A stretch of 64,000 nucleotides of DNA from Phycisphaerae bacterium (GTDB lineage: Bacteria > Planctomycetota > Phycisphaerae > Phycisphaerales > SM1A02). The translations under genes and the position numbers were made by a program. Location of the stretch: assembly GCA_002716385.1 (NCBI GenBank), contig PBAX01000022.1:248001-312000 (forward strand). Reading direction: 5' to 3'. Under the pieces are notes generated by a model, which had not been told where the DNA came from, did not search any database, and worked only from the letters and a program-made list of their open reading frames with translations. Of the stretch, positions 1 to 64,000 are shown one piece after another (the stretch's first letter is position 1; every line of letters begins with the position of its first letter).

Positions 1-872
1 AGGCCTGCGAGCCACCACATCGGGGATTCATTGATCCTTGAGCCATGTGACCATGAGCTGAAGGAGGCCGCCAGAACAACCGGCAGGACCAGCTTCAATC
101 GGGTCGAGATATCGGATCTGAAGAAGATGCAGATGATCTGAAGACCCAGATAGCAGCCAGCTATGGAGGAACCGATGACGAGACCCTTGGCATAGAAAAA
201 TGGATACAGGAAAAGGACAACTGCACCGAGACCGGCATGCAGTATGCTCTTCTTGTGGTGTGCCGCAATCAGGAAGTACACGAGCAGCATCGCTATCCAA
301 AAGGAAAAGAGATCTGTGTCGAAGTAGCCTGCCATCGATCTTTCGTAGTAGTTGAATGCGACCGCACCGAGCATCGCCGATGTGAAGCCCCAGAGGGAAC
401 TTCCGAACACTCTGCCAAGAAGAACGAGTGGAACCGCCATCAGGCTGCCGAGAAAGATTGGTGCCCAAAGTAGAAGAGTCGGCGTATCCAAGGATGTCGT
501 CTTCATTAAAGCCCAGGAAAGAACATGCAGGGCTCCTTGGGAATTGAACAACGGATACATGTTGGGATTGTCCCCGTGTATGCCGTCGACATGCTGCTCA
601 ATCATTGCGCCATGAGTGAAGGCGTCGTGTGTGGTTGGCTGAACCACACCCTCCCATTTGAATTGGGGGACCGTTTCAGCCCAATCGATGTAGGCATAGC
701 GAATATACGAGGTCGCCCCCCAGGCGATGATCACAAGCAGGAGTGTCGCCCATGGACCATTGAAGCAATCCCGGGGTATGCTCAGCCATGAACGCCATCC
801 AATTTCACATCCGCTGGAATCCGATGGCAAATCGCTAGCCTTGCGATCCTGATTTCCATCGGAGGAAGACAT
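1..872 (-). CDS. pglB: PglB/STT3-family oligosaccharyltransferase, N-terminal part (cut by window edge)
   Basis: These are the first 290 residues of a GT-C membrane oligosaccharyltransferase; the rest lies beyond position 1. Family members transfer a glycan from a polyprenyl-diphosphate carrier to asparagine in N-X-S/T sequons on the periplasmic side. Visible landmarks are a first membrane segment at about 40-60, D83 in the loop motif HDAFTHG (matching PglB D56), and R178 followed by D185-T-D187 in ERSMAGYFDTDL, with the same R-to-D spacing as PglB R147/D154/D156. Residues about 133-200 line up with Campylobacter PglB from memory. The ATG follows directly on the TGA of the aminotransferase gene, so the two should be co-transcribed. 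The WWD signature and second half cannot be seen. An ArnT-like GT-C protein was considered, but the GYFDTD motif argues for STT3/PglB. The sugar and acceptors are unknown. Confidence 0.85.
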   Translation of the reverse strand, partial: MSSSDGNQDRKASDLPSDSSGCEIGWRSWLSIPRDCFNGPWATLLLVIIAWGATSYIRYAYIDWAETVPQFKWEGVVQPTTHDAFTHGAMIEQHVDGIHGDNPNMYPLFNSQGALHVLSWALMKTTSLDTPTLLLWAPIFLGSLMAVPLVLLGRVFGSSLWGFTSAMLGAVAFNYYERSMAGYFDTDLFSFWIAMLLVYFLIAAHHKKSILHAGLGAVVLFLYPFFYAKGLVIGSSIAGCYLGLQIICIFFRSDISTRLKLVLPVVLAASFSSWSHGSRINESPMWWLAG

Positions 873-2069
873 TCAGACGGTCCCCACTGTCGCATGGGAT
901 CGAACGTAGCTGACGATCGTTTCCACTACATGCTGTTTCTGTTCCATGCTCAACTCGGGATAGACCGGAATGGCGATTGTCTCGCGAGCCGCCAGTTCGG
1001 TCGCCGGTAGCGGCCCAGTCTCCTCCTTCAATCCACTGAAGCATTTCTGGCAATGCAATGGAACTGGATAGTAGACGTCATGACCGATTCGGTTCTCGAC
1101 CAGATGTGCTCTCAGGTCGTCTCTGATGGATTCCGGCACCCGGATGACGTACTGGTTGTAGATCTGATACGCGGGAGACTCGACAGCCGATGGCCTCAAG
1201 AGCGGCAGATCGGTGTCGTTGAAACTCATGCCTGACCGGCCTGCACCAGCCTCGTCGAACATCCGGTCATAGTCCGATGCATTGGTACGCCGGCCTTCAC
1301 TCCAGCTATCCAGGTGCTTCAGTTTGATATGGAGTATGGCCGCCTGCAGCGCATCGAGCCTTGAATTCAAGCCGACCTCATCGTGGTAGTACTTGGGTTC
1401 CATTCCATGATTTCGAAGCCGACGCATTCGATCCGCGATATCGGAATCGTTGGTCGTAACCATACCGCCATCCCCGAAGCCGCCGAGGTTCTTAGACGGG
1501 AAGAAGCTGAAGCATCCAAACCTGCCTCTTGAGCCGACTCGAGCACCGGTGACATCACGACAACCAATCCCCTGGGCCGCATCCTCGATCAATGGAACGT
1601 TGTTCTCGCAGGCCAGTGTCATAAGACCGTCGAGATCGACCGCCTGTCCAAACAGGTGGACCGGCATGATCGCCTTCAGATTCTTGCATCGCCCGATCGC
1701 CTCGGAAACCGTTTCGACCGTGCAGTTGTAGGTGGCTGGATCGATATCGCAGAAGATCGGCTTGGCGCCCAGTCGCCAGATGGAGCCAGCTGTGGCAAAG
1801 AACGTGTAGCTGGGACAGATGACCTCGTCACCTGGACCGATGTCGGAGGCCATCAACGCCAGAAGCAGTGAATCGGATCCACTGGCACAGCCAACGGCAT
1901 GTTGAGCGCCGCAATATTCGGCGACAGCCTGTTCGAAGTCCGCAACCTTGGGTCCCATGATGAACCATTGACTTTCGACGACGTCTCGAAGAATGGGCTC
2001 TATTTCATCTCTGATCGTGTCGTACTGAGCACGCAGATCGAGAAGTGGTACGTTGATTTCCTCGGGCAT
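873..2069 (-). CDS. DegT/DnrJ/EryC1-family PLP-dependent sugar aminotransferase
   Basis: This 398-residue protein belongs to the family that transaminates nucleotide-linked keto-sugars (WecE, PglE and similar) in the cytoplasm. The PLP-binding lysine is K193 in FFPSKNLGGFGDGG. The cofactor motif IEDAAQGIG is at about 161-169, and GSDSLLLAL at about 64-72 binds the phosphate. The length is normal for the family. The ATG has an AAGGA eight bases upstream. Its TGA abuts the ATG of the PglB-like gene, which suggests that it makes an amino sugar used in the transferred glycan. The exact substrate cannot be read from the sequence. A second member of the family in this window, ArnB, is clearly different, so this is not a duplicate of the Ara4N pathway. 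Confidence 0.93.
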   Translation of the reverse strand: MPEEINVPLLDLRAQYDTIRDEIEPILRDVVESQWFIMGPKVADFEQAVAEYCGAQHAVGCASGSDSLLLALMASDIGPGDEVICPSYTFFATAGSIWRLGAKPIFCDIDPATYNCTVETVSEAIGRCKNLKAIMPVHLFGQAVDLDGLMTLACENNVPLIEDAAQGIGCRDVTGARVGSRGRFGCFSFFPSKNLGGFGDGGMVTTNDSDIADRMRRLRNHGMEPKYYHDEVGLNSRLDALQAAILHIKLKHLDSWSEGRRTNASDYDRMFDEAGAGRSGMSFNDTDLPLLRPSAVESPAYQIYNQYVIRVPESIRDDLRAHLVENRIGHDVYYPVPLHCQKCFSGLKEETGPLPATELAARETIAIPVYPELSMEQKQHVVETIVSYVRSHATVGTV

Positions 2070-2204
2070 GGACAGGGTCCTTGAGGTAGAGGGAGTCTGC
2101 TAGCCACAGGACATCCCTGTGAATCCAACAAGCCATATTGTAGGCACTTATCAGCCCTCTCATGCAGATGCGTTGAGACCCCGCCCATCCGCGGATCCAA
2201 CATG

Positions 2205-2233
2205 AAAAAACCGCCCTCCAACTGGAGGGCGGT
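2205..2233 (-). terminator. Intrinsic terminator of the 936-residue secreted protein gene
   Basis: A perfect ten-base-pair GC-rich stem (ACCGCCCTCC with GGAGGGCGGT) with a four-base loop is followed on the minus strand by six T. It lies 26 bases after the stop of the gene ending at 2259, and it separates that gene from the aminotransferase/PglB pair. Confidence 0.9.
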
Positions 2234-2258
2234 CTGGGGCAATCAATCAGGTAGAGGC

Positions 2259-5069
2259 TCAATCGCAGTCATCGCAAGTCGAACCAGCACCGAGCCACTC
2301 TGTGCCTGGGAAGATGCAATCAGCCTCGGCAAGATCGTCGACACAAACTCCCGTGTTCTCATTGCAGCATGCGCCAGTCGGAGCCGCCGGGCAGGGATCG
2401 CAGCTCTCCTGCTCCAGAAGCCCGTCGATCAGAAGGTCCCAAACGGACTGGATGACTTCAGGAGGCGCTGTCTGGAACTCCGGAGGCCATCCATCTGGAT
2501 CATTTCTGTCCAGTTGGCAGAGATAATCACACACATTGACGCCATTTGGAACCGTGATGCCATTCGAACCGGGAAGACCATCATCGCTACCACCACCGTC
2601 GACGCCCCCTCCGAAGTCCGGAATATCATCAGGAAGGCCGTCGGCCGCCCCGCCGGCGGCATTGCTGGAGCCTCCGGTTGAGTTGCTATTGGATCCTTCG
2701 CCCAGATTGGCTGGATACCCCTCGAAGAAGCTGAATCCCGTTGCGGTCAGTAGCCCGTCTTCACCCATGGACCATGCGCCGGAAATTCGGTAGGCCAACG
2801 GTCCAAGTACAGGTGCTGCGGGTGCCGCTTCCTCGTCATCGGTGGCATTCGAATTCTCATTGTCGACAAGCTCGTCAGGTTCCTGATCTGCTTCGATACC
2901 CTCTTCGTCATCTCTCAATGACGGCCGGGCCTCTTCATCCGCCAAGGCCGGTGGGCCGCTTTCTTCAGTCTGGGCGGAGGATGCCTGTTCCGATCTGGCC
3001 ATTTCCCAATTCACCACTTGGCCACCATCATTCCAGATGATGTTGAGGTGACGATCCGTGGTGTAGGTTCCAATGCCGCCCAGTCTGGCGTCAATGGTGA
3101 CTTCCTGGCCGTTGTAGGTCAGATAGTCCCCCTCAAGGAAATTGCTCTGACCGATCATCCAGAACGCGATTCGATCGTATTCATCATTCGAGTGCCAGAG
3201 AAGATCTCCGGTCTGACCATCGCCATTCATGTCGCCTGTACCGACGATTTCCCAGTTTGCACCCGGAATCAGAAGTTCTCCAGTTGCCCATGTGAAATCT
3301 GCCGCGGTTTCCAGAACGTGGGGCGCCTGCAAGGACATTGTCCACGTACCGGTCGTACCGTCGTTTCGGTTCTGCCAGAGAATCGCATCGCGCCCGAATC
3401 GCTGTGTATTCGTCACAAGCTCCCAACCAATATCCGTAACCGGCATGGAGGCCTGAGCAAGTGTGATCCAATCCCCCGATCCCGGTGTGATCCCCCAGAC
3501 CCATGTGGATCCGGTAACGCTGTCCCACCAGAAGATCTCGGATTTACCATCATCATCAAGGTCCGCTACCGCAGGCACGAGGGTGTTCTCGACCAGAGGC
3601 AGATCCTTGGTCGTATCGATATGGCCATTCTTGAGAATCCAGATATTGGTTGAACCAATTGCTGGATTCCACCAGAAGAGATCCGGATTTTCGTCGCCAT
3701 TGAAATCGCCCGGCATGGCCTTCCATCCCGTACCTGGCAGAAGAATAGATTCCTCGCTTTCAGCAAAGACCATCTTCTTCGGGCCTCCTGTGAAGGCTTC
3801 GGTCGATTCAAGTGTGATGGTTGCACCGCTACCCTGACCATCGGGATCCGAAAGCGTGAATGTCGGTATTGAGTCGTATCCGCTACCGGGATTGAAGTCG
3901 ATTATCTCGCTGATTGGACCCCGTCTGCTCCAGCTGACTCTGAATGAAGCCTCGGAGCTGTTGTGGTTCGGCGCGTAGACGAGCCCTGTGCTCCCGTCGA
4001 AGTTCTCGAGATCCGCAAGCACGGCAGCATCCGTCAGATCGACGGTTTCATCATGAAAGAGCGGATCCGACGTGAAACCCTTGGTCGTGGAATCAAGGGA
4101 GACATGCATGATCTCGCCGCCTCTGTAGAAGCGGATCACGGGAGTCTGCGTGAATTCGATTTCATTCAAACCATTATTGTTGTCCGTGTAGTAGATGGTC
4201 GGCTGGGGGAATCCGAATGATTCCCACCACACATCTCCCAATCCATTGGTCTTGTTCTGATTGAAGTAGTAGAGATTTGGATCGGGGTTCTTTTCGGCTG
4301 GAATGGACTGACTAGAGGTGTGAAGCCAGTTCTCGGAGTTGTTGGGCACGTCGCCTGCTCTGAGAATGCTGGTGATCCTCCCGCTTCCATCCGTCAACGC
4401 GAGGATGTTTCCCATGTCGGGATCAGTGAGTGGATTGAAGCTCTGGACATTGATGCGAACCGCGCTGTTCGGTGGCCCACCGAGACCCGCGCTCTCGATT
4501 CTGAAGGCGGTAAACCAGCTTCGATTCGAATTGGCGGGATCATCTCCTGGAAATGGAGATACAAAGGCCGTGCCAGTCGCTCCCACGATGTCTGAAAAAC
4601 CTGTTCCATTCGCATTCCTGAGAGACGCAGCCATGCGGAATGAGCGGACGCCATGGTCGTCCAACGCTACGAGATTCCTGTCATACCCGCTTCCGGTAGC
4701 GGCAAGACGCAGATTGGAGATTTCGCCATTCACCTCGTAGGAAGCCGAAGCACCTGTGCCACTGGTTCCATTATTGTTGAAGATGATGTTGCCAGCTGAG
4801 TAATCGACGCCCTCATTGCCAGCCTCGAGTACCAAATCGTCTAGTGTGAAGTCGGACTCGATCAGATCGAGACCTGTCTCGGTCATGTAATGAAGTGTGA
4901 TTTCACCAGTCGAGGCATCATGCCTGATGATGTCGGCATGGCTATCAGGCGCGCAGTTGGCGGTGCCGCATCCCAGGTCGACAACAGAGACGGCAACGGA
5001 ATCGCCCAAGGCTGAAGCGCCTAGAAGAAGGCTGGTTGCCATGCATCCGATCAGGTTCAATCTGTTCAT
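2259..5069 (-). CDS. Secreted protein with FG-GAP-like repeats, acidic segment and Cys-rich 'TGACC' tail (paralogue 1 of 3)
   Basis: The 936-residue protein opens with a signal peptide (MNRLNLIGCMATSLLLGASALG, probable cleavage after about residue 22). The N-terminal domain starts with a 'DLG...PDSHADII' segment shared with the next two proteins. FG-GAP/VCBS-like calcium-loop repeats of the type GDFNGDENPDLFWW occur near 452-470, 497-520 and 608-640. A 'GSGYDSIPTF' element sits at about 390-400. About residues 690-760 are rich in Asp and Glu, followed by a Gly/Ser/Asn-rich stretch and a cysteine-rich tail (TGACC, then CxxCD at the end) at about 895-936. The ATG has GAGG six bases upstream. 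The gene is monocistronic by its own terminator. The function is unknown. FG-GAP-like repeats usually form propellers that bind ligands or partners, so a surface or matrix role is likely. Confidence 0.9.
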   Translation of the reverse strand: MNRLNLIGCMATSLLLGASALGDSVAVSVVDLGCGTANCAPDSHADIIRHDASTGEITLHYMTETGLDLIESDFTLDDLVLEAGNEGVDYSAGNIIFNNNGTSGTGASASYEVNGEISNLRLAATGSGYDRNLVALDDHGVRSFRMAASLRNANGTGFSDIVGATGTAFVSPFPGDDPANSNRSWFTAFRIESAGLGGPPNSAVRINVQSFNPLTDPDMGNILALTDGSGRITSILRAGDVPNNSENWLHTSSQSIPAEKNPDPNLYYFNQNKTNGLGDVWWESFGFPQPTIYYTDNNNGLNEIEFTQTPVIRFYRGGEIMHVSLDSTTKGFTSDPLFHDETVDLTDAAVLADLENFDGSTGLVYAPNHNSSEASFRVSWSRRGPISEIIDFNPGSGYDSIPTFTLSDPDGQGSGATITLESTEAFTGGPKKMVFAESEESILLPGTGWKAMPGDFNGDENPDLFWWNPAIGSTNIWILKNGHIDTTKDLPLVENTLVPAVADLDDDGKSEIFWWDSVTGSTWVWGITPGSGDWITLAQASMPVTDIGWELVTNTQRFGRDAILWQNRNDGTTGTWTMSLQAPHVLETAADFTWATGELLIPGANWEIVGTGDMNGDGQTGDLLWHSNDEYDRIAFWMIGQSNFLEGDYLTYNGQEVTIDARLGGIGTYTTDRHLNIIWNDGGQVVNWEMARSEQASSAQTEESGPPALADEEARPSLRDDEEGIEADQEPDELVDNENSNATDDEEAAPAAPVLGPLAYRISGAWSMGEDGLLTATGFSFFEGYPANLGEGSNSNSTGGSSNAAGGAADGLPDDIPDFGGGVDGGGSDDGLPGSNGITVPNGVNVCDYLCQLDRNDPDGWPPEFQTAPPEVIQSVWDLLIDGLLEQESCDPCPAAPTGACCNENTGVCVDDLAEADCIFPGTEWLGAGSTCDDCD

Positions 5070-5372
5070 TCAGTACCTCGCAAATCGCTTGCTTCAATCA
5101 GCCTCAAACAGGCTTGGAGAGCTGTTCGCCAACTCAAAATAATATCCTCTCCGCCATGCTTGAGCTGCTAGAGAAAGGATACTCCACCATCGGTTCAAAC
5201 CCATCAAAGGTGTCGATTTGGGCCTAATCAAGGGCCATATTGTTCCAATAATCCGGCCTGAAAGTCCATACAGCCCTCCAGAAGCCATTGAATCCGTACG
5301 GATGGAATAGCTGAACGGTTCAAAGACAGTCTGAAATGCCCGAGATGGGCCTCAGGAGCCCCTGAGTGAGGT
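5070..5372. other. Intergenic region between secreted paralogues 1 and 2
   Basis: This stretch of 303 bases holds no convincing gene. It must contain the promoter of the gene starting at 5069 (minus) and the 3' end of the gene stopping at 5373. A weak six-base-pair hairpin (CTCAGG/CCTGAG, 5351-5366) has no T-run, so I do not call it a terminator. I could not recognise a clear promoter. Confidence 0.6.
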
Positions 5373-8138
5373 CTATCGGAGGGAATCAACCCGGAATGGG
5401 CGAGAGGACTTGCCGGAGCCTTCAAGGCTGGAGCCCTCCATTCTCAACCGGTCAATATCTCGATCAAGCTGCCAGGTGAACCAGGGGCCGCCTCCGGGCA
5501 GTGACCAGCCGATCGTTGGGAACCACTGTGTTCTGGTGGCCCTTGTATCTGTGCTTGTCCAGTAGACATCCTGCTGGGCGTAGTGGCCTATGCCCACGGG
5601 CCTGCAATATCGAATATCGCCCGAGATGATGCTGCCATCCTGAGTGACGAACCCGGCCCCACCATTTGGAGCGGAACCGTCAATCTGGGAGCCGGATCCA
5701 TCCATCAGCCAGATGGCGGATCGGCCAGAGTCTCGGTCGAAGAGGAGAAGGTCCCTGAAGGCATTGCTGCCATCTGACTTCGGATGCCCCGCCAGACTTC
5801 CCGCACCGACGATTTCCCAGGAGGATTTTAATCCGATGATTCGATCTCCCTGGGAGTCTCGAAGATAGTCGGGATCCGACAGCCAATCCGAAGACGGTGA
5901 ATCGGGTTTGATCGACAGCTTCCACTGGGCGAGACTGCCTTCTTCAGGATCGATCCAATACACGCGATCGCCCTGATTGCGAGCGGCGTTGTTCGTGCAG
6001 GACATCGACCACCCCAGATCCATGACAGTTGGAAGAAAGGCCGATTCAGGACGAATCCAATCGGTGGAATCCGAAGATGACGAGTCAACGATCCAAACTG
6101 CATTCTGACCGGTCAACTCATTACGCCAGAGAACACAGCAACCCGGGCCACTCAAGCCCATCTTGCCAATGCCGCCAATTGCCCATGAGGTGTTCAGGCT
6201 CGGCAAGGCGGTGGCCTGCAACTGGCCCTTCTGGGCAAGGACCGCAGCGTCAGGACCAAGATTGATCAGGTAGGAATCGCCGGCATCGGGATCATGAAGA
6301 AGCAGATCCGCATGGCCGTCGCTGTTGAAGTCTCCATCCCCGTACACGTTCCAGTTGGAAAGATCATTCGCAAATTCCAACACATCGCCACCAATTATGC
6401 GTCGACCGTCATCACCGGGAACAGGGGTCAGTCGAGCACCTGATCCCGTGGCGTTCTCCGGCAGTTCAATGGAAGGCAGGCGATAGTAGCCGGAGCCACT
6501 TTGATGGATGATCGATCCCACGATCCGTCCTTGAGCAGGCTCACGGGCCTCGAGAATGGGCTCCGTCTTCGCCAGCTTGACCGGGCCGGATCCAGATGCA
6601 CGCTTTATTTCGAACGATGGCGCAGACGTCACGTCGTAGCCCTCGTTTGAATCATTGCGATTCGATATCGGGGGCAAGGCGATCAAGCTTCCGAACAACT
6701 GGATTCCAGTGCAGCTGAAGCCGCGGCCGTTGCCGACCGGATGCAATGTCCAGCCCGATGCATCCTCGGCCATGGCAGGATTGTCCTCCAGAACCCATCC
6801 GTATTGATAGGTCTCCGCACCATTCACCCCGACTCTTTCTTGAGTCATGTTGCCTGCCATGGGAATGGCAGAGCCCTTGGCATTGACGTAGATACCACCC
6901 TTGGCATCCGTTTCATATCGAATCTTCCAGCCGTTCACCCGCAAACCGTTGACATCCCGTATCTGGAAATAGCCGGACTTGTAACCCGATCCGGACGTCG
7001 GCTCGGTGCTGTAGGTCTCTGATTCGTCGACGTCCGCATCGTCATCCTGCGTGGAAACATCCTCGATCAAAGAGAGCGATTCAATCTCCTGATCATGCCG
7101 AACCTCCCCTTGGTTGTTCTGCAGTGACTTGTCTGACAGACGCTCGAATTCTCCAGAATGCTCCACGCCCATGGCATCGGCTTCGATCAGAAGATTCGCG
7201 ATCTGTCCGGGTGTGTCCGCAGCCCAGGGGAGCGACCAACCCGACTCCATGTTGCCTGTGGCAGGTGTATGGGCCAGGAAATTACGCCAATTGCCTGGCC
7301 TGTAAGCGAATGGGTTTAGAACGTCCCCTGTGATCTCCATCTCAGTGACGGTGTCTTCAATCACATTGGCCGCCAGCGGTGAATATCGTGAACTTGTCAG
7401 ATCTCCACCTGGTATGAAGCCAAGCGAGCCAATCCCTTCGCCGAATATCCTCACGACTAGTCGGGACTGTGTTGCTCCAGTCAGCGATGAAGGTATGGCA
7501 TAACCTGATCCGGGATGGACAATCTGAAGATCCTGATCCGCCGAACTCAGACCATGTTGCTGCAAATCGATCAGTGGATTCTGCCATGGATGATCCACGG
7601 GATAATAGGACCAGACGCCTGCTCGACCATCCAGTACAGCGGAGGCAGTGAAGCCGTGGCCTTCGGTGGAGGCCCCCTCTACATTGAGTGGCAGGGTCCA
7701 CATTCCGACTTTCATAGGGTTGGCAGGATCATCCTCAAAGGACTCACCTAGCAGCTCCACGCGAAAATCATCGCTGAGACGGCTCACAGGGATGTCGCAG
7801 ACCGTCATGCCCGAATCCGCGAGTGATCCACGTCCGTATCCGATGCCGCCATCAGCAATGTGTATATCGATAATCTGGCCGGAACGATCGTTCCGATCCA
7901 GGCCATCGGGTCCCAGATACTCCACGATCAGCCGTTGCTGGACATCATCCCAGATGATTCGATCGGCAAACCCATCAGGTGCTGGGGAAGAGGGGCTACC
8001 CAGATCGCTCAAGCAAAGGAGATGATCTGCCGCCTGAACTGGAACGCCAACACAGCCAATCGACCACACCGTTGTGATCATGGCCGATGCGACCAGTCGA
8101 GATACCGGCCACGTCAGATTCCTTGGAGTTCGCTTCAA
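5373..8138 (-). CDS. Secreted protein with FG-GAP-like repeats (paralogue 2 of 3)
   Basis: Read from a TTG start this is 921 residues. That start gives a classical signal peptide (MKRTPRNLTW..., hydrophobic core about 14-32, cleavage near VQA-A), and GGAGAG lies upstream. The longest ATG frame starts at 8219 and would put 27 non-signal residues in front. The N-terminus (CLSDLGS...PDGFADRIIW) matches the other two paralogues. An FG-GAP-like loop GDFNSDGHADLLL lies at about 598-611, and further degenerate repeats (DPEEGSLAQW, DRDSGRSAIWLM) follow. A 'GSGYYRLPSIELP' element resembles the one in paralogue 1. It has few N-X-S/T sequons and lacks the acidic segment and cysteine tail. The function is unknown; it is probably a surface or secreted structural or binding protein. 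Confidence 0.88.
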   Translation of the reverse strand: MKRTPRNLTWPVSRLVASAMITTVWSIGCVGVPVQAADHLLCLSDLGSPSSPAPDGFADRIIWDDVQQRLIVEYLGPDGLDRNDRSGQIIDIHIADGGIGYGRGSLADSGMTVCDIPVSRLSDDFRVELLGESFEDDPANPMKVGMWTLPLNVEGASTEGHGFTASAVLDGRAGVWSYYPVDHPWQNPLIDLQQHGLSSADQDLQIVHPGSGYAIPSSLTGATQSRLVVRIFGEGIGSLGFIPGGDLTSSRYSPLAANVIEDTVTEMEITGDVLNPFAYRPGNWRNFLAHTPATGNMESGWSLPWAADTPGQIANLLIEADAMGVEHSGEFERLSDKSLQNNQGEVRHDQEIESLSLIEDVSTQDDDADVDESETYSTEPTSGSGYKSGYFQIRDVNGLRVNGWKIRYETDAKGGIYVNAKGSAIPMAGNMTQERVGVNGAETYQYGWVLEDNPAMAEDASGWTLHPVGNGRGFSCTGIQLFGSLIALPPISNRNDSNEGYDVTSAPSFEIKRASGSGPVKLAKTEPILEAREPAQGRIVGSIIHQSGSGYYRLPSIELPENATGSGARLTPVPGDDGRRIIGGDVLEFANDLSNWNVYGDGDFNSDGHADLLLHDPDAGDSYLINLGPDAAVLAQKGQLQATALPSLNTSWAIGGIGKMGLSGPGCCVLWRNELTGQNAVWIVDSSSSDSTDWIRPESAFLPTVMDLGWSMSCTNNAARNQGDRVYWIDPEEGSLAQWKLSIKPDSPSSDWLSDPDYLRDSQGDRIIGLKSSWEIVGAGSLAGHPKSDGSNAFRDLLLFDRDSGRSAIWLMDGSGSQIDGSAPNGGAGFVTQDGSIISGDIRYCRPVGIGHYAQQDVYWTSTDTRATRTQWFPTIGWSLPGGGPWFTWQLDRDIDRLRMEGSSLEGSGKSSRPFRVDSLR

Positions 8139-8143
8139 AGTCG

Positions 8144-8149
8144 CTCTCC
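8144..8149 (-). promoter_or_regulatory. Ribosome-binding site GGAGAG supporting a TTG start at 8138
   Basis: GGAG lies seven bases before an in-frame TTG whose product begins with a proper signal peptide. The upstream ATGs (8219, 8195) have no comparable site. Confidence 0.55.
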
Positions 8150-8315
8150 AGACAAGTATCTGCTCGGCCTTCAAACGAACGGATGTCTCACACATCAGGA
8201 AGGTCGGCAACCCTTGCATGCGCTCGCATGCAGTTTCCGATCATAGCATGGCAACCAGTTAAGTCTCACGTGCAAAGATGCCATAAACCGAATTTGATGT
8301 GGAAACACACCGAGC

Positions 8316-8350
8316 AAAAAGAACAGCGGCGTGCCCGAAGGCACGCCGCT
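8316..8350 (-). terminator. Strong intrinsic terminator with UUCG loop
   Basis: The perfect eleven-base-pair stem AGCGGCGTGCC/GGCACGCCGCT closes, on the minus strand, a TTCG tetraloop and is followed by a TTCTTTTT tract. It lies 38 bases after the stop of the gene ending at 8389. The very stable hairpin suits a strongly transcribed gene. Confidence 0.92.
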
Positions 8351-8388
8351 GCGATTTCAAGAACAAACTGTTCTCAATCGGCAATCAC

Positions 8389-10944
8389 TCAGCGAGTGGT
8401 TGCTGCCGAGACAGTGTAAGGAGCGACACAGAGGCCGTTTCCTCGAGCCGAAGCTGCTGCTGTGTAGTCGATGAGATCGAGGTTGCGATCCATCTTCCAA
8501 GTCGCAGCGTTGTAGCCATTCGTCCAGTTCATGCATGCGAACTGCTGCTGACGGAAGCCCGCACCTGGAGTCGATGCTGGATTCGTCGTGTAGATGGCAG
8601 CGACGTTGTAGAGACCAACGCCAGCCCATGCATCCGACTGGATAGTCGTGCTGCCGAGGTACGAGGTCAGGCCACGACCGCCACCGGCTGCATCGCCAGG
8701 AAGCGTAGTGTCGATAGCCTTGCTGGTGCTGTCCATCAGCCAGATGGCTGTCTGACCATTATCACCACACCAGACGAGGTCTCGCTGGATGTTGTCGTCA
8801 GCAGTTGGACGACCAGCCATGTTGGCTGAAGCAACGAGCTTCCAACCATCGGAACCTGGGAGCAGGATATCTGAACCACTGAGCGTGATCATGCCGTATC
8901 CGGATCCAAGCGATGGAGTGCTTCCGTTGGCATTGATGGTGACTGGCCAGTAGGCGATCTCACCCGAAGCTGAGTTGTGCCAGTAAACGGAGTTACCGGA
9001 GTTCAGAGTTCCGTTGTTGGTGCAACGAGCTGACCAGTCAGCTGCGTCTACAACGGTGTCAAGTTCTGCTGAACCGACAATCCATGTGCTGGCGGCACCG
9101 GTGGTGTTGACCCACCATGCAGCCGTCTGGCCTGTTTCGGTGTTGTACCAGAACATTCCGCAACCAGTGATGTCGGAGTCGAATCCGCCAAGACCAACGA
9201 GCTCCCATGCGCCACCTGGCTTTGGAAGTTCGCCGAAGCTGATTACTTCGCCGCTTGAGCCCATGTTCCAGATGTAGCAACCGTACTCGACGGAATCCCA
9301 TACCAGATCACTGTAGCCATCGCCGTTGAAGTCACCATTCGAGAAGCAGTCGAACATTGGGGTGACTGCGTCGAAGGCGAGATCGGCACCATCAACTGTG
9401 ACGGTACGCAGGCCGACTGAACCCAGAGTTGCTGCGAGCTTGCCGTTTACACCGGTATCGCCAGCTGCAGTCGTGACTGCAGGTGCCGCCACGTACGACT
9501 GGCCACCGTTCCTGACGGAGCCATCGATGATGGTACCTGAGTGAGGTGCGGACATGGTGTAAGCCCACTCTGACGTTGGAACAACACCGGTACCGTTGCG
9601 AGTAATGGTGAGTCGCGGAGTACCCGTGGTGTCAAACGATGCGTTCGTGCACATGGACTGCATGTTGATGACCTGTCCATACAGGTGGATCGCATTGCAG
9701 ACGAAGCCAGTACCGTCACCCTGAGGAACAACGGTGTAACCAGCCGTGTTGGACAGGTTCGCGTTGTTACGAGTGATGGACCAACCGTTGGTGTTGTTCC
9801 AGTTTCGGTTGATCGTGGTCTGGTCTGGTGCACCGGTAGTGGTGTTGACATTACCGTTCCAGGCACCCTTGTAACCGGTATAGATACGGCCTTCGGAATC
9901 GACTTCATAGGCGATCTCGATACCGCTGACCAGATTGCCATCTGCGTCGTAGATCATGAAGTTGCCGGCGGTGTAGCCGATACCGGAAGTTGCGTTTCTA
10001 TTCGCTGACGTGCTGTCGTTGTTTGCAAACCCGTTGCCGACGATCGCGAGGTTGGCGACCTGACCAGCCTGAGTTGCAGCACCAGCCACGGCGTTGCCGT
10101 TGGCGGCTGCTGGAGTCGCACCAAGATAGAGCCGGTAGTTGCCGTACTCATCAGTGCCCTTAGGACCTGTGGTCGCATTGTCGTTGACGATACGCAGGGT
10201 GCTGTTTCTTGCGAAACCTGCTGCACTTGGTGACAACTGACCAGCACTGTAGGTATCGATGATGCCATTGGCACCTGTAACAACGAAGCTGTCTGTCAGG
10301 AAGCCGAAGCTGCCCAAGCTGCCGCCAGTGGTCGAAATAGTCACGCTGAGCGAGTTCTGTGCGTTGACGTTACCGGCATATGTCGCATTGGTTGCACCTG
10401 GCATGTAGCCGGTGGAACCGTTCGTGATCTCGAAGTCCTGCTGACGGGTATCAGCATTGGAATTTCCGTCGAAGTAGACGCCGCCTGCAGGACCATCGAT
10501 CTGATACGAACCCTGTGCGTTTGCACCACCGGAACCGGTGTTGTCAAAGACGGCTGGAGCCCACCAACCAGCACCAGAGGTACGACCGTCGCTCTGGAAA
10601 ATCGTACCGTTGGTGGTCGTTCCGCCAGTGCCGAGCGAGGTGCAGTTCTGGCCGTAGCCTGATCCGCCGTTGGTGTTGACTGTGATGTCAGTCACCTGTC
10701 CGGAAGTGTCCTGAATGTTCAGGCCGTTGTTTGCGAGGTAGTTGAACACGACGCCATTGTTGGTCCCATTGGTGCCAGTTACCCATACCTGGTCAGAGTT
10801 GCCATCAGGCGTTGCTGACTGATATGTACCCATGTCGCCGACCGAAATCAGCGTGTTGTAGTCGCCAGCCATTGCCGTTGTGGCAAGTGCGCCGACGAGT
10901 CCACCGGCAATGATTGTGCCAGTCTTTGTGAATGCAGATCTCAT
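8389..10944 (-). CDS. Asn/Gly/Thr-rich secreted protein with FG-GAP-like repeats (paralogue 3 of 3)
   Basis: I start this at the ATG at 10944 (851 residues). It has GGAGAG upstream and begins with a signal peptide ending in TTAMA-GD; the open frame continues upstream to 11106 without such features. The mature N-terminus (ISVGDMGTYQSATPDGNSDQVW) matches paralogues 1 and 2. An FG-GAP-like loop, GDFNGDGYSDLVW, is at about 534-547, with later 'FWYNTETGQTAAWWV' and 'CGDNGQTAIWLM' repeat-like segments. It is unusually rich in N-X-S/T: I counted about 18 sequons by eye, against about 8 and 3 in the other two. None that I saw has an acidic residue at -2. It could be an abundant surface protein and a substrate for the nearby PglB-like enzyme, but that is inference. 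Confidence 0.9.
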   Translation of the reverse strand: MRSAFTKTGTIIAGGLVGALATTAMAGDYNTLISVGDMGTYQSATPDGNSDQVWVTGTNGTNNGVVFNYLANNGLNIQDTSGQVTDITVNTNGGSGYGQNCTSLGTGGTTTNGTIFQSDGRTSGAGWWAPAVFDNTGSGGANAQGSYQIDGPAGGVYFDGNSNADTRQQDFEITNGSTGYMPGATNATYAGNVNAQNSLSVTISTTGGSLGSFGFLTDSFVVTGANGIIDTYSAGQLSPSAAGFARNSTLRIVNDNATTGPKGTDEYGNYRLYLGATPAAANGNAVAGAATQAGQVANLAIVGNGFANNDSTSANRNATSGIGYTAGNFMIYDADGNLVSGIEIAYEVDSEGRIYTGYKGAWNGNVNTTTGAPDQTTINRNWNNTNGWSITRNNANLSNTAGYTVVPQGDGTGFVCNAIHLYGQVINMQSMCTNASFDTTGTPRLTITRNGTGVVPTSEWAYTMSAPHSGTIIDGSVRNGGQSYVAAPAVTTAAGDTGVNGKLAATLGSVGLRTVTVDGADLAFDAVTPMFDCFSNGDFNGDGYSDLVWDSVEYGCYIWNMGSSGEVISFGELPKPGGAWELVGLGGFDSDITGCGMFWYNTETGQTAAWWVNTTGAASTWIVGSAELDTVVDAADWSARCTNNGTLNSGNSVYWHNSASGEIAYWPVTINANGSTPSLGSGYGMITLSGSDILLPGSDGWKLVASANMAGRPTADDNIQRDLVWCGDNGQTAIWLMDSTSKAIDTTLPGDAAGGGRGLTSYLGSTTIQSDAWAGVGLYNVAAIYTTNPASTPGAGFRQQQFACMNWTNGYNAATWKMDRNLDLIDYTAAASARGNGLCVAPYTVSAATTR

Positions 10945-11382
10945 TTGAAATCTCTCCATTGATTCAATGCCGTTGTGTCTCACACACTTTGGCAACCCAT
11001 CTAGATCTTGCCGCTGGCACACATCACCACGCAACAAGGGAATATCAAACTGGTCCGAGACGTACCGAAGGATTCCGATCGGCATAACGACCCTAAAACC
11101 ATGCAAAAACTTCTGACCGGTTCCCCGGCTATTGCCGCGAATTGTAAGGAACGTGACGCCCCTGTCAAACCACAGGAGCCCTTGGAGTAGGTTTGGTCCG
11201 AGAACAAATCAGCTTTGGAAGGGCAGAAAACGCTGCCATGGACCTCCTAGAGCCACTCAAGGCGATTTCAGCAGGAATCAGGAGATCGCTCTGAAGCAGA
11301 TATGGGCGTCAAACAAGCGTAAAAGTCTTGTTTAAACAGGCTTAGAGACGCATGGGCCAGAAATTCTATTTTTTTGAAATTC
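10945..11382. other. Intergenic region upstream of the Asn-rich secreted protein
   Basis: These 438 bases contain the promoter and leader of the gene starting at 10944 (minus) and the 3' end of the methyltransferase gene stopping at 11383. An inverted repeat (see 11311-11333) and an A/T-rich direct repeat GAAATTCT are present near the methyltransferase end. The open frame in phase with the secreted protein from 11106 lacks a ribosome-binding site and is probably untranslated leader. I found no RNA gene and no sure promoter hexamers. Confidence 0.55.
11311..11333 (-). terminator. Possible weak terminator after the methyltransferase gene
   Basis: The inverted repeat AAACAAG/CTTGTTT has a nine-base spacer and lies about 50 bases after the stop at 11383. 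The stem is A/T-rich and the trailing T-run is only three bases, so this is a weak call. Confidence 0.3.
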
Positions 11383-12174
11383 TCACCTGATGGCTGCCAT
11401 GACCACTCGTTTTCCACGGAGCATCTGCTCATTGCCCTCAGCCGGAGGCTCGACCACCTCCACTGAACGGAATCCAAGAGCCTTCAGGATGGTTTCAAGT
11501 GCATTGGGAGAGGGGCATAGAGCCAGCGGAGAGGCGCCGGTCTCAGGATTGTCATCAAAGCAGGTCTCATCGATCAGGGCAAACCCCCCCTGATATGGCA
11601 TCCGACACTCCTGACGGCCCCATTCGGTCTGCCCCTGGATCTCATCACAGACCTGGGTCTCGAGAATCATCATCTCGGAGCACCGAGCGGCCACCTGCCT
11701 CAGGCATCGAATCGGGTTCTCCAGATGGTAGAGCAACCCCACGCACAAGCAGAGCTCGTGGGAACCCTTGACGTATTGATCCAATTCCTCGCAGTTGCAG
11801 CATGTCCATTCCATGGAATCATGCCCGGCGATTCCCGCCAACGCCTCCGCTTTCTGAAGACTGTCGGATCGTAGATCCGCCCCATGCACGCTTGAAACGC
11901 CCAATTCCTTCAAAAGGAAGCTGAAATAGCCCTCATGGCAGCCGACATCCAAGGCCTTGATTTGGCCTATCCGATCACCGAAGTGGTTTCTTGCGGCTCT
12001 AGCGACCATTTCCCGACGGGTCACATGGATGTCATCGTGGGTAGCGGCCACTTTGGAATGGGTCCTGAGCCCATTCCCAAGATCGATGTCGTAGAACCAG
12101 GGCCCCATGGCATCGATACGAGCTTGGAGCTGGGAGAGGTCGGAATTGGAAGACATGGTCGTGGGCGTACTCAT
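11383..12174 (-). CDS. Class I SAM-dependent methyltransferase, CmoB-like fold (Methyltransf_9/23 type)
   Basis: The 263-residue protein has a clear SAM motif I, LDVGCHEGYFS, at about 75-85, an acidic motif II at HGADL (97-101), and GLLYHLENP at about 146-154. The last motif is like the 'GVLYH..(S/N)P' seen in CmoB-type enzymes. In this position, in a glycan cluster, it more likely methylates a sugar or a lipid-linked glycan than tRNA; that is inference. It lies just downstream of the exporter operon and the zinc-ribbon methyltransferase on the same strand, with a gap of about 70 bases, so it may be the last gene of that transcript. No good ribosome-binding site precedes the ATG; an internal ATG at 12156 is an alternative. 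Confidence 0.88.
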   Translation of the reverse strand: MSTPTTMSSNSDLSQLQARIDAMGPWFYDIDLGNGLRTHSKVAATHDDIHVTRREMVARAARNHFGDRIGQIKALDVGCHEGYFSFLLKELGVSSVHGADLRSDSLQKAEALAGIAGHDSMEWTCCNCEELDQYVKGSHELCLCVGLLYHLENPIRCLRQVAARCSEMMILETQVCDEIQGQTEWGRQECRMPYQGGFALIDETCFDDNPETGASPLALCPSPNALETILKALGFRSVEVVEPPAEGNEQMLRGKRVVMAAIR

Positions 12175-12247
12175 ATAAAGGAGTAGTGTCCCTGCTCGAG
12201 CCTTGGAACGCCACCTTAGATCGGTATTCTCGTGAAAACGGCTTGAG

Positions 12248-12934
12248 CTAGGCTCTGGCCAGAATGGCTACGGCGGCCGGAAAGGCGACGGCATTGAGCT
12301 GGACCGACTCGAATCCGGCCTCCAGGGCCTGACACCACGCATCCGCTCCGTATTCGGTCTGCACCCGCCAGTCGTCCGATTGGGTATCCGATTCCCCATG
12401 AAAGGAAGCCGGCATGCCGTCTCGCCGCCGGCTCAGACGGCCGATGACGATCGGCACCGTGAAGCAACAGGCACCGCCTGGCTTGAGGACCCGTCGACAT
12501 TCCTTTAGGGCCTGCACGGGGTCCGGGACATGCTCGAGCGTATCGCTGTGGACAACTAGATCGAAGGTGTCGCTTGGATACGGCATCGCCTGCATGTCCA
12601 CCTCCGGGTAGTGGCCGAACACTCGACCAGGCATCTTGGCCAGCAGTGGCGACAGCATCCCAGCCTCGTTCAACTCAAGCACGCGGGTCTTCCTGTAGCG
12701 GCGATGATTCAAACCCGGGGAAAGCCATTCATCCATTCCGAGTTCCTGACGAATGGCCTCTGCCAGTGCGATGGAACGAAGATTCGAACCACAGTCCGTG
12801 CAGCATTCGCCCTGCTGACGATCCACATAGCCGCGCTCGTCTTCCGTAAGCCCCCAGGCGTTCACCAATTCGTCCCAGAGAACCGGTTCGAATGTGAATG
12901 AGGTTCCGCCGCAGACTGAACAGATGAGTGTCAT
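12248..12934 (-). CDS. Zinc-ribbon methyltransferase-like protein with degenerate SAM motif
   Basis: This 228-residue protein has an N-terminal four-cysteine module (C5, C8, C45, C48, spacing CxxC...CxxC) and a C-terminal Methyltransf_11-type domain. The later motifs are clear: FDLVVHSDTLEHVPDP at about 124-139 and RVLKPGGACCFTVP at about 148-161. The glycine-rich motif I is replaced by VLELNEAGMLSPLL (85-98). The same architecture recurs at the C-terminus of the fusion protein encoded at 16378-18189. The ATG overlaps the TGA of the exporter ATPase gene by four bases, so it is translationally coupled to polysaccharide export. It may methylate a glycan terminus, a common export signal in Wzm/Wzt systems. 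Whether it binds SAM normally is open. Confidence 0.87.
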   Translation of the reverse strand: MTLICSVCGGTSFTFEPVLWDELVNAWGLTEDERGYVDRQQGECCTDCGSNLRSIALAEAIRQELGMDEWLSPGLNHRRYRKTRVLELNEAGMLSPLLAKMPGRVFGHYPEVDMQAMPYPSDTFDLVVHSDTLEHVPDPVQALKECRRVLKPGGACCFTVPIVIGRLSRRRDGMPASFHGESDTQSDDWRVQTEYGADAWCQALEAGFESVQLNAVAFPAAVAILARA

Positions 12935-14289
12935 GATTGCTCCGAGCAGGCTGATGATGCATGAAGCGTATCAAGCGTGATCGAGAGCATGGGAAGGCCA
13001 ACCAGCCCAAGCGAAACGTGGGAACCATGAATCCGGAAGGTCATGGCGGATTCGATCCAGTGCCGAGGAATACTCTCCTCCCGCGGCCCATCCGCGATCG
13101 CAACCCCCACGGAATACTCTCCGACAGGAAGCCATGGCATCTGGAATCGGAACGCCGCCCGGAAACCATCGCCCGATCCGATCGGTTCTGCTGCCTTGTG
13201 GCTACCGAACCCGGTGTTGTCGGCGAACAGCACCTGCCCGAGACGGTCCTGCACATAGAAACCCACGATCGGCTCATCGATCGTCCGTGAAACCGTCCCG
13301 GTCACTTCCAGCTCGACGATCTCACCCCCATTGAGAAGATCCAGAGGACTGCCTGAATCATCGAGGAAACGGACCGAAGAGATTTCCGCACCACCTTCAC
13401 CAAAGCATGCTGACTTTGGATCGAACAGCGGCTTGTCGGTCACGCTTGAATTCGCCAGATCACGCAATGAAGAGGCTCTCGGATCCTCGATGGCTTCATC
13501 CATCTTTCTGGAACTGACCTCGAAGTGGCCCGTCGAACCTTCCGCTCGCTGCTTGAGACTCGCCTCGTATTCCAGAACGACTTCCTTGGAGGGGCCGCTC
13601 CTCATCAGACGTCCCTTGTCCAACCAGATGGCACGATCGCAGAGTGACAGCACGGCCGCCGTGTCGTGTGACACGAAGAACAGGGTCCCATGCTCCTTGA
13701 AGCGGCGGATCTCCCGCATGCATTTCTGCACGAACGCCCCATCACCCACCGCCAGAATCTCATCGACCACCAGAATGTCGGCATCCACGTTGATGGCAAC
13801 GGAAAAGGCGAGCCTTGCATACATGCCGCTCGAGTAGCGCTTGACCGGTTGGTCGATGAATCCCTCGGGCAAATCGGCGAAATCGATGATTCGCTCTATG
13901 CGTTCCTGTATTTCTCGACGGCTTATGCCCAGAATGGATGCGGCGAGTCGCACGTTCTCACGACCTGTGAACTCCGGTGCGAATCCGGCTCCCAGTTCGA
14001 GCAGCGGCGCGATCCGGCCCGTTGTCTCGATCCAGCCCCGTGTCGGCGAGGTCGTTCCACAAAGCAACTGTAGAAATGTGGACTTGCCCGATCCGTTTCG
14101 ACCAATGACAGCGAATGATTCCCCTCGCTTGACCTCGATATCCATCTCCTGAAGCGCCCAGTGTTCGCGATAGAAACGATGGCCGAGTCCGAATGGCATC
14201 GATTGCAGCAGACGATGGTGTCCGCGATCGAACAGGCGGTAGGCCTTCGCGAGACCTCTGGCCGTGATGGCGACCTGATCAGATGGCAT
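12931..14289 (-). CDS. Polysaccharide ABC exporter ATP-binding protein, Wzt-like with C-terminal glycan-binding domain
   Basis: The 452 residues comprise an ATPase domain (about 1-240) and a Wzt-type C-terminal domain (about 300-440). Walker A is GRNGSGKST (63-71), the signature is YSSGM (152-156), Walker B is DILVVDE (171-177) and the H-loop is H208. 'LLELGAGFAPEFTGREN' at about 97-112 is typical of the TagH/KpsT/Wzt branch. In Wzt the extra C-terminal domain recognises the modified end of the finished polymer, which fits the methyltransferases that follow. It pairs with the permease gene, whose 3' end it overlaps by 11 bases, and shares a four-base ATGA overlap with the zinc-ribbon methyltransferase gene. 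It exports an undecaprenyl-linked glycan. A PglK-like role in flipping an oligosaccharide for PglB is possible, but less likely given the Wzt-like tail. Confidence 0.95.
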   Translation of the reverse strand: MPSDQVAITARGLAKAYRLFDRGHHRLLQSMPFGLGHRFYREHWALQEMDIEVKRGESFAVIGRNGSGKSTFLQLLCGTTSPTRGWIETTGRIAPLLELGAGFAPEFTGRENVRLAASILGISRREIQERIERIIDFADLPEGFIDQPVKRYSSGMYARLAFSVAINVDADILVVDEILAVGDGAFVQKCMREIRRFKEHGTLFFVSHDTAAVLSLCDRAIWLDKGRLMRSGPSKEVVLEYEASLKQRAEGSTGHFEVSSRKMDEAIEDPRASSLRDLANSSVTDKPLFDPKSACFGEGGAEISSVRFLDDSGSPLDLLNGGEIVELEVTGTVSRTIDEPIVGFYVQDRLGQVLFADNTGFGSHKAAEPIGSGDGFRAAFRFQMPWLPVGEYSVGVAIADGPREESIPRHWIESAMTFRIHGSHVSLGLVGLPMLSITLDTLHASSACSEQS

Positions 14290-15163
14290 CCGCGAATCCC
14301 CTTCTGGTAGCCATGAACCAGATCCAGCCGATCCAGGCGATGGCGAGCGAAGCGCCCAGATAGATCAGCCAGATCCCGTAGTCTGGGGCGGTACCCATGA
14401 AGACGGAAGATCTGAGCATTTCAATGACAGTCGTCAGTGGATTGATGTACAGCCATGATTGCCATGGTTCTGGAACAACCGACAACGGGTAGAAGATCGG
14501 ACAGGTGAAGAGGGTCACCGTCAGGATCAGTCCGACGACCTGCTGGGTGTCCTGGACATAGAGTCCGATCGACATCAGTATCCACGAGAATCCGAAGACC
14601 ATGATGATCACCGGAAGAACGATCACGGGCACGAGCAGGATCGTTACCGGTGGTGTCCCGATGACGAACGCATAGAAGATTGCGAAGACCAGTGAGGCGA
14701 CCAGCGCGTTGAATATCGCCATGATCATCGTCGACCACGGGAGAATCTCGAGTGGGAAGACGACCTTCTTGACGAAGGTGATATTGGAACGCAGCACACT
14801 CGGCGCCCGGCCGACGCAATCACTGAACAAGTTGAACACGATCAGACCGGCGAAGAGTTCCAGTGCGAAATTCGACATGTTCATGCCGGCTGCCGCATCC
14901 TCGATTCCCATGCGCGGTGCCTTGGCCTGGAAGACCATTCCGAAGACGAAGGTATAGACGGCAAGCAGAACCAGTGGCTGCATGATCGCCCAGAACAATC
15001 CAAGAACCGATCCCCGATATCGAACCTCGATCTCTCTACGTCCAAGACGGGAGATGAGATCCCGATGCTGCCAGGGTGAACGAAGGATGTCGACCGGTGA
15101 CAACCTCCATCTTGGGGAATCCGCGGAATGTCTGGTTGTCACCTGAATGGTAGAACTGCCCAT
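14279..15163 (-). CDS. Polysaccharide ABC exporter permease (Wzm/TagG type, ABC-2 family)
   Basis: The 294-residue integral membrane protein has about six predicted helices. The family's N-terminal amphipathic motif 'LISRLGRREIEVRYRGSVLGLFW' type is at about 37-60, and the C-terminal 'YINPLTTVIEMLRSSVF' is characteristic of O-antigen and teichoic-acid ABC-2 permeases. It forms the membrane channel with the ATPase encoded next. The ATG is preceded by AGGTGA. It is the first gene of a minus-strand operon (permease, ATPase, zinc-ribbon methyltransferase, perhaps CmoB-like methyltransferase). The 145 bases to the divergent rfbB gene must hold promoters for both directions. Confidence 0.95.
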   Translation of the reverse strand: MGSSTIQVTTRHSADSPRWRLSPVDILRSPWQHRDLISRLGRREIEVRYRGSVLGLFWAIMQPLVLLAVYTFVFGMVFQAKAPRMGIEDAAAGMNMSNFALELFAGLIVFNLFSDCVGRAPSVLRSNITFVKKVVFPLEILPWSTMIMAIFNALVASLVFAIFYAFVIGTPPVTILLVPVIVLPVIIMVFGFSWILMSIGLYVQDTQQVVGLILTVTLFTCPIFYPLSVVPEPWQSWLYINPLTTVIEMLRSSVFMGTAPDYGIWLIYLGASLAIAWIGWIWFMATRRGFADAI

Positions 15164-15296
15164 GAATCACCTGCTGCAAGGGGCTCTGAGCACCCACTGA
15201 ATCAGATGCTACCCACCCATCCATGCTCTGGCCAGATCACCCCACGAAACCGATCGGCAAGCTAGAATGGTCCGATTCCCCGGGGAATGTTCAACT

Positions 15297-15300
15297 GGAG
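15297..15300 (+). promoter_or_regulatory. Ribosome-binding site GGAG deciding a GTG start for rfbB
   Basis: GGAG lies eight bases before GTG at 15309. The upstream in-frame ATG at 15267 has no Shine-Dalgarno, and its 14 extra residues are not seen in RfbB proteins. Confidence 0.7.
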
Positions 15301-15308
15301 ACCGTACC

Positions 15309-16346
15309 GTGGCAGCAGCATCAAAGTATTCCAAAATCATGGTGACCGGCGGTGCCGGATTCATCGGATCCAATTACGTGCGGATGATCTGCAATGAGGA
15401 CCCCGACAGGAAAATCGTCGTCTACGACGCGTTGACCTACGCGGGAAATCCAGCCAATCTCGAGGGGCTCGAGGATCAAGTCGAATTCGTCCGCGGGGAC
15501 ATCGCGGACAATGAGATGGTCGAACGCGCCATGACCGGATGCGATGCCGTCGTCAACTTCGCGGCGGAGAGCCATGTCGATAGAAGTCTGGTTGATGGCC
15601 GTCCCTTCGTGAAGACCAATGTCGAAGGCACCTACGTGCTTCTCGATACGGCGAAGCGTCTGGGGGTGTCCCGATTCCTTCACGTCTCGACAGACGAAGT
15701 CTATGGCGACCTCGTAGGAACCGATCACCATTCACTCGAGTCCGATGTGTTCAAGCCTCGAAGCCCCTATGCGGCCTCGAAGGGTGCCGCGGAGCACATG
15801 GTCTTCGCCTTCGGTATTTCTTTCGGACTCGACGTCGTGGTCACGAGAGGCTCAAACACCTACGGCCCCTACCAGTTCCCCGAGAAGATCATCCCACTGT
15901 TCATCACGAATGCCGTCGATGACAAGCCGCTTCCCCTCTATGGATCGGGCGAAGCTGTCCGCGACTACATGCACGCCGAGGACCATGCACGAGGCATCGA
16001 CATCGTCCTCCACAAGGGCGAGACCGGGATGGCATACAACCTGGGTGCAAGACTCGAGATCAATGGTCGACAGGTGGCCGAGGGCGTGCTGAATAATCTC
16101 GACAAGCCCGATACGCTCATCGAGTTCGTTCCGGATCGTCCTGGACACGACTACCGCTATGCCGTCGATCCCGCCGCTGCCGAGAACCTCGGATGGGAAC
16201 GGAAGTGGACCTTCGAGGAAGGGCTCGCCGCAACCTGCAAGTGGTATGTCGAGAACGAGGATTGGTGGCGGAAGATCAAGCGTGGCGAACATTTCCAGTC
16301 GCACGAATCGTCCTGGTATGCCAACCGTGAAGCCGGCGGCGTCTGA
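15309..16346 (+). CDS. rfbB: dTDP-glucose 4,6-dehydratase
   Basis: This second enzyme of dTDP-L-rhamnose synthesis converts dTDP-glucose to dTDP-4-keto-6-deoxyglucose with NAD+. The protein is 345 residues from the GTG start. The Rossmann motif TGGAGFIGSN is at 13-22. The catalytic trio region STDEVYGDL contains T128, D129 and E130, and the SDR pair is Y154/K158 in YAASKGAAEH. 'RGSNTYGPYQFPEKIIPLF' type sequence and the C-terminal 'RPGHDYRYA' are characteristic of RfbB rather than of other epimerases. It stands on the plus strand, apart from rfbA, rfbC and rfbD (28.6-30.9 kb), and is followed after 31 bases by the glycosyltransferase-methyltransferase fusion gene, probably in one transcript. 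Confidence 0.96.
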   Translation: MAAASKYSKIMVTGGAGFIGSNYVRMICNEDPDRKIVVYDALTYAGNPANLEGLEDQVEFVRGDIADNEMVERAMTGCDAVVNFAAESHVDRSLVDGRPFVKTNVEGTYVLLDTAKRLGVSRFLHVSTDEVYGDLVGTDHHSLESDVFKPRSPYAASKGAAEHMVFAFGISFGLDVVVTRGSNTYGPYQFPEKIIPLFITNAVDDKPLPLYGSGEAVRDYMHAEDHARGIDIVLHKGETGMAYNLGARLEINGRQVAEGVLNNLDKPDTLIEFVPDRPGHDYRYAVDPAAAENLGWERKWTFEEGLAATCKWYVENEDWWRKIKRGEHFQSHESSWYANREAGGV

Positions 16347-16377
16347 TCACCACTGAATACTCAAGGTCGAAACCCTC

Positions 16378-18189
16378 ATGGAACGACCCGGTGCACAAGT
16401 CAGCCTGATCATTCCCGTCTTTCGAGATGCGGACATGGTCCTCGAGTGCCTTGCCAGCATCACGGATGATCCGGGTTGCGACGGCATCGACATCGTCGTC
16501 GTCGATGATGCCAGTGGCGATGACACGCCCGACAGAATCGAGTCGGCCGGCCTGCCTGGCGTTCGGCTGATCCGAAGAGCGGTCAACGGAGGTTTCGCCC
16601 GAGCCTGCTCGGAAGGTTGGCGAAATCGAGATGTCAACAGGACTATTGTGGGCGTGCTCAATGCGGACACCGTCGTGGAACCGGGCTGGCTGAAACCCTG
16701 TCTGGATGTCCTTCTTTCGGATGGCGGATGCGGATGCGTTGTTCCATCAATCGTCGATTACCACACGCCTTCGGTACTGGACTCCGCTGGCCAGTCGTAT
16801 GCCGCCTGTGGATGGGGCTTTCGCCGAGGTCACCAGCAGCACACTGAGGATCTCGACAATCGTGAACAGATCTTCGGTCCCACCGGCTGCGCGATGCTCG
16901 CCAGAGCCGATGTTATCGAGGAATGCGGAGGACTCTTTCGAGAGGATCTCGAGTGCTACTACGAGGACACCGAGCTCGCCTTTCGTCTGCATCGCTTTGG
17001 CCATGAGACCTGGCATGTACCAGAGTCCCGCATCAGACATCGAGTGTCGGCCGCTTACGACAAGATTCCAAGACGACGAGCCTATTTCGTCAGCCGCAAC
17101 TCCACTCTTCTCTTCTGGACGGCGGTTCCTGTCCGTCTCTGGTGGTCGGCCATACCGCAACGATCGCTGCTCAGTCTGTTGTTGATGATGAAGGCACTTC
17201 GCCAGAAATGCCTGATCCCCTTCATTCGTGGACGACTTGAAGCCTGGCCGATGATCGTCAGATCCGGATCCCTGAGATCAAGAGCGGCCTCGAGTCTGTT
17301 CACGCGGAACTGGCTCGGTCAGAAGAACAGGTCCATGAAGGTCGCCTATGCGCGGACCGTTCGACGGAGAGACCGCCCGTATCCATTCAAGCTCATCGAT
17401 GACATCAAGATGGCTTGGAGCGACCCGACTCTCACGAAGCACAAGATTCGGCAGCACCTACGGCCACACTACAAAGGCAGGGGCAGATGCACCATCTGCG
17501 ACAGAAAGACCCGCTTCAAGTCAGTAAACGACTGGTACCGGGACAACCTGTTGTGCAGAAGATGCAAGAGCATCCCTCGCGAGCGTGCACTCATGAAGAC
17601 GATCGACGATCTCTATCCGGATTGGCGTGAGTCATCCCTGCACGAATCATCACCCGGAAGAAGGGGCGCGTCCGCTCGATTAGCACGCCAGTGCGCCGAC
17701 TACACGCCAAGCCAGTACGACCCTGCGATCCAGCTGGGCGAATGGGACCCGACGAGGAGATGGCGCAACGAGAATCTGGAGAAGCAGACCTTCGCGGATG
17801 AAAGCTTCGATCTGGTCATCAGTCAGGATGTCATGGAGCACGTGTTCGACATCGATTCCGCCTTCCGGGAAATCGCGAGGACCCTAAAACCGGGCGGCGC
17901 GCACATATTCACGACCCCTCTTGTGAACGGTGATTCGTCCGGAACCCGCCCTGCGGCAAGACTACTTGAGGATGGCTCCGTCGAATATCTCGAACCACCT
18001 GAATACCATGGAAATCCAATTGATGACGAGGGGTCCCTCGTCACCTGGAAGTATGGGTATGACATCGTCGACATCATCAAAGAAGCAACAGGTCTCGAGA
18101 CTTCCATAGTGCAGCTCGACGACATGGAACTGGGAATCAAGGGCGAGTATCTCGAGGTGCTCGTGACCAGGAAGCCCGCTCGAGGCTGA
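16378..18189 (+). CDS. Fusion of GT2 glycosyltransferase with zinc-ribbon methyltransferase-like domain
   Basis: This 603-residue protein has an N-terminal GT2 domain (about 1-245) with VVVDDASGDD at 41-50, NAD at 95-97 in place of the usual DxD, FGPTGCAML at about 166-174 and YEDTELAFR at about 195-203, resembling rhamnosyltransferase-like GT2 enzymes. After a helical basic linker (about 250-365) comes a four-cysteine module (C371, C374, C393, C396) and a Methyltransf_11-type domain (FDLVISQDVMEHVF at about 477-490, RTLKPGGAHIFTTP at 501-514). As in the protein at 12248-12934, the glycine-rich SAM motif is degenerate (SSLHESSPGRRG). It could add a sugar and then methylate it to cap the chain. 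It sits behind rfbB, and its stop is six bases from that of the convergent GT2 gene. Confidence 0.9.
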   Translation: MERPGAQVSLIIPVFRDADMVLECLASITDDPGCDGIDIVVVDDASGDDTPDRIESAGLPGVRLIRRAVNGGFARACSEGWRNRDVNRTIVGVLNADTVVEPGWLKPCLDVLLSDGGCGCVVPSIVDYHTPSVLDSAGQSYAACGWGFRRGHQQHTEDLDNREQIFGPTGCAMLARADVIEECGGLFREDLECYYEDTELAFRLHRFGHETWHVPESRIRHRVSAAYDKIPRRRAYFVSRNSTLLFWTAVPVRLWWSAIPQRSLLSLLLMMKALRQKCLIPFIRGRLEAWPMIVRSGSLRSRAASSLFTRNWLGQKNRSMKVAYARTVRRRDRPYPFKLIDDIKMAWSDPTLTKHKIRQHLRPHYKGRGRCTICDRKTRFKSVNDWYRDNLLCRRCKSIPRERALMKTIDDLYPDWRESSLHESSPGRRGASARLARQCADYTPSQYDPAIQLGEWDPTRRWRNENLEKQTFADESFDLVISQDVMEHVFDIDSAFREIARTLKPGGAHIFTTPLVNGDSSGTRPAARLLEDGSVEYLEPPEYHGNPIDDEGSLVTWKYGYDIVDIIKEATGLETSIVQLDDMELGIKGEYLEVLVTRKPARG

Positions 18190-18195
18190 CGCCAT

Positions 18196-19161
18196 CTAGT
18201 CAAGATATCTTCGATACCCGCCGATGAGCGTTTCAAGGAAGAAGCGTACTCGTCTGGCGAACCCCTGTGGACTGACACCAGCCGCTCTGGCCGCTCGTCT
18301 CAGAGGCCCCCCACCTCGCGGTATGCATTCGATGAAGGATCGAATTGATGGATCCAGCTGGTCTCCCAGTCTTCTTCCCAGCTCCTGATCCTGCCGGAAC
18401 ACCCTTGCCAACGCCTTTCTCGATTCGACTCCGGGCATGATTCTCCTGATGCCTTCCCACCCAACAAGGGACTGAGCGCCGACCTGATTCTTCCCGTGAA
18501 GCCGGTAGCGAACCTTCGGCGATTCAAGCATCTCGATCCGACCGATGGCGGCAGCGACCAATGCGAGCCACCAGTCGTGCATCACGATCTGATCCGGAAA
18601 CGGTATGGCCTTCTTCAGAAGTGCTCGGTTGCAGGTGACCGTGCATCCAGTCACAAGATTGTGTCGAAGAAGGGTGCCCAGAGGGTTGTCGGGCCGACCA
18701 TCGATTCCCCTTGTCTCCATGAAAGATCGTCCGCCCTCCTGGTCATGCTCGTCGATCAGAATCAGATCGCTGAACACGAGCGCAGGCACGCTCCCGTCGC
18801 CCTCGATCGAGGCCACCGCCTCGACGCCCGATTCGATCCGATCGGGCAGCCACACATCGTCCTGATCGCACAATGCCATGTACCGGCCATTGGCTCGTGA
18901 CAGCGTGACTTCAAAATTATCCACCACGCCGAGCTGTGGCTCATGTCGTGCGATGTGGACAGGGAATTCCGCTCGGCGAGCGAACGACTGCAGCAGGCCG
19001 AAGGTGGAATCACATGACTCGTCGTCGCCTACGATCAATTCATCGGGTGGTCTAGTCTGGGAAAGAATGGAATCTAGCTGTGCTTCCAGCCATTCCTCGC
19101 CGTTATGCGTGCACAGAACGACTGAGATTTCAGGTTCATCGTTGCCGACGTTCGTATTCAC
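18196..19161 (-). CDS. GT2 family glycosyltransferase, rhamnosyltransferase-like
   Basis: The 321-residue protein has the GT-A fold motifs of family 2: ISVVLCTHNGEEWL at about 12-25, VGDDESCDST near 43-52 and CDQDDVWLPDRI at about 96-107. CDQDDVW is frequent in WbbL/RfbF-type rhamnosyltransferases. That fits the dTDP-rhamnose genes on both sides, but the donor is not proven by sequence. The start is a GTG overlapping the TGA of the upstream epimerase gene by four bases (GTGA), so the two are translationally coupled. It is cytoplasmic or membrane-associated; no transmembrane helices are evident. Confidence 0.9.
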   Translation of the reverse strand: MNTNVGNDEPEISVVLCTHNGEEWLEAQLDSILSQTRPPDELIVGDDESCDSTFGLLQSFARRAEFPVHIARHEPQLGVVDNFEVTLSRANGRYMALCDQDDVWLPDRIESGVEAVASIEGDGSVPALVFSDLILIDEHDQEGGRSFMETRGIDGRPDNPLGTLLRHNLVTGCTVTCNRALLKKAIPFPDQIVMHDWWLALVAAAIGRIEMLESPKVRYRLHGKNQVGAQSLVGWEGIRRIMPGVESRKALARVFRQDQELGRRLGDQLDPSIRSFIECIPRGGGPLRRAARAAGVSPQGFARRVRFFLETLIGGYRRYLD

Positions 19162-20123
19162 GATGTCCTGGCTTCCATGATGTGGTGTTCGATCCAGTTG
19201 CCGGCGTTTTCCAATGCCTCGCGCCAGCCGATTCGCGGCTGCCAGCCGAAAGCACGCTTGGCACGTGAAATATCCAGTTGACTGTGTGGCACGTCAACCG
19301 GCCTTTCCGGATGTCGATTGATCTCAACTGGATGATCGACCATTGCTTCTATGTCGGAGATCACGTTCGCAATGGATATGCCATTGCCCGAGCCGATGTT
19401 GAAGATCCGTTCATCGCCCGAATAGCTGGTGACCTGACACATTGCGGTTACGACATCATCGACATGAAGGAAATCACGGACGATTGTTCCATCTCCCCAC
19501 AAATCGATCGGCGCTCCGATCATGGCGCGATACAGGAAAGCGTTCACGACACCCTGCCCTCTTCTGGGATCCTGCCAGGGGCCGAAGGGATTGGCCACCC
19601 TCAGATTGAAGGCCCTGATTCCATGCAGTCTCTCCGCCAACTGCATGTGTCCTTCTGCCGCCAGCTTCGATATGCCGTAGGCACAGACCGGATTCGTCGG
19701 TGCCGTCTCCAAGGTCGGGACCCGAGCTCCGGGGCCATAGACCGTTCCGCCACTTGAGATGTGCACGACTTGCTGCACATCGGCGATTCGAGCGGCTTCC
19801 AGAACATCGAGCGTCAGACCAACGGTACCCGCCATGTCCTCACGCAGATGGATATTCGAAGATGCCGGTTCAGTGGAACCCGCCACATGAAAGACGACGG
19901 ATGAACCCGAGAAGGCATCCGCGGACAGCATGGGTTCATGATCGACCTGATATCCACCCAATGCCTCCTGTTGTGGCTTCTGGGGGTCGATGGCCTTCAC
20001 CTCCAAACCGGACTCGAGCAATCGTCTGCATAGGTTGAGGCCGATGAAGCCCCCTGCGCCGACCACGCTCACCCGGCTGATTCCGCCGAAGTCGATTGTT
20101 CCAGAATCGGGATGCGATGCCAT
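19158..20123 (-). CDS. NAD-dependent sugar epimerase/dehydratase (extended SDR)
   Basis: I start the 321-residue protein at the ATG at 20123; the longer frame from 20240 would run into the divergent O-acyltransferase gene. The Rossmann motif is SVVGAGGFIGLNL at about 18-30, and YGISKLAAEGHM carries the SDR Tyr and Lys. 'HISSGGTVYG' and 'RVANPFGPWQDP' resemble GalE/WbpP/WcaG-like epimerases. Substrate candidates are UDP- or dTDP-hexoses; the sequence does not decide. It is coupled by a GTGA overlap to the GT2 gene downstream, so it probably supplies that enzyme's donor. No good ribosome-binding site is visible. Confidence 0.9.
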   Translation of the reverse strand: MASHPDSGTIDFGGISRVSVVGAGGFIGLNLCRRLLESGLEVKAIDPQKPQQEALGGYQVDHEPMLSADAFSGSSVVFHVAGSTEPASSNIHLREDMAGTVGLTLDVLEAARIADVQQVVHISSGGTVYGPGARVPTLETAPTNPVCAYGISKLAAEGHMQLAERLHGIRAFNLRVANPFGPWQDPRRGQGVVNAFLYRAMIGAPIDLWGDGTIVRDFLHVDDVVTAMCQVTSYSGDERIFNIGSGNGISIANVISDIEAMVDHPVEINRHPERPVDVPHSQLDISRAKRAFGWQPRIGWREALENAGNWIEHHIMEARTS

Positions 20124-20220
20124 ACGGACATGGTAGCCGCTGAATCGGGATGGACGAAGCCCTGAGTTGTATCGTGTGGCCTGAGCCCCCCGTACCAACA
20201 CTGGAAACACGATTGACAGA

Positions 20221-21654
20221 ATGGTCTTCTCCTCCATCACATTCCTGTTCTTCTTTCTTCCGACAGTGGTCGTGCTGTACTACGTGACCCCAAGACCCCT
20301 GAAGAACAGTCTCCTCCTTCTGGCCAGTCTTCTCTTTTATGTCTGGGGAGCTGGCGTCTTCACATCGCTTCTGCTGATCGCGATCATCTCGAACTATGGG
20401 CTGGGATGGCTTGTGCATGCGGGAAGAGAGCGTCACTCCGTGGTGTTGAAGCATCTCGGCGTCTGCCTCTCGGTTCTGGTGAGCCTGGGCATTCTGGGCT
20501 ACTTCAAATACGCCAATTTCCTGATCGATGCCGTCAATCAGTTCGGCGGGTATTTCGGAACGGCAGAAATGGTCTGGTCGAGGATTGTCCTGCCCATCGG
20601 CATTTCGTTCTTCACCTTCCAGTCGATGAGCTATGTGATAGATGTATCTAGAGGAACCTCGAAGGCGATGCGAAATCCAATCGATTTCGCGCTCTATGTA
20701 TCGTTCTTCCCCCAGTTGATCGCTGGCCCCATCGTCCGCTTCCATGAGATAGATGGGCAGATCATCAAGCGGAACGAAAGATGGGATGACTTCTGCGAGG
20801 GAACGATCAGATTCACATGGGGCCTGGTCAAAAAGGTGGTGATTGCGGATGCCGCCGGCGCCATCGCCGTTCGCGTTTTGGACATGCCGTTCGAAGATGT
20901 CACGACAGAAGCCGCCTGGATAGGACTCTTCGCCTACACGATCCAGATCTACTTCGACTTCTCCGGATACAGCGACATGGCGATCGGTCTTGGAAGGATG
21001 TTCGGATTCAAGCTGCCGGAGAACTTCAGACGTCCCTACGCCGCTATATCCTGCACGGATTTCTGGAGACGATGGCACATCACACTCTCCGCCTGGTTCA
21101 GGGACTACGTCTATTTCCCGATGGGAGGTTCACGAGCATCCAGAGGACGGACCATCTTCAATCTCCTGTTCCTCTTCCTTCTGGTCGGCATCTGGCATGG
21201 AGCGAACTGGACGTTCGTCGTCTGGGGTGTCTACAACGGAGTCATCATGGTCATTGAGAGGATCGCCGGTTGGGCCACCGATGATCCGACATCCGTCCGA
21301 AATCCGGTTCTACAGCGAGCCGTCACCTTCATGCTGGTGATGCTTGGGTGGACGATCTTCATGTGTCCATCACTGGATCAGGCCGGTGAGTACTACGCTC
21401 GACTGTTCGATTTCAGTTTCCATGGCCTTGGTGAACTGGAACCTTGGATCGCCCCTGAGAACATGGTCCTACTGTTGATAGGTGGTCTGACACTCTTTCT
21501 TCCACATGATTTCCAGGGCGGTATCTGGATTGCCACTTCACGTTCAAGAGGTGCCATGGCAGCAAGGTTGGCGCTTGTGACATTGGCTTTGCCCTGGTCC
21601 ATACTTCTGGCGATCAGCGGCACTTTCAGTCCCTTCATCTACTTCCAATTCTGA
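20221..21654 (+). CDS. MBOAT-family O-acyltransferase (AlgI-like)
   Basis: The 477-residue multispanning membrane protein transfers acetyl (or another acyl group) across the membrane for polysaccharide O-acetylation. MBOAT landmarks are FWRRWHITLSAWFRDYVYFPMGG at about 281-303, with H286, and IWHGANWTFVVWG at about 324-336, with the invariant H326. The N-terminus 'MVFSSITFLFFFLPTVVVLYY' is typical of AlgI/DltB-like proteins. The next gene starts two bases after the stop and encodes an AlgJ/AlgX-like periplasmic partner, so the pair forms a two-component O-acetylation system. In this locus the target is probably the exported glycan, not alginate, as no alginate polymerase genes are present. 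Confidence 0.95.
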   Translation: MVFSSITFLFFFLPTVVVLYYVTPRPLKNSLLLLASLLFYVWGAGVFTSLLLIAIISNYGLGWLVHAGRERHSVVLKHLGVCLSVLVSLGILGYFKYANFLIDAVNQFGGYFGTAEMVWSRIVLPIGISFFTFQSMSYVIDVSRGTSKAMRNPIDFALYVSFFPQLIAGPIVRFHEIDGQIIKRNERWDDFCEGTIRFTWGLVKKVVIADAAGAIAVRVLDMPFEDVTTEAAWIGLFAYTIQIYFDFSGYSDMAIGLGRMFGFKLPENFRRPYAAISCTDFWRRWHITLSAWFRDYVYFPMGGSRASRGRTIFNLLFLFLLVGIWHGANWTFVVWGVYNGVIMVIERIAGWATDDPTSVRNPVLQRAVTFMLVMLGWTIFMCPSLDQAGEYYARLFDFSFHGLGELEPWIAPENMVLLLIGGLTLFLPHDFQGGIWIATSRSRGAMAARLALVTLALPWSILLAISGTFSPFIYFQF

Positions 21655-21655
21655 C

Positions 21656-22798
21656 ATGAAAAACGATCGATCCATCTTCGCCTGCCTTTTCCTGCTGATT
21701 CTCATGCTGCCGGCCCCGCTGGTTCTGCTTGGACTACGCGGCGATACCTCGATGGAGGCTCGTTCCGCATCCGACTATCCGAAGCTTGCCTTGACGTCGA
21801 TCCTGAAGCCGGAAGAGCTGCAGTCGTTGTCGAATGCGCTTGAGGACCGAATGCCCTTGCGAAGCCATCTGGTCAACTTCCGATCCCTTCTGGCACATTC
21901 AGGTTTCTCCGCCAACCCCTTCCATCAGGTCGTGATCGGAAAGAACGGCTGGTTGTATCTGGCGGAAACATTCGAAAGCCATTGCACGCCCGACGAGCAT
22001 GCAATCGTCTGGAATCGTATCACCGAGGTCGCTGAGATTCTGGAGGAGTGCGACATCAAACTGCTTCTGATTCTGGTCCCCGACAAGGCAACCGTTCATC
22101 CGGAAGGCATACCAGAATGGATGGGCGAAACCCATCTTGCGAACATCGTGATGAAGACGGCGCTCCAGAATGGTCTCGAGGAATCCAGAGATTGGTTCAT
22201 CGACATGTCTCCCGTGCTCGAACAGGCGCGTTCCCGCAACCAGAACGAGAATCTGTATCACAAGACCGATACACACTGGAACTGGACTGGAGCACGTCTT
22301 TTCTTCGAACGCCTTATCAACGAACTGCAGCCCGATCTGTTCGATCCTTCGGAAATTCGATTGGCATTTGAGAAACCGGCCAACTTCGATCTGGACAGAT
22401 TGTCGGGATCTGCGATTCAACGTCCTCGGAAGTACTACTTTCCTGATCGGAGCGGCATCAAGGTCGTGCCTGAGCAAGAGAGTCAATACATGGTGGTCAC
22501 CTCCGCAAGAGGTCCTGCGAACCGCCTCATTCCAGGCCGGACACTCATCATCAGGGATTCATTCTGGGACAGTTATCCGAACATCGGTGCCGCCTATTTC
22601 CAGCAACTGACATCCATTCATTCGGACCATGCATCTGTCAGGCCCGACTTTCCCGAGATGGTTGCCAGATCGGACACCTTCGTGGTGGAAGTCGTTGAAC
22701 GTAACTTCTGCCGGACAATGCTGAAAACCATCGCTTCCGAACACTTTCTGGGGGCGCTTTCACAGGCGATCGATCACAAGCGTGAATCGTCCGATTGA
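21656..22798 (+). CDS. AlgJ/AlgX-like SGNH O-acetyltransferase, membrane-anchored periplasmic
   Basis: The 380-residue protein has one N-terminal hydrophobic segment (about 7-28), so it is anchored in the membrane or secreted. The SGNH/DHHW-family catalytic motif HKTDTHWNWTGA is at about 202-213 (D205, H207), and the candidate nucleophile is S302 in IIRDSFWDSY. 'GKNGWLYLAE' at about 95-104 is the usual block near the N-terminus of the domain. Family members take an acetyl group delivered by the MBOAT partner and place it on a polysaccharide. The gene follows the MBOAT gene by one base and precedes a GT2-GT4 gene by 26 bases, so the three are probably one transcript. Confidence 0.9.
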   Translation: MKNDRSIFACLFLLILMLPAPLVLLGLRGDTSMEARSASDYPKLALTSILKPEELQSLSNALEDRMPLRSHLVNFRSLLAHSGFSANPFHQVVIGKNGWLYLAETFESHCTPDEHAIVWNRITEVAEILEECDIKLLLILVPDKATVHPEGIPEWMGETHLANIVMKTALQNGLEESRDWFIDMSPVLEQARSRNQNENLYHKTDTHWNWTGARLFFERLINELQPDLFDPSEIRLAFEKPANFDLDRLSGSAIQRPRKYYFPDRSGIKVVPEQESQYMVVTSARGPANRLIPGRTLIIRDSFWDSYPNIGAAYFQQLTSIHSDHASVRPDFPEMVARSDTFVVEVVERNFCRTMLKTIASEHFLGALSQAIDHKRESSD

Positions 22799-22824
22799 TC
22801 GACCTATACTCCGCCTGATCCAGC

Positions 22825-25140
22825 ATGAATATCTCCGTAGTCATCCCGTCATACAACCATTCCAGATACATCGGATCTGCCATCGAATCCGTATTCGTGC
22901 AGCCAAGTCGATCGATCGACGTGGAGCTGGTGATCGTGGATGATGGATCGACCGACAACAGTCCGGAGATCATTCGTGATTGCCTTCGAAACGCACCGCT
23001 CGCAAGAACGATTCTGATCGAACAGGAGAACCGAGGCGCGCACGCGGCCATCATGCGGGGTCTCTCGAATGCGAAGGGCGACTATCTTGCCATCCTGAAC
23101 TCGGATGATGCGTTCCTGCCGGATCGATTCGCCCGGATGGCCGAACACATGGAAACGGGACGAGACTGTCTCGCCTATTCTCTGGTAGAGATGGTGGATG
23201 AAGATGATCGGCCTCTGGATCCCTCCTCTCCGGAATCCACCTGGTATCAGGATGTGCTTGCCAGTGCCGCAGCCTGTCCTACCCAGGGCTTCGCCTTTCT
23301 TAGAAACAATCCGGCTGTCACAAGTGGGAATCTGATCTTCAGTCGCAGCCTATATGACCGATTGCAGGGTTTCAGTGAACACAAGCTGTCACATGACTGG
23401 GACTTCCTGCTGCGAGCGACGTTTTACACCGAGCCGCTCTTCATCCCCGAAGTATTGATGAGATATCGCGTCCACCCGCAGAACACGACCGGTCAGGTTC
23501 AGCATCTCATGGCGGAGGAAGGTCGTGACGGACTAAATCGTTTTCTCGCGCTGGCGAAGAAGGGGCCGCCACAGAACCGCCTGGCGCCTCTGCCGGACAA
23601 CTGGCCTCGATACTGGCCATGGTTCTGCGACTCCATTCGACCCCATTTCAGTGATCGGCCGATCAGTGAAGAGATCGATCCTGAATTCAGGCCATCATCA
23701 AATCCCGATCCCAACATGGGTACGAGAAGATTCGATGAACAATCGCACGTGTGTACGCCCGGAACACATACCGACCAGTCAGATCCGAGAGCTCGCGAGA
23801 TGTTCCTGATGGCACGACCGACACCAACAACGGATGGCATGGACATCAGTGAACCGAAACATAATCCGAGTCAAGCGATGCGAGTCTCGCGAATCAAGCA
23901 GGTCATCAAGCGTGTGATCCCCTCAACCATACTGAAGGCGATCAAAAGATCCACAGAAACTGAGCCGACTCCGCCGGAGAATCCCGGACCATCGGTCGAT
24001 CCTTCGAACATCGATGTGGATCCCGAGAAACCGGTACTACTCATGGCGATTCACGAGGCTTCCCGAACAGGTGCGCCTCTACTAGCGCTGGATGTCGTAA
24101 GACGGATGAATCAGGAACATGGTGTGCAATGCGCCGTCATATACGCGGGCATGGGGCCTCTACTGGAGGAATTCGCCAGACATGCCTGGTTGATCGATGG
24201 TCGACTGCTGAATCCGTGGGGCCGACCAAGTCGCTATGGCCAGTCGATCATGAAGGTGCTGGAGCAGTCGCCAAGACGAATGGCGATATGCAACACAGCA
24301 CCCACCTGGTACTTCGCCAGATGGATTCGATCCTTCGGATGGCGAACCATATCGCTTGTTCATGACTTCGCGACCAATTCATCTCCGGAGGACTACAGGA
24401 TGGTTGCCAGCAGCCCCGACGTGGTCGTCTATCCATGCGACTACATGAAAGATGTCGCGAACGAGTGGGCCGGTCTGCCTGAAGATCATGGACACGTTCA
24501 TCCGCAGGGTCTCATACGGGAGTCATTCCTCGATGGAGACAATGATGCCGCTCGACAATCATTCAGGAGAAGACTGGGGATCGATCAGGATGCCATGATC
24601 GTGCTCGGCTGCGGAAGCCTGGAACTACGCAAGGGTCCGGAGCTTTTTCTCCTGACGGCGTTGGCCGCCTTGCGGGATGGTGTGGATCCGAAGGTCCACT
24701 TCGTTTGGGTAGGCAGCGGTGCTGAAACCTATCTGGATCCGACCTTCTGGTGTACCCGCGATGCCGCACGAGCCGGCGTTGCCAACCGAATCCACTTCGT
24801 TGGATCGATGGAGGACACTGAAGAGGCTTTTCGTGGAAGTGATGTGTACCTGCTGACATCGCGGGAAGATCCCTTCCCATGCGTTGTTCACGAGGCCATG
24901 GCCTGCGGACTACCGATTGCCTGTTTCGAGAACTCTGGAGGCACTCCGTCGATGATTGAGGACGGTGGCGGAACAACGGTCCCATTCGGGGATGTCCACG
25001 CACTTGCGAAGGTCGTCGTGGAATGGACGGGCAACAACGAATTGAGAGAGAAGACCGGCCAGATCGCCAGAACCGTCGTGAAAGATCGCTATTCGATGAG
25101 TCGTTACGTGGACTGGCTTCTTCAGACCGGTCTGGACTGA
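22825..25140 (+). CDS. Bifunctional glycosyltransferase: GT2 fused to GT4
   Basis: This 771-residue protein has a GT2 domain at about 1-260 (SVVIPSYNHSRYI at 4-16, VIVDDGSTDNS near 37-47, LAILNSDDAFLPDRF around 91-105). A charged, proline-rich linker spans about 280-385, and a GT4 domain covers about 390-771. The GT4 active-site segment REDPFPCVVHEAMACGLP starts near residue 678 and has the E-x7-E pattern. 'LGCGSLELRKGPELFL' at about 594-609 is the usual block before the nucleotide-binding half. Two active sites of different fold (GT-A and GT-B) in one chain suggest addition of two consecutive sugars. The stop codon ends one base before the stop of the convergent WbsX-GT4 gene. Confidence 0.92.
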   Translation: MNISVVIPSYNHSRYIGSAIESVFVQPSRSIDVELVIVDDGSTDNSPEIIRDCLRNAPLARTILIEQENRGAHAAIMRGLSNAKGDYLAILNSDDAFLPDRFARMAEHMETGRDCLAYSLVEMVDEDDRPLDPSSPESTWYQDVLASAAACPTQGFAFLRNNPAVTSGNLIFSRSLYDRLQGFSEHKLSHDWDFLLRATFYTEPLFIPEVLMRYRVHPQNTTGQVQHLMAEEGRDGLNRFLALAKKGPPQNRLAPLPDNWPRYWPWFCDSIRPHFSDRPISEEIDPEFRPSSNPDPNMGTRRFDEQSHVCTPGTHTDQSDPRAREMFLMARPTPTTDGMDISEPKHNPSQAMRVSRIKQVIKRVIPSTILKAIKRSTETEPTPPENPGPSVDPSNIDVDPEKPVLLMAIHEASRTGAPLLALDVVRRMNQEHGVQCAVIYAGMGPLLEEFARHAWLIDGRLLNPWGRPSRYGQSIMKVLEQSPRRMAICNTAPTWYFARWIRSFGWRTISLVHDFATNSSPEDYRMVASSPDVVVYPCDYMKDVANEWAGLPEDHGHVHPQGLIRESFLDGDNDAARQSFRRRLGIDQDAMIVLGCGSLELRKGPELFLLTALAALRDGVDPKVHFVWVGSGAETYLDPTFWCTRDAARAGVANRIHFVGSMEDTEEAFRGSDVYLLTSREDPFPCVVHEAMACGLPIACFENSGGTPSMIEDGGGTTVPFGDVHALAKVVVEWTGNNELREKTGQIARTVVKDRYSMSRYVDWLLQTGLD

Positions 25141-27633
25141 TCAACCTCTTCCAATATCGATGCCGCAGGTCCTCGCCATGATCTCCATGACCCCCTCGAA
25201 GTGATGGCGTGAACTGCAGGATGAACGCGCATGCTCTCCGGCCTTTGAGCCCATTGAACTTCGATGATCCGGATCATCGATCAGTGAGCCGACCGAACTC
25301 GCCATCTTCTCAATATCGAGGAAGGGAACCACTACTCCGGTTCCCTCGATGATCGCCTCAGGCGCACCACCGATTCGATCGAAGGCGACAACCGGAAGAT
25401 CGGCCGCCATCGCCTGAACACAGACAATCGGATAGGGATCCTCACGTGATGAGAGGACATAGAGGTCGGAGGCTTCGAAGTAGGGCTGGATATCCGGTCT
25501 TGACGAGATCAGGTGGACGTTTCCATTACATGGAAGCGATGCCACATCATGATCGACCCATCTTCTATCCTCGGTAGTGCCATCACCGATCCAGACGAAA
25601 TGGACATGGGATCTGCCCGGATCGTCCAGTACGTTCGCAGCCACCTGAATGAAAAGATCGACACCTTTTCTTGGATGGATCTGCCCACATCCAAGCACGA
25701 TCAAGGCGTCATCCGGAAGCGAGAGTTCCCGCCGTATCTTCTGTCGGACACGATGCCGATCGGATGACGATGCCCCGTTACCCAGCCATCCGGGGTGGAC
25801 GACTTCACATCGTTCAGGATCCAGACCGAATCCATCGATGAACGCCTTCCGGCTGAAATCGGAGACGAAGACCATCCTTCTGGCGGATGAACCGATATCA
25901 AGTACCAGATCCTCCCAGCCATTGGACTCGACGGTCGTCGGCAACTCGTTGATCAGATGGAGTACCGGTATGTCGAGGGATCGACAGATCCTCGATGCCG
26001 CAGCCGTCGCCACGGTGCTGCAGATGACCGCTTCCGGTCTGCGAGGCGCGGCCAGAATCGCAGACTCGATGGCGTCATCGACCTCGATACCCGCTTCCAG
26101 CATCGGAAGAATGTTGCAGGTACTCACCAGCTTCTGATAGTCGGATTCGAGTGCCCCATCGCCGAGCAATAACGCCATCGGTTCCATGCTGGAACACTCC
26201 CTGGCCATTCTGAACATCTCCAGAAGCAGCATCTGCGATCCCGCGAGATGCGCGTCATGTCCCACGAAGAGGACGGGATGCCCGGTACCGCTGGTTCGAC
26301 CCGGTGCCGGACGCCAAAGCGGCTCCATGGCGGGACGCGTCTGCGACTTCACGATCGGCATCCTCCTGCCGACGGCATGCATCGCTGCGCTGCCATGCTT
26401 TCGCAGCTTCGCCAGTTTGCCCGGGCGTCGCATGAAGTTTTCTGCACGGATTCTCAGCGTATTGAGCTGCTGGCGGTTCCGTGCACGTTTTCGATTCCGG
26501 GACAATCGCGCGATGTCGGCTGGTGTCGGATCGGAATCGACGGCGATGACCGGACGAGCTGTCGACTGGCCGGCACGGCCTCCGACCGATTCGATCGCGG
26601 CCTTCGTCGCCTCAAGCCAGGCATGCCCATGATGCTCGTCCGGCTCGAGATAAGTCCCCTCCGCCCATTCGTTCCAGGCATTGATGAAGACGATCTCATC
26701 GGAACCTCCGTGATCTCTGGCATCACGAAGCATGTCAGAAAGCCATTTCTGGTATCTCTCCGGCGTTGCGCCATGGTAGATGGTCGCCTGCTTCCCTCGT
26801 CGAGCGGTGTTGTCCCAACCAAGCATCACACCGCGATGCAGTGGATGATGAGGTCTGCCACGCTCGCTGGCTGTCGTTGCCAGAGTGTCGTAGTCGTAGA
26901 TACCGCCACGGAAATCGGGGTCGAGCCCCGTCATCTTGTTCTGGATATCGGGGACAGTCAGGCCATGGGGTGGGAACTCGACGGCCGCATCGAATCCGAG
27001 GGAGGCGGGATCGTCATCGCCATGCTGGACCATGACAAGATGGAGTTCACCCAGACCCGCCTTGAGCACCTCGTCACGCCATGTATCCGTCGCTCGCAGG
27101 CAATTGAAGAGTTTCGTTGGTCGGTAGACCATCAACAATCGTTTGCCGTCAACAGTTATGTAGCGATCGTCCGCAAGCGTAGGCATGAGATCATGGATGA
27201 ATCGACGATCGATCTCCGGTGAATGCTGCTGCCCGATGAGAACCTCGTCCTCCAGACCATCCCAGCGTCTTGTCCAATTCTCGTTGGCCCAGCAGACGCA
27301 GAAGGGCAATGATGGACTGCCGCTTTCCAGAACCGTGTTCAAGGGTCGTTCAAGAAGTCGTGTGCCGGCAAACCAGTAGTGGTAGTAGCAGAATCCATGG
27401 ATGCCATGACTGGCGGCCAGATCCGCCTGGGCTTGCTGGACCTCCCTGACTCGAAGATCGTAGTAACCGAGATCCGCCGGCCTTCTCGGCTGTGCATGCC
27501 CATCGAACATCGCCCGGCCACGGGTCACGTTTCTCCACTCGGTGAAGCCGGTGCCCCACCACGCATCGTTCTCCGGTATCGGATGGAACTGCGGCAGATA
27601 GAAGGCGATGGTGCGAGGACACACGGACGTCAT
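25141..27633 (-). CDS. WbsX-like (GH99-like) domain fused to GT4 glycosyltransferase
   Basis: The 830-residue protein begins with a WbsX/GH99-like domain (about 1-350) carrying YLPQFHPIPENDAWWGTGFTEW at 12-33, GFCYYHYWF at about 81-89 and 'INAWNEWAEGTYLEPDE' at about 313-329. These are hallmarks of the glycosyltransferase WbsX family found in O-antigen clusters. After a basic linker (about 370-440) comes a GT4 domain (about 445-830) with LGCGQIHPRKGVDLF and the REDPYPIVCVQAMAADLP active-site segment. The reaction of WbsX domains is not firmly known. The gene is last in the rfbA operon and overlaps the preceding methyltransferase gene by ATGA. A related GT4 half is in the convergent gene ending at 25140. 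Confidence 0.9.
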   Translation of the reverse strand: MTSVCPRTIAFYLPQFHPIPENDAWWGTGFTEWRNVTRGRAMFDGHAQPRRPADLGYYDLRVREVQQAQADLAASHGIHGFCYYHYWFAGTRLLERPLNTVLESGSPSLPFCVCWANENWTRRWDGLEDEVLIGQQHSPEIDRRFIHDLMPTLADDRYITVDGKRLLMVYRPTKLFNCLRATDTWRDEVLKAGLGELHLVMVQHGDDDPASLGFDAAVEFPPHGLTVPDIQNKMTGLDPDFRGGIYDYDTLATTASERGRPHHPLHRGVMLGWDNTARRGKQATIYHGATPERYQKWLSDMLRDARDHGGSDEIVFINAWNEWAEGTYLEPDEHHGHAWLEATKAAIESVGGRAGQSTARPVIAVDSDPTPADIARLSRNRKRARNRQQLNTLRIRAENFMRRPGKLAKLRKHGSAAMHAVGRRMPIVKSQTRPAMEPLWRPAPGRTSGTGHPVLFVGHDAHLAGSQMLLLEMFRMARECSSMEPMALLLGDGALESDYQKLVSTCNILPMLEAGIEVDDAIESAILAAPRRPEAVICSTVATAAASRICRSLDIPVLHLINELPTTVESNGWEDLVLDIGSSARRMVFVSDFSRKAFIDGFGLDPERCEVVHPGWLGNGASSSDRHRVRQKIRRELSLPDDALIVLGCGQIHPRKGVDLFIQVAANVLDDPGRSHVHFVWIGDGTTEDRRWVDHDVASLPCNGNVHLISSRPDIQPYFEASDLYVLSSREDPYPIVCVQAMAADLPVVAFDRIGGAPEAIIEGTGVVVPFLDIEKMASSVGSLIDDPDHRSSMGSKAGEHARSSCSSRHHFEGVMEIMARTCGIDIGRG

Positions 27634-28595
27634 GAATCGTCTCCACCGCGTCTGGGAACCAGTCCGATTCGGGATGCGATCCTGACAATAGGTGAGCGAT
27701 GCACGGATTCGAGATCATCCAAAGCCTTTCGAAGCGCCGTCTCGTATTCCTGCTGAAGCTCGTCCTTTCGAACATGCTGAGCAGCCAATTCGTGCTTCAG
27801 CTGCATGAACTCCACCATCGCGCAGCCAGGATCGTCGAGGAATCCCCAGTCGATCGCGGGGAGATCTCCATTACAGGCGATGCCTATGAGATACATCCCG
27901 GCATTGCCGAAGGATCCCATGCCTTCGATGGACGAGCTGTCTCCATCGATCCGGTGGAGTCCGGGCGAGGTGATTCGCTGATCATCCGACAGCGGCATCA
28001 TCACGGATCCGGTTATGCATCGCTGACATCCGAAGACGACTTGCTTGAATTCCGACTCGAGGTATGTCTGGAATTCCGAACGTTGCATCTCACGAACGTG
28101 ATAGGGATTCTCCTCAGGAGAACTCTGCACATAGGCATTCGTGTCCGGTGTGGACATGATGAGAAGGCCGTCGCTCCTCAGGACACGACGTATCTCCGAC
28201 ATGAAACCCGGATGATCCTCTATGTGTTCGACGGTCTCGTAGCTGACGACCGCATCGATGGAATCGTCGGCAAGCGGAATGGAAAGACAGGAACCCTGAA
28301 CAAATCGGACTGTATCGCCTCCATGAACACGCGAGGCTCGATCGACGATCGCCTGATCGATATCGACACCGACGACCGTCTTGGCCGTATCCGATAGAAG
28401 ACGGGAACCATATCCCTCGCCGCATGCAATATCGAGAACCTCCAGCCCCGCCACCAGATTCCTGGCGAACAGGTAGCGATGGAGATGCTCGACCTCGATC
28501 TCGCCTCGAACACCCGGAATGAACCGTTCTCCGGTGAACTCCGGAGGCGAGTCATCCCGTCCCTGTCCGTAGAAGATGCGAGTGCTGTCCGTCAT
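27630..28595 (-). CDS. Class I SAM-dependent methyltransferase in rhamnose operon
   Basis: The 321-residue protein has canonical motifs: VLDIACGEGYGSRLL at about 53-67, VVGVDID at about 74-80, VVSYETVEHIEDHPGF at about 116-131 and 'RRVLRSDGLLIMSTP' at about 137-151. 'PEFTGERFIPG' near 18-28 is a block often seen in methyltransferases of LPS clusters. A coiled-coil-like tail (about 265-310) follows. The ATG overlaps the rfbD stop by four bases, and its own TGA overlaps the WbsX-GT4 start, so it belongs to the dTDP-rhamnose operon. O-methylation of a rhamnose or another residue of the glycan is a reasonable guess; the acceptor is unknown. Confidence 0.92.
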   Translation of the reverse strand: MTDSTRIFYGQGRDDSPPEFTGERFIPGVRGEIEVEHLHRYLFARNLVAGLEVLDIACGEGYGSRLLSDTAKTVVGVDIDQAIVDRASRVHGGDTVRFVQGSCLSIPLADDSIDAVVSYETVEHIEDHPGFMSEIRRVLRSDGLLIMSTPDTNAYVQSSPEENPYHVREMQRSEFQTYLESEFKQVVFGCQRCITGSVMMPLSDDQRITSPGLHRIDGDSSSIEGMGSFGNAGMYLIGIACNGDLPAIDWGFLDDPGCAMVEFMQLKHELAAQHVRKDELQQEYETALRKALDDLESVHRSPIVRIASRIGLVPRRGGDDS

Positions 28596-29476
28596 GCGTC
28601 TATCTTCCCACTTGTGGCGAGAATCTCATCCAGAATCGTGTCCAATTCATCATTCCAGGGCACGGCTTTTCGGCCGATGATCGTTTCCGTGGCGGAGATA
28701 TCAAGAACGCTGTTGGCTGGTCGTTGGGCAGGCGTCGGCCATTCTGCTCCTGGGATCGCCTCGATGACGACATCATGATCGAGTATCCCCTTGGCTCGAG
28801 CAAGATCGTGAATGGATTGGGCGAAGCCGTGCCAGGTTGTCCGGCCTCCGTTTGTCCAATGGTACAAGCCGGATGCGGACATGCCGGCCATATCCCAGAT
28901 GGCATTGGCCAGACTCGAAGCGGATGTCGGGGTTCCATGCTGATCGCACACGACCCTGATGTGATCTCGCTCACGCATGAGCTTCAACATCGTCAACAGG
29001 AAGTTGTGTCCATGAGATGAATACAACCAGGCTGTTCGCACGACGAGGCCACTGGATGGAAGTGTCTCCAGAACGGCCTTTTCACCATCGAGCTTGGTTT
29101 TTCCATAGACGCTCAGTGGAGAGGTGCCATCTTCAGGACGACAGGGAACGCTCGATTGTCCATCGAAAACGAAGTCGGTCGAGACATGCACCATTCTCGC
29201 TGAATGGGCATCACAGGACTCGGCCAGAAGACGGGGCCCATCGGAATTGATGGAGATGGCCTCGGGCTCGTGACTCTCCGCTCCATCGACATCGGTCCAG
29301 GCGGCTGCATTCACGACCAGATCCGGCCGGATGGATCCCATGTGGTCCGCGATCTGATCCGGAGACGTGATGTCCAGCGACTCGATGGGCAGCGCATGCA
29401 CTTCGACATTCGTCGGTGCATGCCGCATCAACTCCGTTGCCAACTGTCCCCCTGCACCGGTCACAAGACACTTCAC
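28592..29476 (-). CDS. rfbD: dTDP-4-dehydrorhamnose reductase
   Basis: This last enzyme of dTDP-L-rhamnose synthesis reduces dTDP-4-keto-L-rhamnose with NADPH. I chose the GTG at 29476, which overlaps the rfbC stop as GTGA and gives a start directly before the nucleotide-binding motif LVTGAGGQLATEL (4-16); the product is 294 residues, the usual length. Other family motifs are NAAAWTDVDGAE, HVSTDFVFDGQ, the YGKTKLDGE catalytic Tyr/Lys and RTAWLYSSHG. It is the third gene of rfbA-rfbC-rfbD-methyltransferase-WbsX/GT4, in which all junctions have four-base overlaps. The longer upstream frame (to 29560) would lie inside rfbC and is rejected. Confidence 0.95.
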   Translation of the reverse strand: MKCLVTGAGGQLATELMRHAPTNVEVHALPIESLDITSPDQIADHMGSIRPDLVVNAAAWTDVDGAESHEPEAISINSDGPRLLAESCDAHSARMVHVSTDFVFDGQSSVPCRPEDGTSPLSVYGKTKLDGEKAVLETLPSSGLVVRTAWLYSSHGHNFLLTMLKLMRERDHIRVVCDQHGTPTSASSLANAIWDMAGMSASGLYHWTNGGRTTWHGFAQSIHDLARAKGILDHDVVIEAIPGAEWPTPAQRPANSVLDISATETIIGRKAVPWNDELDTILDEILATSGKIDA

Positions 29477-30021
29477 GGAAAGACGTCCGCCTGAAGAAGG
29501 ATCTTGCCTTCGCGATCCTTGTCGGTGATCAGTGGATCCACACCATCCTCGATGGGCCATTCGATGCCAAGTGCCGGATCATTCCAGAGAAGCGTTCGCT
29601 CGTGCTGCTTCGCGTAGTAGTCCGTGCACTTGTATTCGAAGGCGGCGACTTCGCTTGTCACATAGAAGCCATGTGCGAAGCCCGGTGGAACCCATAGGGA
29701 ACGCTTGTTCTCCGAGGACAGGACAACACCTACCCAGTGACCGAAAGTGCTCGATGACTTCCGCATGTCGACGCATACATCGTAGACCTCGCCCTCCACG
29801 ACACGCATGAGCTTGCCCTGCGTATTCTCGATCTGATAATGGAGTCCGCGAAGCGTCCCCTTCTTCGAGAAACTGAAATTGTCCTGGACGAATGATGCAT
29901 CGATGCCGCACTCCGCGAATCTGGCCGCATTCCAGGTCTCGATGAAGTAGCCGCGGTGATCCCCGAAGACATGCGGCTCGATGATCCGCACATCCGGAAT
30001 CGATGTCTCGACCACATTCAT
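29473..30021 (-). CDS. rfbC: dTDP-4-dehydrorhamnose 3,5-epimerase
   Basis: The enzyme epimerises dTDP-4-keto-6-deoxyglucose at C3 and C5. The start is the ATG at 30021, which overlaps the rfbA stop (ATGA); this gives 182 residues, normal for RfbC. The frame extends further upstream inside rfbA, but without reason. Motifs are [10 protein letters not shown] (22-31), [18 protein letters not shown] (46-63) with the catalytic base H61, '[10 protein letters not shown]' and 'YKCTDYY', the last carrying the tyrosines near the active site. It is a cupin-fold dimer and is cytoplasmic. Confidence 0.96.
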
Positions 30022-30908
30022 GCCGTGGCCGCCGGTTCCTGCAGGAGATTCAGCAGGTACTGCCCGTACTCGTTCTTTGACAAGGGTTGTGCCAGCGTCT
30101 CGAGTTGATCGTCCGTTATCCATCCGCTTCTCCAGGCGATTTCTTCTGGACAGGCGATCTTGAGCCCCTGTCTGGTTTCGATTGTCTCAACAAACTGTGC
30201 TGCCTGCAGGAGGCTTTCGTGAGTCCCGGTATCAAGCCAGGCATCGCCTCGACCGAGCATCTCGACATGGAGTTTACGGTTCTGTAGGTAGACCTCGTTC
30301 ACGGACGTGATCTCCAGCTCCCCCCTGCCGGAGGGCTTGACGCCCTTGGCGATCTCCACCACGTCGGAGTCGTAGAAATACAGACCCGTGACGGCGAAAT
30401 TGGAACGGGGGTTCGCCGGCTTCTCCTCAAGACTGATGGCTTGGTTGTCGTCGCCGAGCTCGACGATCCCGAAGGCTTCGGGATTGCGCACGCGATAGGC
30501 GAAGACGGTAGCGCCGTCATCGCGTGCATCCGCCCGTTCCAGACGACTGACAAGATCGTGGCCGAAGTAGATGTTGTCACCCAGGACGAGCGAGGACTTC
30601 GAATCACCGATGAAATCCTCCCCGATCAGGAAGGCCTGCGCAAGTCCTTCGGGACGAGGTTGCTCGGCATAGGTGAACTCGACACCCCAATCCTTTCCGG
30701 TTCCAAGCAGACGCTGGAAGCATGGAAGATCATGAGGGGTGCTGATGATGAGGATCTCACGGATCCCCGAGAGCATCAGTACCGAAAGCGGATAGTAGAT
30801 CATCGGCTTGTCGTAGATCGGCATCAGCTGCTTGCTGACTGCGCGTGTGACCGGATACAGCCGTGTTCCTGAACCGCCAGCGAGAATGATTCCCTTGCGT
30901 GCCGTCAT
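30018..30908 (-). CDS. rfbA: Glucose-1-phosphate thymidylyltransferase
   Basis: This first enzyme of dTDP-L-rhamnose synthesis makes dTDP-glucose from dTTP and glucose 1-phosphate. The 296-residue length is standard. The nucleotide-binding motif [11 protein letters not shown] is at 11-21, followed by [17 protein letters not shown] at about 26-42. '[11 protein letters not shown]', '[20 protein letters not shown]' type sequence and '[10 protein letters not shown]' are all RfbA hallmarks. It is the first gene of the five-gene minus-strand operon. The 134 bases upstream, to the BtuF-like gene, should contain the promoter; I could not pick out hexamers with confidence. Confidence 0.97.
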
Positions 30909-31042
30909 GTGTTCATCCTGTGCAAACGAATGGCCAAATCGTCATTGTAGGGGGTATCGCAGCACTCTGGAAAGGCAAACTTGAACACTGTCAGACACCA
31001 TTTCTGCTGCGAAAGACTGATGAATTATCAGCACCCCCGGTT

Positions 31043-31885
31043 TCAATGGCCGGAGAGGATTGCACGCATGGCCAGAAAGGCTTCGGCCAGATGAGGTCCT
31101 GGGTAGTTGATCCGAGGATGCGCCAACCAGTGGCACCTGTCCTCGGGGACAAGGCCGTCTTCCAATCTCGCCAGAGCAGGTGGATCGATCTTCGAAAAGG
31201 TCGTGACGACCAGAACACGATCCGGTTTCAGTCGAACCACATCCTCCATCGACAACTGCTGCCATCCTTCCCTTTGAATGACGTTGGTGGCGGCAGTCGC
31301 ATCGAGCATCCGATCCAGATAGGTCCCCCGCCCCCAGGCCAAGGGGGGTATCTGATCATTCACGATCAGGATTCGCTGGTTCTCTCCGATCCTTGAAGGA
31401 ATCAATGATTCGTCAAGCCTGTCCAGAAGCGACTGGCACCTTCCTGCAGTCGATACGTATCTGGATGACGCATGATTCTCGACGATGATCGGCAGTTCAT
31501 GAAGAACCACCTTGATGTCCTCCACGCCTCTCAACGGCCAGGCATGCAGGGACCATCCGTATTCCCTCGAGAGATCAAGTAGCGATGCATCCTGCTCTAC
31601 CGAATCCGCCTGGATGAACACATGGCTCGGTTGAAGACGGATGATCGCCTCCCAGTCGCGTTCATGAAGATCGCCTACGGCCGGCACCTCCGCCTGATCG
31701 CGGTTCTGGAGAACGCACCAGCTGGAACGGCCGACGAGCGAATCACCGAGACCGGCATCCTCGATGATTCCGGTCAAGGCCGGGCTGAGACTGATCAGGC
31801 GAAGATCTTCGCTGGAAGCATCCGGCGTCTCCGGTCGACAGCTACCCAGCAGAATGATCAATAGGGGAATGATCCAGCGATGCAT
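31043..31885 (-). CDS. BtuF-like periplasmic binding lipoprotein (orphan)
   Basis: The 280-residue protein has a lipoprotein signal peptide with lipobox LLGSC (C16). The mature part is of the helical-backbone metal/cobalamin-binding type: RLISLSPALTGIIEDAGLGDSLVGRSSWC at about 29-57 and 'WEAIIRLQPSHVFIQ' at about 78-92 match the BtuF/FecB pattern 'RIVSLSPS.TE...LG....VG....C'. Such proteins normally feed cobalamin, haem or siderophore to an ABC importer, but no permease or ATPase gene for it is adjacent. Two small genes lie upstream on the same strand. The ligand is uncertain; cobalamin is only the nearest analogy. Confidence 0.85.
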   Translation of the reverse strand: MHRWIIPLLIILLGSCRPETPDASSEDLRLISLSPALTGIIEDAGLGDSLVGRSSWCVLQNRDQAEVPAVGDLHERDWEAIIRLQPSHVFIQADSVEQDASLLDLSREYGWSLHAWPLRGVEDIKVVLHELPIIVENHASSRYVSTAGRCQSLLDRLDESLIPSRIGENQRILIVNDQIPPLAWGRGTYLDRMLDATAATNVIQREGWQQLSMEDVVRLKPDRVLVVTTFSKIDPPALARLEDGLVPEDRCHWLAHPRINYPGPHLAEAFLAMRAILSGH

Positions 31886-31912
31886 GTCAACAGTATGTCA
31901 GATCCCAGGCGT

Positions 31913-32335
31913 TCAGGAACCGGCGATATCGCGTTTCAGCCGATCCGGGAGTCCCTGGCCTAGAAGCTTGTTGGCCATGTCGTTGTCCGGGCCGGGTTCC
32001 GGACCATCGAAGAGCATGTAGGCCATTGCCGACAACATGTCCTGATCCGAGGATTCGAGATTCGCTTTGCCGGCATCGTCGATCGAAAGGTTCCAGGTTC
32101 GACCGCCGTTGGGGCTGCTCACAGTGATCGGCAGATCCACTGTCAGGCCCTTGAGCCAGACGACGATCATTTCGATCGAGTCGCGATCACCCTTGTTCAT
32201 GTCGGTCATCAGTCGGCTGGACTCAGGATCGAGGTCGGAATCCTTGGAAACCCAGGCTTCCGCTCGTTCGCTCGCAGCCACCATGTCCTCGAGAATTCTC
32301 AACAGTGCCTTGTTGCGAGCAAGTGAATCGTCCAT
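31913..32335 (-). CDS. Hypothetical acidic cytoplasmic protein
   Basis: The 140-residue acidic protein has no signal peptide, membrane segment or motif that I recognise. I chose the ATG at 32335, which has AGGAG nine bases upstream, over the ATG six bases earlier with a spacing of only three. The frame itself extends to 32431 inside the neighbouring gene. It consists of a helical N-terminal half (about 1-60) and a central segment with alternating hydrophobics and SSPNGGRTWNLSIDDAG. It lies between the PmtA-like methyltransferase gene (19 bases upstream) and the BtuF-like gene, all on the minus strand, so the three may be co-transcribed. No function is proposed. Confidence 0.7.
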   Translation of the reverse strand: MDDSLARNKALLRILEDMVAASERAEAWVSKDSDLDPESSRLMTDMNKGDRDSIEMIVVWLKGLTVDLPITVSSPNGGRTWNLSIDDAGKANLESSDQDMLSAMAYMLFDGPEPGPDNDMANKLLGQGLPDRLKRDIAGS

Positions 32336-32354
32336 GGTCATCGGCTCCTGATTC

Positions 32355-32966
32355 TCAACCGACCGCCTTACCCGGCAGTCTGTGGGGTGTTGCGTAATCA
32401 TCATAGAGGTTGCGGCAGTGGTACACCCCACCCGGAGGGGGATTCATCATCACAAGCTTGAAATCGACATCGCGAAAGGCACGGCTGTACATCGGCTTGA
32501 ACCACCAGGGTATCTGGGTGATCTGCGTGAACACACCATTGGTGGTCGTTCGCTTCCATGTGTCCAGAACCGTCTTGTTGATGGGATGAGGAATGCTCGG
32601 TACGGGCAGACAGCTCATGAAAACATCCACATGCTCGATGTTCCGATCCGCGAGCAGATCCGGCAGGAACTCGACGCTCGCCTTCGCCAGATCGACATCG
32701 GGGCAGCGTCTTGCCGCAAGCTCATGAAGATCCGGATCCATCTCCACCGAAAGAAACGTGCTCTCGGGGTGCATCCGGCGATGAATCATTTCCGTCAGTG
32801 GGCCCGTTCCGGCCCCAAGTTCAAGAATCACCTGGGGTCGACTGCTGTCCAGATCGCGACACATGGCCTTGCACAACCACCTGCTTGACGGTGTCAAACT
32901 GGCGATCTTGGTTCCATGTTTCATGAACTTGCGTATCCATACTGTCCGTTCCTTGATTCGACTCAC
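32355..32966 (-). CDS. PmtA-like / rRNA-dimethyladenosine-like SAM methyltransferase
   Basis: From a GTG start this is 203 residues; a TTG at 32993 adds nine more, and neither has a good ribosome-binding site. The N-terminal block KIASLTPSSRWLCKAM and motif I VILELGAGTGPLTEMI are typical of bacterial phospholipid N-methyltransferases (PmtA, Rhodobacter type) and related KsgA-fold enzymes. 'SVEMDPDLHELA' is motif II, and 'SCLPVPSIP' takes the place of the usual 'SGLP...P' motif IV. The likely substrate is phosphatidylethanolamine or another membrane amine. The family also contains enzymes with unknown targets, so the function stays provisional. Confidence 0.82.
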   Translation of the reverse strand: MSRIKERTVWIRKFMKHGTKIASLTPSSRWLCKAMCRDLDSSRPQVILELGAGTGPLTEMIHRRMHPESTFLSVEMDPDLHELAARRCPDVDLAKASVEFLPDLLADRNIEHVDVFMSCLPVPSIPHPINKTVLDTWKRTTTNGVFTQITQIPWWFKPMYSRAFRDVDFKLVMMNPPPGGVYHCRNLYDDYATPHRLPGKAVG

Positions 32967-33225
32967 GTTTAAACGTCTTTCATGGGGGTTCAAGAGCAGG
33001 ACTGCAGGGGGCGGATGGCATGCGTAAAACGAGGTTCACAGACCTTCCAAATATTTCAATCGGAATAATAGCGTCCTATCACCCACTAAACGCGATTACT
33101 CCTTCTTCCGCTCATCGTGTGGAACTCAGGCTGAACATCGACGTACTCACTCATCGCCGCGGCTAGGTCCTCTCCCTCGGGGCACGTATGTCCCGGAACC
33201 TTCCGCATTCACGAGGAATTTCTGA

Positions 33226-35571
33226 ATGATGTCTTCAATTTTGCGCCATGGAATCACCTGTGGCATGATCTTGTCGGTCGGCATGCCTGCAATGGCTGCC
33301 GTCAACTCTGTTTCAATCACATCCACCAGCAGCTGGTCCACCGGCTTCAATGGTGAAATCCAGTTCACGAACGATGGTCCCGAGACCATCCAGGGCTGGT
33401 CACTGACCATCGAGAATGGTCCTGAAATCAACTCCGCCTGGAACTGCCAGTGGTCCCCGGCCTCATCTGATGACCGGTTTGACGATGCTGGCTGGAACGG
33501 CACGTTGGCTCCCGGGCAATCCGTCCTGATCGGATTCGGCGCGGATGGTGCCCTTGATGGCAGCACCGGCTCCGCAACCTTCAACGGTGTGCCGGTTGAA
33601 CTTCGTTTCCCGGACTTCCAGAACGAAGAATCGTCGGAGAACGAATCCGGAGATTCGATCGAGGAAGTCGTGGAGCCAAGCAATGACTATTCCGAGCCCG
33701 ATGCCGGTGAAGCATCTCTTGGAATGGTCGACTCAATTCTGGTTCAGGCAACCAGCAGCTGGTCGGGCGGCTTCAACGGTGAGATCCAGTTCACAAACGA
33801 GGGATCCGAGCCGATCGATGGCTGGTCTCTGGTCATCGAGAACGGACCCGCCATCAATTCCGCCTGGAACTGTCAATGGACTTCCGATGGAATCATCGAT
33901 CAATTCGATGACGACGGATGGAACGGATCCATCGCTCCCGGAGGAAGCATCGTCATCGGATACGGCGCCGATGGCTCCCTGCAGGAAAGCATCACCTCGG
34001 CCACATTCAACGGCATGCCCGTGGAAGTCCTCTATGCAGGATCTGAAATTGATGATCCACAGGATGACGAGGATGAACAGAGCGAAAACGACGAACAGCA
34101 GGATGACGGCGATGATCAGCAGAATGACGAAGGCTCTGATGAGTCTTCCGACCAGGATGATGATGCAGGCAACGATTCGGACGAGGGTCAGGAATCAGGA
34201 AACGATTCTGATACCTGCGCGGGCGATATCGATGGCAATGGTTCCGTTGATGTAGACGACATGCTGGCTGTTCTGAACACCTGGGGACCATGCAGTGGTT
34301 GCGCTGCTGACCTTGATGCCAGTGGTGAAGTCGAAGTCAACGACATGCTGTTGCTGCTGGCCGCCTGGGGCGATTGCCCTGTCGAAGGACCGGAAGGCAC
34401 CAACAAGCGAATCGTCGCCTACTACATCGAGTGGGGAATCTATGGTCGTGACTACCAGCCGGCCGACATGCCCCTCGACCAGATCACTCATGTCAACTAC
34501 GCATTTGCCAACATCAGTGAAGACGGGCGTATCGCGATCGGCGACCCCTATGCTGCAATCGACAAGGCCTATCCGGGCGACACTTGGGATCAACCCTATC
34601 GAGGCACCTACAATCAGTTGAACAACGTACTTCGCGCCCAGTACCCGCACATCAAGACACTCATCTCCGTCGGTGGATGGACATGGTCCGGCAAGTTCTC
34701 GGATGTCGCACTCACTGCGGAATCCCGTGATCGATTCTCGGAGTCCTGCGTCGACTTCATCAGGGCCTACAACTTCGATGGTGTAGACATCGACTGGGAA
34801 TATCCCGTCTGCTGCGGACTCTCGAGCAATATCTACCGACCCGAGGATCGCGAGAACTACACACTTCTCATGGAATCGCTCCGCACTCATCTCGACCAGG
34901 CCGCTCTGGAGGATGGTCGCGAGTATCTGCTGACGATCGCCTCCGCCGGTGGCGTGGACAAGCTCGTCAACTACGAGCTCGCCCAGATCGCCAGTCATCT
35001 CGACTGGGTCAACACGATGTCCTATGACTTCATGGGTGCATGGGATCTCAGCCTGACGGGTCATCACAGTGCCCTCTATGCCAATCCCGACAATCCGTCG
35101 CCGAATGCCCAGGTCCGAGAGGACTACAACGCCCATGGATCCATCAAGCCATGGCTGGATGCAGGAGTACCGGCTGACAAGATCGTGATGGGTCTCCCCT
35201 TCTATGGTCGAGCATGGGGTGGTGTGAATCCGACCAACAATGGTCTGTTCCAATCGGCCAGCTCGGTGCCGCCAGGCACCTGGGACGACTGGTCGAGCGG
35301 TGCAACCGGCATCAACGACTACACCCAGATCAAGGCCTTGCTCGCAACCGGCGAATACACCCGGTACTGGGATGACGTTGCCAAGGTCCCATGGGCCTGG
35401 AGCCCGACCGCTCATGGCGGACACTTCATCGCCTATGACGATCCGGAGTCCATCCAGTTGAAAATGGACTACATCAACGAGAACGGACTCGGCGGAGCCA
35501 TGTTCTGGGAAGTCACCAGTGACCGAGAGAATGAATTGCTCGACGTGATTCATCGGGCCATCGGCAACTGA
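33226..35571 (+). CDS. Secreted modular chitinase: signal peptide, two CBM2, acidic linker, dockerin-like module, GH18
   Basis: The 781-residue secreted enzyme should hydrolyse chitin or related beta-1,4-GlcNAc polymers. After a signal peptide (about 1-24) come two family 2 carbohydrate-binding modules (about 25-125 and 167-265), recognisable by paired WSTGFNGEIQFTN / WSGGFNGEIQFTN, GWSL.IENGP and SAWNCQW. An Asp/Gln/Asn/Glu-rich linker (about 270-325) follows, then a paired EF-hand dockerin-like module (about 331-386: DIDGNGSVDVDDML, DLDASGEVEVNDML). The GH18 barrel spans about 395-780, with DxxDxDxE at D518, D521, D523 and E525 (FDGVDIDWEYP). The ATG has AGGA eight bases upstream. A strong terminator follows, so the gene is monocistronic. 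Confidence 0.96.
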   Translation: MMSSILRHGITCGMILSVGMPAMAAVNSVSITSTSSWSTGFNGEIQFTNDGPETIQGWSLTIENGPEINSAWNCQWSPASSDDRFDDAGWNGTLAPGQSVLIGFGADGALDGSTGSATFNGVPVELRFPDFQNEESSENESGDSIEEVVEPSNDYSEPDAGEASLGMVDSILVQATSSWSGGFNGEIQFTNEGSEPIDGWSLVIENGPAINSAWNCQWTSDGIIDQFDDDGWNGSIAPGGSIVIGYGADGSLQESITSATFNGMPVEVLYAGSEIDDPQDDEDEQSENDEQQDDGDDQQNDEGSDESSDQDDDAGNDSDEGQESGNDSDTCAGDIDGNGSVDVDDMLAVLNTWGPCSGCAADLDASGEVEVNDMLLLLAAWGDCPVEGPEGTNKRIVAYYIEWGIYGRDYQPADMPLDQITHVNYAFANISEDGRIAIGDPYAAIDKAYPGDTWDQPYRGTYNQLNNVLRAQYPHIKTLISVGGWTWSGKFSDVALTAESRDRFSESCVDFIRAYNFDGVDIDWEYPVCCGLSSNIYRPEDRENYTLLMESLRTHLDQAALEDGREYLLTIASAGGVDKLVNYELAQIASHLDWVNTMSYDFMGAWDLSLTGHHSALYANPDNPSPNAQVREDYNAHGSIKPWLDAGVPADKIVMGLPFYGRAWGGVNPTNNGLFQSASSVPPGTWDDWSSGATGINDYTQIKALLATGEYTRYWDDVAKVPWAWSPTAHGGHFIAYDDPESIQLKMDYINENGLGGAMFWEVTSDRENELLDVIHRAIGN

Positions 35572-35603
35572 TCCCGCCTCGGGTTCCACAAGTTTGATTC
35601 AAT

Positions 35604-35656
35604 CCCGTCGAATCGGGTGCCGCAGGATGCGGGCTCGATTCGACGGGCATTTTTTG
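35604..35656 (+). terminator. Intrinsic terminator of the chitinase gene
   Basis: The twelve-base-pair stem CCCGTCGAATCG/CGATTCGACGGG encloses a 20-base loop and ends in CATTTTTT. It lies 33 bases after the chitinase stop. The glycosyltransferase frame downstream would include it if begun at 35594, which supports the later GTG start for that gene. Confidence 0.88.
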
Positions 35657-35740
35657 AGACGGAGATCAGCCACGAGAACCGATATCATTCAACAGCACCG
35701 TAATCGACCACCCCTGTCGCAAACGCCTGTTGGAGTGAAC

Positions 35741-37477
35741 GTGAAGAAGATACCCGTCACCGTGATTCTTCCGGTGAAGAACGACGCGAAGAGCCTTGCA
35801 CAGGCACTCGAGAAACTGGGCCGGTTCCAGAAGGTGGTTGTCGTCGATTCCGACAGCAAGGATGGAACCGATGAAGTCGCTGCGAAATACGGAGCGGAGT
35901 ATGTGATATTCCGGTGGAACGGCCAGCCGCCCAAGAAACGCTCCTGGTATCTCGACAATCACGAGATCGAGACTGACTGGGTGCTCTTCCTGGATGCCGA
36001 CGAGATCGTGAGCGAAGCCTTCTGCGACGAGGTCGAGCGGTCCATCGCCAAATATGATCACGCGGGATTCTGGATGACGTTCCAGAACTGGTTCATGGGT
36101 AAATGGCTCCGGTACGGCGATCCGTTCTCAAAGCTGGCACTCTTCAGACATTCCTGTGGCCGTTATGAACGGGTTGCAGACGATGGATGGACCAACATCG
36201 ACGTGGAAGTCCATGAACATCCCGTTCTGGATGGCACGCTCGGCCGAATCCATTCACCTGTCGCCCACGATGAACGTCGAGGGATGGATTCCTACATCGG
36301 AAAACACAACGAGTACTCGACGTGGGAGGCCAATCGATACATGGCATTGGGGCCGCAAGGATCCGGCGAATGGAATTCCATGACCCAGCGACAGCAGTTC
36401 AAGTATCGACATGTGGATAAATGGTGGTTCGCGACGGCCTACTTCATGATTTCATTCTTCGCCAAGCGTGGTTTTCTCGATGGAAGAGCGGGACTGGTAT
36501 TCGCATCACTGAAACGAGAGTACTACAGCCATATCCGGTTGAAGATTCTCGAAATGCGGAAGAACAAGCAGGCCCCTTCCCAAGGATCCGAAACCAATCA
36601 CAAGGTCGCGGGTGTCGTGGAAAAGGATATTCCCGTCACACTGATCATCCCTGTCAAGAACGAAGCGAAGAACCTCGCCAGTTGTATGGACAGAATCGGC
36701 CGTTTCCAGCATGTCGTTGTCGTGGACTCAGGCAGTACGGACACGACACTCGACATCGCCAAGGAGTATGGCGCCACCTGCATCCACTTCGAATGGAATG
36801 GCCATTTTCCGAAGAAGCGGAACTGGTATCTGGACAACCATGAAATCAAGACGGACTGGGTTCTCTTCCTCGATGCCGACGAACTGATCAATGACGCCTT
36901 CTGTGATGAAGTCAAGAAGGCCGTCACCTCGGGCAACCATGTCGGCTACTGGCTCAATTTCCACAACTGGTTTCAGGGCAAGTTCCTGAGACACGGCGAT
37001 CCGTTCTCAAAGCTGGCCCTATTCAGGCCCGATGCCGGTCGATACGAGCGGATCGATGACGAGCAATGGAGTGGTCTGGACATGGAGATCCACGAGCATC
37101 CCGTGCTCGAGGGATCGGTTGGAAAGATCAACGCCCCCATCGATCACAACGACCGTCGGGGACTGGATTCCTACATACGGAAGCACAACGAGTATTCGAC
37201 CTGGGAAGCTCGACGGCATCTGGCCATGGAGGCGGATGATGCAAAGGCATGGGATGCGCTGACCACTCGCCAGCAGTTCAAGTACAAGCACGTCGAGAAA
37301 TGGTGGTTCAAATGGCTGTACTTCATCATGTGCTACATCTTCAAGCTTGGTGTGCTTGATGGAAGATCCGGATTCGTGTTCGCCTCTCTCAAGCGTCACT
37401 ACTACGGTCACATAAGACTGAAGATCCGTGAATTCAAGGATGGCGTGCCGGGTTCCCGGAGCATCCACGAGTCGTGA
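35741..37477 (+). CDS. Tandem-duplicated GT2 glycosyltransferase (WaaE/KdtX-like halves)
   Basis: The 578-residue protein consists of two GT2 domains that are clearly internal duplicates (about 1-270 and 295-570). Each has IPVT-IPVKN, VVVVDS-S-D-T, PPKKR/FPKKR-WYLDNHEI-TDWVLFLDADE, GDPFSKLALFR, HEHPVL and KHNEYSTWEA. The LDADE metal-binding motif is intact in both halves, so both may be active. The general pattern resembles LPS-core GT2 enzymes such as WaaE. I start at GTG 35741, which has GGAG five bases upstream. The longest frame from 35594 would include the chitinase terminator. It converges on the arn operon with 18 bases between stops. The donor sugars are unknown. Confidence 0.9.
   Translation: MKKIPVTVILPVKNDAKSLAQALEKLGRFQKVVVVDSDSKDGTDEVAAKYGAEYVIFRWNGQPPKKRSWYLDNHEIETDWVLFLDADEIVSEAFCDEVERSIAKYDHAGFWMTFQNWFMGKWLRYGDPFSKLALFRHSCGRYERVADDGWTNIDVEVHEHPVLDGTLGRIHSPVAHDERRGMDSYIGKHNEYSTWEANRYMALGPQGSGEWNSMTQRQQFKYRHVDKWWFATAYFMISFFAKRGFLDGRAGLVFASLKREYYSHIRLKILEMRKNKQAPSQGSETNHKVAGVVEKDIPVTLIIPVKNEAKNLASCMDRIGRFQHVVVVDSGSTDTTLDIAKEYGATCIHFEWNGHFPKKRNWYLDNHEIKTDWVLFLDADELINDAFCDEVKKAVTSGNHVGYWLNFHNWFQGKFLRHGDPFSKLALFRPDAGRYERIDDEQWSGLDMEIHEHPVLEGSVGKINAPIDHNDRRGLDSYIRKHNEYSTWEARRHLAMEADDAKAWDALTTRQQFKYKHVEKWWFKWLYFIMCYIFKLGVLDGRSGFVFASLKRHYYGHIRLKIREFKDGVPGSRSIHES
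36115..36138 (+). repeat. 24-nt exact direct repeat, copy 1, inside duplicated GT2 gene
   Basis: This run encodes the GDPFSKLA segment of the first half and is identical to 36994-37017. It marks the best preserved part of the internal duplication. Confidence 0.85.
36994..37017 (+). repeat. 24-nt exact direct repeat, copy 2, inside duplicated GT2 gene
   Basis: This is the second copy, 879 bases after the first, equal to 293 codons. That offset is the period of the duplication. Confidence 0.85.
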
Positions 37478-37495
37478 TTTAATCGACATCGGCGA

Positions 37496-38392
37496 TCAGT
37501 TCGCAACGACGGCAAGCCATCCTTCACGACCTGCCATGGTTCTCTGCTCGATCTCATGCGTCGGCATGGTGTTGCCCTCATCGACCAGTCGGCCCAATGG
37601 AACGATTTCACGTCCGCTCGCGATCACATCATCGAGAAACGCCTCGAACATCCGTGACTTGGACATGCCCTCGGCTTCGGCATGAATGGTCAGGACTTCA
37701 TCACAATCCGGTCTCATCGATTCCATCAGAAACTCGTTGTACCGATCATCGGATACCTCTCCAGCCACCTCGTCCCAGGTGGGGAGCGTGACAGGAATCT
37801 GGGGCTGCGACAGGTCGTGACCATCGACGACCGGTCGGAACGATCCACCGTCACCCCGACAATCGCTGTTGTAGCGGAATGGGAAGGATTCCTTCACCTT
37901 CAGCACCTCGTTCGTGCACCGCCAACCCGCCACTGCCGAGCAGTCGGGCTCGCGACCGATGATTCCCGCAAGGCAGTCGAATGCCCTCTTGATCTGATCA
38001 TGCAGGCACCGGGATCCCAGTGTCTCGACTTTCATCTGCCAGAGATGGTGGTCCCAGGCGTGCACTCCGATCTCATGGCCAGCTTCCGAGGCCATCCGAA
38101 TGGTCGATGCAAGTCTTTGTCCTATCAGAGGACCGGGCCAGAGCGTTCCACGAAACAGGATGCTCCATCCATACAGATTCCCGGCTCTGGTTCGGAGCAT
38201 CTTCCTGAGAAAGGTCGGCCGCAGCAGTCGGAAGAGATGGCGGCCCATGTTGTCCGGGCCGACGGTGAAGAAGAACGTCGCCTTGATGTTCCTCGCATCC
38301 AGAATTCGACAGAGCTCGGGAACACCATCACGTGTTCCACGAAACGTATCGACATCGATTCGCAGACCCAGTCGATTGGACACGCAACTCAC
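37496..38392 (-). CDS. arnD: ArnD-like undecaprenyl-phosphate-L-Ara4FN deformylase (NodB fold)
   Basis: The enzyme removes the formyl group from undecaprenyl-phosphate-4-formamido-L-arabinose. The 298-residue protein follows Enterobacterial ArnD closely: [19 protein letters not shown] at about 10-28 (metal ligand D in DVD), [17 protein letters not shown] at about 41-57, [23 protein letters not shown] at 111-119 (metal-binding histidines), 'YNSDCRG', '[11 protein letters not shown]' and 'IHAEAEG'. The GTG start overlaps the arnA stop (GTGA). It is the last gene of the operon flippase-arnB-arnC-arnA-arnD. No signal peptide is evident. Confidence 0.95.
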
Positions 38393-40398
38393 CGGCTGCT
38401 GGCCGTCTCCGTCTGAAGCGATTCCACACCATGCCGCTCTGCCCAGTCCCGAAGGAACCAGTCCAGGGTCCTGGCCACGGACTCTCGGGTCTTGACCTGC
38501 GGACGCCAGCCAACGTATCGAAGCGCATTACGAATGCTCGGGCGACGATGCTTCACATCCTCGTAGCCCTTGCCGTAGTAGGTACTGCTCTCGATTTCAC
38601 GGAAGCCTGCGAACGGCGGGAAATGACTTCTCAGCGGATGAGCCTCGAACTCCTCGACCAGCATCTCCGCCAGTTCGCGGATGCTCGCCTCGTTCTCCGG
38701 ATTTCCGATGTTGACGATCTTGCCATCGCATCGACCGTCCTCGTTTTCGATGATTCGGAAGAGGCAGTCGACGCCTTCATCGACCTCTGTAAAGCAACGC
38801 TTCTGAAGACCGCCGTCGACCAGAAGAATGGGCGTTCCCTCCACAAGATTGAGAATCAACTGGGTGATGGCTCTTGATGAACCGATTCTGGCGGAGTCGA
38901 GCGAATCCAGTCGGGGGCCGATCCAGTTGAAGGGGCGGAAGAGTGTGAACTTCAGGTTCTCATGCTGACCATAGGCCCAGATGACTCTGTCGAGAAGCTG
39001 CTTGGAGCAGGAGTAGATCCATCGCTGACGGTTGATGGGCCCGGTGACGAGCGTCGATGAATCCTCATCGAAGTAGTCGTCTCGACACATGCCGTAGACC
39101 TCGGAGGTCGATGGGAAGATGATGCGTCGGCCATAGCGAACACAGTCGCGAACGATTCGGAGGTTCTCCTCGAAGTCGAGCTGGAACACTCGCAATGGAT
39201 TGCGGGTGTACTCGATGGGAGTGGCGATCGCCACCAATGGCAGAACCACATCGCACTTGCGGACGTGATACTCGATCCACTCCCTGTTGATGGAGATGTC
39301 CCCTTCCAGGAAATGGAAATCAGGATGATCGACGATCCCGCCGAGATTGTCCGACCTGAGATCCATTCCATGAATCTCGTATCGGCCTGTGGCCAGCAAC
39401 TGCTCGCATAGGTGGCTTCCGATGAAACCGTTGACGCCAAGAATCAGCACGGAGGTCTTTCGACCAGGACTACGACGCTCCTGTGCCGTGAAACGCATTC
39501 CCGGAACGATGTTCAGATCGGTGGCGACCTGTGCGCCGGTTGCGTAGACGCCGTCGTCGGTCTGTGCGTAATCGATCTGAACGCCTTCGGCACCGCACGA
39601 GACGACCAGTGGGTCGACGCTCAGAACGGTTCCGGGGATCTCGTGCGACTGGGGCACCAGTGTGGTCTTCCATATGCGGACCATACGATCGCCGACCTGC
39701 CCGATGGCGCCGGGATAGGGTCGCGTGACCGCGCGAACCAGATTGTGGACGCCTTCACTGGACATCGACCAGTCGATGCGGCCGTCCTCGGGCGTCCGCC
39801 TTGGATAGACGGTCGCCTCTGATTCGTCCTGTGGAGTCCGGGGCGCCTTTCCTGCGATGATCTCGGGCAGAATGCCGTCAAGAAGCTTGCCGGCTGCGTC
39901 ATGAACCTTGTCCATGAGCGTTCTGGCCGTGTCCTTGGGGTCGATCGCTATGGCCTGTTGAGCGACGATGTCGCCGGCATCGGGCTTTGAAACCATGTGA
40001 TGCAAGGTGACGCCGGTCTCCGTCTCTCCGTTGACGAGTACCCAGTTGACCGGGGCTCGACCGCGATAGAGAGGCAGCATCGAACCATGCAGGTTGTAGC
40101 AGCCGCTCGGGAAGATGGACAGGACGTCATCCTTCACAAGCTTCCTGTAGTAAAAGGAGAAGAGTGCATCCGCACCCATCGCGCGAAGCCGCTCGATCCA
40201 GATGGGATGATTGATGTCTTCAGGCGCATGAGTGGGAATACCCGCCTCCGCAGCCCATTCAGCCACCGATCTGAACCAGACGTTTTCACCAGGATCATCC
40301 TGATGTGTGAATATCGCCGCGATCTCGATCCCGGCACGCCTCAGCGCTTCGAGACCGGCTACTCCAACGTCGTGATAGGCAAGGACTACGGCCTTCAT
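38389..40398 (-). CDS. arnA: ArnA: bifunctional UDP-L-Ara4N formyltransferase / UDP-glucuronate decarboxylase
   Basis: The 669-residue protein joins an N-terminal formyltransferase (about 1-305) and a C-terminal oxidative decarboxylase of the SDR type (about 315-660). The formyltransferase residues N102, H104 and D140 sit at the same numbers as in E. coli ArnA ([29 protein letters not shown]). The decarboxylase half has [16 protein letters not shown] at about 318-333, PSTSEVYG and [11 protein letters not shown] with the catalytic Tyr/Lys. The two activities supply UDP-4-keto-arabinose to ArnB and then N-formylate UDP-L-Ara4N. It overlaps arnC and arnD by four bases each. Domain order and length match the enterobacterial enzyme. 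Confidence 0.97.
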
Positions 40399-41396
40399 GA
40401 GTGAACAAGCCTCCGCTTGGTAGTGTCCGATTTGGCGGCAGCCGACTCTTCGGCCATCACCGTCTGATCATGAACTGAATCGACGAAGTACCGAGGGCGA
40501 CCTCGGACATCGTTGTGAACTCGTGAAAGGTACTCTCCCAGCAGTCCCATCGCGACAAACTGGATACCGACGAGAAAGAAGAGTACCGAGAAGAGGGTGA
40601 AAACCCCTGCAGCAGCCCATTCCGGGCCCAAGGCCAATCTGAGCACCAGCAATACGCCACCGAAGGCCACACTGCCTGCGGAAATGATGACGCCCACCCA
40701 GGTGAGCAGTCGAAGGGGGAATGTCGTCATGCAGGTGAGCAGATCGAACTGGAGATTGATCAGTCTCATGAATCCATACTTGGATGTGCCAGCCGATCGT
40801 TCGGCATGGGAGACCTCGATCTCGGATGTTCGCTTGGCGAATGAATTGGCAAGCACTGGAATGAAAGTACTTCGTTCCCGACACTGCAGCATGGCCTCGA
40901 CTATGTTTCGTCTATAGGCGCGAAGCATGCAGCCGTAATCGTGCATCATCACACCCGTCGTCTTCTTGACGAGGTGATTGATCATCCAAGAAGCCAGTTT
41001 ACGGAACGGACTGTCCTGACGATTGACGCGGACGGTGCCGACCACATCGCTGCCCTGATCGATCTGGCTGAGTAGATTCGGTATTTCCTCGGGTGGATTC
41101 TGGAGGTCCGCGTCAAGCGTCACCACCACATCGCCGGTCGCATTGGAAAATCCACAGATGACCGCGTTGTGCTGTCCATAGTTCCTGTTCAGAAGAACCG
41201 CCTTGATGTGATCCGGATTGGCGTGAGCAGCCGTCACAAGTCGCTCAGAGGAGCCGTCGCGACTGCCGTCGTCGACCAGTACCAGTTCCCATGGCCTGTC
41301 CAGACTGCCGCCGACCTTCTCGCAACGATCGATCAGTTCATCGAGATTCTCGATTTCGTTGTAGACAGGAATGACGATTGAGACGCTGCTCTTCAT
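40395..41396 (-). CDS. arnC: ArnC-like undecaprenyl-phosphate 4-formamido-L-arabinose transferase
   Basis: This 333-residue GT2 enzyme of the DPM1/GtrB type has the active site on the cytoplasmic face and two C-terminal membrane helices (about 237-260 and 270-295). Motifs are [13 protein letters not shown] at 6-18, VDDGSRDGS at 41-49, [16 protein letters not shown] at about 68-83 and [13 protein letters not shown] at 94-106. It transfers L-Ara4FN from UDP to undecaprenyl phosphate. By sequence alone, GtrB-like specificity for other sugars would be possible; the ArnC assignment rests on its place between arnB and arnA with ATGA overlaps on both sides. Confidence 0.92.
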
Positions 41397-42589
41397 GTCG
41401 AACCCCCCTTAGTCATGGCAGGACATGTGGATCGTATGCCCTCAAGGACTCTGTCGACGTCGGAATCGGTCATGTTCGGGAAAAAGGGGATGGAGCAGAT
41501 CCGTTCGGAATTCCAGGTGGAATTCTCCAGCCCACCTGGGGCCACCACGCCGTTTTCGCGATACCAGCGATGAGTGTGTGTTGCACGGAAATGGATTCCC
41601 GTGCCAATGCCCATTTCCTTCAAGGAGGACATGAAACGCTCACGACAAACCCCCGCTTCCGCCTCATCGACACGTACGACAAAGAGATGCCAGGCATGAA
41701 GATGATCCCACTCCGGAATTGCCAGTGGCTCGACTCCGGGCACATCCGCGAGCTCCTCGAGATATCGCTTCGCAATGGCTGTCCTTCTTTCGATGAACTC
41801 GTCGAGTCGCTTGAGCTGGGTCAGTCCAAGCGTGGCATTCATGTCGGGAAGGTTGTACTTGTATCCCGGCGACTGGACTTCGACCTGCGGTGATCGTCCT
41901 TGCTGATCACGATCCCAGGCTTCGGCAGCCAGACCATGGAAACGAAGTCGCCTGGCTTCATCCGCCAGGGATGGATCGTCACTGACGAGAATGCCGCCTT
42001 CACCAGTCGTGATGTTCTTGATGGGATGAAGGGAGAAGATGGCATGACCCGATTGTCCGATCTCCATCGATCGATATCGGGTGCCGATCGCATGAGCCGC
42101 ATCTTCAATCAGCGGGATACCGTGCTTCTTGGCAACGGCACGCAGTGAATCGAGATCGCACGGGACACCGGCATAGTGAACCGGAATGATGGCCTTCGTG
42201 CGTGCCGTGATGGCGGCTTCGATGGACTCGGCGGAAACCAGCAGCGTGTCGCGATCGACGTCCACGAACACGGGCGTCGCACCCATCAGATGGATCATGT
42301 TTGGTGTCGAAACCCAAGTCATGGAGGGTGTTATGACCTCATCGCCAGGCCCGATCCCCAATGCTGTCAGAACAAGGTGCATTGCTGCGGTCGCCGAGGA
42401 GACGACAACGGCCGATCCCGCACCCGTTCGATCGCAGATGGCCTGTTCGAGCTCCCCGCATCTGGGACCAGTCGTGATCCAGCCGCTTCGAAGGGTCTCG
42501 ACCACCGCCGCGATGTCGGAGTCGTCTATCGACGGGCTGCAGAACGGCAGGAACGCCGGGGCTGAATTGGAGCTGCTGCTCGAGTCCAT
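41393..42589 (-). CDS. arnB: ArnB: UDP-4-amino-4-deoxy-L-arabinose aminotransferase
   Basis: This PLP enzyme of the DegT family uses glutamate to aminate UDP-4-keto-arabinose. The 398-residue protein has the lysine K191 in [27 protein letters not shown] at 161-172, and the N-terminal block [24 protein letters not shown]-type followed by WITTGP at 37-42, all matching ArnB closely. It is followed with an ATGA overlap by arnC and lies 28 bases downstream of the flippase-like gene. It is distinct from the DegT-family enzyme encoded at 873-2069. Confidence 0.95.
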
Positions 42590-42617
42590 GATCCCCGCAT
42601 GGTACCCGAATCACCGG

Positions 42618-43814
42618 TCATTCCGGTGTTTCAATGCTGTTCCCAGCCATTACGGGGACGTTATCACGCTCTGGATGCAGGTGAACATCCCCCTTCAACA
42701 GAAGGGCCGCTCCGATCAGACTCCAGACGAGTTCATAACCCCGATAGATCAACAGCATCCCGATTACCTGATTTGGTGTCGCCAGATCAGGTGTTGCCAG
42801 AAGCACGATTCCAAGACCCTCCATCACGCCAACGCCTTGCCAGGTCATTGGAACGGCAGCAGCCAGGAACAGGACCGGCATGATTGCCAGAATCACACCA
42901 AGGTCGTGGTCCATGCCCAGCGAGAGGCCCGCCATGGTGGCGGCCATCGCCAGAAGGATCTGAACAACCACCGATACCGCCGTCGCGGTCGCGACGGACG
43001 TCCGATGTGATCCATAGGCATGCACGGCATTCTCGATTCGACTCAACATCCCCCCGCCGATCATGGATTGCAATCGATCCATCTTCAACCACGACCGTAG
43101 TCCGCCCAGGAAATACAGGCCTGAAAGCAGTCCGATCAGAACGATCGCGAGACACGCCCAGAGTCCGATCTTGAATGCGATCGAATCGGTTGTCGCCACT
43201 AGCACACCAGCCAGTGCCGTCAGAATGAGCAGTCCAAGCAGACCTGTGAGCCGATCGAACACGACACTCATGATCGCTGTCACACGATCCTCGCTTTTGC
43301 GGGAGACATACCAAGCCTTGACGATGTCTCCACCTTCCGTTCCGGGAAGACAGAAGTTGAAGAATGCGCCGATGAAGACGAGTCGGAGAGTCCTGAACCA
43401 ACCGACTTGCAGACCACGGCATCGCATGAGCAGCCACCATCGAGTGGCTTGAAGTGGATACACGCCGATCAGGAAAAGCAGGCCCATGAACAACAGCAGT
43501 GGGCTGGCCTTAGAGAACGTCGTCAGGATTCCCGGTCGATACCACTCGTTCGGAAACTGGAATGTCTGCGATGTACTTGATGACCCATCCGTGGGAGCCA
43601 CCGTCCCACTCATGAGAACACTGCCGACAGGTTGGACATCTTCGATATGTATGAATCGAACCGACTCGGAAGCGCCACCGGCTGGGCCCGGTTCACCGAT
43701 CGGAATTCGTACTGCATCTTGCCAATTGATCGCCCATAGAACGATGGCGACACCGGCGATGATCAAGACCAATCTGATGATGCGTAGAAGCGTGCGTGAC
43801 ATCTGCGGCTGCAT
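42618..43814 (-). CDS. Flippase-like membrane protein of the LPG-synthase-TM (AglD/UPF0104) family
   Basis: The protein is 398 residues from the ATG at 43814; a TTG at 43832 and an ATG at 43802 are alternatives, none with a good ribosome-binding site. It has about eight membrane helices with family features FFNFCLPGTEGGDIVKAWYVSR at about 150-171 and 'RLTGLLGLLILTALAGVL' near 183-200, and 'TWQGVGVMEGLGIVLL' towards the end. Members are often encoded beside DPM1/GtrB-type transferases and are thought to move polyprenyl-linked sugars. Here it leads the arn operon and could replace ArnE/ArnF. A periplasmic-facing insert is seen at about 50-90. This transport role is inference. Confidence 0.9.
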   Translation of the reverse strand: MQPQMSRTLLRIIRLVLIIAGVAIVLWAINWQDAVRIPIGEPGPAGGASESVRFIHIEDVQPVGSVLMSGTVAPTDGSSSTSQTFQFPNEWYRPGILTTFSKASPLLLFMGLLFLIGVYPLQATRWWLLMRCRGLQVGWFRTLRLVFIGAFFNFCLPGTEGGDIVKAWYVSRKSEDRVTAIMSVVFDRLTGLLGLLILTALAGVLVATTDSIAFKIGLWACLAIVLIGLLSGLYFLGGLRSWLKMDRLQSMIGGGMLSRIENAVHAYGSHRTSVATATAVSVVVQILLAMAATMAGLSLGMDHDLGVILAIMPVLFLAAAVPMTWQGVGVMEGLGIVLLATPDLATPNQVIGMLLIYRGYELVWSLIGAALLLKGDVHLHPERDNVPVMAGNSIETPE

Positions 43815-43841
43815 GGTAGGCACAAGTGACAACGGCTGTTG

Positions 43842-43872
43842 AAAAACCCGGTCTGGATGACTCCAGACCGGG
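43842..43872 (-). terminator. Intrinsic terminator after the S9 peptidase gene, immediately before the arn operon
   Basis: A perfect eleven-base-pair stem (CCCGGTCTGGA/TCCAGACCGGG) with a TGAC loop on the plus strand is followed, on the minus strand, by TTTTT. It ends only about 27 bases before the start codon of the flippase-like gene, which leaves no room for a promoter between them. Confidence 0.88.
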
Positions 43873-43910
43873 CAATGAACCTGCTGATGAATGTGAACAG
43901 AATGGATCTA

Positions 43911-46208
43911 TCAGGGCATTTCCGGCGAACTCGCCTTGCGTTGCTCAAGAGCGATGGCACGCTCCACTGATTGGATCATGTAATCGAAAGCGATGAGATC
44001 CTCAGCGGGGATCGTGGGACGCTGGCTTTCCAGCGTATCCAGAAGTTTCGGTAAATCGTCCGGTGGTATGGCTTTGATCATTTCAAGTCCCTGTTGAACC
44101 TGGGCCAGCTGGAGATCGGTCAACTGGGCACGGTCCACGAACGCTCGCTCCGGTTGGGCCTCGACAGCCTCGGGCTCCCAGTCAGCGACGCCAGCGAGTT
44201 CGAGATTTCCTCGGGCTCTTACTTGAGCGGTCGATCGACTGACGATGTCCCCCATCGGCTCGACTCTGCCACCAAGGTGCTTGGCCAGGAACTCCTCGGT
44301 GATCGCGTTGAACGCCATGTTGTTTTCCGGACGACGCATGCCATGGCCCTCATCGGGGAAGACGACGTAGGTGACCGGAAGATCCCGTGACTCCATCGCC
44401 TCTACGATCTGATCACTCTCGGAGATCTTGACTCGTGGATCATTGGCGCCCTGTGCGATAAGCAACGGTCGCTCGATCCGATCGACATGCGTCAGAGGCG
44501 AGATGCTATCGAGATATTCCCTTTCATCGAGACCGCCCACACGGGTTTCGAACATCCGGATCATTGGTTTCCAATACGGCGGAATCGTCTCGAGCAGCGT
44601 AGCGACATGCGAAGGCCCGACGATGTCGACACCCGCTGCATACAACTCGGGATCCCGTGTCAATCCAGCAAGCGTTGCATAGCCTCCGTAGGAGCCGCCC
44701 ATAATGGCGATTCGATCCGAATCGGCGATCTTGTTCTCAATGGCCCAGTTGGTCGCATCCACGAGATCATCCTGCATGGCTGCATACCACTGACGGTTGC
44801 CCGCGTTGAGAAATGATTTGCCGAACCCGGTCGAACCTCTGAAATTCGGACTCAGTACGGCATACCCACGATCGGCGAGCCATTGATGCATCGGGTTGTA
44901 GCCCCATGAATCACGAGCCCACGGACCACCGTGCACAAGCAGGACCATTGGCGTGGGTCCTGTGGTGTTCTTTGGCTTCGTGAGATAGGCGGTCATGGTC
45001 AAGCCGTCACGAGTCGGAATCTCGATCGCTTCCATCGGAGCCAGTTCGTAGTTCTCGAGATCGGGCCTGTGCGAGAAGAGGTAGGTGCCTTTCTTCGCAT
45101 CACGATCCCAGATCCAATAGGTGACTGGTCCGGCATCCTGGACGATCGCGATCGTCCAGAGACGATCGTCACGTGTCCGACTCGTGATGTTGAAATCGCC
45201 CGAACCGAGTTTTCTGATTCCCTCGAGATCCTCGGTGATGGAGTCGTCAAGTGGCGTCCACTCTTCCCGGAGATAGTTCACCACGACCCCCTGAGGAACC
45301 TTAGTGATCGGATCCATGATCGAGCCGCTGACATCGGCTTTGTCGGAGGCGAACAGGACGGTGGCCTTGTCCGCACCACCTCTTTCGGCTGGCATCGAGA
45401 CCAGCGCCGCCGTGTCGCGGTTTCTGGAATCGATTCCATAGACGATATCCCCCGTGTTGCTTATGCCGGTGGGCTGTGTCGTCATGGAATCCTCCATGGG
45501 CACATTCATATATTCGAACCAGCCCTCCTGATCCTGCATCTCGAAGAGCATGCCCCCCTCGGGAGTCATCTTGATTCTTCCGAGTGGCGACCATTTGTCG
45601 TCGAAGAAATATCCCAAGAAACCCTCGTCATTCTGGATGAGCTTGGTGCGTTCGCCGGTTCTCGTGTTGATGATGTCGTAGTCGCTGAATTGAGGATCTC
45701 GGTCGTTGATGGATATAAGAATCTCATCGGGCCGATCCCTGTGGATCTCTACGATCCCGGCCTTGACGCCATCGACGGGCGTGAGGTCATCGACCTTGCC
45801 ATCCTCAATGGACACGACATAGACATGGGTGTTCTCGTCTCCGTTGTTGTCACGTGAGAAGAGGATCTGCTCACTGTTGTATGCCCATGTGTAGCCAGGC
45901 AATGGCCGATCGGTGAAGGTCGTCAATGGTCTGGCTTCACCGCCGTCCCTTGGCTGCAGCCAGATGTTCATCACGCCCTCGTATGGAGCCAGATACGAGA
46001 TCCATTTGCCGTCGGGACTGATCTGCACGCCCACTCGCTCGGGATTGCCGAAGAGAACCTCGCGTGGGATCAACGGGGGTTGTTCCATCTCTTTCGTTTC
46101 AGAGGCAGTGGTCCCATTCTCCGTGTTTCCGGTGTCATTGCCCCACGCGGAAAACGAAAACACTGGCATGCAGAGAATTGCTGTCGTGATGGTCCATCTT
46201 CTGTTCAC
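43911..46208 (-). CDS. Secreted S9 prolyl-oligopeptidase-family peptidase (acylaminoacyl/dipeptidyl peptidase type)
   Basis: The 765-residue protein starts at a GTG with AGGAG nine bases upstream and has a signal peptide (cleavage near FSAWG-ND). A WD40/TolB-like propeller (about 50-390) precedes an alpha/beta hydrolase (about 400-660). The nucleophile is S506 in MGGSYGGYATLAG. The acid is in AQGANDPRVKISES and the histidine in FPDEGHGMRRPEN. A C-terminal extension of about 100 residues after the catalytic domain (ARGNLELAGV...) is unusual for the family. It probably degrades peptides in the periplasm. It ends at a strong terminator. Confidence 0.95.
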   Translation of the reverse strand: MNRRWTITTAILCMPVFSFSAWGNDTGNTENGTTASETKEMEQPPLIPREVLFGNPERVGVQISPDGKWISYLAPYEGVMNIWLQPRDGGEARPLTTFTDRPLPGYTWAYNSEQILFSRDNNGDENTHVYVVSIEDGKVDDLTPVDGVKAGIVEIHRDRPDEILISINDRDPQFSDYDIINTRTGERTKLIQNDEGFLGYFFDDKWSPLGRIKMTPEGGMLFEMQDQEGWFEYMNVPMEDSMTTQPTGISNTGDIVYGIDSRNRDTAALVSMPAERGGADKATVLFASDKADVSGSIMDPITKVPQGVVVNYLREEWTPLDDSITEDLEGIRKLGSGDFNITSRTRDDRLWTIAIVQDAGPVTYWIWDRDAKKGTYLFSHRPDLENYELAPMEAIEIPTRDGLTMTAYLTKPKNTTGPTPMVLLVHGGPWARDSWGYNPMHQWLADRGYAVLSPNFRGSTGFGKSFLNAGNRQWYAAMQDDLVDATNWAIENKIADSDRIAIMGGSYGGYATLAGLTRDPELYAAGVDIVGPSHVATLLETIPPYWKPMIRMFETRVGGLDEREYLDSISPLTHVDRIERPLLIAQGANDPRVKISESDQIVEAMESRDLPVTYVVFPDEGHGMRRPENNMAFNAITEEFLAKHLGGRVEPMGDIVSRSTAQVRARGNLELAGVADWEPEAVEAQPERAFVDRAQLTDLQLAQVQQGLEMIKAIPPDDLPKLLDTLESQRPTIPAEDLIAFDYMIQSVERAIALEQRKASSPEMP

Positions 46209-46309
46209 GGGTCGGTACTCCTGATTACTTGAGCCCGACAGTATGACAGATTTTCAGTCGCCAATCGGCGGCCTGCTTGGGTGCCTGCAAGGGTGTCCTC
46301 AGAGGGATC

Positions 46310-47398
46310 TCAATCGAAGATGAGGACGATCCACGCCGCGAACACCAGCAGATGGATGACCCCCTGGAGCGCATTGGTTCGTCCACCCGAGAAATTGACG
46401 ATGCAGAGTCCGAGTGTGAGGCACAACAGAATGGCATCGACCGGCTCGAGTCCAAGCTGGACAGGCTCGCTCGTGATCAGTCCGATCGCCAAGACGGCGG
46501 GAATCGTCAAGCCGATGGTGGCCAGACCTGATCCAAGACTGATGTTCATGACACGTTGGATTTGATTCGCCTTGGCGGCGGCGATGGCTGCCAGCCCTTC
46601 GGGGGAGAGCACGAGGATGGCCACGACGACACCGCCAAGTGCCTGGGGAAGACCCGACTCGTCGAGTCCGTACTGAAGCACGACCGCGATCTTCTTGGCC
46701 AGCAGAACGATGGGAAGCATAGTGCAGAGCAGCATGATCCCGTGATAGAACGCGCTGCCTTCGAGCTTGCCGTGACTGTGGTCGTCACCCTTCTCTTCAT
46801 GGACAAAGTAGTTTCGATGTGAAAACGCCTGAAGCCCGAGGAAGACTCCGTAGATTCCGAATGCGGCAACGGTAAGGAAGACGGCAACCGATGTCGAGTG
46901 CGATGCGTCCCGTGTGGACTCCGTCCAGGTCGGCAGGATCAGGCCGAGCACCGCCAGCACAAGCAGCAGTGAAAGATAGGATCCTGCGCTGCGAAGGTTG
47001 AAGAACTGCTCCCGATGGAAGATGCCTCCGATGAGAAGGCAGGCGCCGATCAGACCGTTCAGGACAAGCATCAGAACAGCGAACATCGTGTCGCGAGCCA
47101 GTGTCGGATTGTCGTCGCCGACGAGCATGACGGATGAGATCATCGCGACTTCGATGCTGATGACGGAAAGCGTCAGAATCAGGGTTCCATATGGCTCACC
47201 GAACTTGTGTGCCAGCCATTCCGCATGTCGAACGACCGAGAAGGACGAGATCAGGATGACTATGAACAACCAGCCGAACACCAGGCCGCCACGAAGCGGT
47301 GTGAACGGAGTGGCCAGTAGATCGCCATTGGTCATGAATATGACCAAAGTGACGACCGCAACCACGAATGCGTATTCTCGACGGAACCAGCTGATCAC
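46310..47398 (-). CDS. Calcium/proton antiporter (ChaA-type, CaCA family)
   Basis: The 362-residue integral membrane protein, about eleven helices, starts at a GTG with AGGAG nine bases upstream. The two inverted alpha-repeats of the CaCA superfamily are visible: FGEPYGTLILTLSVISIEV at about 67-85 (E68, E83) and VLSPEGLAAIAAAKANQIQR followed by NISLGSGLATIGLTIP in the C-terminal half. A histidine-containing acidic loop (HEEKGDDHSHG) lies between the halves and could bind cations. It exports Ca2+ (or Na+/K+) in exchange for protons. It sits alone between the peptidase and TolB-like genes on the same strand, with about 100 and 74 bases on either side. Confidence 0.94.
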   Translation of the reverse strand: MISWFRREYAFVVAVVTLVIFMTNGDLLATPFTPLRGGLVFGWLFIVILISSFSVVRHAEWLAHKFGEPYGTLILTLSVISIEVAMISSVMLVGDDNPTLARDTMFAVLMLVLNGLIGACLLIGGIFHREQFFNLRSAGSYLSLLLVLAVLGLILPTWTESTRDASHSTSVAVFLTVAAFGIYGVFLGLQAFSHRNYFVHEEKGDDHSHGKLEGSAFYHGIMLLCTMLPIVLLAKKIAVVLQYGLDESGLPQALGGVVVAILVLSPEGLAAIAAAKANQIQRVMNISLGSGLATIGLTIPAVLAIGLITSEPVQLGLEPVDAILLCLTLGLCIVNFSGGRTNALQGVIHLLVFAAWIVLIFD

Positions 47399-47472
47399 GA
47401 TTCAGATCTCCTCGAAAAGCCTCTGAATGCTAACAAGCGGAACCATTGTTTTCATGCCGGTCGAATTCGTAC

Positions 47473-48624
47473 CTAGTGAGCGGCCTTCCTCTTCAGGAAA
47501 ACCTCCGGATCTGGAAACTCCGCTATGTACAGCTGGGATGAATCATCCTTGCGTTTACTTGTCCAGATCATCAGACTTGAATCGGCGTTGAATGCGGGCA
47601 GGCCATCGAAGCCCATGCTCGATGTCACTCTGGAACGACGGGTGCCGTATCGAGTTGGACGACCTTCCTGAAGATCGCCGGGATCGGCGTCCACGATGAA
47701 GATCTCGTAGTTGTAATGCCCTTCTTCACTTGTTGCATAGACGAGACTTCGTCCATTGGAATGCCAGAACGGCGCCCAGTTCACGAATTCGTTGTCCGTA
47801 ACCTGAATCTCCCGTTCGATCCCAGTGATCGCCCCGGACTCGTCGAAGGCGAGTTCACTGACGAATATCTGAAGGTGATCGTCGTTCTTTCGATCCGATC
47901 GATAGCAGATGCGCTTCCCATCGGGAGAGAAGAACGGCCCCCCGTCGTAGCCTGGAGCCATGACCAGATCGATGCGTTTCCCGGTCTGGAGATCCTTCAC
48001 GAAGATGTCCCCATCTCCGGATTCCAGCGATGTATACAGAAGATGGCGACCATCGGGACTGATGGAGCATTCCGCCTGGTAATTCTTCTCGTCACCTTCG
48101 ATGAGTCGCAGCGCGGGTGGCATGCCACCGTCGATCCTGGCCTCGACGATTCTCATCTCCGGAGGAAACTCCCATCGGTAGTCCCTCGAGTCTCTCTGGT
48201 ATCCCGGTGCCGGCGAGTCGTCCGGCGTTTCAATCGTCGAGGCGAATATGACGCGATTCGCATGCTGTGGGTGGAACCATCCGCAGGTGTTGGCAGCATC
48301 TTCCGGACTGATGCGTCGGATGTTCTCGAGTGTCCATCGCGGCGACGAATCCTCGTGCATCACCAGATCACCCAGATACATCCCGTAATGGGAATCCGGT
48401 TCCTCGCCCTCCGGTGGTACCGGAACCGCCTGGAACACGACCATGGATCCGTCGGGGGAAATGTAGGATTCACCCGCCTTGACGAATTGCTTCGCACTGG
48501 TCAGCTGGCATGCATTCTCGAAGCCCATCGCATGACTCGGTCTGGCCATGAGGTCGGCATCCATCCCATTGGCCTGCGGCTCATGCAGGCCGATCATTAT
48601 CAGAATAATAAACCACGAATTCAT
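47473..48624 (-). CDS. Secreted TolB-like beta-propeller (PD40) protein
   Basis: I start the 383-residue protein at the ATG at 48624, preceded by GGGAGAG and giving a signal peptide (MNSWFIILIMIGLHEPQA); the frame runs further upstream to 48699 without a site. Repeats of the PD40/TolB type are CSISPDGRHLLYTS, PFFSPDGKRICYRS, WAPFWHSNGRSLVYAT and LPAFNADSSLMIWTS, plus two more degenerate ones, together enough for a six-bladed propeller. No hydrolase domain follows. It is probably a periplasmic or secreted protein that binds a partner. The function is unknown. Confidence 0.88.
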   Translation of the reverse strand: MNSWFIILIMIGLHEPQANGMDADLMARPSHAMGFENACQLTSAKQFVKAGESYISPDGSMVVFQAVPVPPEGEEPDSHYGMYLGDLVMHEDSSPRWTLENIRRISPEDAANTCGWFHPQHANRVIFASTIETPDDSPAPGYQRDSRDYRWEFPPEMRIVEARIDGGMPPALRLIEGDEKNYQAECSISPDGRHLLYTSLESGDGDIFVKDLQTGKRIDLVMAPGYDGGPFFSPDGKRICYRSDRKNDDHLQIFVSELAFDESGAITGIEREIQVTDNEFVNWAPFWHSNGRSLVYATSEEGHYNYEIFIVDADPGDLQEGRPTRYGTRRSRVTSSMGFDGLPAFNADSSLMIWTSKRKDDSSQLYIAEFPDPEVFLKRKAAH

Positions 48625-48714
48625 GATCTCTCCCGGTATTGAATGACGGTCATAGGATTCCTCATGTTCTGATTCGGCGTCGTCTCGGGCGGATCCCAAT
48701 ACACCTCTTCGAGA

Positions 48715-49227
48715 TCAGACATCCTTCAGGATTCTCTTCAGGACCGAACGAAGCTCACAAACAATAGGCTCCGTGTCGGAGGACGAGATCTCCAAAGCCC
48801 ATTTGGCCGCTGCGATTCTTCTTTTTCCGGCCTTTTCCTGGCCCGCCATCGATGCCGTGAAATTGTCGATCTGGTCGGCGAGCTTGATGGCCCTGCCCTG
48901 CCATGGTCCGTCGATCAGCTGCTGCTTGTAGGCCGGTTCGCGAATCTGCTCGGGAAGCCGGTGATCCTTGCTCATGACGCCTACCCAATCAGCGACATCG
49001 TCGCCGAAAAGCTTCGAAATATCGTCGTGATCCGCCGGCGTATCCTCGATGACATCATGCAGATAACCTGCAGCCAGCAGCTCGTTGTCGGCACCGGCAC
49101 GGGCGAGAATCGCAGCCACTCTTGCCGGGTGCTGGAAGTAGGGAGATCCGTCCTTCCGTGTATGGCCATCATGCAGCGTGGCTGCCATGGAGGCCGCTTT
49201 CACGACGATGTTCCATTGTTCAGACAT
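48715..49227 (-). CDS. HD-domain phosphohydrolase (RelA/SpoT hydrolase-like, MESH1 type)
   Basis: From the ATG at 49227 this is a 170-residue single-domain protein; the longer frame to 49308 overlaps the MBL gene. Metal-binding residues are H33 (GSPYFQHPARVA), H57-D58 (GYLHDVIEDT) and the later D in LADQIDN. The pattern resembles the hydrolase half of RelA/SpoT and small alarmone hydrolases. The later part, which carries catalytic residues in true (p)ppGpp hydrolases, reads 'KLADQIDNFTAS' and looks intact. Substrate: (p)ppGpp or NADPH are possible. It lies ten bases downstream of the MBL hydrolase gene on the same strand. Confidence 0.85.
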   Translation of the reverse strand: MSEQWNIVVKAASMAATLHDGHTRKDGSPYFQHPARVAAILARAGADNELLAAGYLHDVIEDTPADHDDISKLFGDDVADWVGVMSKDHRLPEQIREPAYKQQLIDGPWQGRAIKLADQIDNFTASMAGQEKAGKRRIAAAKWALEISSSDTEPIVCELRSVLKRILKDV

Positions 49228-49237
49228 GGGCAACAGT

Positions 49238-49909
49238 CTACAGAGTGATGCAATCACCAGCGGACATGATTTCAACCGAAGCGGTCGATGGTCGGAACTT
49301 CGAGACATCCACCTCGATCGGAGGCCAGGTGTTGTAGTGGATCGGCACCACGCGTGGCGCCCCGATCAGATCGGCGGCACGAGAGGCGAGTTCCGGTCCC
49401 ATCGTGAAACGGTCCCCGATGGGAATCAACGCGATGTCGGGCTTGTATGTCTCACCTATGAGCGCCATGTCGCTGAAGAGGTCGGTGTCACCGCAGTGGT
49501 AGATGGTCCTGCCACCGACATGAAGCACCAGCCCCGCTGGCATGCCCATGTACTGGCCCTCGTAGCTGCTTGAATGGAATGCCTGGGTGAAAGCCACCCA
49601 GTTGCCTCCGTCGATCTTAATGCGGCCCCCATGATTGCCCGGTTCGGATTTCTCTATTCCCTGTCCTGCGAAATGGGTAACCAGTTCGTAGTTGGCGATG
49701 AGCACAGCATCGTTCGCCTTGGCTATCTCGAGCGTGTCGCCCACATGGTCCTCATGACCGTGGGTCAACGCGACGTGTGAACATTTGACTTCCGAGGGCT
49801 TGATCGTCGCGGATGGATTTCCGGTGAGGAAGGGATCGACGGCTATGGATACATGCTCATCTGAAATCTGGAAACCGGAATGGCCGAAGTATGTCAAGGT
49901 GCAGGTCAC
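49238..49909 (-). CDS. Metallo-beta-lactamase-fold hydrolase (UlaG/UPF0173 type)
   Basis: From the GTG at 49909, preceded by GGAGAG, this is 223 residues; an ATG 18 bases upstream and the longer frame overlapping the response-regulator gene lack such a site. The metal-binding motif THGHEDH is at 49-55, with further ligands in 'TQAFHSS', 'HCGDTDLF' and 'VVPIHYNTW'. The sequence follows the UPF0173 metal-dependent hydrolase family (YtkL-like). The substrate is unknown; lactone or phosphoester hydrolysis is usual for relatives. It lies between the HD-GYP regulator gene and the small HD hydrolase gene on the same strand. Confidence 0.93.
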   Translation of the reverse strand: MTCTLTYFGHSGFQISDEHVSIAVDPFLTGNPSATIKPSEVKCSHVALTHGHEDHVGDTLEIAKANDAVLIANYELVTHFAGQGIEKSEPGNHGGRIKIDGGNWVAFTQAFHSSSYEGQYMGMPAGLVLHVGGRTIYHCGDTDLFSDMALIGETYKPDIALIPIGDRFTMGPELASRAADLIGAPRVVPIHYNTWPPIEVDVSKFRPSTASVEIMSAGDCITL

Positions 49910-49914
49910 GTTTA

Positions 49915-49920
49915 CTCTCC
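49915..49920 (-). promoter_or_regulatory. Ribosome-binding site GGAGAG for the MBL hydrolase GTG start
   Basis: GGAG precedes the GTG at 49909 by seven bases and places the start directly before the conserved 'LTYFGHSGF' segment. Confidence 0.6.
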
Positions 49921-49953
49921 GAAGCATGAAAAGGCGCGCAAGCCGGCGCCGGA

Positions 49954-51702
49954 TTAGTTCTCGCTGGATCGAACGGGAGACCATTTGGCGCGTATTGCCC
50001 TTATCTCGTCGATCCTGTCTATGAAGATAGCAACAAGCTCGGGATCGAAATGCGATCCGGATTCCTCTCGAAGAAGCGAGAGGATCCTCTCGTCATCCCA
50101 CGCCTCCTTGTAGGAACGCTGCGAGCCGAGGGCATCGAACACGTCAGCGATCGCGACGATTCGTGCGAACAGGGGAATCTCATCGCCTTCTCGACCATTA
50201 CGGATCGGTTGGGTCGGGAAAACCAGATAGCCATTGTCGTCTCGAGCCAGGGTCTCCCTGCCCGGGTAGCCCTTCCCATCCCAGCGTTCATGATGGCCAC
50301 GGACAACCTCGGCGGCCGCTTCGTCGTAGCCGGACAGGAGTTCGTCGAACAATGCTTCATCCACCATCGTATGACCCTGCATGGTCGCGAACTCACGATC
50401 ATCCAGCTTGCCCGGCTTCTTCAGGATCATGTCGGGGACGGCGACTTTTCCGACATCATGAAGCATTGCGGCGATTCGCAGCCTGTCCCGCTGCAACTCA
50501 CGCTCCTCCACGGTCAGGCCGTGCCGCTGAGCCCATTCACCGAATACGACCAGCGCATATTCAGCCACGCGATTCGCATGTGCGCCCGTCTCCGATGGAT
50601 CCCGGAGCTCCGCCATGCGGATCATCCGGAGAATCATCGAGCGGGTCAGCTGCGCATTCTGCATGGAGACCGACGCCATCGAGGCGAAGTGCCGGATTGC
50701 GGTCTCGTCGTCGGCATCGAACTGTTCACGAGGCGTTCCATCGGGATTACATGGATTGATCAGCTGGAGAACACCCATGACCTGCCCGGTAGCGCCGATC
50801 AAAGGCGCAGCCATGATCGATCTGGTGTGGTAGCCGTACTTCTTGTCGAACGCGTCGTTGAATTGATATGGCGAGGTCTCATCGAGCTCGTACGCATCAC
50901 GGATGTTCGCCACCTCTCCGGTCTCGGCCACCCATCCCACGATGCTTCTGTGGTCGATGGCGATCTCCCAGTCCCTGAGCCGCTCGGTGAAATCCTGTGC
51001 TTCGAAGGATCCGTTCTGAGCATGCGTGAGTCTGAGTTGATCGGCATCCACGAGATAGCTCGCGCCGGCATCGGCAACCAGTATCCGGCGTGCTTCCGTC
51101 AACAATCTCTCCGTGAGAATGTCGATGTCCTGAATTCGAGCAAGCTCGTTGCTGAGCATGGCGATCGATCGAAGACGGCCTCGCTGCTCGCTGACATCCG
51201 ATTCGAGCGAGACGTTCATCGCCTGAAGGGAACGATTCGCCTCGTCAAGTGCGACCGCCTGCTTCTGCAGTCTGGTGGCCATCAACCTCAACTGCTGCTC
51301 CGCGATCGCCTTGGCAGCCAGTGCCCGGACACGAGCCACCAGTTCAAGTCGATCCGGCATCTTGACCAGAAAATCACTGGCGCCGTTCTCGAAGGCGTCC
51401 ACCTTGCGATGCACATCGGACTCGCTGCTGAGAATGATGATCGGAATATCACGAGTGGATTCATCCGCCTGGAGACGGCGGGTCAATTCGAGGCCGTCTA
51501 TGCCGGGCATGACCAGATCCACAAGCAGGACATTCGGCTGGATGGCGCGAATTCGATCCATCGCCAGCGAGGGGTCCATGATCGCCTCGAGTGTTATGTC
51601 CTCGTCGCCCGAGAGCATCCGGCGAACCGCCTCCCCGACGATGACCTGATCATCGACGATGACGACATGGATGCCCTGCTCGGGACGCTGTTCCGATGTC
51701 AT
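49954..51702 (-). CDS. Response regulator with GAF and HD-GYP domains (c-di-GMP phosphodiesterase type)
   Basis: The 582-residue protein has a receiver domain (about 10-130) with D62 as phosphoacceptor in VLLVDLVMPG, preceded by the acidic pair in IVDDQ. A coiled coil (about 130-180), a GAF domain (about 185-350) and an HD-GYP domain (about 365-565) follow. The last has HD at 415-416 (MLHDVGKVAVPD), 'GHTMVDEALF' and HHERWDGKGYP at 470-480, so the metal and GYP motifs are intact. It is expected to cut cyclic di-GMP in response to a sensor kinase, which is not encoded nearby. Its ATG overlaps the stop of the GH63-like gene (ATGA). Confidence 0.95.
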   Translation of the reverse strand: MTSEQRPEQGIHVVIVDDQVIVGEAVRRMLSGDEDITLEAIMDPSLAMDRIRAIQPNVLLVDLVMPGIDGLELTRRLQADESTRDIPIIILSSESDVHRKVDAFENGASDFLVKMPDRLELVARVRALAAKAIAEQQLRLMATRLQKQAVALDEANRSLQAMNVSLESDVSEQRGRLRSIAMLSNELARIQDIDILTERLLTEARRILVADAGASYLVDADQLRLTHAQNGSFEAQDFTERLRDWEIAIDHRSIVGWVAETGEVANIRDAYELDETSPYQFNDAFDKKYGYHTRSIMAAPLIGATGQVMGVLQLINPCNPDGTPREQFDADDETAIRHFASMASVSMQNAQLTRSMILRMIRMAELRDPSETGAHANRVAEYALVVFGEWAQRHGLTVEERELQRDRLRIAAMLHDVGKVAVPDMILKKPGKLDDREFATMQGHTMVDEALFDELLSGYDEAAAEVVRGHHERWDGKGYPGRETLARDDNGYLVFPTQPIRNGREGDEIPLFARIVAIADVFDALGSQRSYKEAWDDERILSLLREESGSHFDPELVAIFIDRIDEIRAIRAKWSPVRSSEN

Positions 51703-54344
51703 GTCCCTTCCTTCCTCGGAAGCGCCAGCTTGGCGACCAGTGATGTCCAGCCCGTCTGATGAGACGCACCGCAGCCTCGCCCCGTATCTCCATCGAAGAA
51801 CTCGTGAAAATTGATCTTGTCGCGGAACAGGGAATTCGTCTGCAGCATCTCATTATCACCATGAAAGGGCCGGGTCCCGGACTTGCTCAACGTGAAGAGG
51901 CCAAGCAATCTTGTCCGAAGTTCATCCGCAACCTCGCCCAGAGACATCATGTTACCCGAGCCGGTCGGGCATTCCACCTGGAAGCTGTCTCCGTAGAAGT
52001 GCTGATAGAGCTGAAGTGATTCAATGATCAGGAAGTTCACCGGGAACCAGACCGGACCACGCCAGTTCGAATTGCCGCCGAAGAGTTCACCGGTCGATTC
52101 ACCCGATACATATCCGACCTCCAACCGCGTCTTCCCCTGCTCGTATACATATGGATTATCGAGATGGAATTTGGACAACGCTCGTATTCCATACGGTGAC
52201 AGGAACTCTTCGGGATCAAGCATCCTGGAGAGGATCTTCTTGAGACGGTGCCTGCGAAGCATGGCCAGAAGCATTCTGGATTCATCGCCCGGCTCCTCCC
52301 AGCGTGAAATCAAGCCGGTGAGTTCGGGCCTGTTCTCGTTCAGCCACGAGGCTCGCTGCGTGAACTCCGGCAGCTTGTCGAGCGTCGACGCATGCAGGAC
52401 CTCGACCGCAAAGAGTGGTATCAGGCCGACCATCGAACGGATTCGCATCGGCTCGGTGGTTCCATCCGGAAGTCGCAGCATGTCGTAGTAGAACTCGTCC
52501 TTCTCATCCCAGAGCCCGTCCCCGTCCCGGCCCACATTGTTCATCGCATGGATGATTCGGAGGAAGTGTTCGAAGAACTTGGATGCGATGTCCTGATAGG
52601 CGGGCCGATGCTGGGCCAGCTCCATCGCTATGCGCATGAGATTGAGCGCATACATGGCCATCCAACTCGTGCCATCGGCCTGATCGAGATGTCCACCGTC
52701 CGGCAATGGCTGACTACGGTCGAACACGCCGATGTTGTCCAGGCCGAGGAAGCCGCCCTCGAAGATGTTGAGATCGTCGTCATCCTTGCGATTGACCCAC
52801 CACGTGAAGTTGATCATCAACTTGTGGAAGACCGCCTCCAGGAATTCGAGGTCGCCCGCATCCCCCCTTTGGCGCCGGTCGATCGTGAAGACCCGCCAGG
52901 CAGCCCATGCGTGAACAGGTGGATTAACGTCCCCGAAGGACCATTCGTACGCCGGAATCTGTCCATTCGGATGCATGTACCACTCTCGCGTGAACAGCCT
53001 CAACTGCTTCTTCGCGAGCGCTGGATCTATCTCCACCATAGTGACGCAGTGGAATGCCAGATCCCAGGCCGCGAACCATGGGTATTCCCATGAATCCGGC
53101 ATGAGAAGAATGTCACTGCTGTTGAAATGGCCCCACTGGTGATTGCGTCCCTTCGATCGCGATGCCGGAGGCTGCGGCTCCGCGGAGTCGCCCTCGAGCC
53201 ATTGCTTGACGTCATAGCAGTAGAACTGCTTCGTCCAGAGCATGCCGGCCAACGCCGCTCGGTGAATCCTCTTCCATTCCGGATCCCTTATCCCCTGCTC
53301 GCAATTCTCGTAGAAATCATCCGCCTCGGATGCTCTGGCACTCACGATTTCATCGAATGACTCGAATGGGGAATCCAGTTCGAATCTTCCGAGTCTCACC
53401 CGTATCACATGGGATTCACCAGGCCCGATCCGGACATGGACCCGACCGGCGGCCTTGGTCCCGTTCCCCTCTGGATTGACGGCATCGGACTGCTTGTCGA
53501 CGACATGGCGATTGATGCCATCCTTGAAGTAACCCGTGGCATCCTCATCCCACATGGCCTTGGGATTTGTGTCGTTCTCGCAGAAGAGAAGTTCATCGGA
53601 ACTGTCGATCGTCCATTGCCAACCCGGAAAGCCGGGGTGGTCGATTTCGATGGAGTTCGATCCCGTCGCTTTCAGATCCGGGCGGTCGCCCTCGTCAGTC
53701 CATGACCAGGTGTTGCGGAACCAGATGTGTGGAAGAACGTCGATGCCGGCCGACTCCGGTCCGCGATTGTGCACCTCGATGCGCATGAGGATGTCCTCGG
53801 TACCGCATTTGGCATATTCAACCACGACATCGAAGAAGCGATTCTCGTCGAGGACGCCCGTATCGATCAGTTCGAACTCCCGCTCCTTTGATGTGCGACG
53901 AGCATTCTCCTCGACAAGCGATTCGTACGGAAAGGGGGCTTGCGGATATCGATAGGTCATGCGTTGATAGGCGTGACTCGGTACGGCATCCTCATGCCAG
54001 TACATCTCCTTGACGTCTTCTCCATGATTGCCCTGTGCATTCGTGAGACCGAACAACCGCTCCTTGAGCAGTGGATCATGTCCGTTCCAGAGCGCAACTG
54101 AAAGACACAGCCGGCAGTGCCTGTCGCAGAAACCGGCAAGTCCGTCCTCGCCCCATCGATAGGCGCGATGTCTCGCGTCGTCATGCGGGAAATACTCCCA
54201 GGCGGAGCCAGCCGGACTGTAGTCCTCGCGTACCGTGCCCCACTGTCGATCCGACAGATAGGGTCCCCACATCCGCCAGGGACATTGGACGACATCATCC
54301 GACAATTCGATCCGTTCAAGTGGCACGGTCGGATCAGGACTCAT
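51699..54344 (-). CDS. GH63/MGH1-like glucosidase family protein
   Basis: The 881-residue protein has an (alpha/alpha)6-barrel type C-terminal half; there is no signal peptide, so it acts in the cytoplasm. I use the ATG at 54344 with GGAGAG six bases upstream; the TTG two codons earlier is less likely. Family features are 'LSDRQWGTVREDYS' near the N-terminus, 'HIWFRNTWSW', 'DSWEYPWFAAWDLAFHCVTM', 'WSFGDVNPPVHAWA', 'GGFLGLDNIGVFDRS' and the C-terminal 'WRGPVWFPVNFLIIESL' and 'GDNEMLQTNSLFRD'. Relatives are annotated as glucosidases or MGH1-like hydrolases acting on alpha-glucosyl compounds. It is translationally coupled to the HD-GYP regulator gene downstream. Confidence 0.9.
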   Translation of the reverse strand: MSPDPTVPLERIELSDDVVQCPWRMWGPYLSDRQWGTVREDYSPAGSAWEYFPHDDARHRAYRWGEDGLAGFCDRHCRLCLSVALWNGHDPLLKERLFGLTNAQGNHGEDVKEMYWHEDAVPSHAYQRMTYRYPQAPFPYESLVEENARRTSKEREFELIDTGVLDENRFFDVVVEYAKCGTEDILMRIEVHNRGPESAGIDVLPHIWFRNTWSWTDEGDRPDLKATGSNSIEIDHPGFPGWQWTIDSSDELLFCENDTNPKAMWDEDATGYFKDGINRHVVDKQSDAVNPEGNGTKAAGRVHVRIGPGESHVIRVRLGRFELDSPFESFDEIVSARASEADDFYENCEQGIRDPEWKRIHRAALAGMLWTKQFYCYDVKQWLEGDSAEPQPPASRSKGRNHQWGHFNSSDILLMPDSWEYPWFAAWDLAFHCVTMVEIDPALAKKQLRLFTREWYMHPNGQIPAYEWSFGDVNPPVHAWAAWRVFTIDRRQRGDAGDLEFLEAVFHKLMINFTWWVNRKDDDDLNIFEGGFLGLDNIGVFDRSQPLPDGGHLDQADGTSWMAMYALNLMRIAMELAQHRPAYQDIASKFFEHFLRIIHAMNNVGRDGDGLWDEKDEFYYDMLRLPDGTTEPMRIRSMVGLIPLFAVEVLHASTLDKLPEFTQRASWLNENRPELTGLISRWEEPGDESRMLLAMLRRHRLKKILSRMLDPEEFLSPYGIRALSKFHLDNPYVYEQGKTRLEVGYVSGESTGELFGGNSNWRGPVWFPVNFLIIESLQLYQHFYGDSFQVECPTGSGNMMSLGEVADELRTRLLGLFTLSKSGTRPFHGDNEMLQTNSLFRDKINFHEFFDGDTGRGCGASHQTGWTSLVAKLALPRKEGT

Positions 54345-54368
54345 CGACAACTCTCCGGGGACAGGGTG

Positions 54369-55250
54369 TCAGGCGAAGACAACGGCTCGTCCCGCATGAA
54401 TCACCACACGATCCTCGAGGTGCCAGCGAACCGCTCTGGCCAGAACCGTACGCTCGATATCGCGACCCTTGCGAATCATGTCCTTCACCGAATCCTTGTG
54501 GGAGACACGAATCACCCCCTGTTCGATGATCGGACCGGCATCAAGTTCGGCAGTGGCGTAGTGCGCCGTCGCGCCAATGAGCTTCACACCCTTTTCATAC
54601 GCCTGATGATACGGACGGCCACCAGCGAAGGCGGGAAGGAAGGAATGGTGGATGTTGATGATCTGTCCAGGATACCGCTCTATGAAGGAGGGACTGAGAA
54701 CTCTCATGTATCTGGCCAGAACGACCAGATCTATGTCGTTGGCCTTCAGAAGTGACAGTTGCCTCGATTCGGATTCCGGATCACCGGACTGGGCGACTTC
54801 GATGTGATGAAACGGTATGTCGAATCGATCCGCAACCTGCTCGAGGTCTGGATGATTGGAGATGATCAGCGATATCTGGCACTGGAGCGAGCCGTCTCTT
54901 TGAAGCAGCAGCAGATCGTGCAGACAATGGTCCTCACGGGACACGAAGACAGCGACTCTTCTCGGCGCGTGTCCCCAGTGAATGCGCCAGTCCATCTGGA
55001 ACTGATCCGCAAGCTCCTGCATGGCGGCGTGAACCTCCTCGGGCTCGGGATTCACAGATGGCCATGACACATGCACTCTCTGAAGAAACGTCTCGCCCTG
55101 GCGATCGGTGTGCTGGGACGCGTCGAGTATGTTTCCGCCAACCTCATCAAGCGTGGCAGCTAGTCTCGCGACGATCCCCGGTCGGTCCGGGCAGGAGACC
55201 AGAACCACGGCCTGAGTCGGCGAATCAACACTCGAGGAATCGATTGACAT
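54369..55250 (-). CDS. purU: Formyltetrahydrofolate deformylase
   Basis: The enzyme hydrolyses 10-formyl-THF to THF and formate, balancing one-carbon pools. The 293-residue protein has an N-terminal ACT domain (about 12-90; VLVSCPDRPGIVARLAATL) and a formyltransferase-fold domain. The catalytic residues N199, H201 and D237 are present in INIHHSFLPAF and TAELDAGPII. 'LARYMRVLSPSFIERYPGQ' is diagnostic of PurU against PurN. It stands 24 bases upstream of the GH63-like gene on the same strand, perhaps co-transcribed, and 48 bases after the HAD gene stop region. Confidence 0.97.
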   Translation of the reverse strand: MSIDSSSVDSPTQAVVLVSCPDRPGIVARLAATLDEVGGNILDASQHTDRQGETFLQRVHVSWPSVNPEPEEVHAAMQELADQFQMDWRIHWGHAPRRVAVFVSREDHCLHDLLLLQRDGSLQCQISLIISNHPDLEQVADRFDIPFHHIEVAQSGDPESESRQLSLLKANDIDLVVLARYMRVLSPSFIERYPGQIINIHHSFLPAFAGGRPYHQAYEKGVKLIGATAHYATAELDAGPIIEQGVIRVSHKDSVKDMIRKGRDIERTVLARAVRWHLEDRVVIHAGRAVVFA

Positions 55251-55298
55251 GGCGCGATGATACGAACGACCCGGGATTCTCGCTGGCTTTGAAGGGCC

Positions 55299-55979
55299 TC
55301 AGGATTGAAATGTGTCCTGCAGCCATTCCAGCAGATCACCCAGATCATCGAACACGGCCATCGGAGCAGGTGTCACGTCGGCGATGTCGCGTCCATGGTT
55401 GTAGCCAAGCCGAACCCCGATGAATCCAGCCCCGGCCCCAATCGCCGCCGCCGAATCGACCTCCGAATCACCCACCATCCAGGCGGTATCGGCCCGGCAT
55501 GCCTTCATGGCTTCCACGAGCATCCCGGGATCGGGCTTTCTCGATCTGCCCGCTCGTTCACCGATCACGACATCCATCGGCAGCTGGCTCGACCAGTGCC
55601 GCAGAAGCACCTGTGCATGCCGATCGGGCTTGTTGGTGACGATGGCCGTGCGCACACCTTTGGCCCGGAGCCATTCAAGAAGCTCGGTGGCATGATCGAA
55701 GATGATGGTCCGATCCATGCAGCAATCTGCATAGTGATCGTGGAATTCACGGTAACACGCTTCGATCAAGTCGTTTCCGGGAGATTCACTGGTCGCATCC
55801 GCAATGGCTTTTTCGACAAGCACTCGACTCCCATCGCCGACCCAGTTTCTCACCCGGGATTCCTCCCGGGATCCGAGACCGTGTGCCGCGAGCATGCGGT
55901 TGATTGCCTCAGTGAGATCGGGAACCGAATCGATTAATGTCCCGTCCAGATCGAACAAGCATACTTCAGGCAGTTCCAT
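55299..55979 (-). CDS. Phosphoglycolate phosphatase-like HAD hydrolase
   Basis: From the ATG at 55979 (AGGGA upstream) this is 226 residues; an ATG five codons earlier is possible. HAD motif I is LFDLDGTLIDS at about 8-18 with the nucleophile and acid/base aspartates, motif II is AIVTNKP, the lysine is in 'GRSRKPDPGML' and motif III is 'MVGDSEVDSAAAIGAGAGFIGV'. The cap type and sequence resemble Gph (phosphoglycolate phosphatase, Gph/PgmB branch). The start overlaps the 3' end of the MFS carrier gene by 14 bases. Substrate by homology only. Confidence 0.92.
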   Translation of the reverse strand: MELPEVCLFDLDGTLIDSVPDLTEAINRMLAAHGLGSREESRVRNWVGDGSRVLVEKAIADATSESPGNDLIEACYREFHDHYADCCMDRTIIFDHATELLEWLRAKGVRTAIVTNKPDRHAQVLLRHWSSQLPMDVVIGERAGRSRKPDPGMLVEAMKACRADTAWMVGDSEVDSAAAIGAGAGFIGVRLGYNHGRDIADVTPAPMAVFDDLGDLLEWLQDTFQS

Positions 55980-57279
55980 GTTCTTCCCTGTCATGCACCG
56001 TTGAGAAGGACTCCGGCCTCGCGCCTCTCGACAATGAAGGCATCATGAACAGCAGGCTGATGCTTATGACCGCGGCCATGATCGCGGTGATCAGAAACCA
56101 CGTCTCGGGATGGGAACCGACCTGTATCGCCAGCAGTCCATAGAGCCCTGCTGAAAGACTCATGGCCACATAGCAGGCGAAATTGGCCGTCCCGAGACAT
56201 CTCGCACGAAACCCGGGAACCGGCATGTGCTGCAGCAGTGCCAGAATCGGAACGACGTAGACGCCAGCCGCCAGGCCGATCAGGCCCAGGAGAACCAGTA
56301 TCCACAGGTACGGAAGCTGGAACATTCCGAGTATGAAGAACCCGACCGTCATGCCGATCGAGCCGATCGGGATGAATCGGACGACTATGGAATGGCCGGA
56401 GAGGACTCCGACGATGCCCCCCCCCAGTGCGACACCGAGTGTGGCCGAACCAAGCAGATAGCTCACTTGGCCATCGGTGAGTTCGAGTGGTTGTCTGTAT
56501 TCGGGAATGATCACGATGATCAGGGACGCCACCAGATAGAACAGGCACCAGGCCATTACTGCGGTCATCAACGGTGTCTTGCGAATGTCGCCGAATGTTC
56601 TCCAGTACGTCTTGAAGCCATTGATTGAAATCTTCAGATCCGGTCTGGCTGCCGGTGTCCGCGGAATCATGAACGTGATAAGAAAACTGAAGGTCGCGAT
56701 TGCGGTCATCACGATGCCCACGAAGATCGTTCCCTTGATGCCGATGCTGGTTCCGTAATCAAGAAGAATTCCGGACAGAGACAGACCCGCGACGATGCAG
56801 GCATTCGTGAGAAGACTGAGGACACCGTTCGCCCGGCTGAGGTTGCCGGGTGAAACGACTTCTGGAACGGATCCGTACTTGGCCGGTGAAAAGAAGGCGC
56901 TCTGGGACGCCAGAAGCAACAGAAGAAGAAACGCAAACCATGGGCTGTCCATGAACATGGCCAGAATGACCAAACTGGCCAGAATGATCTCCACGAATCG
57001 CGTGAGGACGATGATCCGATACTTTGGATATCTGTCCGAAAGAAGGCCTGTGAAACCAAGCAGCAGCAGAAACGGGACATACACCATGAGCGTGACCCAA
57101 CCGGTTCCTCCCGAACCAAGGACGCCGCCCCAGGCACTCCCGGTCACGACCAGCAGCATCAACGCGCCTCGATAGAGATTGTCGTTCAGTGCCCCGCAGG
57201 CCATCGTCAGAAGCAGTGCGATGAAGCCTCGATTGGCGATCCCCTCCTCATGGGCGTGGTGTATTGCTGAGTTTCTCAT
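55966..57279 (-). CDS. MFS carrier, LplT-like
   Basis: The 437-residue membrane protein has about twelve helices. The sequence around FFSPAKYGSVPEVVSPGNLSRANG (about 130-153) resembles the LplT lysophospholipid transporter signature, which is also present as the N-terminal half of Aas-like fusion proteins. No acyltransferase domain or gene follows here; the next gene is the HAD phosphatase, which it overlaps by 14 bases. A lipid-recycling role is plausible, but it could be another MFS carrier. The divergent malic enzyme gene starts 125 bases away, so that stretch holds both promoters. Confidence 0.9.
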   Translation of the reverse strand: MRNSAIHHAHEEGIANRGFIALLLTMACGALNDNLYRGALMLLVVTGSAWGGVLGSGGTGWVTLMVYVPFLLLLGFTGLLSDRYPKYRIIVLTRFVEIILASLVILAMFMDSPWFAFLLLLLLASQSAFFSPAKYGSVPEVVSPGNLSRANGVLSLLTNACIVAGLSLSGILLDYGTSIGIKGTIFVGIVMTAIATFSFLITFMIPRTPAARPDLKISINGFKTYWRTFGDIRKTPLMTAVMAWCLFYLVASLIIVIIPEYRQPLELTDGQVSYLLGSATLGVALGGGIVGVLSGHSIVVRFIPIGSIGMTVGFFILGMFQLPYLWILVLLGLIGLAAGVYVVPILALLQHMPVPGFRARCLGTANFACYVAMSLSAGLYGLLAIQVGSHPETWFLITAIMAAVISISLLFMMPSLSRGARPESFSTVHDREEHGTA

Positions 57280-57403
57280 GTAATCAAGCCTATACGCTCG
57301 GCAGCCTTGACGTCGGCGGCATGAGGCCCGATGCTGGTCCGGTGCGCACGAGAGGCACCGCGAGTTTCACCGTAAACAAGGTTTTCGAAGGAAGTCATTG
57401 ACC

Positions 57404-59035
57404 ATGAACAATGAAAAGGCATTTCATCTTCTCCGTAACCCACTCCTGAACAAGGGCAGTGGATTCACCGCCGAAGAAAGACAGGCGGAGAGCCTGGAAG
57501 GCCTGCTGCCTACCTCAGTCGAGACACTCGAAACCCGTGTCGGCAGAGCCTCCGCTCAGTGCGATGCCTGCCCCGACGATCTCGCCAGATATGTGTATCT
57601 CGCCCATCTTCAGGACGTGGATGAGACCCTCTACTTCGCACTTCTCATTTCCCAGCCGGACAAGTACATGCCTCTTGTCTACACCCCCACCGTGGGTGAC
57701 GCCTGTCTTAAGTTCGGGAATATCTTCCGATCCACACGTGGCCTCTATCTGAATCTGGACATGAAGGGTCGAATCGAATCGGTGCTGCGCAACTGGGGCG
57801 AAACGGATGTCCGGTTCATCGTGGTGACGGATGGATCCAGAATCCTCGGACTTGGGGATCTTGGCGCCAACGGCATGGGTATCCCGATCGGGAAACTCGC
57901 GCTGTACTCGGCAGCCGCCGGCGTTCCACCACAGTTCACCCTTCCGATCATGCTTGATGTCGGAACCGATACCCAGGAATACATCGACGATCCGTACTAT
58001 CTGGGAGCCAAGCAGGCCAGGCCCGACAACGACACCTACTACGAATTCCTCGATGAGTTCACGGAGGCCGTTCAGAAGGTGTTCCCCGGATGCTGCGTTC
58101 AGTTCGAGGATTTCAACATCCATCATGCGGAACCGCTCCTCGAGAAGTATCACGACAAGTTCTGCATGTTCAATGACGACATCCAGGGAACAGCTGCCGT
58201 GGCCACCGCCGGCATATACACCGCCTGCCGTGCCAAGGGCGAGAACATGAGCAATCAGAGGATTCTCTTCCTCGGAGCGGGATCGGCTGGGTGCGGTATC
58301 GGTGATCTCATGGCCCAGGCCATGCAGTCCGAGGGACTGGACAAGGAAACCGCCTACTCCCAGATCAGGCTCTTCGACATCAATGGGCTCCTGACCAAAT
58401 CCCGCGCCGATTCCCTCGAGCCATTCCAGAGACCCTTCGCCGCCGACCATGAACCGACCAAGGACTTCGTGGGCATGATCCGAAGCTTCAAGCCGACCGC
58501 CATCATCGGCGTCTCCACCGTCCATGGCGCGTTCAACGAGGATGTCATGAAGGCGATGTGCGAAGTCAATGATCGACCGATCATCTTCCCGTATTCGAAT
58601 CCGACCAGTCACAGCGAGTGCACAGCCGAGGAGGCGTATGCGGGCACGAATGGCAAGGTGCTCTTTGCCAGTGGCAGCCCCTTCCCGGAGCTTGAGGTCA
58701 ACGGCAACAAGATCGAGCCGTCGCAGGGCAACAACGTTTACATCTTCCCCGCGATGGGCCTGGCGGTCTACGCGACGAAGGCGAAGCGTGTCACCGAACC
58801 GATGTTCCTGACGGCAGCCAAGGCGTTGGCGGAAACCCTCACCGATGAGGAGCTCAATAGCGGACTTCTCTATCCGCCACGTGATCGAATCCGTGAAGTT
58901 TCAGCCCATGTGGCCGCCAAGGTCGCGGAAAACATATTCGATGAGAATCTGGCCTCGGTGGACAGACCGTCCGATGTGTCGGCCTTCATCAAGGAACACA
59001 CCTATGTTCCAAGCTATGCCCCGCATGAAGCATGA
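57404..59035 (+). CDS. NAD(P)-dependent malic enzyme (malate oxidative decarboxylase)
   Basis: The enzyme converts malate to pyruvate and CO2. The 543-residue protein has the large-type malic-enzyme layout: LNKGSGFTAEERQ near the N-terminus, LVYTPTVGDAC at about 90-100 with the catalytic tyrosine, VVTDGSRILGLGDLGANGMGIPIGK at about 142-166, FNDDIQGTAAV at about 256-266 and the dinucleotide motif FLGAGSAGCGIGDLM at about 289-303. 'SNPTSHSECTAEEAY' and 'QGNNVYIFPAMGLAV' complete it. I start at the ATG at 57404 with GGAAG nine bases upstream; a TTG two codons earlier is also in frame. The length is typical of the SfcA-type enzyme. Confidence 0.96.
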   Translation: MNNEKAFHLLRNPLLNKGSGFTAEERQAESLEGLLPTSVETLETRVGRASAQCDACPDDLARYVYLAHLQDVDETLYFALLISQPDKYMPLVYTPTVGDACLKFGNIFRSTRGLYLNLDMKGRIESVLRNWGETDVRFIVVTDGSRILGLGDLGANGMGIPIGKLALYSAAAGVPPQFTLPIMLDVGTDTQEYIDDPYYLGAKQARPDNDTYYEFLDEFTEAVQKVFPGCCVQFEDFNIHHAEPLLEKYHDKFCMFNDDIQGTAAVATAGIYTACRAKGENMSNQRILFLGAGSAGCGIGDLMAQAMQSEGLDKETAYSQIRLFDINGLLTKSRADSLEPFQRPFAADHEPTKDFVGMIRSFKPTAIIGVSTVHGAFNEDVMKAMCEVNDRPIIFPYSNPTSHSECTAEEAYAGTNGKVLFASGSPFPELEVNGNKIEPSQGNNVYIFPAMGLAVYATKAKRVTEPMFLTAAKALAETLTDEELNSGLLYPPRDRIREVSAHVAAKVAENIFDENLASVDRPSDVSAFIKEHTYVPSYAPHEA

Positions 59036-59046
59036 TGAAACCGAAG

Positions 59047-59071
59047 GGCAGGCCTGCATGACGGGCCTGCC
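59047..59071 (+). terminator. Possible hairpin after the malic enzyme gene
   Basis: The eight-base-pair stem GGCAGGCC/GGCCTGCC with a nine-base loop lies 11 bases after the stop, but no T-run follows. It may stabilise the transcript or terminate weakly before the FHA gene 28 bases on. Confidence 0.35.
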
Positions 59072-59099
59072 ATGTGGAATTCGGGTTACAGTCTGAGCC

Positions 59100-60638
59100 A
59101 TGTCCGGCATTCTTCAATTGGATTCAATCAGCGGGTCCCCTCAGGTCCAACAACGACTTGAACCCCCAGCCCAGATTCTCATGGGAAGAAGCCGGGATTG
59201 CGATGTGGTCGTCGCATCCCCACAGGCCTCGAGACAGCACGCCCAGTTGTGCTGGGAGGCCGATGAGAAATCATGGTTCCTGACGGATCTCGGATCGCGT
59301 TCGGGCACCACCCTGAATGGCCAACCAATTCCAGCCGGAAGACCGTGCGCCATTCGCAAGGGTGATCGGATCGGTCTCCCCGATATCGTTCTTCAGGTCC
59401 GGGACGCGCACGATGGATCCACGATCATGGAATCCATCCGTCGCATTCATGTCGAAGGGGACATCAGCAACAACGAATCCATCGACTTCTCACCGGTGGA
59501 ACTGGCTGAGGATCTCGACGGCAATCGTCTGGCGACGTTGCTTGACTTCAGTCGCGAACTGCATGATGCCACTGATGAGAACCGACTCTTCGGCGCCATT
59601 CTGAAGGGTGTGAAAAAGGGAACATCGCTTGAGAATGCCGCCATCGTCTCCAGAATGGATGTGGACGGCGGAATCGAGATGCATGCGGCCATGGGTGAAC
59701 TCGCTTCGGCCGGGCCCGAACGGTTCAGTCGCACACTTCTGCGTTCGGCCACTGACGGGGTACCGGGCCGCTATCTGGCTTCCGGAGGAATGGTCGCGGA
59801 AAGCCTCGAACGGCTTCCGGTGCAGGCCGCTGCCTGTGCACCGCTCATGACGCGTGATTCCACCGCAGCCTGTCTCTATGTGGACGGTACGGATGCGACC
59901 ATCCCGGATGAACAGTTGCGTGGCGACATGGACTTCATGATCGCGCTGGCCCAGCTTGCCTCGGTCGCCATGTCCAATCTGGCCAGATCGGATCTTGAGA
60001 GACGGTTTTCAGAAGCTCGAAACAAGTTGTTCGAAGGAACCGTTCGGGCGATGGCCGCCGCCATCGACGCTAAGGACCCGTATACGCGAGGTCATTCCGA
60101 TCGGGTTTCGTGGTTGTCAGGTGAACTCGCCCGCGCGATCGGTCATGATCCACAGGGAATCGAAGTCGCCAAGGTCTGTGGACAAGTCCACGATGTGGGG
60201 AAGATCGGAGTGCCCGAAGCCGTGCTTTCAAAGCCTGGTCGACTTGATGACGAGGAGTTCGACCTGATCAAGCAGCACCCCGACATCGGCTACCGCATCC
60301 TCAAGGACATCCCTGGAATGGGCGAGTTGCTCGGTGGTGTCCGACATCATCATGAAAGATGGGACGGTAGTGGCTATCCGGTCGGCCTGAAGGGCGAGTC
60401 CATTCCCATCCTGGGTCGCCTAGTCGCCGTGGTCGATGCCTTCGATGCGATGAGATCGGCACGAGCCTATCGGGAAGGTCGCAACAGCGAGACCGTTCGT
60501 GCCGAGATAGAGCGATGTGCCGGAACCCACTTCGATCCGGAGATGGCGGCAGCCTTTCTCAAGATCGACTTGGCGCACTATGACGCGATGCTCGCCCAGA
60601 CGCAGGAAAGCGCTCAGCCTCCCGAAGGCGATGCCTGA
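59100..60638 (+). CDS. FHA-GAF-HD-GYP signalling protein
   Basis: The 512-residue cytoplasmic protein has an FHA domain (about 1-100: LMGRSRDCDVVV, SPQASRQHAQL with S44/R45/H47, and LGSRSGTTLNG), which binds phosphothreonine peptides. A GAF domain (about 135-305) follows, then an HD-GYP domain (about 320-495) with HD at 364-365 (VHDVGKIGVPE) and HHHERWDGSGYP at about 416-427. The phosphodiesterase motifs look intact, so cyclic di-GMP hydrolysis controlled by Ser/Thr phosphorylation is likely. It converges on the FHA-protease gene, whose 3' end it overlaps by 25 bases. It is the second HD-GYP protein of the window. Confidence 0.95.
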   Translation: MSGILQLDSISGSPQVQQRLEPPAQILMGRSRDCDVVVASPQASRQHAQLCWEADEKSWFLTDLGSRSGTTLNGQPIPAGRPCAIRKGDRIGLPDIVLQVRDAHDGSTIMESIRRIHVEGDISNNESIDFSPVELAEDLDGNRLATLLDFSRELHDATDENRLFGAILKGVKKGTSLENAAIVSRMDVDGGIEMHAAMGELASAGPERFSRTLLRSATDGVPGRYLASGGMVAESLERLPVQAAACAPLMTRDSTAACLYVDGTDATIPDEQLRGDMDFMIALAQLASVAMSNLARSDLERRFSEARNKLFEGTVRAMAAAIDAKDPYTRGHSDRVSWLSGELARAIGHDPQGIEVAKVCGQVHDVGKIGVPEAVLSKPGRLDDEEFDLIKQHPDIGYRILKDIPGMGELLGGVRHHHERWDGSGYPVGLKGESIPILGRLVAVVDAFDAMRSARAYREGRNSETVRAEIERCAGTHFDPEMAAAFLKIDLAHYDAMLAQTQESAQPPEGDA

Positions 60639-62875
60639 TAGATGAACAATCGATAGCTTGCCTTGGAATCGGATGAAGCCAGCTTGGCCTTCATCGAAAT
60701 AGCCTTGTCCACGTCCAGTGCCACGAACGGATACCAGTCCGGCTCGATGTCTTCGGCCAGGATGTCGCCCTTTTCGTTCATGATCATCAAGCTGAGATTC
60801 ATGTGTTCAGGACACACCGCGACGATGAACCAGTTTCCAGGCTTCTCGATCGAAATGTCTCGCACGTCACTGCCGCCTTCGGCGCCGGCGGTCAGGGATC
60901 CCTTGAACTGTTGAACCAGATTCCCCTGAAGTGACCGTCCCTCACGACGGGACAGATCGCGGATCCATCGACGCATGGCCGCCTTGGCCACGGTATCCGG
61001 CGTGGAAGCCGCCACATCGGCCGATCTCACCTCGTAGGCGATCGATCCGTTCAGGTCGCTGCCGCCGACAGCTGCCTTGATGGTCCCGCTTCGCTGGGCC
61101 CTGAAGGCGATGGCCTTCAGATTCGGCTTAATGTTCATGACGTTGACGGCACGGATGCCGCTCTCGCCTTCCGTGATCTTGACGCCCACGGTGCCGTCGC
61201 CTTCGACTGCCAGCAGATAGTCTCGACCCGCTTCGACACGGAGTTCAATCTGCTTGCCGTACATCTGCGCACCCAAGGCATCGCCCGCGCCCATGGCCAG
61301 CGGATTGATGTTCAGTGAGTTCAGGGGAAAACGCTCGAACGCGATCTCCGTGGATCCCGTGACGATCTCGTCCTCCGACTCGCTGCTGATCATGTTCTCC
61401 CAGCTGGAGACGAGATCATCCATGCCCGGTGCGCGATTGTCGATCTGACCGGATGCATACAGACGCTCGATCTGGTCTTCCCAGCGATCCGTTCTCGCCA
61501 TCTGCCTGTCGGCAAGTTCCGGCGAGTAGAGTTCCTCCAGGAGTGTCGATCTCTGCGCGAAGTTCACGCTTGCCGCACTTGGAATCCGCTTGCCTCCGAC
61601 GACGATGAAGTTGACCGCACTCAGAAGTCCGACGACCTCGCCATCCGCGTTGATGAGCGGGCTGCCGCTGGCGCCGCCTGTCGCCGGCAACGAGTGCTGC
61701 AGCAGAAGGCCATCGGACCCGGTTTCAGGAGCATTGAAGTAGTTCGTCACGGCCGTGATCCGGCCGACCTGGGACTGTGGGACAGGTTGACTGAGATTCA
61801 CACCGCCCAGCGCGAGGTTCTCGACCGGGTATCCAACGTAGCCGACCGGATCCCCTGCTTGAAGTTCAGCATGGCTATCCATATCCGCCAGCACCAACGG
61901 TTCACCGAGTTCGGACGCCTCGTCCACGTAGATGAATCCGACATCGGCGGCGATGCCTGCCGATCGAACCGGATCGGATTCCTTCACCGCGTTGATCTGC
62001 ATGGGCACATAGTCGGTCCAGAGGTCCGCGAAGGCGTCGTAGCCCGGATGGGTCTGCGAGCGAATCGCGGTGAATTCCCTTTCACCGGCCATGCTTCGGA
62101 GAATCACGTCCTGACCCTCGGCAAGCTGGTCAACGCGTTCGGCGACATGTGCATTGGTTGCGAGGCGACCGGGGCCTGACACCCATGCCGTACCGAACGG
62201 TTCCTCGCTGCCATCGGGATTCCTGAGCAGGACGAGATAGGTGGATTTGCTGGCCTTCTCGAGTGCCGCGGGTAGATCCGCACCCATGGCGGTCACGCTC
62301 TCGGAGAGATCTTGGACGGTCTCGGAGTTCATGGCCTGATTGTCCTCGAGATCCTGAACATCGCCGCTCAACACGAAGTAGAGAACCCCGACAACGACGA
62401 TGAGCAGTGCAGCGATCGCGATTGCCACACCGGCAACCTGGCTGCTGTGCTGGGCATCCGCGCGAATATCATCGACATCTGAAGCGGCGGCCGCGCCGGC
62501 GGTGCGACGGTGGAGTTCCTCGGGATCGATGCCCTGTTGCATCGTCGCAGCCATGTTGTCTACACGAATCGTCGTGATCCTGAGCTTGGGCCCATTGGGA
62601 CCGATCTGGACAACACAATCCTCAGGAATGGCCTGAACCGTTTCCATGAGATTGCCTTCGAGTGTGACCTTCTTCTCTGCGGCCATTTCCATGTAGTAAC
62701 GACCACGCACTCTGCTGAGTGTGCAATGTTCCCGACCAACGGTGGTCACATCAGGAGGTATGACCACCTTGCATCGTTCCGGGTCACGCCCGATCGCGAT
62801 TGATTCGATCTCATCCCCGAATTCGAGGATTTCGCCGGCTCGTTCACCATCCAGAAACTCGATCTTCAAAGCCAT
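60614..62875 (-). CDS. Membrane-anchored FHA and trypsin-like serine protease fusion
   Basis: From the ATG at 62875 (AAGGA seven bases upstream) this is 753 residues. A cytoplasmic FHA domain (about 1-105: IAIGRDPERCKV, TTVGREHCTLSR) is joined by a linker to one membrane helix (about 148-168). A periplasmic coiled-coil stretch and a trypsin-like protease (about 205-450) follow, with H243 (LATNAHVAERV), D311 (AADVGFIYVD) and S405 (GGASGSPLINADGEVVGLL), so the triad is complete. The C-terminal 300 residues contain two beta-rich segments that resemble pre-peptidase/PPC-like domains. It could carry a signal across the membrane between phosphoprotein binding and proteolysis. No PDZ domain is visible, unlike DegP. 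Confidence 0.93.
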   Translation of the reverse strand: MALKIEFLDGERAGEILEFGDEIESIAIGRDPERCKVVIPPDVTTVGREHCTLSRVRGRYYMEMAAEKKVTLEGNLMETVQAIPEDCVVQIGPNGPKLRITTIRVDNMAATMQQGIDPEELHRRTAGAAAASDVDDIRADAQHSSQVAGVAIAIAALLIVVVGVLYFVLSGDVQDLEDNQAMNSETVQDLSESVTAMGADLPAALEKASKSTYLVLLRNPDGSEEPFGTAWVSGPGRLATNAHVAERVDQLAEGQDVILRSMAGEREFTAIRSQTHPGYDAFADLWTDYVPMQINAVKESDPVRSAGIAADVGFIYVDEASELGEPLVLADMDSHAELQAGDPVGYVGYPVENLALGGVNLSQPVPQSQVGRITAVTNYFNAPETGSDGLLLQHSLPATGGASGSPLINADGEVVGLLSAVNFIVVGGKRIPSAASVNFAQRSTLLEELYSPELADRQMARTDRWEDQIERLYASGQIDNRAPGMDDLVSSWENMISSESEDEIVTGSTEIAFERFPLNSLNINPLAMGAGDALGAQMYGKQIELRVEAGRDYLLAVEGDGTVGVKITEGESGIRAVNVMNIKPNLKAIAFRAQRSGTIKAAVGGSDLNGSIAYEVRSADVAASTPDTVAKAAMRRWIRDLSRREGRSLQGNLVQQFKGSLTAGAEGGSDVRDISIEKPGNWFIVAVCPEHMNLSLMIMNEKGDILAEDIEPDWYPFVALDVDKAISMKAKLASSDSKASYRLFIYQASPSGG

Positions 62876-63145
62876 GGTTGCTTCCTTTCCCCGAGGCAGC
62901 CACATGGGCCCCCCCGGGATCAACCGTCAATGGTACAGACGACCGGCGTTCCGACCACCATCGTGTTGAGTCAATGGGGATTCAGGATGAGAATCCGTCG
63001 GAATCATCTGTCACTCAAATTTGCCTCGATTTTCGCCCAAGACACCTCCGATCTGGTTCTTTTTGGCTTTCCGTCCGATATCCCCCCTCCAGACCTCAAG
63101 AGACACCCCTCAGGGCTTCCTTGACCACCTTGTAGGATCGTATCC

Positions 63146-63628
63146 ATGGAAGTGCTGTCACGGATTCTCGAGCTTCTCGATGAAGCGGACGTAGATTTTC
63201 GCCGGCTTGAGCATGACCCGACGCCCACGTCAGAAGACTCGGCTCGAGTCAGAGGGGAGTCTCTGGAGATCGGGGGCAAGGCCATCGTGTTCAAGGCGGA
63301 TGAAGATTTCCACATCCTGGTTATCAGCGCCGCCTGTCGACTCAAATCCTCAAGACTCAAACGCACGCTTGGGGCTCGCAAGCTTAGATTCGCAACCAGC
63401 GACGAGCTTCTTGAGTTGACCGGACTTGTACCGGGAAGTGTCCCGCCGTTCGGGACCCCGGTTCTTCCATTGCCGCTCCATGTCGACAGAAGCATCATGG
63501 ACCAGACCAGAATCGCCTTCAACGCCGGTTCGTTGACGAACTCCATCATCATGGATCGGGATGACTGGTACCAGATTGCCGGAAATCCAACGGTGGTCGA
63601 TGTGGCTACACCCAACGACGTTTCTTGA
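63146..63628 (+). CDS. YbaK/ProX-family aminoacyl-tRNA deacylase
   Basis: The 160-residue protein has the fold of YbaK/ProX editing factors that hydrolyse misacylated tRNA. Family features are the initial helix with 'RRLEHDPTPTSEDSARVRGESLEIGGKAIVFK'-type segment (about 18-49), 'LVISAACRLKSSRLKRTLGARKLRFATSDEL' and LTGLVPGSVPPFG, which corresponds to the 'G.....GSVSPFG' loop, followed by 'VDRSIMDQTRIAFNAGSLTNSIIMD'. Which amino acid it clears cannot be told. It stands alone on the plus strand, with 270 bases to the divergent FHA-protease gene. Confidence 0.92.
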   Translation: MEVLSRILELLDEADVDFRRLEHDPTPTSEDSARVRGESLEIGGKAIVFKADEDFHILVISAACRLKSSRLKRTLGARKLRFATSDELLELTGLVPGSVPPFGTPVLPLPLHVDRSIMDQTRIAFNAGSLTNSIIMDRDDWYQIAGNPTVVDVATPNDVS

Positions 63629-63703
63629 TGCGACATCAGGTATCATGACCACCGTAGTAGATAGCATTGGTTCACTTGAATCCAACAACAGGAGTCTCAC
63701 TTC

Positions 63704-63994
63704 ATGTCCAAGACATCTGAAAACACTCAGGTACTAAGCGTGTTCGCGCAAATCATGCAGGCACTTGGATTCGTCATCATCATCATCGGCGCTGTGATTC
63801 TGATCGTCACGCTCATCGAGGAGTTTTCGAATCTTGGCGGGGCTGATGAGGAAACGAAAGCGATCGAATGGATGGCCATCATCGCCAGTGGAGCCACGCT
63901 CTTCTACGGCATGATGCTGGCAGCAATCGGTCAGGTCCTCGCCTGCATCCGATCGATCACAATCGATGTCAACAAAATGGCCAACAGCGACTGA
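63704..63994 (+). CDS. Small membrane protein with two predicted helices
   Basis: The 96-residue protein has hydrophobic segments at about 15-42 (ALGFVIIIIGAVILIVTLI) and 56-80 (MAIIASGATLFYGMMLAAIGQVLA), joined by an acidic loop (GGADEETK). Both ends would be on the same side of the membrane. The ATG has AGGAG nine bases upstream, and the frame is complete within the window. No family is recognised. It lies 75 bases after the YbaK-family gene. Confidence 0.8.
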   Translation: MSKTSENTQVLSVFAQIMQALGFVIIIIGAVILIVTLIEEFSNLGGADEETKAIEWMAIIASGATLFYGMMLAAIGQVLACIRSITIDVNKMANSD

Positions 63995-64000
63995 TCGGCC

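Follow-up and report, generated by a model that had tools for sequence, protein, structure and literature searches.

At the left edge of the 64,000-nt stretch of DNA analysed here (the window; G000:C22:248001-312000), an open frame of 290 amino acids on the minus strand (window 3-872) runs off the sequence and carries the HDAFTHG motif together with ERSMAGYFDTDL. It comprises the N-terminal 290 codons of a pglB gene (window 1-872, minus strand), most of which lies to the left of position 1, as an earlier sequence-only reading of the window had supposed. When fetched from the contig, the whole gene was found to span C22:246401-248872 (L002:10401-12872) on the minus strand and to encode 823 amino acids, with a single stop codon and no frameshift. 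The stop codon of a DegT/DnrJ/EryC1 sugar aminotransferase gene (window 873-2069, minus strand) touches the pglB start codon (TGA-ATG) in this genome, suggesting coupled translation. Three genes for paralogous exported proteins with FG-GAP-like repeats follow on the same strand, termed A (2259-5069, 936 aa), B (5373-8219, 948 aa) and C (8389-11106, 905 aa as listed, with the true start probably near 10950, at the signal peptide); the last of them is rich in Asn and Thr. This order of pglB, DegT aminotransferase and proteins A, B and C is conserved in the genus. Gene calling in G363 gave no intact DegT frame in the interval from pglB to A, and in G426 the same order holds for a single exported relative, DegT and a pair of pglB genes. 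The end of pglB adjoins a gene of the metallo-beta-lactamase fold, beyond which lies a conserved operon that, judged by its sequences, looks like a pyruvate dehydrogenase-type one. The listed contamination of the genome is 8%, but a contaminating contig is unlikely, because the contig carrying pglB measures 464 kb and shows an order of genes that the rest of the genus shares. No tRNA and no Rfam match was detected in the 64,000-nt window.

The large glycan locus that had been noted beside pglB is present. It includes a Wzm/Wzt-type polysaccharide exporter with a Wzt_C domain (window 12931-15163) and, in the same glycan region, an MBOAT/AlgX-type O-acetylation pair (20221-22798). A fusion of a glycosyltransferase with a methyltransferase (16378-18189, 603 aa) corresponds to two separate genes in G363 (L019), and a protein with tandem GT2 glycosyltransferase domains (35594-37477) is matched in a relative (L048) by a shorter protein of 304 aa. 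ArnB-, ArnC-, ArnA- and ArnD-like genes then stand in a row on the minus strand (37496-42589), followed by a PF03706 membrane protein (42618-43832). ArnA scores 1073.6 bits with model NF005998 (cut-off 777), ArnB 589 bits, slightly below its cut-off of 631, and by sequence the row suggests 4-amino-arabinose synthesis in a planctomycete.

In a phmmer search of the PDB at E<=1e-3, the 823-aa protein matched exclusively PglB chains of C. lari and C. jejuni, with C. lari PglB (3rce) aligning to residues 42-643 at E=7.5e-45. Both Pfam STT3 domains exceeded their cut-offs, namely STT3-PglB_core (PF21436; 65.6 bits, cut-off 23) and the STT3 N-terminal domain (PF02516; 47.2 bits, cut-off 24.5), so that, together with the 3rce match, chance is excluded as the source of the likeness to PglB. 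The NCBIfam PglB equivalog model NF050801 gave 193.4 bits and did not reach its cut-off of 1300; we therefore do not name the protein an equivalog of the Campylobacter enzyme, and its assignment to the STT3/PglB family is based on the Pfam, motif and predicted-fold tests.

The catalytic and metal-binding residues known from C. lari PglB, whose roles have been reviewed (PMC7226087), are without exception identical in the protein. In the alignment, D83 corresponds to D56, R178 to R147, D185 to D154 and D187 to D156, E378 to the EL5 glutamate E319 (within THKHTVKE), R390 to R331 and R434 to R375, while the WWDYG motif occupies residues 526-530 (MSWWDYGSGIWYY). The MxxI motif of C. lari reads MLPL here, with M629 aligned to M569 and L632 to I572, and is hence an MxxL; in at least one relative its counterpart is MLRI (L018). 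D83, R178, D185, D187, E378 and WWD are invariant in all 11 aligned copies from Phycisphaerales and Verrucomicrobiota, and the R331 equivalent is kept in six of the seven Phycisphaerales copies. The sequence-only reading had seen the R-to-DxD spacing of PglB in the partial frame and had pointed to the WWD signature, the EL5 glutamate and STT3/PglB profiles as the marks to look for in the complete protein; the spacing is the same as in C. lari PglB, and each of the other marks was found.

We also predicted the fold with AlphaFold2, using the 11 Phycisphaerales and Verrucomicrobiota copies as input. The model has a pLDDT of 81; residues 341-377, immediately before E378 in the EL5 region, are poorly ordered. 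Its top three Foldseek matches are the PglB structures 6gxc, 5ogl and 3rce (E 2e-33 to 7e-31; TM 0.72 by query, 0.83-0.86 by target), followed by AglB (TM 0.51) and STT3 (TM about 0.5). Since N-terminal helices are common to GT-C folds and an arn-like cluster lies in the window, one may ask whether the gene encodes another GT-C enzyme, such as ArnT, PMT or AftA, that merely resembles PglB. ArnT, however, appears at rank 28 with E 5.5e-3 and TM 0.32, set against E 2e-33 and TM 0.72 for PglB; the protein has WWDYG as well as the core domain PF21436, and phmmer returned no ArnT/PMT (GT83/GT39) match at E<=1e-3. We consequently give such an identity practically no credence. A missing WWD or a best match to ArnT, PMT or GT39 would have spoken against the original assignment, whereas the PDB matches, Pfam domains, motifs and predicted fold all point to a bacterial oligosaccharyltransferase of the PglB/STT3 type.

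A PglB profile search of the 181 genomes of the family recovered pglB in eight, comprising all six members of the genus as well as G300 and G426. In a sample of the order, 7 of 301 genomes carried it, all within this family, and in a sample of the phylum 2 of 392, both of this family and one of them the window's own; G016, which has a weak PF21436 match, was absent from the PglB-profile matches of the phylum sample. Named relatives with PglB are the marine Phycisphaerales MAGs ALOHA_ZT_39, ALOHA_ZT_35, ALOHA_ZT_37, NAT149, SP4365 and cluster2_bin.81, and five Verrucomicrobiota MAGs; the named relatives within the genus place the host in Phycisphaerales, in line with the Phycisphaerae-like genome that had been read from the sequence. 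Some of the Verrucomicrobiota homologues (L033, L035, L036, L037, L038) lie beside sugar-nucleotide genes. When a tree was built with C. lari PglB included, the copies from Phycisphaerales clustered (support 100/98) apart from those of Verrucomicrobiota and C. lari; with only one proteobacterial sequence, and that on a long branch, the deeper order is unsure.

The patchy spread over 8 of 181 family genomes could reflect a decaying, functionless gene acquired by transfer. G426 might be read in the same way, as it carries two tandem pglB genes (L022:5736-10321), in the second of which the R331 equivalent has been lost and the acceptor motif is WWDWG; alternatively, this sequence may point to a different acceptor choice of the second enzyme. 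Decay is nevertheless very improbable in our view: pglB is intact in the genus members in which a contig covers the locus, it is always accompanied by a PglC-like gene, and its active-site residues are invariant at only about 50% identity, which implies selection.

Genes that resemble a donor pathway lie on the same contig, 50-80 kb from pglB, where PglF-, PglE-, PglD-, PglC-, PglA- and PglK-like genes could be assigned by similarity. The main cluster (L067, C22:160001-180000) is located about 75-80 kb away and comprises a PglF-like gene (C22:166421-168397, minus strand; best solved match 5bju, E=1.9e-87), a PglE-like aminotransferase (168406-169611, plus strand; assigned by similarity), a PglD-like gene (169614-170237, minus strand; 4m98 at 1.9e-41, PglD 3bss at 1.5e-25), a PglC-like gene (170234-170851, minus strand; 8g1n at 6e-67 versus 6e-33 for WbaP), two PglA-like glycosyltransferases (171833-172930 and 172965-174065, both minus strand; 8dqd at 2.6e-33 versus 2e-12 for the next family) and a further GT4 (174062-175228, minus strand). 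A PglK-like flippase with a full-length match to 6hrc (8.5e-85) is encoded about 50 kb from pglB (C22:194574-196385, plus strand). Between the PglC- and PglK-like genes, C22:185897-194491 (L068:5897-14491) holds two synthase-like genes, a CMP-transferase-like, an aminotransferase-like and a dehydratase-like gene, which by their N-terminal sequences look like genes for pseudaminic or legionaminic acid synthesis. The sugar aminotransferase adjoining pglB had been taken as a sign of linkage to glycan synthesis; it does stand there, but its closest solved relatives are 7b0d, QdtB and WbpE rather than PglE, and the aminotransferase about 79 kb away, in the company of PglF-, PglD- and PglC-like genes, is by sequence the better PglE candidate.

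The pathway genes lie at a distance from pglB and could serve another glycan. A PglC-like gene is present in all eight family genomes with pglB and in 21 of the 173 without it (Fisher p 1.8e-7, a value that ignores shared ancestry). Contrasts inside single genera agree with this: of the g231 genomes recorded as having the exported family, G426 is the only one with pglB and PglC, and in g213 G300 alone has both. The PglK-like gene occurs in five of the six genus members; among the genomes with pglB, the search at the threshold used did not recover it in G426, G300 and G438, the last of which is fragmented.

Taken together, the complete gene with its motifs and predicted fold, the conservation of its position, the presence of pathway-like genes on its contig and the co-occurrence with PglC make it, in our judgement, probable that the locus encodes a single-subunit STT3/PglB oligosaccharyltransferase which, with its donor pathway, transfers a glycan to exported proteins, the adjoining FG-GAP proteins being likely acceptors. 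In such a pathway, the PglF-, PglE- and PglD-like enzymes would produce a UDP-diacetamido sugar of the bacillosamine type, which the PglC-like phosphoglycosyl transferase would place on undecaprenyl phosphate. The PglA-like and other glycosyltransferases would extend the glycan, the PglK-like ABC flippase would turn the lipid-linked product outward, and PglB, if catalytically active, would transfer it to Asn in N-X-S/T of exported proteins, among which those encoded beside pglB, and protein C above all, would be the likely acceptors.

Sequon counts favour protein C. Its orthologues contain 73 N-X-S/T motifs where 49 are expected from shuffles (z 3.9) and 36 of the reversed motif, again with 49 expected, although these sequences are homologous, so that the counts are not independent, and this was one of several tests made. 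No such excess appears in A, in B, in the exported protein of G426 or in relatives from genomes without pglB. Sequons are not conserved in A, B or C, and the sequon Asn residues of C are no better conserved than its other Asn residues. The extended D/E-X-N-X-S/T motif is not enriched in the exported class or in the C proteins, even though the R331 equivalent is present; the PglB of D. gigas retains this residue too, yet has relaxed specificity at position -2 (PMC4894442). On a larger scale, we compared about 0.89 Mb from two genomes with pglB (the 464-kb contig of the window's genome and about 428 kb of a second one) with 0.43 Mb from two genomes without it, and exported proteins showed no clear sequon excess in either. 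The earlier suggestion of general asparagine glycosylation thus finds an echo in one neighbouring exported paralogue and none across the exported proteins; protein C is the best candidate acceptor, with A and B as further candidates.

These data bear on whether the neighbourhood of pglB says anything about its acceptors. The enzyme could be a general one that modifies many envelope proteins, with the FG-GAP genes next to it by virtue of an old operon with DegT and uninformative on acceptors. A restriction of the exported proteins to genomes with pglB was indeed refuted, as they have a match in 33 of the 181 family genomes, many of them without pglB. The lack of a sequon excess in A, B and the G426 protein fits a general enzyme as well, and N-glycosylation in C. 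jejuni is described as a general system (PMC6478998). Against this stand the conservation of the gene order across the genus, the sequon excess in protein C and the absence of an excess proteome-wide. We regard a general enzyme as quite conceivable, while leaning somewhat against it.

Release of free oligosaccharides is a known side reaction of PglB. The enzyme might mostly hydrolyse lipid-linked oligosaccharide in this manner, or use a non-protein acceptor, with little protein glycosylation, which would agree with the missing proteome-wide sequon signal. The acceptor-binding WWD, E319 and R331, however, are kept and (nearly) invariant in the homologues; their retention leads one to expect a peptide acceptor, as they would otherwise not be expected to persist, and we deem this alternative improbable. 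Protein glycosylation by a PglB-type enzyme, with the FG-GAP proteins as likely acceptors, is the reading that we prefer.

Relatives without pglB differ in what they carry at the corresponding position. In G460, G496 and G514, DegT and the conserved gene that comes next are directly adjacent, and in G540 pglB is likewise absent between DegT and the dehydrogenase operon. G512, G396 and G472, of the genera g224 and g235, also lack pglB and encode a Wzy_C protein (PF04932, 472-491 aa) in the corresponding cluster (L047, L050, L051), where DegT, a UDP-sugar dehydrogenase and the exported proteins are also found and PF02719 and PglC-like genes lie close by. The family PF04932 includes both O-antigen ligases and O-oligosaccharyltransferases of the PglL type, and genes of the latter frequently neighbour those of the proteins that they modify (PMC3643930). 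In the three proteins, PF04932 was the only domain at E<=1e-4, and since the PglL-specific PglL_A domain (PF15864) was not detected, a PglL-type role is no more than a possibility, beside that of a ligase or polymerase. Nor is Wzy_C exclusive to genomes lacking pglB: distant paralogues occur in 65 of the 181 genomes, including that of the window (C5:22426-23724), so that any exchange would be confined to this cluster. It is tempting, if on balance rather unlikely, to see in the cluster a replaceable oligosaccharyltransferase slot beside the exported family, filled by PglB, by an O-linking Wzy_C-family enzyme or by none, depending on the lineage, with the PglC-initiated pathway gained or lost alongside. 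Were this true, one exported family would carry N-glycans in one genus and O-glycans in another.

Most records of bacterial N-glycosylation come from Campylobacterota, supplemented by a small number of deltaproteobacteria and Aquificae (PMC4894442). Our literature search found no report of PglB in Planctomycetota or Verrucomicrobiota, and the sole paper found on planctomycete glycoproteins concerns an anammox S-layer and its O-glycosylation (PMC5088730). Marine planctomycetes with a full set of pathway genes make it likely that the range of N-glycosylation reaches another superphylum; they also provide three exported proteins as candidates for this modification and new PglB enzymes for glycoengineering.

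Among known systems, the Desulfovibrio PglB enzymes (PMC4894442) are comparable as distant PglB homologues outside Campylobacterota, albeit from another phylum. Archaeoglobus AglB and eukaryotic STT3 belong to the same superfamily and share the logic of WWD, DxD and EL5 glutamate, but their fold is more distant (TM about 0.5), they gave no phmmer match at E<=1e-3, and the window's PglB has an MI-like motif instead of the DK motif, as well as an Arg at the -2 pocket. Neisseria PglL and other Wzy_C O-oligosaccharyltransferases differ from PglB in fold and linkage; the PF04932 protein of g224 and g235 nevertheless resembles the Neisseria case in its clustering with PglC- and PglF-like and DegT genes and an exported family, as pglL genes frequently adjoin those of their acceptors (PMC3643930). 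Closest are the PglB enzymes of C. lari and C. jejuni (3rce, 5ogl, 6gxc, 3aag). The locus of the window differs from the Campylobacter pgl locus in that pglB has the genes of exported proteins as neighbours and the pgl-like genes lie at a distance of 50-80 kb, and the proteins differ in length (823 aa compared to about 713), in MxxL for MxxI and in a longer EL5 region here, at about 21% identity in the structural alignment; alike are the single-subunit STT3-type organization, the catalytic and metal-binding residues, WWDYG, R331 and the predicted fold.
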